A DNA stretch of 35,278 nt from NCBI GenBank assembly GCA_016208165.1, contig JACQYL010000037.1, positions 1 through 35,278 of the forward strand, written 5' to 3'. The notes beneath the pieces were generated by a model. That model was not told the DNA's origin. It did not search any database and saw nothing but the letters and a program-made list of their open reading frames with translations. A program made the position numbers and the translations under genes. This document shows positions 1 to 35,278 of this stretch, in pieces (the first letter of the stretch is position 1; each line of letters starts with the position of its first letter). Source of the DNA: Deltaproteobacteria bacterium. GTDB lineage: Bacteria; Desulfobacterota; Desulfarculia; JACQYL01.

Positions 1-153
1 GGCTGCGCCCACAGCGTCTTTCAGGCCGTGGGCGTGAAACCGCCCCCGACTCTGCAACTCATAAGCTTGTGAACGCGTAGTGCCAAGAACACTTTTGTCT
101 CTTGTAACCCGTTGATATGACAAAATCTTTTTTGAACAACTGTCGAACTTGAG

Positions 154-488
154 TTCAACGGACCATGCATGATCCGAAGCGATCCGTCCGCCTCGGCCGC
201 CGGCTAGGGCGACCGCCGATCTGCTTATCGCAAGTGTCCTTGCCGCCTCGCTTGGGCATCAAAACCCGGGCAAAATAGGGCGTTGCGGTCTCGACCAACA
301 CTTTGGCCGGGTGATCGACAAAGCGATTTCTGTTGGTATCGTCACGGAGAATGCTGCGCCGTTCGATCCCTCGGCAGATGATGTGATGCAACGCCCCGGG
401 GGCGCATCGATGCGTGCTTTTCGTGGCATGAGGTTTCCATTTCCTCGATGATGAAACAAAGAAACGCGCAAATTCAACACCGTCCCCT
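154..488 (-). mobile_element. RAYT-derived repeat element, copy 1
   Basis: This remnant of a REP-associated tyrosine transposase (IS200-like) element is bounded on the right by the conserved end (CGCAAATTCAAC followed by a GTCCCC run at about 468-486). That end is the inverted counterpart of the left end seen in copies 2-4. Its own left end is lost: homology begins at 154, and positions 154-190 match copy 2 (3022-3058) exactly over 37 bases. Inside is a frameshifted 5' part of a RAYT gene. It is one of four same-orientation copies in the first 12.6 kb and borders the DUF2971/TIR cassette. Confidence 0.7.
251..429 (-). pseudogene. RAYT (Y1 transposase) N-terminal remnant
   Basis: Starting at the ATG at 429 the reading frame gives MPRKARIDAP, the usual opening of REP-associated tyrosine transposases. 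A one-base frameshift follows within the C/G run near 395, and the next frame continues with HHIICRGIERRSILRDD and then ATPYFARVLMP. In intact family members this is followed closely by the HUH motif (asparagine-histidine-x-histidine). Here homology stops just before that motif, so the catalytic part is absent and the gene is dead. About 60 codons survive. Confidence 0.7.
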
Positions 489-508
489 ATTTCGCATTTA
501 CATACATA

Positions 509-1489
509 TCAGTCTGCGTAGGGAATCTCTGAGCATACAATTTCGATGTTTGTTTTCGATAATAATTCAAGTAGTTCTGCTTTGCGGGCTTCTCTATTCC
601 AGCGAGGTCCGATGATTATTTTTTCAATCGGTAGTTTTATGTCGGTCGAATCAAATACTTCGATGTATGGCACACGTCGTCCCTTATTTGATCTAAACTT
701 GCGTACTTTTTCTGGCTTCAAACTAATACCATTCAATTTAGCAGACGTAATAATTTGGTCATCGATTAACGTCGGCAATGCGACCACCCTGACTTCATTT
801 TCTTCGCAAAAACCAAAATGTTTATAGCGAGTTATGCACCTTACAAAAGGAAAATATCCTTTGGATGAATCAATTTGTTTTTTCTTACGAATATTATCAT
901 AATCAAAAAATGGTTTTGCTATATCAGCAAGGATTTGTAGATCTTCCGACAGCTCTTCTTTTAGCTTTTGTTCGTTATCACTGTAGATTAAATCGGCAAG
1001 AAAAACGGTGACGTACTCATAACTCATAAATTCTCGATCGAGTATTTCCTCTAATTTTTTGGTGTCGAATATTAAAGCAGCACCGCCTCCTGCTCCATAA
1101 CCACGCCATTGGCTCAATAGGCCGTTATCGGCAACGATTTGCTTTTCAGGTTCACCGCAAAATGAAAGAATATAAATTTCGTCCCCAAGTGCGCTGTACT
1201 GTGCATCAATTAAGGCCTCGGTATCATGTTGAGCAATGTGGTCAAGACCTCCATGCTCCTGGATTTTGCTCTTTAGTGACGGTTTAAGCGCAGTTAACTG
1301 TTGATAAGTTTCACGAGCAACAGGATAGATTAAAGACACCAGTTTATCCCTAAATGAAACAAGTTCAGAATAATCATTCAAGAATTTATAGTTTGTAGCC
1401 CACAATGATTGTGTCTGAAGAATTTCCTTAAGTCCTTGCCAGGTGGTGTAGTGATACAACTTTTTATAAATTTCGGACGTTCTTTCCAT
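509..1489 (-). CDS. DUF2971 family protein
   Basis: This 326-residue protein of unknown biochemical activity is assigned to DUF2971 from three features. It opens with LYHYTTWQGLKEIL (residues 11-24) and NDYSE (38-42). It has a central LLSQWRGYGAGGGAALIFD (about 124-142), matching the L-S-x-W-R-x-Y...G.G.a..F pattern of the family. A later CEENEVRVV resembles the family's conserved E-x-E-x-R segment. There is no signal peptide or membrane segment, so it is probably cytoplasmic. The ATG at 1489 is preceded by AGGAAG at a good distance. The gene is visibly more AT-rich than DNA to its right, which suggests transfer. It lies about 250 bases downstream of a TIR-domain gene on the same strand, and both sit between two repeat elements. 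Members often occur in accessory regions; a defence effector role is inference only. Confidence 0.75.
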   Translation of the reverse strand: MERTSEIYKKLYHYTTWQGLKEILQTQSLWATNYKFLNDYSELVSFRDKLVSLIYPVARETYQQLTALKPSLKSKIQEHGGLDHIAQHDTEALIDAQYSALGDEIYILSFCGEPEKQIVADNGLLSQWRGYGAGGGAALIFDTKKLEEILDREFMSYEYVTVFLADLIYSDNEQKLKEELSEDLQILADIAKPFFDYDNIRKKKQIDSSKGYFPFVRCITRYKHFGFCEENEVRVVALPTLIDDQIITSAKLNGISLKPEKVRKFRSNKGRRVPYIEVFDSTDIKLPIEKIIIGPRWNREARKAELLELLSKTNIEIVCSEIPYAD

Positions 1490-1742
1490 CTTGTCTTCCT
1501 ATTTCGTATACTCAACGCTCGGCATAATGAAAAATGGGACGCTAATTCATTGTTGACTTACTTCCGACGGTCCACATTCAGACTGCCCGCCACTTCGCTT
1601 CCGGATATCCATAAGTCTCGAACAGGTACGCGACCGATCAGGGCGCATGCACGTGCCACCCCGGGGCGTCTGACAACCGCTTTGCGCTCGCCTGGCAACA
1701 AAGAAACAACGTCCCCATTTGCCAGAGTATAGAAGGGTTCTG

Positions 1743-2858
1743 CTATTTATATAGATGGATCCTAGCAACCATGATGCTCCCTCGGACTCTAATACCTTGA
1801 AGTCGAACAAAATCCCATCCCTCGTTTCCGAAGGTCTCACTTATTGATTTCGGAACATTAACTGAGAGCATCTTCCAGTCGGCCACCGTAGGAGTTGGCT
1901 GAACAAAAATAGTCCACTCATCATCTTTAAACTTGGTGTTATTTTGAGAACCAATTTTTATGTTGAGCCACACTTGTTGTTTACTATCACCAGACGTCTT
2001 TTTAACATACGCTGATATATATAAACTATAGTCTTCTCCAGGTTTTACGATATATTCCACCACGGTGCAGTCATTGTAAGAATGGTCAATTTCTCTATCC
2101 ATTCTGTATCGTTTGAAGGATTCAATGTTCAATATCTTGATAAAATTAGTATCACTAACAATTTGAACGTTTGGCTTCTCTTGTTCGGGATTTTCTGGTG
2201 TTATTATCCATCCTTTGTTTTCGATTTGACTTGTCTTATAATCAAAGTCAATTGTATACTTGAGTATTATGGTACTATCACTGCTTCTAAAACCATAATT
2301 AAAGGTTAGTTGTTTGGCTGTATGAACAGGTGTGCTTGGATCGGCATGGGTTATGTCTTCAAGTATAGGATCTGCATGGTATTGTTCGTTTACAATAGAG
2401 ATGATTTCGTCTATCTCTTGTGTGTAAACATACGCTTTCTCCTCATCTAATCCGAGTTCGTTTGCCACCTGCGAAATCATTCGAAGCAAATCAGGGCGTG
2501 AATCAATTTGAAGTGCCGTAAGGGTAGAAATAGGAGCAGGCAGGATTTCATTTGATGTTTTTGAAGGTAAGAGTAGAATCATGGATCGAGCAGCTCCCCA
2601 CCTGGCACCCAACTCAAAAAGTACCCAAACAGACTGAACGCTATATTGGGTAATCAATCCTATAAATATAGGTGAATCAAGAAGTTCATGGCGCAAGCTA
2701 TCGTCTATACGTACTCCTCCATCCAGTCCATAACCTTCGACGCTGGTGCAACGGATATCCTCAGCTTCGAGCTTCTTTAGCGAAAGCCTCAGCAATCGCA
2801 CTATTCCCTGAGCAACTCTCTTATCTATTTTACTGTGGCTGATGAATATCTTTGGCAT
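1743..2858 (-). CDS. TIR-domain protein with C-terminal beta-rich domain
   Basis: This 371-residue two-domain protein begins with a TIR domain (about residues 1-150). The domain opens with KIFISHSKIDKRVAQGIV and carries SVWVLFELGARWG, where Glu82 sits where catalytic NADase glutamates lie in bacterial TIR proteins. After a helical linker (about 140-170), residues 180-371 are rich in alternating hydrophobic and polar residues (STIILKYTIDFDY, SLYISAYVKKT, WLNIKIG) and end with a strand-like GSIMVARIHLYK. That suggests a beta-sandwich or carbohydrate-binding-like sensor, but I cannot name the family. No signal peptide is visible. TIR domains of this kind act in antiphage immunity by consuming NAD+ or making signalling nucleotides. 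The ATG at 2858 has an AGGGAG about 12 bases upstream. Base composition is AT-rich like the neighbouring DUF2971 gene, and the two may form one cassette. Confidence 0.8.
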   Translation of the reverse strand: MPKIFISHSKIDKRVAQGIVRLLRLSLKKLEAEDIRCTSVEGYGLDGGVRIDDSLRHELLDSPIFIGLITQYSVQSVWVLFELGARWGAARSMILLLPSKTSNEILPAPISTLTALQIDSRPDLLRMISQVANELGLDEEKAYVYTQEIDEIISIVNEQYHADPILEDITHADPSTPVHTAKQLTFNYGFRSSDSTIILKYTIDFDYKTSQIENKGWIITPENPEQEKPNVQIVSDTNFIKILNIESFKRYRMDREIDHSYNDCTVVEYIVKPGEDYSLYISAYVKKTSGDSKQQVWLNIKIGSQNNTKFKDDEWTIFVQPTPTVADWKMLSVNVPKSISETFGNEGWDFVRLQGIRVRGSIMVARIHLYK

Positions 2859-2986
2859 TCAGTGTTTTCTCCCTGCAAACCTCTTTACGGAAGGAAAAAG
2901 ATCCAGAGCCCTTGCACGTCGGCCGACAACGATTAAGATACATCATTACTACTTTTTTTGCACGACTATTCATTCGAATTGGGATG

Positions 2987-3524
2987 AAGGGGGACGGGGT
3001 TGATTTTGTGCGTTTCTATTCTTCAACGGACCATGCATGATCCGAAGCGATCCGTCCGGCTCTGCTGCCGGCCCTGCTGACCGCCGATCCGCCTAACTTA
3101 AGTTTCCTTGCCACCCCGGTTGCGGGTAAGCGCAATTCATGAACAGCCCAGTGGAAAAGGGATGAAGGCTCCTCTTGGCTCTTCTCATGTTGCTGATCGC
3201 TGCTATGGAGTCCTTGCGTGGTCGGCGTAATCGAGCCACCCTGTTATCCGGTGAGAAGTCGGCTCATGGACACGGACACCGGGAACCGACCCGTTCTCGT
3301 TCTCAAGTTCCGCTTGGGAACGAAACGCCGTGAGAGCTATGCTCCCGGTAACACACGCGTTCCCAAGTGCAACTTGGGAACGAGGGATAAACCGCCCCTA
3401 CTTGGGAACGAGGGATACATTCAACCGATCGTCATCGCACCGGAAGATCTTCCGTCTTTCGATCCCTCTGACGATCACACGATGCAGCGCCCCCCGGCGC
3501 CTCTATTCCTGCTTTCCGTGGCAT
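2987..3524 (-). mobile_element. RAYT-derived repeat element, copy 2
   Basis: The left end is intact (GGGGGACGGGGTTGATTTTG at 2988-3007, then GTGCGTTTCTATTCTTCAA). It is followed by the same internal segment as copy 1 (37 identical bases at 3022-3058). The interior carries CGTTCCCAAG-type palindromes between about 3296 and 3415. At the right, the start of a RAYT gene reads leftward from the ATG at 3524 (MPRKAGIEAP, frameshift in the G run, then ALHRVIVRGIERRKIFR), stopping near 3430. The right inverted end seen in copies 1, 3 and 4 is missing. The element forms the right border of the DUF2971/TIR cassette. Confidence 0.7.
3358..3382. repeat. CGTTCCCAAG palindrome in element 2
   Basis: CGTTCCCAAGT (3358-3368) and ACTTGGGAACG (3372-3382) form a perfect 11-base inverted repeat around a 3-base loop. 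A less perfect copy lies at about 3299-3322, and a further half copy at about 3401-3415 keeps only the right arm. The same palindrome recurs in elements 3 and 4. Confidence 0.75.
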
Positions 3525-3729
3525 GGTCCTCTACTATCAAGCAATATGAATTCTTATAAAGTTTAAAAGCATGGATGTCCCCGATTCGTTCCATGATCGC
3601 GCGCCGGTCGCCACTGAAGATCATCAAAACACCCCATTCGTAGACCCGGCGAATTTCTCGATCCGTTCGAGGTCGGGTCTTTTCCGGTTTCCGTCTCCGT
3701 CGCTTCTATCCCGAATTCCTTACTCAACG

Positions 3730-3758
3730 TTGCAGAAAAAGGAAAGAATAGTTATAAT
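3730..3758 (+). promoter_or_regulatory. sigma70-type promoter of the AbrB/PIN toxin-antitoxin pair
   Basis: A -35 box TTGCAG (3730-3735) and a perfect -10 box TATAAT (3753-3758) are separated by 17 bases. They lie about 38 bases upstream of the antitoxin start, whose ribosome site GAGGAGG is at 3785-3791. Confidence 0.75.
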
Positions 3759-3796
3759 CGTCTTACTCCAGTCTTACCAACTACGAGGAGGCGATT

Positions 3797-4048
3797 ATGG
3801 AGAAGACACGGTTGTCCAACAAGGGCCAGATCGTTATCCCTAAAGCGATTCGTGAACTCCACGGCTGGAAGTCGGGGCTCGAGTTCGTCATTGAGAATAC
3901 AGGCGACGGCATCAAGCTCAGGCCGATCAAACCGTATAAGCAGACGAGAATCGACGAAGCGATAGGCTGCGTGGGTTATGAGGGTCCCAGGAAGTCGTTG
4001 AAGGATATGGAATCCGCCATAGCGAAAGGGGCTAAGGAGAGCAGATGA
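3797..4048 (+). CDS. vapB: AbrB/SpoVT-type antitoxin
   Basis: This 83-residue DNA-binding antitoxin would neutralise the adjacent PIN toxin and repress its own promoter. Residues 3-35 are a typical swapped-hairpin AbrB domain (TRLSNKGQIVIPKAIRELHG followed by WKSGLEF). The C-terminal half (about 50-83) is helical and charged, as expected for a toxin-binding tail. The start is set by GAGGAGG six bases upstream of the ATG. The last codons overlap the toxin start by four bases (ATGA), indicating translational coupling. A consensus-like promoter sits at 3730-3758. Confidence 0.9.
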   Translation: MEKTRLSNKGQIVIPKAIRELHGWKSGLEFVIENTGDGIKLRPIKPYKQTRIDEAIGCVGYEGPRKSLKDMESAIAKGAKESR

Positions 4049-4434
4049 CTGCCGTCGATACGAACCTCCTGGTCCGATTGCTGACCAACGATGATCCGGG
4101 TCAGGCAAAACGTGCGGCGAAGGTAATCGAGAGCGACGATATCCTGATTCCCAAAACCGTGCTGCTGGAAGCGGAGTGGGTATTACGGCATGCCTACGGA
4201 ATCGACGGGAAAGCCATTAGTCGAGGTTTCCAGAAAGTGTTAGGGCTTCCCAATGTCCGTGTTGAAGATCAGCAGGCCGTCGTTCAGGCCATCTCATGGT
4301 ATGAACTCGGTTTTGATTTTGCCGATGCGCTCCACCTGGCTTCAAGTATCGAGGCGGACAAATTCGTGACATTTGACCGCTCGTTCATCAAAAAAGCTCG
4401 AGAACATGGCTTATTGGACATTGCCCTGCCGTAG
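4045..4434 (+). CDS. vapC: PIN-domain ribonuclease toxin (VapC family)
   Basis: This 129-residue PIN-domain protein is the toxin of a type II pair and is predicted to be a Mg2+-dependent RNase. The acidic active-site residues are all visible: Asp5 in AVDTNLLVRLL, Glu42 in LLEAEWVL, Asp94 in FADALHLASS and Asp111 in VTFDRSF. The length is normal for the family. The start overlaps the antitoxin stop as ATGA. AbrB-type antitoxins are a standard partner for PIN toxins, so the pair is convincing; the RNA target cannot be told from sequence. Confidence 0.92.
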   Translation: MTAVDTNLLVRLLTNDDPGQAKRAAKVIESDDILIPKTVLLEAEWVLRHAYGIDGKAISRGFQKVLGLPNVRVEDQQAVVQAISWYELGFDFADALHLASSIEADKFVTFDRSFIKKAREHGLLDIALP

Positions 4435-4674
4435 CTTGGTAGGCGCACCCAAGGGCGCTCAACTACGTAACGGATTGATTGTATCGTCAGGGCGGGCAAA
4501 CCGGGCTCAGGCCTTGCTGCTTGACATTCTTTAGGGTGAATTCCCTCCGTGGTTGTACCTTGGAGAACCCGATTTTCCGGCGCCCGCTATCACCGTTGAG
4601 CGGGGACCATGAGCTGAAATGGGGCATAATCGATCCCCGTCTTTCCCACAGGTGTTCATCCTCATACGCATGAC

Positions 4675-6063
4675 CTAAAAACCGCCGCCGGTGCGAAAAC
4701 CGCCACCGCCGAAACCGCCGCCGCCGCGAAAACCGCCGCCACCGAAGCCGCCAAAACCACGCCCGGATCGGCCGACATGGGGTACATCCCACTTTTGGGC
4801 GCGGTCGATGCGGTCCCAGGCGCCGCCCGACGACAGGCTGCCGCGCAGGATCTCTCCCAACAGGATACCCAACCCGAGGTTGGAGGGAAAAGTGGAATGG
4901 CGGGCGTCGTAGTTGCTGCGGCGGAACTTTTCGCGAAGTGCAGCAAGCTCTTCCAACGCATTGCGCTGCTGCTCCAGATTTCTTTTTAGCTCGGAAATAC
5001 GGTCGGTTAAGGTCTTTTGCGCCTGCTGCAGTTGGTGAAGGCGCATCACGATGGCATCGTCCGCGGGCCGGGGTGTGCTTCGGGCCTGCTCGAACAGCGC
5101 GATGATGTCTTCACGCTCGAGTTCGTCGACCATCATGGCGACGGCCGTTCGCGTGTATTCATCCTCTCCGGCGCCAAAGTCGTTCTTTTGGCGCAGCAGT
5201 TCCCGGTATCGCTTCTCCTCGGTTTCAATCTCTTCATTGACTTCCTGAAGCTGTTTCTCCGCCGTACCCAGCGCAGCCTGCAATGGGACCGCACCGTCCT
5301 TTTCGGCGGCCTGTCTTTCCATTTCCAGTAAGGATTGCCGTTGGCGATCGGCCTCCTCGGCCGCCTGGGTGGCATGCTCTCTTAAGCGCCGGGGAAGTTC
5401 GTTTAGCATGTGGTAGTCGGCGCGCGTTTCCTTGAAGCGGATGAGCCGGGCTACCCATTCGTCCAGCATGCGGACAATACCGCCGTGCGCGTAGTCGGGC
5501 GTGAGGTACCCGCGGGCCCACAGGTACATAAAAAGCTCATCGTCCTGGTAAGGCTTGCCCTTGCTGGACAGGTCGGCCTCGGACTGGGATGCTTTTTCAT
5601 CCGCCCGCTGGGCTAATAGAACGGCAGCGGCCGTTTTTTCATCTTGGCGCCGATAGCCTTCGGTCTTTTCCAGCGCCGACTTGCTGTTCTCGAGCCGTTC
5701 CTGGAGGGCATCCGCGGCCCTGTCACGTGTATCGCAGCGGGTCTCGCGCTGCCGATTCAACATATCGAGGCGCTGTTGCACCTGAACGATATCCTTTTCG
5801 AGCGTTTCCAAAGCCTGTTTGTGCTGGTCCATGAGAGCCGGTATAGCCAAATGGGCCTTATTCAGGCGGTCCGTCACAGTACCGGCTTTGATCTCATCGA
5901 GCCTGAACTTGGCCAGGTCCCGGTACTGCTCCGCCGTTTCCATGCGCGACCGGTTTAACTGCGAGGTCAGGTCGTCCATCTCCCGGTCGGCGTCCGCAAT
6001 CCGGGACTGGGCCTGCAGCACATGGTTGTCGATTTCCCTTAGCGTGTCTCTGCCGGTGATCAT
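4675..6063 (-). CDS. Coiled-coil protein with Gly/Phe-rich C-terminal tail
   Basis: This 462-residue protein matches no family I can name. Residues 1-160 and 225-390 are long charged heptad-like stretches rich in Q, R, E and L, predicted coiled coils. The middle (about 165-225) is more compact (KPYQDDELFMYLWARGYL). Residues 400-415 are hydrophobic (LGLGILLGEILRG). The end, from about 431, is a low-complexity tail of repeated GGFGGGGFRGG units. There is no signal peptide. AGGAGG lies 11-16 bases upstream of the ATG at 6063. It is the third gene of a minus-strand set with the DUF6384 gene (gap 144 bases) and the 392-residue helical protein. The tail may drive self-association or surface contact; that is speculation. 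Confidence 0.75.
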   Translation of the reverse strand: MITGRDTLREIDNHVLQAQSRIADADREMDDLTSQLNRSRMETAEQYRDLAKFRLDEIKAGTVTDRLNKAHLAIPALMDQHKQALETLEKDIVQVQQRLDMLNRQRETRCDTRDRAADALQERLENSKSALEKTEGYRRQDEKTAAAVLLAQRADEKASQSEADLSSKGKPYQDDELFMYLWARGYLTPDYAHGGIVRMLDEWVARLIRFKETRADYHMLNELPRRLREHATQAAEEADRQRQSLLEMERQAAEKDGAVPLQAALGTAEKQLQEVNEEIETEEKRYRELLRQKNDFGAGEDEYTRTAVAMMVDELEREDIIALFEQARSTPRPADDAIVMRLHQLQQAQKTLTDRISELKRNLEQQRNALEELAALREKFRRSNYDARHSTFPSNLGLGILLGEILRGSLSSGGAWDRIDRAQKWDVPHVGRSGRGFGGFGGGGFRGGGGFGGGGFRTGGGF

Positions 6064-6207
6064 TTTATGAAACTCCTCCTAGACAAGGGCATTTGATGAC
6101 AAGGGACAATTGGCGGCAGGCCTGCGATCGGATGTCCGTGGCCGTACGGACGATCTTTTTTCCCGCCTGACGGCCTCAACACATGAGCCGAAATCCGCAA
6201 AGCGGGT

Positions 6208-7152
6208 TTACCACTGGGTAATGGCGCCGCCCGTGGTCGGGATCGTATACTGGGGGTTCAAGTACCCGCGTTTCTTGAGCCCGAACACATTGCGATCGAT
6301 GATGCCGTTGTCTAACTTGTCGCGTTTGACCTGCTCGAAAACGGCCGGTTCGACACGCAACCCCCACTGCTCGACGGTAGAGGTCTTCCCGTCCTCTTCG
6401 CTGGTGACAGGCAGAGAAAGAAGTTTGCCGTCGGTAGTAACGGCCTCGACGATAATGTAGTAGTTGCGCGCATTGGGGTTGTTCTGGGGGACCCTCCATA
6501 CGCCGCTGGGCGCGCCCGGACGGGAAACGATGCGCAACCGGTACTGCAGAATCAACCGAGCGTAAAGCTGCCCGAGGGCTGCATACCCTTTGTTCACGGC
6601 CTCGACATCCCGGCGTGATACGCTTGCCATGGCGTCCTCGTAAAGCGCTTCAGCCTGGTTCCGGGCCGCATCCTCATGGGCCTCGGCCAGCACCCGGTCC
6701 CGCTGATCGGCCAGCTTTGCCGGCATGGCCTCGAGTTCCTGCAGGGCTCGCTGCTGCTGTTGCAGGGAGCGATTCTGCGGCGCCACCACGGCGTAGTGGT
6801 AGACCAGGTAAATCGCCAGCATAGCGGCAATCACCAGCGCTCCCCGTTTAGCCCAACGCCCCCGGTTGACGTACAAGCGGGCAAGGGTCAGCTGGAAACT
6901 CCGTTGCGGGGGTCGGTAGGCAAAACGCTCTTCCCGAAGGGCTCTCACGCCGTCGGCGATGACCTCGTCGGATACCGTGAGCCCCTGTCCGGCGTAAATA
7001 GTGCGGATCTTTTCGATCAGGGCCCGGTCGTGGTCCTCGGCCCCCAGTTCCCGGTCGACAACGGACTGCTGGTGCCGGAGCGTGTCCACCACATCCATGG
7101 CCAACATGACTTCGTTGAGATCGCTCTTTCGAGTTTGACCGGTGTCACTCAT
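6208..7152 (-). CDS. DUF6384 family single-pass membrane protein
   Basis: This 314-residue protein has an N-terminal cytoplasmic helical region (1-100, with LNEVMLAMDVVDTLRHQQ and a basic stretch before the membrane). One transmembrane helix follows at about 103-124 (ALVIAAMLAIYLVYHYAVV), then a coiled-coil segment (125-200). The C-terminal domain (about 215-314) is beta-rich (YYIIVEAVTTDGKLLSLPVTS) and predicted to lie outside the membrane. The overall form and opening match the uncharacterised DUF6384 family as I recall it. Its start codon overlaps the end of the upstream gene by eight bases, so the two are probably coupled. Function is unknown; operon structure points to one membrane-associated complex with its neighbours. 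Confidence 0.7.
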   Translation of the reverse strand: MSDTGQTRKSDLNEVMLAMDVVDTLRHQQSVVDRELGAEDHDRALIEKIRTIYAGQGLTVSDEVIADGVRALREERFAYRPPQRSFQLTLARLYVNRGRWAKRGALVIAAMLAIYLVYHYAVVAPQNRSLQQQQRALQELEAMPAKLADQRDRVLAEAHEDAARNQAEALYEDAMASVSRRDVEAVNKGYAALGQLYARLILQYRLRIVSRPGAPSGVWRVPQNNPNARNYYIIVEAVTTDGKLLSLPVTSEEDGKTSTVEQWGLRVEPAVFEQVKRDKLDNGIIDRNVFGLKKRGYLNPQYTIPTTGGAITQW

Positions 7153-8323
7153 TGCTCAGTTGCTTTCCGGCGACGGTCAACTGCACCATGCGCCGCTTGC
7201 CGTCTTCCACCGCCCGGCGGATCTCTTGTTCGTTGCGGGTGCTCAATTCGCGCATTTCGGCAATCAGCGAGCGGGACTTTTCCTGGAAATTGATCACCGA
7301 GTCGAGTAGTTTCTTAACGCTTTCGGCCTTGGTGGTGGGCCCGAAACCGGCACGCAACGCCTCCTCCTGTACCTGGCCGCCCACGTCAGCCAGAGTCTCC
7401 AGGCTCCGGTTGATACCCTCCTTCATGGCATTCAAGGTTTCGGTGCTTTCGTGCAGCCCTTGCAGGCTGGTGAAAGAGGCGTTTAAGGCCGTAAACACCG
7501 TCTCGTTGGTGCCGAAAAAAGAGACTGCCTGGGAGTAAAGGCGTTCTTTGGCGTCAGAGGTCTGCGCCAGACGCGCCATAACCACTTCGGTGGTGTTGTA
7601 GCTCACCGACAGGTTCTCGGCCAGGTCCTTGGCAATTTGGTAGCGCTTGTCTTCCTCCTGCAGTTCGCGCAGGCGCTCGTCGCGAGCGAGCTCCAGCCTC
7701 GCAATCTGCTCGCGGTCTTGCCCGGTGTAGGTTTCCAGAGTTTTGGCGGCCTCTTCCAAGCGGGCCTTGGCCGTCTCGACGGCGGTTTCGGCTTTTTTGA
7801 GCACCTGGAAGGCCATGACCTGGGACTCTTTCAGCGCCCCCCGAAAATCCCGGTAGGACTCCAGGATCCGGGCCTCGCGCGTCATCTGGTCCCTGGTGTC
7901 GGCCGACACCTCCAGGTAGGTCTTCTTGATTTTACGAAAACGGCTGGGAATATCCCCCCGGGTGACCTTCATCCAGAAGTTGGAGAGCTGCTCCATGGTG
8001 TCGATTTTGCCGTCGCCGAGCTGTTCGACCATGGACTTGGCGTCGTCGCGGATGCTGTTAAAGGCATTGGTAATGATTTCAAAACGCTCGCCCACGTTCA
8101 TGGCTGTAATCTGCTCGCGCACCACTTCGTTGAAGACCGTGGTGTTGCCGAGGGTGCGGGCGATGGCAATGGTTTTTTCCTCGTCCAGGTCGCTGATCCG
8201 GTTGATCAAAGCGACGACCGGCATCTCGTCCGGCTTTTCAGGCATCAGACCAAGCTCGCGCAGGCCATTCAGGGCCTTGTCAAGATACCGTAAAGGGGTT
8301 GAAATTGCATTGGCTGGATTCAT
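7145..8323 (-). CDS. Alpha-helical protein, first gene of the DUF6384 operon
   Basis: This 392-residue protein is almost entirely helical, without signal peptide or membrane segment. Residues 1-140 form a more globular helical region (MPVVALINRISDLDEEKTIAI). Residues 150-260 are long coiled coil, and 265-392 are helical again with LYSQAVSFFGTNETVFTALN. The general plan faintly recalls TelA-type toxic-anion-resistance proteins, but I see no diagnostic motif, so no family is claimed. The ATG at 8323 follows AAAGGAG. It overlaps the DUF6384 gene by eight bases and probably begins the operon; only a decayed gene fragment lies upstream. Confidence 0.75.
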   Translation of the reverse strand: MNPANAISTPLRYLDKALNGLRELGLMPEKPDEMPVVALINRISDLDEEKTIAIARTLGNTTVFNEVVREQITAMNVGERFEIITNAFNSIRDDAKSMVEQLGDGKIDTMEQLSNFWMKVTRGDIPSRFRKIKKTYLEVSADTRDQMTREARILESYRDFRGALKESQVMAFQVLKKAETAVETAKARLEEAAKTLETYTGQDREQIARLELARDERLRELQEEDKRYQIAKDLAENLSVSYNTTEVVMARLAQTSDAKERLYSQAVSFFGTNETVFTALNASFTSLQGLHESTETLNAMKEGINRSLETLADVGGQVQEEALRAGFGPTTKAESVKKLLDSVINFQEKSRSLIAEMRELSTRNEQEIRRAVEDGKRRMVQLTVAGKQLSNE

Positions 8324-8339
8324 TTCTACTCCTTTCCCT

Positions 8340-8758
8340 GTGAAATAAGACGGGCAATCGAGGGCGTTCGCACTCGTTCATCGAATCGGCCGTCACCTGT
8401 TCGGACGCACGCACACTCCCGCCGGGGCCGTATTCTCCGCCCGCAATTCCGATGGAATCGTCCGGTTCAGGAACGAACAGGATCTTCACTCCTTTATAGC
8501 CTTTTTTCACGTATCTGCCCAGTGCCTTCGCATAATTGTCGTTAAGGCACCGGGTGTCCACCTGGGGGATAAACAGTGATTCTGTGCGGCCTTAGGGAGA
8601 AGTTCAAGGGCATTATCGCCGGCATGAATGGTTTCCTCCGTAATGAAACGGTAATATGCTCTTGGCGCCATGGGGAGAGCTTCGCTCAAGCTCCGCGGCG
8701 TCTCTTCGAACATCAAGAGACAGCCCCCGCCGAAGCCGCGCCCGTGACCGAAGTCCAA
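8340..8758 (-). pseudogene. Frameshifted gene fragment cut by repeat element 3
   Basis: Two minus-strand frames read as one interrupted protein. The first runs from the edge of element 3 (DFGHGRGFGGGCLLMFEE, then APRAYYRFITEETIHAGDN, KAAQNHCLSP). The second continues after a C run near 8570 with VDTRCLNDNYAKALGRYVK and KGVKILFVPEPDDSIGIAG. A single extra C would join them. The 5' part is missing where the repeat element begins. The family is unknown to me. The alternative is that both frames are chance. Confidence 0.4.
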
Positions 8759-9085
8759 TGTGGGCTTGGGGACGGGGTTGATTTTGTGCGTTTCTATTCT
8801 TCAATGTACAATGCATGATCCGAGGCAATCTGTCTGCCTCTGCTGACCGCCCGGCTGAACGCCGATTTTTTCGCCCTCGTTCCCAAGTGAAACTTGGGAA
8901 CGAGGGATGAAGTTCCACTTGAGAACGAGGGATAACATGGGCGTCCCCATTATGTCTTCGTTCCATCACTCGGCGGATGATGTGATGCAACGCCCCCGAC
9001 GCATCAATGCGTGCTTTTCGTGGCATGAGGTTTCTATGTCATAGATGATGAAACAAAGAAACGCGCAAATTCAACCCCGTCCCCC
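8757..9085 (-). mobile_element. RAYT-derived repeat element, copy 3 (both ends intact)
   Basis: This compact element has both termini: GGGGACGGGGTTGATTTTGT at the left (8769-8788) and the inverted form ending in AAATTCAACCCCGTCCCC at the right (to about 9084). Just inside the right end the RAYT start codon (9026, leftward) and 23-24 codons survive (MPRKARIDASGALHHIIRRV, then MERR). After an internal deletion comes the segment with a 15-base palindrome. Copy 4 has the same deletion junction, so this form has itself multiplied, behaving like a MITE. A leftward open frame from 9026 is only a read-through of the element. Confidence 0.8.
8874..8906. repeat. 15-base perfect palindrome in element 3
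   Basis: CCCTCGTTCCCAAGT (8874-8888) and ACTTGGGAACGAGGG (8892-8906) are exact reverse complements around GAA. Transcribed, this is a strong hairpin. Degraded relatives are in elements 2 and 4. Confidence 0.85.
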
Positions 9086-9656
9086 TTTTTCTCACGGCAT
9101 TCCCGGAGATCCCGCAGACGCAGCCTATGACGGAAACCCGTCATATTGCCAAGCGCACGCGGATGGAGTTAAAATGGGTAGGAGCTCAGAGCCCGGTTTC
9201 ATGATAAGCAAGGGGGTCTCCGGACACAAATGCAAGCCGGGATTGTGTAGTATCCGGGATCGTACGTGTGGAACAGTGGGGCGCTCATCTCTCTGGAAAA
9301 GGAAGCGACCGGGTTGGGGATACAGCGCCTCTGGAAATGGACCCGCATAGGAACCGATTTCCCGGTGCGGGCGTGATTGAAGAAAAAGCGAAGCAATTGC
9401 AATGTCGCGGGCGGACTGCCCTGACGAAGCGCGCGCCTCTTCGATTGATTAAAGGGCATGTTTCGGCCGTACGCTAAGGACTCGAATTCCCGGAAGAAGG
9501 GCCAAGGCCAGGGGAAAATAGGCACGGTGTCCCCCGCATTCCCCGATCATTGCTGTCACCCCCAGGCGCTCGTTCCTATTCGGCACGGACGACGGTTGGA
9601 AATTATCGGCCGAACCATGTCCTCATAGGCACAACGCGCGCAATAAGGAACCGCGA
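9086..9656. other. Intergenic stretch without a recognisable gene
   Basis: No convincing coding frame is present. The only item noted is GGGGAAAATAGGCACGGTGT followed by CCCCC at 9511-9535. This looks like a solitary end of a second repeat family (a C-run ending preceded by an AATAGGCAC motif). An open frame of 108 codons on the minus strand (9199-9525) resembles nothing I know. Confidence 0.4.
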
Positions 9657-11987
9657 ATGAATACCCATCCACAATCGTTACGTGTCTTGTTCCTCGAGGA
9701 CGTTCCCAGTGACGCCGAGCTGGCCATGCGCCTGTTGCGGCGGGCGGGGATCTCGTGCGAGGAGCGGGTAATCGAAACCCGGCAGGACATGCTCCGGGAA
9801 CTGGACGTCTTCGGACCCGATATCATCCTTTCTGACTATACCATGCCGCAGTTCAGCGGCTTGGAGGCGCTCGAGATCCGGAACCAACGCGCGCCGGACC
9901 TGCCGTTTGTGATGGTCACCGTTTCCATCGACGAGCAGACCGCGGTTGAATGCATAAAGCGTGGAGCGGACGACTATGTCAACAAGGACCATCTCGCGCG
10001 TCTGCCGCGCGCGGTTAGAGCCGCGTTGGAGAAGAAGCGCCTCCAACTGGCTGAGCGCGAGGCGCAGGACGAGCTGAAACGCACAACGCAAGAATGGCGC
10101 GCGACTTTCGATGCCGTGCGCGACGGAGTGGCGCTGTTGGATGTGGACCGGAAGATCCTGCGGTGCAACAACGCCTTTCGCGAGATTGTGGGCAAGCCTT
10201 TGGACGATATCATCGGCCAGGCGGTCCACCGGGTCGTTCACGGGTTTGACCAGCCGCCCACCCAATGTCCCGCCCTACGCGCGAGCCGCTCGCTGCGGCG
10301 TGAGACCTGGCAGATCCCGGTCAACGACCGCTGGCTCGACCTCGTCGCGGATCCCATCCTCGGCGAGGACGGCCGACTCACCGGTATCGTTCACATAGTG
10401 GCGGACATCACCGAGCGCAAACAGGCCGAGGAAGCGCTTCGGGAAAGCGAGGAGAAGTATCGTCTCCTGTTCGAGAGTTCCCACGACCCCATCATGACCT
10501 TGGCGCCGCCTTCGTGGAAGTACACCAGTGGCAATGCTTCCGCCATCAGGTTGTTCCGTGCTTGCGACGAGAACGATTTCATTTCCAGGGCGCCCTGGGA
10601 GTATTCGCCGGAGCGCCAGGCCGACGGCATCCTGTCGTATGAAAAGGCGGGAGAAATGATCGACACGGCCATGCGAGACGGTTCGCATTTCTTCGAGTGG
10701 AGGCACAAGCGCCTGGACGGTGAGGAGTTTCCCGCGACGGTTCTGCTGACCCGGTTCGAGCTGAACGGCAGGACCCTGTTGCAGGCCACCGTGCGTGACA
10801 TCTCGGAGTCCATGCGGCTGGAGGCCGAGAGGGAAAAACTGCGGGATCAACTGCTTCATGCCCAGAAAATGGAGTCCATCGGCCGCCTGGCCGGGGGCGT
10901 GGCGCATGATTTGAACAACTTGCTTTCCCCCATCCTGGGCTACAGCGAAATGTTACTGGAAGACCTGGGTAAACATGACGTGCGCCGTGAGTCGGTAGGT
11001 GAAATACTGCGGGCTGGAATTCGCGCCCGGGACCTGGTGCGTCAGCTGCTGGCCTTCAGCCGCAAGCAGACCCTGGAATTCAAATCGGTGAACATCAACC
11101 AGACGATCGAGGGCTTTGAAAAACTACTGCGCCGCACCATTCCTGAAGACATCGGGATACAGGTGATTTCGTCGCCCGAGATCCCCGCGGTCATGGCGGA
11201 TGTCGGCCAGATCGAGCAAGTGATCATGAACCTGGCGGTCAACGCCGCTGACGCCATGCCGGGCGGCGGTAAGCTGACTATCGAGACCGCGGTGACAGAC
11301 CTGGATGAAGCATATGCGGCAACGCATCCGGACGTGGAACCCGGACGGTACGTCAGACTGGCCTTTAGTGATACCGGATGCGGCATGGATGCCGAGACCC
11401 GCCGTCGTATTTTCGAGCCTTTCTTTTCCACGAAGGGCGAGCGGGGGACGGGTCTGGGCTTGGCCACGGTTTACGGCATCGTAAAACAGCACGGCGGCAA
11501 TATCTGGATTTACAGCGAACCCGGCAACGGAACTACTTTCAAGATCTACCTGCCCGTTGCCGAGAAAGCGGACATCGGAGAGAGCACCGGCAAGAAGACG
11601 ACCACGGATCTAAGAGGCTCTGAAACCGTTCTGCTGGTTGAGGATGAAGAGCAGGTCCGCGTCCTGGCTAACGCCATACTCACGCGGCAGGGCTATGCGG
11701 TGCTGGTGGCAAAGCACAGCGCCGAGGCGCTTCTGGTGTTGGAAGGGCACAACGGCGCGGTGAACCTGTTGTTGACCGACGTTGTCATGCCCGGAATGAA
11801 CGGAAGGGAGCTGTACAACAGGTGCGTTGAGAAGCATCCGGACCTGAAGGTGCTGTATATGTCCGGCTACACCGACAATGTCATCGCTCACCGCGGTGTC
11901 TTGGAGGAAGGGGTTCATTTCATCCAAAAACCCTTTTCGGTCCAGACCTTAGCCTCCAAAGTGAGGGAGGCGTTGGAGAGAGATTGA
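9657..11987 (+). CDS. Hybrid histidine kinase, REC-PAS-PAS-HisKA-HATPase-REC
   Basis: This 776-residue soluble sensor kinase has no membrane segment. Its order is a receiver (about 8-125, Asp60 in IILSDYTMP), a PAS domain (145-258) and a second PAS (262-390). Next is a HisKA dimerisation helix (401-470, phospho-acceptor His417 in GGVAHDLNNLLSPILGYSEM). The ATPase domain (515-635) has N box around Asn529 (VIMNLAVNAADAMPGGG), G boxes DTGCGMD and GTGLGLATVYGIVK. A C-terminal receiver follows (656-774, Asp708 in LLLTDVVMPGMNG, Lys758). All catalytic residues are present. Having receivers at both ends suggests it is itself an intermediate in a phosphorelay. The start ATG at 9657 follows a modest AAGGAA. 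Input and output partners are not in the window. Confidence 0.93.
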   Translation: MNTHPQSLRVLFLEDVPSDAELAMRLLRRAGISCEERVIETRQDMLRELDVFGPDIILSDYTMPQFSGLEALEIRNQRAPDLPFVMVTVSIDEQTAVECIKRGADDYVNKDHLARLPRAVRAALEKKRLQLAEREAQDELKRTTQEWRATFDAVRDGVALLDVDRKILRCNNAFREIVGKPLDDIIGQAVHRVVHGFDQPPTQCPALRASRSLRRETWQIPVNDRWLDLVADPILGEDGRLTGIVHIVADITERKQAEEALRESEEKYRLLFESSHDPIMTLAPPSWKYTSGNASAIRLFRACDENDFISRAPWEYSPERQADGILSYEKAGEMIDTAMRDGSHFFEWRHKRLDGEEFPATVLLTRFELNGRTLLQATVRDISESMRLEAEREKLRDQLLHAQKMESIGRLAGGVAHDLNNLLSPILGYSEMLLEDLGKHDVRRESVGEILRAGIRARDLVRQLLAFSRKQTLEFKSVNINQTIEGFEKLLRRTIPEDIGIQVISSPEIPAVMADVGQIEQVIMNLAVNAADAMPGGGKLTIETAVTDLDEAYAATHPDVEPGRYVRLAFSDTGCGMDAETRRRIFEPFFSTKGERGTGLGLATVYGIVKQHGGNIWIYSEPGNGTTFKIYLPVAEKADIGESTGKKTTTDLRGSETVLLVEDEEQVRVLANAILTRQGYAVLVAKHSAEALLVLEGHNGAVNLLLTDVVMPGMNGRELYNRCVEKHPDLKVLYMSGYTDNVIAHRGVLEEGVHFIQKPFSVQTLASKVREALERD

Positions 11988-12125
11988 GTGCGTGGGACGG
12001 GCATGAAAGGTAATCAAGTCTACTCTTGGAGCTTGATGTCCATGATCCTAATTAAGTGCATGCTTTTATATAGAATTTATCTGCCCATCTCGCTTTGGCC
12101 AAGATGGTTTTGGGGCTGTCTATTC

Positions 12126-12159
12126 GCGGCGACTCGATAGAGCCATCGAGAATCGCCGC
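12126..12159 (+). terminator. Hairpin downstream of hybrid kinase
   Basis: GCGGCGACTCGAT pairs with ATCGAGAATCGCCGC, leaving a two-base bulge and a short AGAGCC loop. No T run follows, so it may be only a structured 3' end about 140 bases after the kinase stop. Confidence 0.3.
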
Positions 12160-12258
12160 CGTGCGTTAATCCATTACGGCCCGGAAAAACTCCCCAGGAT
12201 ATTTACATGGGTCGAAACGTCCAATCCCGGACCTACCGGAATCTCCTGCCCGCCATGT

Positions 12259-12350
12259 GTGGGCTTGGGGACGGGGTTGATTTTGTGCGTTTCTATTCTT
12301 CAAGGTGGGCTTGGGGACGGGGTTGATTTTGTGCGTTTCTATTCTTCAAG
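12259..12350. repeat. Perfect tandem duplication of element left end (2 x 46 bp)
   Basis: Both units begin GTGGGCTTGGGGACGGGG and end CTATTCTTCAAG with no difference between them, so the duplication is recent or maintained. Confidence 0.9.
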
Positions 12351-12605
12351 GGACAATATATTATCCGAAGCGATCTGTCTGCCTCTGCTTACAGCCCTGC
12401 TGACCGCCGGTTTTTTCGCTTTCGTTCCCAAGTGAAACTTGGGAAGAGAGATAGCATGGGCGTCCCCATTATGTCTTCGTTCCATCACTCGGCAGATGAT
12501 GTGATGCAACGCCCCCGGCGCGTCCATGCGTGCTTTTAGCGGCATGAAGTTTCCATTTCATAGACGATGAAACAAAGAAACGCGCAAATTCAACCCCGTC
12601 CCCCC
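12259..12605 (-). mobile_element. RAYT-derived repeat element, copy 4, with duplicated left end
   Basis: This has the same structure as copy 3. The right end with AAATTCAACCCCGTCCCC runs to about 12604. The RAYT start is at 12545 reading leftward (MPLKARMDAPGALHHIICRV, then MERR), and the deletion junction matches copy 3. The left end is present twice as a perfect 46-base tandem repeat (12259-12304 and 12305-12350). The internal palindrome is decayed on one side. Confidence 0.8.
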
Positions 12606-12791
12606 TTTTCATAGCGGCCACGGATGGGAAAACATATAAGGTGGAAGATTTCAGCACAATTGCTGAAAGCCCGCGCAACGTGGGTTTTGCACTCCAAATA
12701 CGTTGACGAGGTCGCGTTTTTGTGCCATACGTGCCTTTCCCTTTTCGGGCAATGCATATCAATTCGGTATAGAACTATGGTGAGATGAAAA

Positions 12792-13115
12792 ATGGAAACC
12801 AAAACGAACAAATTGCAGGGATTTCAGAGGAAATACCTGAGAGGTATCGCCCACGACATGAAACCGGTGGTCTTTATCGGTAAGAAAGGGCTTACCGAGG
12901 GGTTGGACCGCTCCATAAACGATGCATTGACGGCCCATGAACTCATCAAGGTGAAATACATCGACTTCAAGGACAAGGAAAACAAGACGGAGATCTCCGG
13001 CATTATCGAGGAGACCCATGACTGCCAAATGGTGGGTATGATCGGTCACACAGCCATCTTCTACCGCCAACACCCGGACGAGGAAAAACGCAAAATCGCC
13101 GTTCCTTCGAGTTAG
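12792..13115 (+). CDS. yhbY: YhbY-family RNA-binding protein (CRM domain)
   Basis: This 107-residue protein consists of one CRM domain. The hallmarks are LQGFQRKYLRGIAHDMKPVV near the start, the GKKG loop (residues 30-33, IGKKGLTEGL), ELIKVKYIDF and a C-terminal hydrophobic strand VGMIGHTAIFYR. Family members bind precursors of the large ribosomal subunit in bacteria. It is a stand-alone gene here, with a possible -35 TTGACG at 12703 and a weak GGTGAG ribosome site. The length is typical. The gene lies directly right of repeat element 4, at the point where sequence returns to core-type genes. Confidence 0.92.
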   Translation: METKTNKLQGFQRKYLRGIAHDMKPVVFIGKKGLTEGLDRSINDALTAHELIKVKYIDFKDKENKTEISGIIEETHDCQMVGMIGHTAIFYRQHPDEEKRKIAVPSS

Positions 13116-13422
13116 TCCGAGGGCCCCGACGTATCTTTCCCTATCCCTCTTTTCCCTCAGCACTCCTGTCTCGACCTATGGGGCTATCTATGTGGGAGTT
13201 TACTCAAGAGGCTCGTTTACCGACAAGGCGTCAACGGCCCGCAAGATCCCCATCGTCATCCGCGGGGACCCCTTGAGCCGGAACGTGTGTGAAGAGGTTT
13301 AAAGCGATTGTCCAGCCAACTATGCTATCGAAGGCGTCCGTAATTGCGTCCAATTAAATGCGCATTCGACGAGGGCCCTTGGCGACATTTCCATAAAGGT
13401 TCCCGGTCGGAAGCGCGAGACC
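13116..13422. other. Intergenic stretch, nothing recognised
   Basis: This lies between the converging yhbY and the following minus-strand gene. There is no supported gene and no clear terminator; a short frame ending at 13302 lacks a start codon and similarity. Confidence 0.4.
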
Positions 13423-14319
13423 TCATTTCGCGTCGACGGGGACGCTAGCCAATTCGTAAAGAGGCATCAAACGATTGAACAGGGTTGATATCTCCTCCAC
13501 AATATTTTCTCCTTTGGCCAGCGTTTCCTCTTTGCTCGTCACCTTCTGAATTCTAAGATCGATCTGTCTTGAATCGGATAATGCCGCCAAAAAGGAGGAT
13601 AGGGACTCGATCTTGTTCTGTATTTTATCGCTCTTCAACTCCCAATCCTTGTCATGGACCGTGATATCATGGGTGAAGCTTTTCATCGAAGCATCGTGGA
13701 TTATAAGGTCATGGGCCACAACGATCTGTTTCAGCCAGTTTTCATTTTCCTTTCTGGCCAGCCAGATCTTGAAAGGATTCCAGCCTTCCAATTCATCCCT
13801 TCTATCGGCAGCTGAACGCTGAATATGGATGCCGTAATACAGACTCTTCTGATCGACCCGAGCAAAAAAACCGATGCCGTAATTAGAGCCCTGTCGGTTG
13901 TGTCGTTTCCCATCCATCCAGTGAACTTCGGGCTGCCTCAAAATCGCCCGTGAGCTAAAAGCTGTTCTCCCGGTACGGAGTTGCTTAATCACAGCGCTGC
14001 CGATATTGTCTTGACGCCGCCAATCCGTATCCTTGGAAGTATCCTTAAAGTCCGCGGATTTGAATCCGGAGAATCCTGCACTTCCTTTCTTCTTATGTTC
14101 TTTACGCTTTTGTTGTTTTTCATCTTTTTCCTGCTTCTCGGACTCTTTTTCCCGCGTCATTCTTTCAATTATTCTGCTCTGCAGATCTACGGTCGTGACG
14201 ATCTCGTTTCCATCTTTCCATCGAATTAACATTGAGTCGTCGTCAATTGAAATGACCTCGTAAATGCCTTTCATATTTTCATACATGAGTCCGACTTCGA
14301 ATTTTAATAGATTCGCCAT
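13423..14319 (-). CDS. Unknown protein: SH3-like N-terminus, basic linker, C-terminal domain
   Basis: I do not recognise the family. Starting from the ATG at 14319, which has a strong AGGAGG just upstream, the product has 298 residues; an upstream extension to 14463 is unlikely. Residues 1-52 look like a small SH3/KOW-like beta barrel (FEVGLMYENMKGIYEVISID, then MLIRWKDGNEIVTTVDLQ). Residues 55-82 are a very charged Lys/Glu/Gln linker. Residues 110-290 form a separate domain with YGIGFFARVDQKSLYYGIHI and a helical end. There is no membrane or signal segment. No operon partner is apparent. Confidence 0.7.
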   Translation of the reverse strand: MANLLKFEVGLMYENMKGIYEVISIDDDSMLIRWKDGNEIVTTVDLQSRIIERMTREKESEKQEKDEKQQKRKEHKKKGSAGFSGFKSADFKDTSKDTDWRRQDNIGSAVIKQLRTGRTAFSSRAILRQPEVHWMDGKRHNRQGSNYGIGFFARVDQKSLYYGIHIQRSAADRRDELEGWNPFKIWLARKENENWLKQIVVAHDLIIHDASMKSFTHDITVHDKDWELKSDKIQNKIESLSSFLAALSDSRQIDLRIQKVTSKEETLAKGENIVEEISTLFNRLMPLYELASVPVDAK

Positions 14320-15559
14320 GTTTCCTCCTAATATTCCTTGTCGATGTTTACCATTACCATGGGCTTGGAAGAAAAAGTAACGGTGGACAGGGCAAGGCTT
14401 TGTAAGTGTACGCGTAATATTGCCGTGATTGTCGGTTAACGACAAGCAGTTCGTCATCGTCAAAAAACAGCTTCGTCGAGCGATCTTCAGAAGAACGGTA
14501 TGACGCCATCACCGGTTCAGCGATTTTGGTGGCATGCAGTTCGGTGGGAAACAGGTCGGCGGAGCGAAGTTGCGACCGGAAGCAAAATTAGAGGAAGCCT
14601 GAATGTGTTTTGCCGGCGGCGCTTTCCGCCGCGTCTATCGCCATCACCTCCCTAATGTCCACTTCACCGCTTGTCAGTGTGGGGGCGAGCCTCACTGAAA
14701 CGATTATTCCAGCCCTGATCCGGATTTCCGAAGGTACCGCTGTTATATCCTGCGTCTCTCTTTTCTGAAACTAGTTTGAGGGTGATTTGTTGGAAATTCA
14801 CACCCGGATCTCGTCTATCCATCGCACATGTGCCAGCATGAGTGCAATTGTACTATCTTTATTTAAAATAAGCACGAAATATTTAAAAATCATGAATTCC
14901 GTGCAGATTTCAAACGGAATAGCAAATATGTGAATGAATCTGTATCGTTCGGGGGAGGCTCGAGATTCTGATTTCGAAGCCGAGTAACCGTCACACAAGA
15001 TCAACTTGAGCCAAGAGAAGATTTGCTCCGTTGGCTCAGCCTCGACCAGCCGTCATTCCGCTGTATCCGGGAAATAGTTCGGAGACCGTGGAGTCGGTGT
15101 GCAATTCAGTCGTTACACTCGTTGCAACAGCTGCTGCTGATGGGAAACCTCCGAGGTGGAATAGTTCAAACCAGACATCCCGTGGCGCTCAAAGCGATCC
15201 AAATTGTCCCTGTCCGTTCTAAGCAGAACAAACCCAGTTTTTCATAAGGATGATTCAAATCCACAAGGCGCCTCTCTTGCGATTTGTTCGGGTGGATTGC
15301 CGGACGGCGGCGACAATCCCGGACTGATCTCCGTGGTGCGTTACATCCATTTAGGTGACCGAACTGAATCAAAGTCAAGCCGTTCCTGATCCGATGAGCT
15401 CGTGCTTGCCCAGGCTAGGGTAACAGCCGCCCCAAATAGGGTGTTCACCGCATGGTCAAGGAGGGGAAACAAGGGTTATGCTCAAGAGAAGGCGATGGCC
15501 AAGTAATGGAGCCGTCCCGCCGGCTCCGGAAGTCAGAAACCCGCAAAAGGGGGTACGGA
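14320..15559. other. Long intergenic region, possible decayed ORF at 14354-14509
   Basis: No convincing gene is present in about 1.2 kb. On the minus strand 14354-14509 a 51-codon frame (MASYRSSEDRSTKLFFDDDE and onward to a TAA) has protein-like composition. It is preceded in frame by FPTELHATKIAEP back to a stop near 14590, and could be the tail of a lost gene. A small hairpin lies near 14610. No riboswitch or RNA gene was recognised upstream of the cytochrome. Confidence 0.35.
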
Positions 15560-17269
15560 ATGAAGGAAAGAGTAATGGGAAGGAACCAGGTTCGTGTGGG
15601 GATGCTGTTTGTGATTTGCTCTATTGGAGTCGTTTTTGCCTTATCCGGTCAAGCCGTTGGTGGAAGACACGGCGGTGGGGGTGGAGGAGGAGGGGGAGGC
15701 ATGATGAGTACGACCCTGAGCACCTTCCAGACCGCGGATTTTGTCGGTTCCGGCGTGTGTGCTTTGTGCCACAGCGGACTCACGGATAGTGCCGGACAAA
15801 ACGTATCCATCGACGCCCACTGGAGATCCACCATGATGGGCAACTCATCCAAAGATCCCCTGTGGCAGGCGAAGATCAGCTCGGAAATCAGTCGCAACCC
15901 GGCTCTCAAAGCGGTAATTGAAGAAAAATGCTCCCGCTGCCATATGGGTATGGCGCGCTATCAGGCGATGACGGACGGGACGGAAGTGAGCGTGCTCTCC
16001 CCCGGATTCCTGAACGCGAATCACCCCCTCCATACGGCCGCCATGGACGGCGTGTCCTGCACCCTCTGTCATCAAGTGCAGGAGGAAAATCTCGGTACGA
16101 TTGACAGTTTCACCGGTCTTTATATCATCGATACGCTCAGCTCGCCTCCATATCGCCTTGCTTTCGGTCCCTATAACAATCCTTTCAAGAACCCTATGGA
16201 GATGCACTCCGGGTTTTCGCCTACGGCCGGGACCCAGGCGATCGATTCGGCCCTTTGCGGCAGTTGTCACACCCTCTTTACACCGTCGGTGGACGCCGGT
16301 GGGAACGTCCTCGGCGAGTTCCCGGAGCAGACCACGTTTCTCGAATGGGAGCATGCAGTCCAGGGCGCCGGAGGCCTGACCGTCAAGACCTGTCAGGACT
16401 GCCATATGCCTGACGCCAACGGATCCGTGGTCATCAGCAATCGGCCGAGACGGCTTTCCCCGCGCAGTCCCTTCGGGCAGCATCATTTTGTCGGCGGGAA
16501 CGCTTTCATGGTGAATCTCCTCAAGGCGAACAGCGCTGCACTGGGTGTGACGGCAGACGCTTCGCACCTGGACGCGACCATAGCCAGGACCGATGCGCAA
16601 TTGCAGGGGAAGACCGCCACGGTTGTCATCGATTCGGCGTCCGTTGAGCAAGGCCTCCTGACGTTGAACCTAACCGTTGAAAACCGATCGGGCCATAAGT
16701 TTCCCAGCGGAATTCCGGCCAGGCGTTCTTGGCTGCACGTCACGGTGAAGGACGGGGCGGGCCGGGTCCTCTTCGAGTCGGGCGCTCCCCAAACGAATGG
16801 GAGTATCGCCGGAAACGACGCCGATGCGGACCCTGATGCGTACGAACCTCATTACGACCTCATCACCTCAGTGGACGAGGTCCAGATCTACGAGCCCATT
16901 ATGCTCGACAGCTCCGGCCGCGTCACTTATACGCTGCTTAGAGCCTATTCCTATGCGAAGGACAACCGGTTGTTGCCCGTAGGGTTTGACAAGTTGTCCG
17001 CTCCAGTGGACGTGGCCGCATGGGGCCAGGCCGCGGATGACGGGAATTTCACGGCCGGACAGGACCGGGTCACATATCAGGTGGATGTATCGGGAAGCGC
17101 CGGGCGGTTGACCGTTGTGGCCGAGCTCCTCTATCAGGCCGTGTCCTATCCGTTTGCAGAGAACTTGAGGCAGGATGGAACCGAACTGACCACCCGTTTC
17201 CTGGGACAGTATGATGTTGCCGGAAAGGCGCCCAGGCTGGTGGCCACGACCCAGGCCTTTGTTCAGTAG
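15560..17269 (+). CDS. Five-haem c-type cytochrome, exported
   Basis: This 569-residue protein is predicted to be periplasmic or outer-surface and to act in electron transfer. It has a signal peptide (about 1-33, GMLFVICSIGVVFALSG). A run of ten glycines follows, then five CxxCH haem sites: CALCH (about residue 67), CSRCH (124), CTLCH (167), CGSCH (233) and CQDCH (278). The order and spacing resemble the cytochrome c554-like multihaem group. Residues 320-569 have no haem sites and look like a beta-rich domain (LTLNLTVENRSGHKFPSGIP). I chose ATG 15560 because it lies just before the signal peptide with a GGGGG stretch upstream; ATG 15575 (AAGGAAAG upstream) is equally possible, and the open frame extends to 15452. 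It stands alone. Confidence 0.88.
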   Translation: MKERVMGRNQVRVGMLFVICSIGVVFALSGQAVGGRHGGGGGGGGGGMMSTTLSTFQTADFVGSGVCALCHSGLTDSAGQNVSIDAHWRSTMMGNSSKDPLWQAKISSEISRNPALKAVIEEKCSRCHMGMARYQAMTDGTEVSVLSPGFLNANHPLHTAAMDGVSCTLCHQVQEENLGTIDSFTGLYIIDTLSSPPYRLAFGPYNNPFKNPMEMHSGFSPTAGTQAIDSALCGSCHTLFTPSVDAGGNVLGEFPEQTTFLEWEHAVQGAGGLTVKTCQDCHMPDANGSVVISNRPRRLSPRSPFGQHHFVGGNAFMVNLLKANSAALGVTADASHLDATIARTDAQLQGKTATVVIDSASVEQGLLTLNLTVENRSGHKFPSGIPARRSWLHVTVKDGAGRVLFESGAPQTNGSIAGNDADADPDAYEPHYDLITSVDEVQIYEPIMLDSSGRVTYTLLRAYSYAKDNRLLPVGFDKLSAPVDVAAWGQAADDGNFTAGQDRVTYQVDVSGSAGRLTVVAELLYQAVSYPFAENLRQDGTELTTRFLGQYDVAGKAPRLVATTQAFVQ

Positions 17270-17378
17270 GTCGGGATTGGCTGATCCAGACAGTCAACCT
17301 GGGGTCGGAAGCCTTTGTTACCTGGGCGCAGGAGTACTAGGGGCCCTGACCCTCTCAGCGAGGTTGGGGACGTTACTG

Positions 17379-17421
17379 AAAAAAAACGGAGGTTAATCGG
17401 CGGATGAGTCCGGTTAACCTC
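17379..17421 (-). terminator. Rho-independent terminator of the DUF1579 operon
   Basis: On the minus strand GAGGTTAA (17421-17414) and TTAACCTC (17396-17389) form a stem with a 17-base loop. It is followed by CG and eight Ts (17386-17379). It lies about 100 bases after the DUF1579 stop. In the other direction the T run is poor, so it serves mainly the minus strand. Confidence 0.7.
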
Positions 17422-17517
17422 TTCTTGTATCCATTCAGGGGGATGGGTCCGTGCTTCTTCTGTGCGCTCTTTGTGTCGGAGGACGGGCCCCTCTGAATAA
17501 CGGACCATCCCTTCTCG

Positions 17518-18054
17518 TTACTTCCGGATGTAGCTGATCTCCATCATCTTCTCTTCCTTGCCGGTCTTGTCGATGCCGTACATTTGGAACTCGAAGGTAT
17601 TGGCGTTCACGATCCGGGTCACGGAACGATACTTCATGGGACCCTTAACGGGATCGTCGTAATCACTTTCCTGGGTAATCGTCTTACCATCCGCGCCGGC
17701 CGTCCCTTCGAAGAAGAAGATGCCGGTACTCATGGAATCCATCCATGTGGACACATACTTCTTGGTGTGGTTGTCATACGCGGCGAAGCCGAGGCCGGTG
17801 AACGGACTTCCCATCATATCGCCGGTAAACTCCTGCTGCAGGTAACGTCCGCCCAGGATCATTTTCTGCTCGCTCGATCCGGTGGATTCCATGGGGGGCT
17901 TATCGGGATCCATGCACATTTTGCTTCGGGTGGTCCAACTTCCCGCCATGCTCGCCAAAAGCTTATGGGGAGCGCCCGGAGTTCCGAGCTTCATGTAGAC
18001 CTCCATCATTGCCTGCATGTCCATTTTTTTTTCTTCTTTCGCTGCTTTGCTCAT
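17518..18054 (-). CDS. DUF1579 domain protein
   Basis: This 178-residue protein of the uncharacterised DUF1579 family is recognised from HKLLASMAGSWTTRSKMCM, MILGGRYLQQEFTGDMMGSP, GLGFAAYDNHTKKYVSTWMD and a C-terminal FEFQMYG strand. The pattern is a lipocalin-like beta barrel. It has no signal peptide. The first 20 residues are Lys/Met-rich and precede the domain. AGGAG lies just upstream of the ATG, which shares one base with the stop of the preceding small membrane protein (TAATG), so the pair is translationally coupled. A terminator follows at 17379-17421. Biochemical function is unknown. Confidence 0.88.
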   Translation of the reverse strand: MSKAAKEEKKMDMQAMMEVYMKLGTPGAPHKLLASMAGSWTTRSKMCMDPDKPPMESTGSSEQKMILGGRYLQQEFTGDMMGSPFTGLGFAAYDNHTKKYVSTWMDSMSTGIFFFEGTAGADGKTITQESDYDDPVKGPMKYRSVTRIVNANTFEFQMYGIDKTGKEEKMMEISYIRK

Positions 18055-18323
18055 TACAATCTCCTCGTATAGGTTTTACCCGGTTCGGAATCGAACGATT
18101 CGTTCCACCCTTGTTCCATATCCCTGAGCATCTTTTCATCAATGGGCTCACTAGCCGAATGCCTCAACGTCATCTTCGTCTTGCCGCCCAAGAGGTTCCT
18201 TTTTTTCCATTCAATGAGGAATAGCGTGCTTGCGATCATGGCGCCTGACACGATAATGCCTATCCCGAGCATTTCGAATCCTGTGGAGATCCAATGAGTC
18301 GCTTCGTCAAACAGGTTCACCAC
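18054..18323 (-). CDS. Small single-pass membrane protein
   Basis: This 89-residue protein has one hydrophobic segment at about 17-37 (EMLGIGIIVSGAMIASTLFL) followed by a basic EWKKRN, so the C-terminal half is probably cytoplasmic. The opening resembles the N-terminus of DUF1622 membrane proteins, but the protein is short and lacks their later hydrophobic part; the likeness is weak. Its stop overlaps the start of the DUF1579 gene by one base, which is the main argument that it is real. It may be a membrane partner for that protein. Confidence 0.65.
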   Translation of the reverse strand: MVNLFDEATHWISTGFEMLGIGIIVSGAMIASTLFLIEWKKRNLLGGKTKMTLRHSASEPIDEKMLRDMEQGWNESFDSEPGKTYTRRL

Positions 18324-18914
18324 TGCTCCCTTTTAATTAAACTGAACCTTGACGGATTCCGGGTAAAAATGAATTCCTAAGTCGTGATGCGGATGTTTTC
18401 ACAGACTGCCGAGGCAGGCAATCGATCGGGTCGGTTGTTCCCGTGCAGAAAGCCCGGTAGGGGAATGCATGTCGTCCCGGGGCGCTCTGGGTTGCTTCCT
18501 CAAGTTTTCACCCGTGATTCGCCCCCGCTTTTCAGTGCTGCAACACGTTGAATATCCAAGTGCAAAGTCCTATCCTCAGAAAAAGGAGCAACGCGTTCTT
18601 TCCGGATTCCTTGGGAAGCGTCCGGGAAGAACGATTTCAAAAGATCTTGTACAGTGATTTAGAGCCGACGATTAGAAGACATTTTATGCCCCCTGAAACG
18701 GAATAAAATGGTGTTGAGAGTGTATTTCGAGGGTCGAAAAACTGTATGTCCACTCACGACTACGGGGAGCCGGTTTTGCTTTACTGGGCTCACGTTCCCG
18801 GCGAGGTGGACGCGGAGGTATTAAGGTTTTCGATCAAAGCGCCGATGGATCAGAAGAGGAGTCGAGGGCGGCATCTATAAAGGCGGAGCCGCCGTTGGCA
18901 ACTATCCCATTTTT
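18324..18914. other. Intergenic region with a possible 44-codon ORF
   Basis: No recognised gene is present. A short plus-strand frame at 18746-18880 (MSTHDYGEPVLLYWAHVPGE, ending RGRHL) has reasonable composition but no ribosome site and no similarity I know. It ends 34 bases before the TTG proposed for the large kinase. It may be a leader peptide, a gene remnant or chance. Confidence 0.3.
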
Positions 18915-21900
18915 TTGGAATTATCGTTGACGTCATCAACCTTCATCGGACTTATCAATAATACGGCCCTACTTCTGGCCTTGGTGCTGTTCTACGATAC
19001 CGTTCTCCTGAGGCGGTTGGGAAGGAATCCGGCAACGGATCAGATCCTTACCGGGATCGTACTGGGCGCCATCGGCATTGTGGTGATGCTGACCTCCTTG
19101 AAATTCACGCAGGGAATCGTGTTCGACACCCGATCGGTGTTGCTTTGCATATCCGGCCTGTTCTTTGGAACCGTTCCGACGCTGACGGCGATGCTTTTGA
19201 CCGGCGCCTTCCGATGGCATCTCGGGGGAGCCGGCATGTGGATGGGTATTGCCGTTATATTCAGCTCAGGGGGCATCGGCCTGGCGTGGAGACACTTCAA
19301 CAGGAAAAAGCCAAGCGATCTGTCTTTTGCCGAGTTGCTTCTCCTCGGTCTTGCAGTCCATGTCGTCATGCTTTTCTGGACCGTTGCGCTGCCAGAGTCC
19401 GCTGTACGGAGCGTGCTTTCTGATATCAGCCTGCCTGTATTAGTGATTTTTCCTCTTGCCACCGCTCTTTTCGGAAAACTGTTGGCCCGACAGGATGAAC
19501 GAAAACAGATGGAAAACCGGTTGAAGGAGAGCGAAGCGAGATACCGTCGAATCGTTGAAACGGCCAATGTAGGCATTTGGACCTTTGACGCCCAATTCAG
19601 AGTGACGTACGTGAACCACATTTTGGAGGAGTTCTTCGGGTACGATGAGAGTGAAATCATCGGGAGGCCCGTGACGAATTTCTTATTTGAGGAAGATTTG
19701 GCGGATCATGCGACAAAGATGGCCGATCGTCGCAGCGGGAAATCGGATACCTACGAACGGAGATTTCGAAGAAAGGATGGGAGCACGCTTTGGTCAAATG
19801 TATCCGCCACGCCGATGTTTGACGAAAGCAACCGGTTCAACGGCGCTTTTGCCATGTTTACGGATATCACAGACCGAAAGAAAGCGGAACTTGAGCTTAA
19901 GGAAAGCGAGACCCGCTTCCGGACGGTGTTTGAGCAGGCCGCCGTGGGCGTTGCACAGATCGAGTCCAGAACGGGCCGATTCGTGCGAATCAATCGGCGC
20001 TATTGCGATATTCTTGGATACAGCCTGGAAGAAATGATGCAAAAAACGTTTCCGGAGATCACGCACCCGGACGATCTCGATGCGGACCTTGAAAACATCA
20101 GACTGCTGCTAAAGGGGGAGATCCGAGAATTCTCGAAGGAGAAGCGTTACTTCCGTAAAGACGGATCGGTTGTGTGGGTGAATCTGACGGTGTCGCCCAT
20201 GTGGGCCCCGGGTCAGGAGCCGGATTATCACACTGCAATTGCCGAAGACATCACCCAGCGCAAAGAAGCGGAAGCCGCCCTTCGAGAGAGTGAAAAAATA
20301 CTCAACGATACCGGACGGATGGCCAAAATCGGTGGATGGGTGAATGATCTGAAAACGGGCAAGGCCGTCTGGACTCAAGCCCTCTATGACATCATTGAGA
20401 TTGAAGGAGATTCCCCGCCGAGCCCGAACAAACACCTGGACTACTATGCTCCTGAAGACCGGGGTATGGTCAAGGAGGCCTATCGGAAATGCGTGAGAGA
20501 AGGTGAACCCTTTGACCTCGAGTTGAGGGTAAACACGGCCAAAGGAAAGCGTCTATGGTGCCGGGCAACCGGGGAGCCCGTGTTTGATGACGGCGAATGC
20601 ATCAAACTCCGGGGGACATTTCAGGACATCACCGAGCGCAAGGAGGCGGAGGAGGCGTTGAAGGACGAAGCCATGCGGCGGCGTGTTCTGTTCGAACAGT
20701 CCAGAGACGGGATCGTAGTCATCGATCAGAACGGCAAGGTATACGAGTCGAACCGCCAATATGCCGGCATGCTCGGCTACTCCATGGAGGAAATGCATCA
20801 GCTCCACGTTTGGGACTGGGACGTTCAATGGACGAGGGATCAATTGATGGAGATGGTTCGCGCGGTCGATGCCTCCGGCGATCACTTCGAGACACGTAAC
20901 CGCCGCAAAGACGGCAGCCTTATCGACGTCGAGATCAGCACCAATGCAGCGCGGTTCGCCGATGGGAAGCTGGTGTTCTGCGTATGCCGGGACATCACCG
21001 GCCGGAAAAAAGATGAGGAAGAGCGGAAAAAATATGAAAGTCAGCTTTACCTGGCGCAGAAACACGAGGCCATCGGCACTCTGGCCGGAGGAATTGCCCA
21101 TGATTTCAACAACATTCTCTCGTCCATTATAGGATTCACCGAGCTTTCCCTGGATGACGTCCAAGAAGGAACGGAACTGTATCAAAATCTTTCAGAAGTC
21201 CTCGTTGCCGCCCTCAGGGCCAGAGATCTTGTTAAGCAGATCCTTACTTTTACTCGTCAGAGCAAGGACGAAAGCAAGCCTATCAATATCTGCTCACTCG
21301 TCAAAGAAGTGATGAACATGCTGCGTGCGACCATACCCACGTCGATTCGAATAGAAACCAACCTCAGCGAGAAGCGGTTGACTGTGAACGGTGATCCGAC
21401 TCAGATCCATCAGGTCATCATCAACCTTGCCACCAACGCCTCTCATGCCATGGCGGAGAACGGAGGCGTAATGGGAATCACCGTCGAATCCATTCGCTTC
21501 GATGGACGCATTAAGCACCATTATCCGGAACTGGAGCCGGGTTCTTATGTAAGATTGTCGGTTAGCGATACCGGGCATGGGATCAGAAAAGAGCACATCA
21601 ATTACATTTTCGACCCCTATTTTTCAACCAAGAGCACGGATCAGGGGTCCGGGCTCGGGCTCGCCGTGGTGCGGGGGATTGTCAAGGCTCATCGCGGGCA
21701 TATTACGGTATATAGCGAGGTAGGCAAAGGGACCACATTTAATGTGTATCTTCCTTTGGAGAGTAAACTTGAAACCGAATCAAACGTCTCCCTGACGGAA
21801 AAAATGCCGATAGGCACGGAACATATTCTTTTTGTGGATGACGAATCGTCCATTGTGAGGATGCAGAAGCAAAGCCTCGAGCGCATGGGTTACGCCGTTA

Positions 21901-22196
21901 CCGCCACAGACAGCAGTGTCGAAGCGCTGGACGTTTTTCGTGCGGCCTCGGATGACTTCGACTTGGTGATCACGGACATGACCATGCCGGGCATGACCGG
22001 CGACAGGCTGGCCCGGGCCGTCAAAGCGATCCGGCCCGAGATTCCGGTGATTCTGTGCACTGGATTCAGTGAAAAGTTGAAAGGCCCCGGACAAGCAGAT
22101 ATGAAGATCGACGCTGTTCTGATAAAGCCCGTGGATAAGTCAAAGTTGGCTAAGATCATCAGGGAGCTACTGGATAGGGCAAGGGACGCCAAATGA
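18915..22196 (+). CDS. Membrane hybrid histidine kinase with four PAS domains
   Basis: This 1093-residue sensor kinase has an N-terminal membrane module (about 8-195). It holds five to six helices with NPATDQILTGIVLGAIGIVV, FDTRSVLLCISGLFFGTVPT and a GAFRWHLGGAG loop, typical of 5TMR-LYT sensor domains. Four PAS/PAC units follow (about 205-330, 332-460, 465-580 and 585-712), each ending in a D-I-T-x-R-K-like junction. HisKA has His729 in GGIAHDFNNILSSIIGFTEL. The ATPase domain has N-box VIINLATNASHAM and G boxes DTGHGIR and GSGLGLAVVRG. A receiver closes the protein (about 970-1090, Asp1021 in VITDMTMPGMTG). The frame opens at a TTG (18915) with no good ribosome site; a second TTG is four codons on. 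The membrane module begins at once, so the true start cannot be far away. Signal and partner are unknown. Confidence 0.92.
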   Translation: MELSLTSSTFIGLINNTALLLALVLFYDTVLLRRLGRNPATDQILTGIVLGAIGIVVMLTSLKFTQGIVFDTRSVLLCISGLFFGTVPTLTAMLLTGAFRWHLGGAGMWMGIAVIFSSGGIGLAWRHFNRKKPSDLSFAELLLLGLAVHVVMLFWTVALPESAVRSVLSDISLPVLVIFPLATALFGKLLARQDERKQMENRLKESEARYRRIVETANVGIWTFDAQFRVTYVNHILEEFFGYDESEIIGRPVTNFLFEEDLADHATKMADRRSGKSDTYERRFRRKDGSTLWSNVSATPMFDESNRFNGAFAMFTDITDRKKAELELKESETRFRTVFEQAAVGVAQIESRTGRFVRINRRYCDILGYSLEEMMQKTFPEITHPDDLDADLENIRLLLKGEIREFSKEKRYFRKDGSVVWVNLTVSPMWAPGQEPDYHTAIAEDITQRKEAEAALRESEKILNDTGRMAKIGGWVNDLKTGKAVWTQALYDIIEIEGDSPPSPNKHLDYYAPEDRGMVKEAYRKCVREGEPFDLELRVNTAKGKRLWCRATGEPVFDDGECIKLRGTFQDITERKEAEEALKDEAMRRRVLFEQSRDGIVVIDQNGKVYESNRQYAGMLGYSMEEMHQLHVWDWDVQWTRDQLMEMVRAVDASGDHFETRNRRKDGSLIDVEISTNAARFADGKLVFCVCRDITGRKKDEEERKKYESQLYLAQKHEAIGTLAGGIAHDFNNILSSIIGFTELSLDDVQEGTELYQNLSEVLVAALRARDLVKQILTFTRQSKDESKPINICSLVKEVMNMLRATIPTSIRIETNLSEKRLTVNGDPTQIHQVIINLATNASHAMAENGGVMGITVESIRFDGRIKHHYPELEPGSYVRLSVSDTGHGIRKEHINYIFDPYFSTKSTDQGSGLGLAVVRGIVKAHRGHITVYSEVGKGTTFNVYLPLESKLETESNVSLTEKMPIGTEHILFVDDESSIVRMQKQSLERMGYAVTATDSSVEALDVFRAASDDFDLVITDMTMPGMTGDRLARAVKAIRPEIPVILCTGFSEKLKGPGQADMKIDAVLIKPVDKSKLAKIIRELLDRARDAK

Positions 22197-22534
22197 CTCG
22201 TGCGGTTCCCGGCTTCTGAGTCGGATGAGTGAGGGGTTCGTGGTACACGGCCGTCAGATCTCCGGTCGATGGACGTTAGTAGCGATATCTGAGCTGGATG
22301 AGTGGAACGTTATCTTCGGAAATCTTATCAACGATCCGAATGCAGGTTGATCTGTAGGGTGAAACCCGGCAAACGGAAAGGAATCTCCTTCCGAGACCAT
22401 TGTCCCAATCGATCCGCTCACTTGATTTCGAGAGGATGGAATGACGCTGCTACGCATGGAGGCTCAACATAACGGTCCGTGGAACCTTACGTTGAACCTC
22501 CCGTTTTTCGCCCTTCTGCTAAAGGTAGCTGCTT
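22197..22534. other. Intergenic, nothing recognised
   Basis: This lies between converging genes. A 6-bp stem (AGGTAG/CTACCT on the minus strand, about 22517-22536) overlaps the stop codon of the VPLPA-CTERM gene and could weakly terminate it, but it has no T run. No gene is supported. Confidence 0.35.
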
Positions 22535-23119
22535 CTACCTGTTTTTTGTGCGTCTGATACCGATCAGACCCAGCAGCCCGGAGCCCAGAAGCCATAGGGC
22601 AGCCGGGATCGGGACCTGAGCCGTCTCGATCGTTAACGTGATCCCACTGTTGTAAAAATGACAATCCGGGTCGAAACCAAGGCCGGCGTTTCCATCCGCG
22701 AAAAAGGCGTTCAGGTCGGCAAGTTGGCCGGCAGTGAAATCATAAGTAATGTCGTGAGCCGTGGCCGGCAGGTTCTGCCAGTGGTTCAAGAGTATCCCCT
22801 GACCGGAGAAGTAATCGCCTCCGCCTTGATTGTCCGTTCCAACCACTACTCCTGCCGCTGCTGAATCCAACAAATGGACCCATAGATCATTCGGTCCCGA
22901 GTCAAAGTTTCGGATGTTATCGAAAAACAGGGAAGCGCTTTCGATGATTTCACCATCCGGTATCGACCAGTTTATACCCCAGGTATAGTATTTTTCATGA
23001 TCTAGGTCCCAAAGATCCGCACTGGGGGATGGGTTGAACGTATAAGTGGTAGCGAAAGCCCACCCGGTCATGGAAAAAACAAACAAACCTACCAACAGGA
23101 AACCCAAACTTTTTCTCAT
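22535..23119 (-). CDS. VPLPA-CTERM sorted exported protein
   Basis: This 194-residue exported protein has a signal peptide (1-23, KSLGFLLVGLFVFSMTGWAF). A beta-rich middle follows (about 25-165, IIESASLFFDNIRNFD, WVHLLDSAAAGVVVGTD). The C-terminal tripartite sorting tail is VPIPAALWLLGSG, a hydrophobic LLGLIG and a basic RRTKNR end. The tail is of the PEP-CTERM superfamily, VPLPA type, which is processed by an exosortase/archaeosortase-like enzyme in bacteria that make exopolysaccharide. No exosortase lies in the window. Translation starts at 23119 after a GGAGG. The roughly 200-base leader holds a c-di-GMP-I riboswitch, so expression probably follows the sessile/motile signal. The middle domain is not assigned. 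Confidence 0.88.
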   Translation of the reverse strand: MRKSLGFLLVGLFVFSMTGWAFATTYTFNPSPSADLWDLDHEKYYTWGINWSIPDGEIIESASLFFDNIRNFDSGPNDLWVHLLDSAAAGVVVGTDNQGGGDYFSGQGILLNHWQNLPATAHDITYDFTAGQLADLNAFFADGNAGLGFDPDCHFYNSGITLTIETAQVPIPAALWLLGSGLLGLIGIRRTKNR

Positions 23120-23121
23120 AA

Positions 23122-23155
23122 AAACCTCCTTACCCGGTTTGAAGCGGGTTGCCGC
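23122..23155 (-). promoter_or_regulatory. Hairpin abutting the ribosome site of the VPLPA-CTERM gene
   Basis: On the minus strand ACCCG-CTTCAAAC-CGGGT stands directly before AAGGAGG. Just upstream, GCCGCTCCGGCGGC folds on itself and could compete with it. Together with the upstream aptamer these could be the expression platform, acting on ribosome access. The pairing is inferred by eye. Confidence 0.4.
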
Positions 23156-23237
23156 CGGAGCGGCGCATCCGCCCCGTTGAATCGATCAAACGTGAATGAA
23201 AGCCCCTCCCAAAAACAAACGCCGAGTCACCCTAATC

Positions 23238-23316
23238 AAGGCAACCCGGCTATCTCTTCAGGAACATATGAGACCCGTGGCTTTCCGTCCCCGTCTCACG
23301 ACGGGTTTGGCCATAT
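23238..23316 (-). ncRNA. c-di-GMP-I (GEMM-I) riboswitch aptamer
   Basis: Read on the minus strand the sequence has the parts of the GEMM-I aptamer in order. It starts GGCCAAACC, then a hairpin CCCGTC-GTGA-GACGGG closed by a GNRA tetraloop. The core GGGACGGAAAGCC follows (family form: GGGACGCAAAGCC). A second helix starts ACGGGTCTC and returns GAGATAGCCGGGT, ending GTTGCC, which closes the outer stem with GGC at the start. It lies about 14 bases after the start site predicted from the promoter at 23335-23364 and about 120 bases before the ATG of the VPLPA-CTERM gene. The family binds cyclic di-GMP. Confidence 0.85.
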
Positions 23317-23334
23317 CATGATTTGATTATCTAC

Positions 23335-23364
23335 AGATTACATGAAGACATGAAGCGTTGTCAA
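23335..23364 (-). promoter_or_regulatory. Promoter for riboswitch and VPLPA-CTERM gene
   Basis: On the minus strand a perfect -35 TTGACA (23364-23359), an 18-base spacer and a -10-like TAATCT (23340-23335) are seen. Transcription would begin at about 23328, immediately before the aptamer. Confidence 0.65.
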
Positions 23365-23686
23365 GATAAATAAGTACCTAATTTAATGTAAAAAATAATG
23401 TACAGAAGAAATGGTGACTATGTTGGCCGATCCGGAAGCCGCACCGCCGGCGCTCCCTCTGCGTACAGTCGAGAAAGAAGGAACAACCGCCGGTCAGGGC
23501 GTATCCCAACGAGCCGCGCGCCCGCCTCGAACGGCGCTTGCAGCTGCAACCGGGAAAGAGGAACCGCCCTGGGAGAGGATCGGAGGATGGAAATGGGTGA
23601 CCAGGTCGGCAAACCGGGAAAACGTTTTCCCCCGGCGGAAGCAGAGTGGGTGCGGTGTAACAAAAAGACTCTTTCGCGGGTTATCC
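23365..23686. other. Intergenic, nothing recognised
   Basis: This is an AT-rich stretch next to the promoter, then GC-rich DNA up to the end of the methyltransferase gene. Open frames here have no similarity I know and are taken as chance. Confidence 0.4.
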
Positions 23687-24712
23687 TTAGTATCCCTGAC
23701 GCGCCGCCTCGACGATGGCCTTGAGATTCTCGACGGGGGTTTCCAGCGGTATGGCGCATTCGGGGCCGATGATGGAAACGCCCGCCTCGATGGCGTAGCG
23801 GGCCTGTCGGTAGACGTCTTCCGGGGAGCCTTGGAACAACACATTGGCGTTGTCGATGTTTCCCACCAGGGACATCCGGTTTCCCACTCTGCGCACGGCC
23901 TCTACGGCGTCGATCTGCTGTTCGAAATGGTAGGCGTCAAATCCCGCTTCGGCAAATAGTTCGAGGCGGTCCGCACAGTTCCCGCACACATGCAGGATCA
24001 ACGGTCCACCGATTTCCGACGTGATCATTTTGTGCAACGGAAGTAGATATTCTTGGTAATGGTGCGGCCCCACGAGGTCTCCCGTGGCGTGGTCCGCCAC
24101 TACGACCACGTCCGCTCCGGCCTGAAACTGTGCCCTGGCAAAGGCAATGGTAACGGGCGCAAGCCGATCCAGAGTGTGTTTCAGCCGATCCTTCAACTCG
24201 GGGTTCCGGCCGGATTTGCCCACGTACAACAGGAAGCGTTCGACACCGGTGAGGTGATAGGACAGTGTCCATGGACCCATGACTTTGCCTACAATGGCGG
24301 CGCGGTCACCAGCTTCCCTCCGGAGCAGGGAAAGCGCGTCCAGGACCACCCGCATGGACGGTTTCTCGAGAAGATGATCCGGTATATCGACGGGTGAAAG
24401 ATCGGGGTGGGGCGCGTCTTTGACATTGGGCATCATGTTCCGGTGACCCCAGTCCACGGTGCACCCAAGGGCGGCCGCTTCCTGTTGGACACTGAACTCC
24501 GGCATGATGGTGTCGAATCCGATGACTTCATGTCCGGCTAACGCCAGATCGGCCATGGCGCGCGGATCCAGGTGGGCTTCCGGAAATCCCGCCCCCGCGG
24601 CTTCCATGAGTCCGTGACACACAATGGAAGTGGGATTTCCCACGGGCGGACGCACGGACTTCCGCCCTCCGAATAAGGCGGCCATGACGAGATTACGCGG
24701 TGTGGGTTTCAT
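23687..24712 (-). CDS. UroD/MtaA-family corrinoid methyltransferase
   Basis: This 341-residue cytoplasmic TIM-barrel protein belongs to the uroporphyrinogen-decarboxylase-like methyltransferases (MtaA, MtbA, CmuA group), which move methyl groups between a corrinoid protein and a thiol or C1 carrier. The zinc-binding pattern of that group is visible: His241-x-Cys243 in LILHVCGNC and Cys319 in GPECAIP. ADVVVVADHATGDLVGP is the conserved acidic barrel strand, and residues lining decarboxylase substrate sites are not kept. The length is normal. The start at 24712 follows AGGAGG at modest distance. It is separated from the other methyltransferase genes by a toxin-antitoxin pair and by plus-strand genes. 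The methyl donor and acceptor cannot be deduced. Confidence 0.88.
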   Translation of the reverse strand: MKPTPRNLVMAALFGGRKSVRPPVGNPTSIVCHGLMEAAGAGFPEAHLDPRAMADLALAGHEVIGFDTIMPEFSVQQEAAALGCTVDWGHRNMMPNVKDAPHPDLSPVDIPDHLLEKPSMRVVLDALSLLRREAGDRAAIVGKVMGPWTLSYHLTGVERFLLYVGKSGRNPELKDRLKHTLDRLAPVTIAFARAQFQAGADVVVVADHATGDLVGPHHYQEYLLPLHKMITSEIGGPLILHVCGNCADRLELFAEAGFDAYHFEQQIDAVEAVRRVGNRMSLVGNIDNANVLFQGSPEDVYRQARYAIEAGVSIIGPECAIPLETPVENLKAIVEAARQGY

Positions 24713-24834
24713 TTGTTATACGGTACCTCCTAAAGGAAGACGGTATCGAATGGGCATCATAACGTCAAGTTTGCCTTCGATCAACGAAAGGCATTGACCC
24801 GAAAAGGATGAAACCTCATCGTGAGGGCGTATCG

Positions 24835-24880
24835 TTGACAAAGGACGTCGAGAGTATATATAGTGTTATATATTCTATAC
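24835..24880 (+). promoter_or_regulatory. Promoter and probable operator of VapBC pair 2
   Basis: TTGACA (24835-24840) and TATAGT (24859-24864) are 18 bases apart. The -10 lies in an AT-rich, nearly symmetrical stretch (GTATATATA, GTGT, TATATATTC, 24854-24875), a plausible autorepressor site. Confidence 0.6.
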
Positions 24881-24906
24881 AATCATAACGGGACGGGGAT
24901 GTCGGG

Positions 24907-25161
24907 ATGGCGATCAGTATTCGAAATGCACGGGCTGAACGGCTTGCACGGGAAGTGGCGGCTGAGAGCGGCGAGAACCTCACTCAGGCCATCATACATG
25001 CCCTGGAAGAACGTCTCGAACGGCTCAAGGGCCGCAGGATGGTTTCCGATACGGCTCAGGAAATTATGAAGATTTCCGAGCGGTGCAGTATGCTGCCGGA
25101 CCAGGATCCGCGCTCACCGGAAGAGATCCTGGATTACGACGACTTTGGGGTTCCGGATTAA
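24907..25161 (+). CDS. vapB: VapB-type antitoxin (PSK / Rv0623-like family)
   Basis: This 84-residue antitoxin has an N-terminal ribbon-helix-helix-like region (MAISIRNARAERLAREVAAE, then NLTQAIIHALEERLERL). It matches the PSK-type VapB family, whose members open with strand-forming I-x-I-R-N and bind DNA as dimers. The C-terminal part (45-84, acidic, ending ILDYDDFGVPD) fits toxin-masking tails of the family. Its stop shares one base with the ATG of the toxin (TAATG). A consensus-like promoter lies at 24835. The ribosome site is weak (GGGGATGTCGGG). Confidence 0.88.
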   Translation: MAISIRNARAERLAREVAAESGENLTQAIIHALEERLERLKGRRMVSDTAQEIMKISERCSMLPDQDPRSPEEILDYDDFGVPD

Positions 25162-25571
25162 TGGTTATTGACACGTCCGCGTTGGTCGCCGTTCTTCTCA
25201 GAGAAAAAGAGGCCGAGATCTTTGCGAAAGCCATTGCGAGGGACCCGAAACGCCTCATCAGTGCATTTACGGCTTTGGAGACGGGGGTGGTCATCGAAGT
25301 CAAAAAGGGCGAGGCTGGAGGCCGCGAATTCGACCTTCTAGTTCACCGGGCCGGAATTGATATCATTCCTATGAATGGAGAACAATTCCAGATTGCCAGA
25401 GTAGCCTGGAGAACATATGGAAAACGTCGTCACCCTGCAGGCTTGAATATTGGCGATTGCTGTTCGTATGCTCTGGCGAAATATGCCGGGGAAGCATTGC
25501 TGTACAAAGGAGATGATTTTTCCAAGACCGATATCCGCTCTGCAGAGTTCATTCTCTCAGGAGTGGAGTGA
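25161..25571 (+). CDS. vapC: VapC-type PIN ribonuclease toxin
   Basis: This 136-residue PIN-domain toxin has the acidic residues of the RNase site: Asp4 in MVIDTSALVAVLL, Glu40 in FTALETGVVI, Asp99 in NIGDCCSYALAK and Asp118/119 in LYKGDDFSKTD. The start ATG at 25161 overlaps the antitoxin stop; a longer frame beginning at 25083 would run inside the antitoxin and is rejected. This pair differs in antitoxin family from the one at 3.8 kb, so the two systems are not duplicates. Confidence 0.9.
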   Translation: MVIDTSALVAVLLREKEAEIFAKAIARDPKRLISAFTALETGVVIEVKKGEAGGREFDLLVHRAGIDIIPMNGEQFQIARVAWRTYGKRRHPAGLNIGDCCSYALAKYAGEALLYKGDDFSKTDIRSAEFILSGVE

Positions 25572-25839
25572 AGCTGTCCTTTTTCACCGCTGCCGTGTTT
25601 AGGCAGGTTCGAGTTCAACCGTCGCCGAGCGGGCAGAGTCAACCCGTAGCTATTATCCGGAATTCCACACGGGATGTCCTCGATAGGGGGGCCTGATTCC
25701 TTTTCTGTCGCGGCCGGCCGGGCAGGTTTTTACCATCTAGGGTCTGAAACAAGAAAGCCCAAGTAGCAGGGTCCGAACGATCCGAAAAAGATCAAACGGT
25801 TCCAATAATCCGGTTCGCGGATCGCATCGAAGGGAGGAG

Positions 25840-26175
25840 ATGGAGATGCCGTACGACCAAGATATCGACTCCCGAATAAGGAAGGCTGTTTCCGGCTGGA
25901 AAGGCGTTTCCAGCAAAAAGATGTTCGGAGGGGTGTGCCATCTGCTCAATGGAAATATGGTCGGAGGCGTGTACAAGGATTACATGATCCTCAGGCTGGG
26001 AACGGAAGAAGCGGAGCGCGCACTGAGGCGGAAGCATGTGAAGGAGTTCGACATAACGGGAAAAGCCATGAAGGGGTGGGTCATGGTGGAAAAGGAAGGG
26101 TTCATCACCGATCAGGAGCTCGGCGATTGGCTGCGCAAAGCAGAGCGGTTTGTAAAGACGCTGCCCCCCAAATGA
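25840..26175 (+). CDS. TfoX N-terminal domain protein
   Basis: This 111-residue protein is a single TfoX-N (Sxy-like) domain, with SSKKMFGGVCHLLNGNMVGG, VYKDYMILRLG and GWVMVEKEGFITDQELGDWL. The C-terminal helical domain of full-length TfoX is absent, as is usual for stand-alone members, whose function is unknown; a competence role should not be assumed. GGGAGGAG precedes the start; an ATG two codons on is also possible. The last bases overlap the start of the MtrA-like gene as ATGA, an unexpected pairing. Confidence 0.85.
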   Translation: MEMPYDQDIDSRIRKAVSGWKGVSSKKMFGGVCHLLNGNMVGGVYKDYMILRLGTEEAERALRRKHVKEFDITGKAMKGWVMVEKEGFITDQELGDWLRKAERFVKTLPPK

Positions 26176-27044
26176 AGGAACTCCGGACCCGCTTAGCAAA
26201 GGAGACCATCGTGCTGAAAGTCAAGCCTGTGGACGGATATCCGCCGGAAGAGGGTAGGTTCACCCGTGGAAATGATTATGCGCCCGTGGCCGTTTGCACG
26301 ATCCTGGATACGTTGGAGTACAAAGTGCCGCTCGATCTTCAAAGCCTGGTCATGGCCGGACTGGACGCCGGGGCCGCCATTTCCGGTATGCTTCAAACTG
26401 AAAACGTCGGTTTGGAGAAGATGATCTGCAACGTGGTGGGCAACCCCAACATCCGCTACATCGTGCTGTGCGGCAGGGAATCGGAGGGGCACTTTCCCGG
26501 AGCGACCCTTCTGTGTTTAATGAAGAACGGGGTTGATGAAGGGAAGCACATTATCGGCGCCACGGCTCCGACCCCATACCTTTATAATATACCGATGCAT
26601 CTCATTGACCGATTCAGGAATCAAATCGTGGGGGTGATCGATCTGCTCTGCAAACCCGGCGAAACGGATCTCAAAACGCCGGGCCTGAACCCAAAGACCA
26701 TCGGAAAGGCGGTCTGGTCTTGCTTTCAGGAAGCTCCGGTAGAGTTCATGGGGTATACGGTGTACGATGTGGGTGCGTATCCCGAGCCGCCGATCCATCA
26801 CAAGATCGTATACAAGGTGACTCAGCCCCAACCCGGTATGAATCCGGGGAAATCCGCTATGGATATGGGATTCATCCTGCATAAGTTCTTGCCGGGCGAC
26901 AATTGCAGGGAATGCGGTAAGCGGACCTGCCTCGCCTTCGCAGTGGCTCTGGCAAAAAGCCGGGTTCGAATTGAAGACTGCCCGCTGCTGACGGTTCCGG
27001 GGCGCGAAATGGAACGAGCGGCATTGACGAGACTCCTGGAATAG
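26172..27044 (+). CDS. MtrA-like corrinoid protein with C-terminal 4Fe-4S motif
   Basis: This 290-residue protein has two parts. Residues 20-215 match the corrinoid-binding subunit A of tetrahydromethanopterin S-methyltransferase. VCTILDTLEYKVP is followed by YIVLCGRESEGHFPGATLLC, with His107 where MtrA carries the lower cobalt ligand, then KNGVDEGKHIIGATAPTPYL. The C-terminal membrane anchor of archaeal MtrA is missing. Residues 243-272 instead carry Cys245-x2-Cys248-x4-Cys253 and Cys270 (NCRECGKRTC, then EDCP), the 4Fe-4S motif seen in the large subunit of the corrinoid iron-sulfur protein. This suggests a soluble corrinoid protein with its own reductive-activation cluster. I take ATG 26172, which overlaps the TfoX-like gene, over a long upstream frame. 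Its methyl partners are unknown. Confidence 0.87.
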   Translation: MKELRTRLAKETIVLKVKPVDGYPPEEGRFTRGNDYAPVAVCTILDTLEYKVPLDLQSLVMAGLDAGAAISGMLQTENVGLEKMICNVVGNPNIRYIVLCGRESEGHFPGATLLCLMKNGVDEGKHIIGATAPTPYLYNIPMHLIDRFRNQIVGVIDLLCKPGETDLKTPGLNPKTIGKAVWSCFQEAPVEFMGYTVYDVGAYPEPPIHHKIVYKVTQPQPGMNPGKSAMDMGFILHKFLPGDNCRECGKRTCLAFAVALAKSRVRIEDCPLLTVPGREMERAALTRLLE

Positions 27045-27086
27045 GTCTCTTGGACACAGGAAACGCGAAAAGCGTACTCCAACCTC

Positions 27087-27287
27087 ATGAAACAACCCTG
27101 TTACAGACACCGTGAACGCGAAGGAACCTATTATTGCCAGTGTGATGCCCGATACATGTGCGACGAGTGCGTTCAATGTCCGGGGCCTGATCTTCACTGT
27201 AAATTCCGCGTTTCGTGCACCATTCATTTTCTCATGGAAGAAGGAGTGCTGCCGAAAAGGAAGTCGCCGTCCGCGCGAAACGGGTGA
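27087..27287 (+). CDS. Small cysteine-rich protein
   Basis: This 66-residue protein has nine cysteines and three histidines in the first 47 positions (CYRHREREGTYYCQCDARYM, then CDECVQCPGPDLHCKFRVSC, IHF). The spacing is like a B-box/zinc-ribbon fold and is expected to bind one or two metal ions. It lies 42 bases after the MtrA-like gene and 29 bases before the DUF3786 gene on the same strand, so it is probably co-transcribed with both. I do not recognise a named family. Confidence 0.7.
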   Translation: MKQPCYRHREREGTYYCQCDARYMCDECVQCPGPDLHCKFRVSCTIHFLMEEGVLPKRKSPSARNG

Positions 27288-27316
27288 CGGGACGCGGGGA
27301 TACGGGAGGGAAAATC

Positions 27317-27919
27317 ATGAGCGATGAGCTACTGAAGATCCAACGGGAGTACATAAGACGGCGATATGATCAGCTCCCCGAAGACATGGACCAGCGCCTG
27401 CTTGCGATTAGAGAAAAGGACTCGTTTCATTTCAAGGCGTTCGGGCAACCATGCACGGTCAGTCCCGATGGGATCACCCTCGGGGGAGTGCCCATAACGG
27501 GACCGATCGGCGTTTTGATCGCTCTGTATGTGTTCCATGCCGTCAGAGATCCGGTTCAGATCGAGCCCGTCAAGTCCTTCAAACAGATCAAAGGAACTAC
27601 CCCCTACCACGGAGCTTTTTCCGCCCGCTCCGAGAAAAGCCTGATTCCCTATGTAACCGGCATCCGGCAAAACAAGGAAACCCTTCTTTCGGTTTTTGAT
27701 GGGAAAGAGAGCGAAGGGACGAAGGGAGACTCTTCTTTTATTTTGTATCCCTTGCCCAAGGTCCCCTTGCAGTATATTTTCTATTTGGCCGACGAGGAAT
27801 TCCCGGCCTCAGTCACCTGCCTTCTTGCTTCCAACGCCGAGCTGTTCATGCCTGTGGACGGACTTGCGGACGTGGGGGAATACACGGCCAAACGGATCGT
27901 GGAAATCGTAACTCGTTAG
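27317..27919 (+). CDS. DUF3786 protein
   Basis: This 200-residue protein matches the DUF3786 family as I recall it. It has a helical opening (LLKIQREYIRRRYDQLPED), then FHFKAFGQPCTVSPDGITLG, PIGVLIALYVFHA, VKSFKQIKGTTPYHGAF, a hydrophobic FILYPLPKVPLQYIFYLADE and ASNAELFMPVDGLADVGEYT. Such proteins are common in anaerobes with the Wood-Ljungdahl pathway and often lie near corrinoid or CO dehydrogenase genes; their role is unknown. ATG 27317 with GGGAGG upstream is preferred; the open frame upstream to 27215 overlaps the Cys-rich gene. It ends against a converging small gene with a 4-base overlap. Confidence 0.85.
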   Translation: MSDELLKIQREYIRRRYDQLPEDMDQRLLAIREKDSFHFKAFGQPCTVSPDGITLGGVPITGPIGVLIALYVFHAVRDPVQIEPVKSFKQIKGTTPYHGAFSARSEKSLIPYVTGIRQNKETLLSVFDGKESEGTKGDSSFILYPLPKVPLQYIFYLADEEFPASVTCLLASNAELFMPVDGLADVGEYTAKRIVEIVTR

Positions 27920-28128
27920 AATCGCTTCCATACGTACTTGCGCTTTTCCTCGTCCCATTGCCAGGTGTAATTCGCCGGGACCACCGTTCTAGAAAAGGGC
28001 GGGTCCGTTTCAGTTGCGTTGTCGTAATATTCCGTCCGAATCTCCTCCAGTACCATTCCGGCATCTTTCATACACTCAAACCGGTTACGGCTTTCCCAAC
28101 CGGTCCTATGATCGACGATCTTATACAT
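27916..28128 (-). CDS. Small hypothetical protein
   Basis: This 70-residue acidic/aromatic protein (MYKIVDHRTGWESRNRFECM, ending YTWQWDEEKRKYVWKRF) has no membrane or signal segment. Composition and the WQWDEEKRKYVWK tail look like a genuine small beta protein. The ribosome site is weak, and it converges with the DUF3786 gene, overlapping its end by four bases. Family and function are unknown. Confidence 0.55.
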   Translation of the reverse strand: MYKIVDHRTGWESRNRFECMKDAGMVLEEIRTEYYDNATETDPPFSRTVVPANYTWQWDEEKRKYVWKRF

Positions 28129-28210
28129 GCTCGTGGTTCGGGGCCGCTAAACGGTCCTCCTTCCCGGTTCTCTGTTCCAAAAGATGTATCATTGACGGTA
28201 GTTATTGATA

Positions 28211-28253
28211 CGCGCCTCCTGACCGACTCGGAATGAATCGAACAGGAGGCGCG
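28211..28253. repeat. 11-base perfect inverted repeat
   Basis: CGCGCCTCCTG (28211-28221) pairs exactly with CAGGAGGCGCG (28243-28253) over a 21-base loop. No T run follows on either strand. It lies between two minus-strand genes and may be a 3' stabiliser, a protein site or the leader of the 70-codon gene. Confidence 0.7.
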
Positions 28254-28355
28254 CCGTGCAAAGGAGTGCGAAACGATGCCGTCAAGCTTTTAGTGATCTG
28301 GGCAAAATCACCGTTCTTCACGTTGAAGTATGTCCGATACGGACTCACCAACTCC

Positions 28356-28408
28356 CGAGGGGATCCGGGAATGGTCCCGTGGTGGATGGTGACCCCTCGA
28401 GGATCCCC
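28356..28408. repeat. Two overlapping alternative hairpins
   Basis: CGAGGGG (28356-28362) can pair with CCCCTCG (28393-28399), while GGGGATCC (28359-28366) can pair with GGATCCCC (28401-28408). The left arms share bases, so the two stems exclude each other. They lie directly downstream of the methyltransferase stop at 28423. Confidence 0.5.
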
Positions 28409-28422
28409 TGTGAATACCCGTA

Positions 28423-29478
28423 CTAGTTGTAGGTCCCGTACAGTCTCGCCGCTTGGACCAGCGCCTTGAGGTTTTCCGGCTTCACATCGTGGTGCACTTC
28501 ACAACTGGCCGTTAACCAGAACTTGCCTCCGGGCATTCCGATATCCAAGTAATGCCTGACTTCTTTAATGACATCTTCAGGTGTTCCATGCACTAGGTTG
28601 TTACCGGCCTTGGAGACCGCCGGGCCGGCCGCCAGAATGACCTTGTCCCCGTATTTCTCTTTAGCCCACTTGAAATCGACCTGCTCATGGAAGGCGACGA
28701 CCGCGGGTTCGACTTTGTTGACAATGAGGTCAAAAAACGGCGTGGCGTCCTCACACTGGTGAAAGACGTAAGGGACGGGCGCAATGGCATCTCGAATCTT
28801 TCGATGATAGGGAATAACGAACTCTTCATACTGATCGGGACTGACGGCCTCGTCAATCATGGACTCGACCGTGGCGATGGCGGCGGCGCCTGCGCCGATC
28901 ATGGCTTTTGCATAGTTGATGGCCGATTCGGTGACCACCTCCAACAGGTCGTGCAGAAACTTCGGGTTTCTGACGATCTCGACAAAAAACCCTTTGTAAT
29001 GGCCGGCATATACGTCCGTGGCCGTATCCGGGGGACCTTCCACAAACCCGGCGATCCCGACGTCAGGGTATTTTCGTCTGAGTCGCTTAATGGTTTCAAG
29101 AACCACGGGCATTCGGCCGTCCTTCTCCGGATCGGCGGGTTTCAGTTTCAGTACATCTTTGGGTTCTTTGACCACCCAGTCCTTGATGAAGCCCATGCGC
29201 ATTCCGCCGCCCGTCTTCAGCGTGTAACCGACTTTCGAGCCCAGGGCTTCTCCCTCGATCCGGAAATCGCAGGGGAGGAAGAAATTGTCGAACTCATATT
29301 CGGTATACTGTCGTTCCACGGCCTGAAACAGTTTTCGGGGATGCCAGAGCGCTTCCTCCCAAGTGTAATCCAGAAATTGCAGGTCCCTTTGCAGCATGCT
29401 CTGGTAATAGAGAATCACCGGCACCCTGTCCGGTTTTTGTCCTGTAAGTGTGGCCACAACGCGTTCCAACGGCGTCAT
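28423..29478 (-). CDS. UroD/MtaA-family corrinoid methyltransferase
   Basis: This 351-residue TIM-barrel methyltransferase has a typical opening (MTPLERVVATLTGQKPDRVP) and the zinc pattern His240-x-Cys242 (VFHQCEDATPF) with Cys326 (WLTASCEVHHDVKPENLKAL). It belongs to a different branch from the gene at 23.7 kb: Gly-rich GGGMRMGFIKDW and FVEGPPDTATDVYAGHYKGF are not shared. The start at 29478 follows AGGAGG. Downstream of the PAS-LuxR gene on the same strand, it is a natural target of that regulator; the 160-base gap contains two inverted repeats. Substrate is unknown; either substrate:corrinoid or corrinoid:C1-carrier transfer is possible. Confidence 0.88.
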   Translation of the reverse strand: MTPLERVVATLTGQKPDRVPVILYYQSMLQRDLQFLDYTWEEALWHPRKLFQAVERQYTEYEFDNFFLPCDFRIEGEALGSKVGYTLKTGGGMRMGFIKDWVVKEPKDVLKLKPADPEKDGRMPVVLETIKRLRRKYPDVGIAGFVEGPPDTATDVYAGHYKGFFVEIVRNPKFLHDLLEVVTESAINYAKAMIGAGAAAIATVESMIDEAVSPDQYEEFVIPYHRKIRDAIAPVPYVFHQCEDATPFFDLIVNKVEPAVVAFHEQVDFKWAKEKYGDKVILAAGPAVSKAGNNLVHGTPEDVIKEVRHYLDIGMPGGKFWLTASCEVHHDVKPENLKALVQAARLYGTYN

Positions 29479-29544
29479 AAGCTTACCTCCTTTCCTTGGT
29501 AGGTGATGTGGTTAATAGGCATGCAACCTGGATTGACAACTTCC

Positions 29545-29612
29545 GTAGTATTCGACTACTGATTAGTTACTATACAATGAAGCAGGATGGATATGAACCC
29601 CAGAAATATCCA
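29545..29612 (-). promoter_or_regulatory. Inverted repeats upstream of the methyltransferase
   Basis: TGGATAT (29588-29594) and ATATCCA (29606-29612) form a 7-base inverted repeat with an 11-base gap. GTAGT/ACTAC (29545-29559) is a second, smaller one with a 5-base gap. Both lie 65-135 bases before the methyltransferase start and just after the LuxR-type gene, so they are candidate operators. Confidence 0.4.
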
Positions 29613-29641
29613 TACATTTTACCAGGTATTTACTGGGATTC

Positions 29642-30628
29642 TTATAGAGTAAGAAGATGAGTTCTTAGGTTGTCTCTACGCCCTTTAAGACCGAGCCTCT
29701 TACGGATATTTTCTCGGTGGAATTCAACCGTCTTCGAGGAAATGGAAAGTATCTCGGCAATTTCTTTGCTGGTAAAACCTTCCTTAACCAGCCCGGCAAT
29801 ACGGATCTCCGATGGTGTGAGGCTCAGAAATCGGGAGCTGAGTTTATGAGCGAAGGGAGAGATGATATCGTTCAGATTGGACTCAACAACCTCTATAAGG
29901 TTCTTGTATCTTTGATCCATTGCTCCGGGCTTCAGCCGGTCCAGGTACGGTTGCACCAGCTCTTTCACCTGCGAGACCACCTTTTCCTCAATTTCCCGAC
30001 GGTCTTCATCCCGCTGGCGAACGAGGACCCGTAAGGCGGCGTTGGCTTCTTCCAGTTTATGCGCTTCGCGTTCTAAATCGGCTTCACGGCGGCGCAGCGC
30101 GGCATTGGCTTCTTCCAGTTTCAGGGTCTCGAGCTGCAGTTCAGTATCGCGACGACGTAACGTGATATGCGCCTGCTTGACGTTGGTAACGTTTTCGTGG
30201 CTGACCACCAGTCCCATGGGACCTTCAAATTCGAGCCTCAGACGGGTTACCCGGATGTTGTACCAGCATTTTTCATATGGCGAGTGGCAGGGATATTCCA
30301 TAACAAACTCGCCTGATTCCCCGCTAATAACGGATCGAATGCCGGCGGCCGCCTTCCTGGCCAGAGCAAAGCCGCGCCCTTCAGCCTTGTCGCAGACGGA
30401 GAGATAATTGACCCCTACCGTATCCGGACGCATTCGGATGCCGCTCGCCCTGGCAAACTCTTTCCAGGCCCGATTTGTCTCGAGAATGAAGCCGTCTTCA
30501 TCCAGAACGGCCACTCGGGCGGACAAAGAGTCCAACGCCGTCTTGCTCCACAACAGGAGTTTTCTATCCGCCTCGATTCTGATCCGTCCGGAGTCCATGC
30601 TCTTCTTTTGGGGTCCCGGGGATACCAT
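29642..30628 (-). CDS. PAS-coiled-coil-LuxR transcription regulator
   Basis: This 328-residue protein has a PAS domain at about 30-160 (DSLSARVAVLDEDGFILETN, RAWKEFARASGI, and GLVVSHENVTNVKQA). It is followed by a coiled coil (160-225) containing a near-repeat, ALRRREADLEREAHKLEEAN. Residues 262-328 are a LuxR-type helix-turn-helix (LTPSEIRIAGLVKEGFTSKE, then SISSKTVEFHRENIRKRLGL). There is no receiver domain and no kinase. The PAS probably senses a small ligand or cofactor directly. An alternative start is ATG 30598. The position before a methyltransferase gene on the same strand suggests local control of methyl-transfer genes. A strong hairpin lies 34 bases upstream of its start. Confidence 0.88.
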   Translation of the reverse strand: MVSPGPQKKSMDSGRIRIEADRKLLLWSKTALDSLSARVAVLDEDGFILETNRAWKEFARASGIRMRPDTVGVNYLSVCDKAEGRGFALARKAAAGIRSVISGESGEFVMEYPCHSPYEKCWYNIRVTRLRLEFEGPMGLVVSHENVTNVKQAHITLRRRDTELQLETLKLEEANAALRRREADLEREAHKLEEANAALRVLVRQRDEDRREIEEKVVSQVKELVQPYLDRLKPGAMDQRYKNLIEVVESNLNDIISPFAHKLSSRFLSLTPSEIRIAGLVKEGFTSKEIAEILSISSKTVEFHRENIRKRLGLKGRRDNLRTHLLTL

Positions 30629-30661
30629 GGGGTATTGTCCTGTAGAGGTTAAAAAGGACGC

Positions 30662-30692
30662 GGCATAGCCGCCTCGACGTTGCGGCTATGCC
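30662..30692. repeat. Perfect 11-base hairpin before the LuxR-type gene
   Basis: GGCATAGCCGC (30662-30672) and GCGGCTATGCC (30682-30692) are exact reverse complements with a 9-base loop. It lies in the leader region of the regulator gene. There is no T run toward the gene; a repeat unit or leader structure is more likely than a terminator. Confidence 0.65.
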
Positions 30693-31110
30693 AAGGCGGA
30701 GCCGAGAAAGAAGTTTCTTGTGTCGGATCACATGCGGCTCCGGCCTTTCCCGGTGGTTCAGAAACGCCGGGTGTCAAGAGTATCCGTTCTATGAGTTGGA
30801 CAAAACCGGGATCACATGTTCTTTAGTCTTCAATCCGAACAACAAGCCCCTAGTGCAGGGTAATCAGTCTCCGTGTATCCGTTCAAAGGCAGGCCTTCTT
30901 TCACTTTTCCGATAGTCCTTTTGAACGGCAAGTCCGTCCCAAGCCCCAGCCACGTATCTTCTCATCCAGGTCCTGATTTCGTCACCCCCCGCAGAGGTCT
31001 GCGGGAGGTCCATAAGCGGTTTCCAAAACGACCTGGATTCCGGCTTACGCCGGAATGACGAGAAGCAAGAGGCAGTTGTGACGACTACCCTCTGCACGAA
31101 AACGTCTCTA
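30693..31110. other. Intergenic stretch with a dispersed-type repeat
   Basis: There is no supported gene between the corrinoid-protein operon and the LuxR-type gene. At 31037-31056 ATTCCGGC and GCCGGAAT flank a 4-base loop inside CCTGGATTCCGGC...GCCGGAATGACG. That form is very common as dispersed repeats in proteobacterial genomes, and its translation gives the familiar spurious FRRKPESR string on the minus strand. Confidence 0.6.
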
Positions 31111-31755
31111 TTATTTTTCTACCTCGCTGTTCGCCCACCTCAGGGCCTCTTTTTCATTATCTCCATAGAAATCGGCGCCAATCTTCTTGGCGAAATCCCA
31201 GGATATCGGACCGCCGCCGATCATGACCTTGACCCCCTCACGGGTACCTTCTTCCGAAAGTCCTTCCACGGTTCGCTTCATACTGAGCATGGTGGGCGTC
31301 ATGAGTGTGGAAAGCAGCAAAAAGTCGGGTTTTTCTTTCGCCACGGCATCCAGATAGTCTTCAACGGGAACATCTCTCCCCATATCGACACAAATGAAGC
31401 CATTGGCTTCGAGCACGGTCTTCACCAGATTTTTTCCGATGTCATGAACGTCCCCTTCGACCACGCCGCATACGATCTTAGCTTTACCTCCCGCCGCTCC
31501 GGCAGCCTTGATTTCCTCTTTCAACAGGTCGAAGGCGGCATAAAACGCATCCGAACTGATTAGCATTTGAGGCAGGTAGTATTCCTTTTTTTCATATTTC
31601 TCACTGACAATCGCCATGGCCGGAATGAGGGCTTTCTCCACCGTGGTCATGGCTGCAATGTTCTGATCCAGAGCCTTCTGCGTCAGACTGCCGGCCTCAT
31701 CCACCTTACCGAGTACAATTGAATCAATCAGTTGTTGGAAAAGCTGATCAGACAT
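31111..31755 (-). CDS. B12-binding corrinoid protein (MtaC/MtbC type)
   Basis: This 214-residue methyl carrier has an N-terminal four-helix cap (1-88, SIVLGKVDEAGSLTQKALD, IPAMAIVSEKYEKKEYYLPQ). A Rossmann-like B12 domain follows (90-214) with the cobalt-ligand motif Asp102-x-His104-x-x-Gly107 (EGDVHDIGKNLVKTVLEANG), LLLSTLMTPTM and VMIGGGPIS. All the expected motifs are intact. ATG 31755 with an AGGAAG upstream is preferred to the ATG at 31773. It is the last gene of a minus-strand operon whose earlier genes encode a UroD-type methyltransferase, the RamA-like activator and a DUF1638 protein. It should accept the methyl group from the substrate enzyme and pass it on. Confidence 0.93.
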   Translation of the reverse strand: MSDQLFQQLIDSIVLGKVDEAGSLTQKALDQNIAAMTTVEKALIPAMAIVSEKYEKKEYYLPQMLISSDAFYAAFDLLKEEIKAAGAAGGKAKIVCGVVEGDVHDIGKNLVKTVLEANGFICVDMGRDVPVEDYLDAVAKEKPDFLLLSTLMTPTMLSMKRTVEGLSEEGTREGVKVMIGGGPISWDFAKKIGADFYGDNEKEALRWANSEVEK

Positions 31756-31800
31756 AATACTTCTTCCTCCCACTATAGAGTTAAGTAGCCAGTGGTATAG

Positions 31801-32616
31801 TTACGCTTCCGCAAATGCTTCACGATCTTCTCCTTGGTTAACCTCCTTTCTTTTCGATGCCGCGAGACGCTTGGCCTCATCAAAGGATTTCCTCAAAAGC
31901 TCTAAAGTCCCTTTGACCTCATCAATGTAAAAGTTAAATCTTTGAGCGAATTCTTCCGTTTCACTACGGAATTTGTCTCGATCTCCGATTCCGGTGTCCA
32001 CCATTAAAACCCTCTTATACGCCGCCTTATCGAAGATCCACTTGACGGTTTCGAGGTCCGGCGCGTGCAATTCCTTGACGAGGAGGGTTTCCCAGTGTTT
32101 GAGCCAGCCGGGAGTGACGAACCAGGTGCCGGCCTCTTCATACAGGTGTTTCAGATAGTTCGCGGTTCCTCCCAACACCATGCACACACAGTCGTCAACT
32201 TTGCTCCCATCCTCATTCCGGGGCATCACAAGGGGGGACTTAACGTCCGATAACAAGTCTTCGATATTCAGAAGCACATTACCGCACAGCCCATACCCCA
32301 GTATGATTACGTCGCTCTTCTCGTCCAGCCGCTTGGTCTCATCCGCAACGTCTTTCTGAAGCAGTTCTTTATCCATGTGCAGTCCGACACGCAAAACGTG
32401 GGCAAGGATTTCGAATCTCCTCGATGGATCGGGAATGAACTCGGAGACGTCCTTCATCACCGTCAATCGATCACCGATTCTTCGGTTCAGGTCGGCAATG
32501 AGGTCTGCCCCCGGATCGCTTTCAACAAATGTGACTTTCTCGAGTTCCGGGTCCTGAGAGATGATAAAAGACATCTCATCCTCCAGCACCTCACAAATCA
32601 GAAGCCCTATAACCAT
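31801..32616 (-). CDS. DUF1638 protein
   Basis: This 271-residue protein of the DUF1638 family is recognised from CEVLEDEMSFII near the start, VIILGYGLCGNVLLNIE, LVMPRNEDGSKVDDCVCMVL (LP-R-x-x-D-C type), TWFVTPGW and VLMVDTGIGDRDKF. Members are typically encoded with UroD-type methyltransferases and corrinoid proteins. The conserved cysteines (in YGLCGN and DDCVC) suggest a redox or metal role, which is not demonstrated. I place the start at 32616: GGGAGG lies upstream and the ATG is eight bases after the activator stop. The open frame runs back to 32727 inside the activator gene and is rejected. Confidence 0.87.
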   Translation of the reverse strand: MVIGLLICEVLEDEMSFIISQDPELEKVTFVESDPGADLIADLNRRIGDRLTVMKDVSEFIPDPSRRFEILAHVLRVGLHMDKELLQKDVADETKRLDEKSDVIILGYGLCGNVLLNIEDLLSDVKSPLVMPRNEDGSKVDDCVCMVLGGTANYLKHLYEEAGTWFVTPGWLKHWETLLVKELHAPDLETVKWIFDKAAYKRVLMVDTGIGDRDKFRSETEEFAQRFNFYIDEVKGTLELLRKSFDEAKRLAASKRKEVNQGEDREAFAEA

Positions 32617-32623
32617 CTCCGCG

Positions 32624-34258
32624 TCACGCCTCCCTGATTCTGATGTTTTCAAACGACAACTGCATTGGGCATTCCATTTCACACCTCCGGCAAGCCGTCC
32701 CGTCGCAAAGATCGGAACGAATGGCAATCACTTCTTTGCCGTCAACGACTTCCACCCGGGCGGCTGCTTCAGGGCAATTCTCAATACATTTGCGGCACTC
32801 TTGTCCTAGACACTCCGGCGGGAAATCGAGGTTCAAATCCGTCCCGACTTTGTCGACGATCTTCAATCCCAGGGGTCCGATTTCTATGATGTCCCTGTTT
32901 GCGATTCGTATCAGTTCCGGTGCGGGGTGCGGCGTGGGAAAGGGCTGAATGTTATAAATGGCCAGCATACTGTTCATCTGCCCGGCCGGCATGCCTTCGT
33001 TCCAGAAAGCCAGTTCACAGACAAAGGCGTTCTTGAAGGCTTTGGAATCCGCGAACATAATATGCTTGGCTGTAATGGAATCGGCTACTCGTTGGAGCAA
33101 ATCAAGCAAATGGGGATTTCGAACGATTTCAGCGGCCAGCCTCAGGCTCGTATTGCCGGCCTGAACGACTTTGCGCGCCGAGTTTGGAATCAGTCCGACA
33201 TTCCTGGCTTTTAAGGGATCCACATAATATCCGGAAGCGCCGGTCATATAGACGGCATCGAGTTGCGATAATTTGGCGCCCGTCTCTTCCACGAGGGTCA
33301 TGTGTCCGGCCCGGATGGCGCCTATGGCTTTACCGGCTTCCTTGACATCCTTTTCCGTCATGTAAATGCTTTCGCTCAGGTAGACTCTGTGGTTCGGAGT
33401 ACGGATGTCGGGGGGCCCAATGATACGGGCCTCGATGCCTTCCGAAAGTGCGGCAATAACGCCGGTTCCGGTCACTCCTATGGCTTTGAGACACTGTTCT
33501 CCGCCGCGAACGATCGTTCCGTCCGTGGGCGAAACGCACACTCCCCGTCCGCTGATAAGATCGGCGCCCAATACAACGGTATCCCACGCGTTGCCATTAG
33601 GAGTAATATCGGAAATAGCACCCGGTTGAGCCAACATGCCGAAGGAGACATGTTGGCCCTCCAACGCCGGACCCGAGGCCGCGGAACCGGTCAGGATATC
33701 GCCGCCCAGTTTGATGGCCATCTCGGCATTTGTGCCGTAATCCGTCACGATGGCGAATTCGTCCCGATCCAACAATCCGGTTACATACATCATGGCCAGA
33801 GCGTCTGCGCCGATTTCATGTTTTACGGCCGGTGGGACGAAAAGCTCCGCATCGTCGGGCAATTCCAGTCCAAAGTCCACTGCCTTGATGACTCTCGCCG
33901 GTCTCTTAATGGGCTCCGTGATGCCCAGTTTCTTTAGTTTACGCTTGCCTGCAAAGGCCAAATCTCGAAATTCCATCTTTTGAAAAAGGGAGAGCTGAAT
34001 GGGATTCCCGCAAATGGCCACTCTCCGGACTTCGTTCAGGTCGACGGGCAGTGTGTGAATTACCCTGTGTACCGCATTAAGGATCAGTTTGTGGGTGATG
34101 TCCTGTCCCAACTCCAAACAGAAATGGAGGTGGTCCATCACGTTGGCGCCCGGCAGAGGATGACGGGTGGATATCGAGGTGACGATCACTTTTCCGTCGG
34201 CGTCGATCGCTTGGGCCCGAAAACCGCTTGTGCCGAGGTCTAATGCGAGACTGATCAT
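32624..34258 (-). CDS. RamA-like ASKHA ATPase, corrinoid activation protein
   Basis: This 544-residue protein would reduce inactive Co(II) corrinoid to Co(I) with ATP hydrolysis. The ASKHA fold is shown by DLGTSGFRAQAID (residues 6-18, phosphate loop 1), DYGTNAEMAIKLGGD (loop 2), GVTGTGVIAALSEGIEARI and AVYMTGASGYYVD. The C-terminal region carries two CX4CX2CX3CP motifs (CLGQECRKCIENCP and CDGTACRRCEMECP), two 4Fe-4S clusters placed as in methanogen RamA. The bacterial RACo type instead has an N-terminal 2Fe-2S domain, which is absent here. The start at 34258 overlaps the upstream methyltransferase by ATGA; a longer frame to 34336 is rejected. Its neighbours are the corrinoid protein and DUF1638 gene it most probably serves. 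Confidence 0.92.
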   Translation of the reverse strand: MISLALDLGTSGFRAQAIDADGKVIVTSISTRHPLPGANVMDHLHFCLELGQDITHKLILNAVHRVIHTLPVDLNEVRRVAICGNPIQLSLFQKMEFRDLAFAGKRKLKKLGITEPIKRPARVIKAVDFGLELPDDAELFVPPAVKHEIGADALAMMYVTGLLDRDEFAIVTDYGTNAEMAIKLGGDILTGSAASGPALEGQHVSFGMLAQPGAISDITPNGNAWDTVVLGADLISGRGVCVSPTDGTIVRGGEQCLKAIGVTGTGVIAALSEGIEARIIGPPDIRTPNHRVYLSESIYMTEKDVKEAGKAIGAIRAGHMTLVEETGAKLSQLDAVYMTGASGYYVDPLKARNVGLIPNSARKVVQAGNTSLRLAAEIVRNPHLLDLLQRVADSITAKHIMFADSKAFKNAFVCELAFWNEGMPAGQMNSMLAIYNIQPFPTPHPAPELIRIANRDIIEIGPLGLKIVDKVGTDLNLDFPPECLGQECRKCIENCPEAAARVEVVDGKEVIAIRSDLCDGTACRRCEMECPMQLSFENIRIREA

Positions 34259-35278
34259 GTCTTCGCCCCGTATTTTTTCCCCGCCTCGACCATGGCCTTC
34301 AGATTGGCCGTGGGAACCACTGAAGGAATGCCGCAACTGGTTGTCAGGAGATCGACTCTCTTATCGATGCAGGTCTTCACGGCCGCTTCCACATCCGGTG
34401 GATCCCCAAAAAGCAGGACCGTGTTTACATCCACATTGCCGCAAACGGCTGTGTTTTCACCCACTTTTCCCTTAGCTTCTGCGATGTCGACCGAAGAGTC
34501 GATGGAGATGCCCGAGGTTACTTCCGACATGTGCGCCAGTATCGAGTGCGCCTTACCGCAGATGTGCAGAATGGATCTTATGGGAATCTTATCGCAGATG
34601 TCTTTCGTATAGGGCTTGGCATACTTTTCGAACTGGAGGGGGCTGATCAAATCGGGACTGGCGGTGGCGTCTGCTATGACGATGCAGTCGGATCCTGCTT
34701 CGGCCTGAGCCAGAGCAAAATTCAAACAGGCTTTATGGGCGCGCTCGATCACATTCACGCAGCATTCGGGCTTGCGCATGAGTTCTCGCATGAAGGCGTC
34801 CACGCCACGGACCTGGCCCGCTACCATGAACGGACCCACAACCAGTGAAAAAATGGGGATGGTGTCGGGAACCATCTTCTTCAGAATCTTGATGGCCTTG
34901 AGAATGACCGGCATGCGGCCGTCTTTGTAAGGATCCGGGTCTATTACATTCTCGAAGTCGTCCGGACCCGTCATGGGAGGGGTTTTAACGGGGGGTTGAA
35001 TGTCCAGGCCTTTGTTGGAACCCGCAGCGAAGTTAAGCACACATCCCATGGCCTCCGATTCCATGTTGATGTCGAACGGGACGCGAACACTCTCAAAGCC
35101 GATAACTTTGTACGCTTCGTAAGCCAGAGCAGCCATCAGCTCCGGGTCGGAGTGGGCTTGAGGCCAGTAAGCGTTGCAAGACTTCATCAGCTCCACCGTT
35201 CCCGTCTGTAAAGGCTGGGCTACAGGTATCCGATCGACTGGCTGGCGGTCTAGAGTAGCGAACAATCTCTCCTTCGGC
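34255..35278 (-). CDS. UroD/MtaA-family methyltransferase, 5' end outside window
   Basis: At least 340 residues of a TIM-barrel methyltransferase are present, with the zinc pattern His234-x-Cys236 (SILHICGKAH) and Cys311 (LTTSCGIPSVVP), numbered from the TTG at 35265. That TTG is not the true start: the frame continues upstream as PKERLFATLDRQPVDRIPV, the usual T-P-x-E-R opening, so the start codon lies a few bases beyond the window edge. CIVIADATASPDLISP is the acidic barrel strand. It heads or precedes the operon with the activator (4-base overlap), DUF1638 protein and corrinoid protein, and is the best candidate for the enzyme working directly with that corrinoid protein. Confidence 0.9.
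   Translation of the reverse strand, partial: PKERLFATLDRQPVDRIPVAQPLQTGTVELMKSCNAYWPQAHSDPELMAALAYEAYKVIGFESVRVPFDINMESEAMGCVLNFAAGSNKGLDIQPPVKTPPMTGPDDFENVIDPDPYKDGRMPVILKAIKILKKMVPDTIPIFSLVVGPFMVAGQVRGVDAFMRELMRKPECCVNVIERAHKACLNFALAQAEAGSDCIVIADATASPDLISPLQFEKYAKPYTKDICDKIPIRSILHICGKAHSILAHMSEVTSGISIDSSVDIAEAKGKVGENTAVCGNVDVNTVLLFGDPPDVEAAVKTCIDKRVDLLTTSCGIPSVVPTANLKAMVEAGKKYGAKT

Follow-up and report, generated by a model that had tools for sequence, protein, structure and literature searches.

Proteins of the UroD family are abundant in anaerobes, mostly without an assigned function, and the locus considered here raises the question of what a corrinoid-dependent methyl transfer might accomplish when its methyltransferases are all of this type. 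The window, i.e. the whole stretch of DNA analysed (35,278 nt), is one entire contig (C37) of a fragmented draft genome, and its right edge is an assembly break.

Gene content and recurrence of the module

Three URO-D (PF01208) genes, with E-values spanning 2.4e-56 to 2.7e-76 (n=3), were located by Pfam and NCBIfam searches together with corrinoid, RamA and DUF1638 genes at 23687-35278, all on the minus strand (Table 1), and no MttB/MtaB-type match was obtained among the 22 window proteins scanned. The inventory given in a preliminary description of this DNA, namely three UroD/MtaA-like enzymes, an MtaC-type corrinoid protein, RamA and DUF1638 without an MttB-type gene, was thereby confirmed. 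Its treatment of the three UroDs as one locus holds for UroD2 and UroD3 and had to be abandoned for UroD1, which is of a different lineage and is parted from UroD2 by two plus-strand genes, encoding an MtrA-FeS fusion and a DUF3786 protein. The unit is a smaller, five-gene module, UroD3-RamA-DUF1638-corrinoid-UroD2 (28423-35277, minus strand).

Table 1. Genes of the region, with their positions in the window
Gene (protein)	Position	Strand	Assignment	Domain evidence
UroD3 (P0003)	34255-35277	-	MtaA/MtbA-like methyltransferase	PF01208, 2.7e-76
RamA (P0006)	32624-34258	-	RamA-type corrinoid reductive activase, archaeal-type	TIGR04270
DUF1638 protein (P0005)	31801-32616	-	putative corrinoid-activation helper	PF07796, 1.1e-39
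Corrinoid protein (P0004)	31111-31755	-	MtaC/MtbC-like, DxHxxG motif	PF02607, PF02310
PAS-LuxR regulator	29642-30628	-		PF00196, PF08448
UroD2 (P0002)	28423-29478	-	proposed methyl-donor:corrinoid methyltransferase	PF01208, 2.4e-56
UroD1 (P0001)	23687-24712	-	separate MtaA/CmuA-family gene outside the conserved module	TIGR01463

The UroD3 stop and the RamA ATG overlap by 4 bp (ATGA), and DUF1638 starts 7 bp after the RamA stop, while UroD3 itself is truncated by the contig end and lacks a few N-terminal codons. UroD2 lies 1.63 kb from the corrinoid gene, with the PAS-LuxR regulator between them, 482 bp from the corrinoid gene and counted with the unit solely on account of its location. The same five genes in the same order (5/5) were found in the Thermoleophilia MAG FR_37 with 50-67% identity (UroD3 64%, RamA 58%, DUF1638 50%, corrinoid 67%, UroD2 64%) and, since this order recurs and the junctions are tight, the set is not a chance grouping. 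The complete order was seen in these two genomes only, and the Thermoleophilia UroD3 frame appears broken near its C-terminus (a 286-aa ORF, the match running to residue 336).

Smaller parts of the module are found further afield. The adjacent corrinoid-UroD2 pair is also present in two archaeal MAGs of methanogen-like type (G1242 and G1244), whose UroD2 orthologs share 43-46% identity with that of the window, as against 64% in Thermoleophilia; in a search of 396 genomes from the phylum to which the Thermoleophilia MAG belongs, UroD2 at E <= 1e-60 was confined to FR_37. UroD2 is thus co-inherited with the corrinoid gene in the window, Thermoleophilia and the two archaeal MAGs. In a 61-row tree, which includes the window gene as row L047, the corrinoid protein was placed with the corrinoid partners of UroD2 in a clade with an SH-aLRT of 97. 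For UroD3, a similar gene adjoins DUF1638 in three Methanomassiliicoccales MAGs (L104, L117 and L120), and since G098 and G100 carry UroD3 and no UroD2 ortholog, the two enzymes are separable. No UroD3 ortholog above 34% identity appeared among the best matches listed from 98 relatives' genomes, apart from one 41% fragment of 125 residues, and none above 39% in a search of 395 genomes of the same phylum. In two orthologous loci scanned with Pfam, no MttB/MtaB-type gene was found upstream of UroD3.

Family placement and zinc site

Scores against the MtaA/CmuA subfamily model TIGR01463 (cut-off 235.4) separate the three enzymes, UroD3 (299.6 bits) and UroD1 (256.4 bits) lying above it and UroD2 (142.5 bits) below. 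All of them fall short of the MtaA (NF040654) and MtbA (NF041608) equivalog cut-offs of 400 and 600 bits, with 314.7/268.0 for UroD3, 260.5/189.3 for UroD1 and 110.2/123.1 for UroD2. The preliminary description had proposed a UroD-family tree with characterised members as a check, and this tree was built from 100 representatives of 165 distinct sequences, matches shorter than 270 residues having been dropped beforehand. UroD3 and UroD1 fall inside a 62-row clade with MtaA (4AY7) and MtbA (support 99/99), where UroD3 is grouped with archaeal MtbA/MtaA sequences. UroD1 belongs to its own clade with proteins from four other genomes (G069, G081, G060 and G040); the scanned neighbours of two members of that clade are TRAP transporters, BCAA-type permeases and UroD-corrinoid fusions. 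UroD2 forms a clade with its ortholog partners (100/100) on a long branch, whose deeper placement is weakly supported (44/86). MtaA (4AY7/4AY8) is the best solved-structure match of both UroD3 and UroD2; the predicted structure of UroD2 is poor (mean pLDDT 60.9, 3 sequences), and the fold search confirms only the UroD/MtaA fold.

The His-x-Cys...Cys zinc ligands are kept in all three UroDs (as HIC...C in UroD3), and in UroD2 the set H240-x-C242...C326 is invariant in the alignment of the four UroD2 sequences. According to Kountz and Balskus (PMC10418091), His-Cys-Cys ligands go with S/Se substrates, while UroD enzymes acting on O-substrates replace one or both Cys. Since every UroD here retains these ligands, an S- or Se-methyl donor would be favoured over aromatic methyl ethers, and the aromatic methyl ether or amine donor considered in the preliminary description is disfavoured.

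The corrinoid protein scores 196 bits against TIGR02370, below the cut-off of 215, and RamA scores 685 bits against TIGR04270, above the cut-off of 500. A bacterial-type activase encoded on another contig (C126) of the same genome matches the window RamA with only 65 bits.

Proposed mechanism and alternatives

The reading that we prefer, with a probability of roughly 55%, is that the five genes constitute a dedicated corrinoid methyl-transfer module, in which a soft S/Se-methyl donor is used through UroD2 and a methyl group is exchanged with a thiol through UroD3. UroD2 would transfer the methyl group of a thioether, methylthiol or methylselenide, via its His-Cys-Cys zinc site, to the Co(I) of the corrinoid protein; such a donor-side role is supported because the corrinoid-UroD2 pair recurs in the two archaeal MAGs. 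RamA, probably aided by the DUF1638 protein, would return the corrinoid from Co(II) to Co(I). UroD3, an enzyme of MtaA/MtbA grade, would move methyl groups between a thiol and the corrinoid protein: it would either methylate a thiol acceptor, as its methanogen relatives do as MT2 enzymes, or take the methyl of a second methylated thiol to charge the corrinoid. Tetrahydrofolate could receive the methyl group through MtrH or pterin-binding proteins encoded elsewhere in the genome, where an MtrH (C126) and a pterin-binding protein (C24) are present. The earlier suggestion of one UroD for each half reaction is retained in part: UroD2 travels with the corrinoid gene and UroD3 stands among MtaA/MtbA, whereas UroD1 drops out of the scheme.

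UroD-only corrinoid systems are already known (Mts, Mtp, Cmu, the O-demethylases and the mlp clusters), and the module differs from them as a variant. In Methanosarcina, MtsA/MtsB and MtpCAP likewise combine CoM methyltransferases and a corrinoid protein for methylated thiols or methylmercaptopropionate (PMC7374477), MtsA being counted among the UroD-type SCMTs (PMC10418091); in the window, however, RamA and DUF1638 share one bacterial operon with UroDs from two distinct branches. With the MtaABC/MtbA systems for methanol and methylamines the module shares the likeness of UroD3 to MtaA/MtbA and of its corrinoid protein to MtaC/MtbC, but no MtaB-/MttB-type gene was found in the window locus and the MtaA and MtbA equivalog cut-offs are missed.

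Among the alternatives, some weight, clearly less than to the preferred reading, is given to the possibility that both UroDs act on the donor side for two methylated compounds, with tetrahydrofolate as the sole acceptor through an MtrH-type protein and no thiol acceptor. In G098 and G099, UroD3 has MTHFR and a gene for MtrH or a pterin-binding protein in its vicinity, MtrH accompanies other UroD-corrinoid clusters (that on C126 of the same genome, and those of G801 and G935) and CoM is not generally known as a methyl acceptor in bacteria, which also speaks for this possibility. Nevertheless, no MtrH or pterin-binding gene was detected among the window proteins scanned, and the known acceptor for enzymes of the grade of UroD3 is a thiol. 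It is unlikely that the module is a type 1 mlp cluster for methyl-selenide or methyl-sulfide salvage, as defined by Kountz and Balskus (PMC10418091) by at least two UroD Mlps, of the Mlp2 and Mlp3 clades, a corrinoid protein and a bacterial-type Ram, all encoded on the same strand and no more than 2 kb apart, with no H4folate methylase within 20 kb. The module does contain two UroDs with His-Cys-Cys sites, a corrinoid protein and a Ram on one strand with gaps below 2 kb. Among the scanned proteins to its left no H4folate methylase was found, the right side lying off the contig. The activase of the module is, however, RamA-type (TIGR04270) and not of the bacterial Ram/RACE type, such as that in the published C. 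ljungdahlii cluster (PMC10418091); moreover, DUF1638 is present, UroD2 lies outside the MtaA/CmuA subfamily cut-off, UroD3 groups with archaeal sequences, and the orthologous loci are linked to microcompartment genes, to MTHFR and, within 20 kb, to the MtrH/pterin-binding genes that the published definition excludes.

Still less probable is a system of the Odm/Vdm/Mto/Cdm kind, acting by O-demethylation of a methoxylated aromatic or by dehalogenating a haloalkane. The MT1 enzymes of those systems have the same UroD fold, since CdmB and the O-demethylases MtvB, OdmB, VdmB and MtoB are assigned to the UroD superfamily (PMC13222342) and MtoB has been reported as the actual O-demethylase (PMC8630106). 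The UroD2 profile, however, gives 28 bits against CdmB (9RUI) and 111 against MtaA, and CdmB is described as zinc-free, whereas the window UroDs retain the zinc site with both Cys. The least probable alternative is a variant of the split corrinoid-dependent methionine synthase, with homocysteine as the acceptor thiol of UroD3 and a corrinoid that RamA and DUF1638 would reactivate. In Phaeobacter, RamA-like and DUF1638 genes are reported as needed for that enzyme and genetically linked to corrinoid reactivation (PMC5764234), and coupling of a donor to methionine is known for glycine betaine (PMC12478193); against this, no homocysteine-binding domain was found among the scanned window proteins, and no description of UroD-type homocysteine enzymes working with corrinoid proteins was met in the literature consulted.

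The corrinoid-UroD2 pair, common to bacteria and methanogen-like archaea, offers a small expressible system for testing which donors a new branch of UroD enzymes accepts.

Link with microcompartment genes

A link between the orthologous genes and bacterial microcompartment (BMC) genes had been missed in the preliminary description. Three other genomes carry a UroD3 ortholog. In G098 and G099 it lies amid genes for a BMC shell, an aldehyde dehydrogenase of PduP/EutE type, a PanB-like protein and AOR, with MTHFR adjacent in G098 and close by on the opposite strand in G099; the third genome (G100) has no compartment genes. Both loci resemble PDU/EUT-type metabolosomes in holding BMC-H, BMC-P and BMC-T together with an aldehyde dehydrogenase of the PduP/EutE subfamily, and differ from them by the addition of corrinoid methyltransferase, PanB-like, AOR and MTHFR genes. 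The main text of the 2021 microcompartment catalogue makes no mention of methyltransferase, folate, corrin, B12, pantoate or ferredoxin, and no description of UroD/corrinoid genes paired with microcompartment genes was found in the literature consulted.

The window contig ends beside UroD3, exactly at the place that compartment genes occupy in the G098 and G099 loci. It may be speculated that the module serves as the methyl-transferring entry stage of a BMC absent from the catalogue, in which the methyl group, from a donor via UroD and corrinoid protein, would pass to H4F, MTHFR would oxidise it to methylene-H4F and the PanB-like enzyme would release or transfer it. The shell would retain a reactive aldehyde, which may be formaldehyde or what is left of the donor after demethylation, for oxidation by AOR and the CoA-acylating aldehyde dehydrogenase, and the window genome would possess the same system across the assembly gap. 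If the linkage of UroD3, RamA and the corrinoid protein with shell, aldehyde dehydrogenase, PanB, MTHFR and AOR genes, present in two phyla, is functional, methyl-group metabolism would join the known BMC chemistry.

Shell genes of the window genome are located on other contigs (C133 and C93). Joining C37 to either was considered and is not claimed, the contig end not being repeated elsewhere in the genome and no end words of 20-31 bases being shared in the stretches compared. The identification of a 13-row UroD clade with Mlp2 was also rejected, since the Bacillota clusters L222, L227 and L223 and the genome's own C126 each include MtrH or a gene resembling it, called by Pfam for L222 and C126 and judged from the sequence start only for L227 and L223. 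The draft genome does encode one MttB elsewhere (C24:96013-97407), accompanied by a separate set of genes for corrinoid, pterin-binding, DUF1638 and activase-like proteins.

Organization of the module

The corrinoid methyl-transfer module UroD3-RamA-DUF1638-corrinoid protein-UroD2 is real and rare, and belongs to the UroD-only systems, a kind already known, the variant itself being new. It lies on the complete contig C37 (35,278 bases) of a draft genome of 5.69 Mb (142 contigs, completeness 95.5%).

Features of the module and of its left flank
Feature	Position	Strand	Remark
UroD1	23687-24712		left of module, past two plus-strand genes
MtrA-FeS fusion	25935-27044	plus	MtrA domain joined to AcsC-type FeS domain
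DUF3786	27215-27919	plus	after MtrA-FeS fusion
UroD2	28423-29478	minus	
PAS-LuxR regulator	29642-30628	minus	
Corrinoid protein	31111-31755	minus	
DUF1638	31801-32616	minus	
RamA	32624-34258	minus	
UroD3	34255-35277	minus	truncated by right contig end

The UroD3 and RamA genes overlap by 4 bp, 7 bp separate the RamA stop from the DUF1638 start, and a gap of 482 bp lies between the corrinoid gene and the regulator, with a short palindromic CATTCCGG...CCGGAATCC repeat at about 31035-31057. As the preliminary description had claimed, the locus carries no MttB- or MtaB-like gene (0 of the 22 window proteins in the Pfam scan). The single MttB of the genome is on contig C24, where the neighbouring genes code for a separate corrinoid protein, an activase-like protein, a DUF1638 protein and a pterin-binding protein (locus L003, 88-106 kb, an MttB-corrinoid-pterin-binding-activase-DUF1638 cluster). 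UroD1, which had been counted in the same locus, is outside the module, since two plus-strand genes intervene and it belongs to another lineage. Its strong relatives (468 bits in genome G069, 538 in G081 and 444 in G060) group with it and with a protein of genome G040 in the UroD tree. The neighbours scanned at two of these loci comprise TRAP transporters and permeases of the branched-chain type, together with UroD-corrinoid fusions and a LarA-like protein. The intervening MtrA-FeS fusion is an H4MPT-methyltransferase-like corrinoid protein in a bacterial host.

Distribution and phylogeny

The genome_contigs collection was scanned with an MtaA/UroD3 alignment, relying on two short peptide patterns, so that relatives without both are missed and the window's own genome was possibly omitted; among the best 80 of 145 relatives kept, identity to UroD3 exceeded 45% only in Thermoleophilia FR_37 (64%) and in the Bacillota SKS1.bin126 (54%) and BP4.bin80 (49%), the remaining 77 being archaeal and at most 43% identical. 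The best other match in 395 genomes of the same phylum reached 39%, and 398 Bacillota genomes gave no additional ortholog above 39%. The FR_37 operon has the order UroD3-RamA-DUF1638-corrinoid-UroD2, with 64, 58, 50, 67 and 64% identity to the window, respectively; its UroD3 frame is apparently broken near the end (ORF of 286 aa, match extending to residue 336), and either decay of the gene or an error in sequencing could explain this. At a contig end of SKS1.bin126 stand the corrinoid gene, a further UroD, a response regulator gene, UroD3 and RamA, and a genome search found no UroD2 ortholog there. In BP4.bin80, UroD3 adjoins an NMT1-type ABC transporter. Since the module is scattered across three phyla, it has probably moved horizontally.

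In a careful run of the UroD tree with 100 sequences, UroD3 and UroD1 fell within a 62-row clade (99/99) together with MtaA of M. mazei, the MtbA and MtaA equivalogs lying in the same part (MtbA by NCBIfam, 619 bits for a cut-off of 600). UroD3 and its three bacterial orthologs formed a 100/100 clade, whose closest archaeal neighbours were weakly resolved (89/51). UroD2 was placed outside the 62-row clade; it grouped at 100/100 with the sequences from FR_37 and from a Methanomassiliicoccales MAG, its deeper placement being poorly resolved (44/86). UroD2 orthologs with at least 43% identity occurred in 3 of the 21 genomes searched, FR_37 and the archaeal G1242 and G1244; in both of the latter the corrinoid gene immediately precedes UroD2, and the corrinoid tree unites exactly the corrinoid partners of UroD2 (SH-aLRT 97). 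Moreover, in three Methanomassiliicoccales MAGs (loci L104, L117 and L120) a UroD3-like gene is followed by DUF1638. This combination of tree placement and gene pairing fits UroD2 as a putative donor enzyme and UroD3 as a putative thiol-side enzyme.

Donor and acceptor

The UroD2 motif H240-x-C242...C326 is invariant in all four sequences and aligns with the MtaA site, the same motif being carried by UroD1 and UroD3. In PMC10418091, His-Cys-Cys sites are described as accompanying S/Se substrates, and O-enzymes as having one or both Cys replaced. By profile, UroD2 scored 111 bits with MtaA and 28 bits with the haloalkane enzyme CdmB. Neither MtrH nor a pterin-binding protein was seen among the scanned window proteins; the genome encodes them on contigs C126 and C24, respectively.

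Microcompartment genes

The most interesting part is a link with microcompartments, present in two relatives and, for the window, a candidate only. In FR_37, UroD3 is directly preceded by genes for a 212-aa protein (weak BMC match, 19.8 bits, under the cut-off), BMC-H, BMC-P (PF03319), an aldehyde dehydrogenase and BMC-T. The dehydrogenase matches PRK15398 (611 bits, cut-off 403), which we take to be the PduP/EutE subfamily. Beyond an IS element come genes for PanB-like, pterin-binding, FTCD_C and AOR proteins, and a gene 41% identical to the SKS1.bin126 MTHFR lies upstream on the opposite strand. In SKS1.bin126, a single one-strand run comprises MtrH, BMC-T-like, BMC-H, BMC-P, aldehyde dehydrogenase, BMC-T, PanB, MTHFR, AOR, a second BMC-T-like and BMC-H, corrinoid, UroD, response regulator, UroD3 and RamA. 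The genes common to both loci share 40-68% identity (corrinoid 37%).

Against a general link, no compartment genes were found in the BP4.bin80 genome, and inspection by eye of the UroDs and the corrinoid protein encoded in the window revealed no obvious terminal extension resembling the peptides by which enzymes are directed into shells. Literature searches found no title or abstract on a UroD/corrinoid microcompartment. The main text of the 2021 catalogue PMC8217296 gave 0 matches for methyltransferase, folate, corrin, B12, pantoate or ferredoxin; the type may stand in its supplementary lists under an unknown-function label.

Shell genes of the window genome occur only on C133 and C93, none being on C37. 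Those on C133 form a diol-dehydratase PDU-type operon, and C93 carries BMC-T with a PduS-like gene, an NMT1-type ABC transporter and an AOR_N protein. Loci L187/L201 (C133, 58-72 kb) and L186 (C93) represent a PDU-type microcompartment operon that includes diol dehydratase and reactivase genes; its shell proteins and its aldehyde dehydrogenase share 34-71% identity with their counterparts next to UroD3 in the two relatives.

Further observations

On contig C126 (locus L079, 12272-13411 and beyond), a UroD gene has an in-frame TGA at the position of the third zinc-ligand cysteine, past which the frame continues in conserved sequence, as in its relative L095 (G081); it looks like a selenocysteine UroD within an MtrH-UroD-corrinoid-activase cluster. 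On C127 (locus L083, 6393-7599, minus strand), a UroD gene is split across two reading frames, by a frameshift or sequencing error. On the left side of the window, at 1743-2858 and 6208-7152, lie a weak match to the TIR domain, scoring under the Pfam cut-off, and a DUF6384 protein. A plus-strand gene at 15452-17269 encodes a 605-aa protein whose matches to multihaem cytochromes (MtrC/MtrF-like, cytochrome c3) are weak and stay under the cut-offs.
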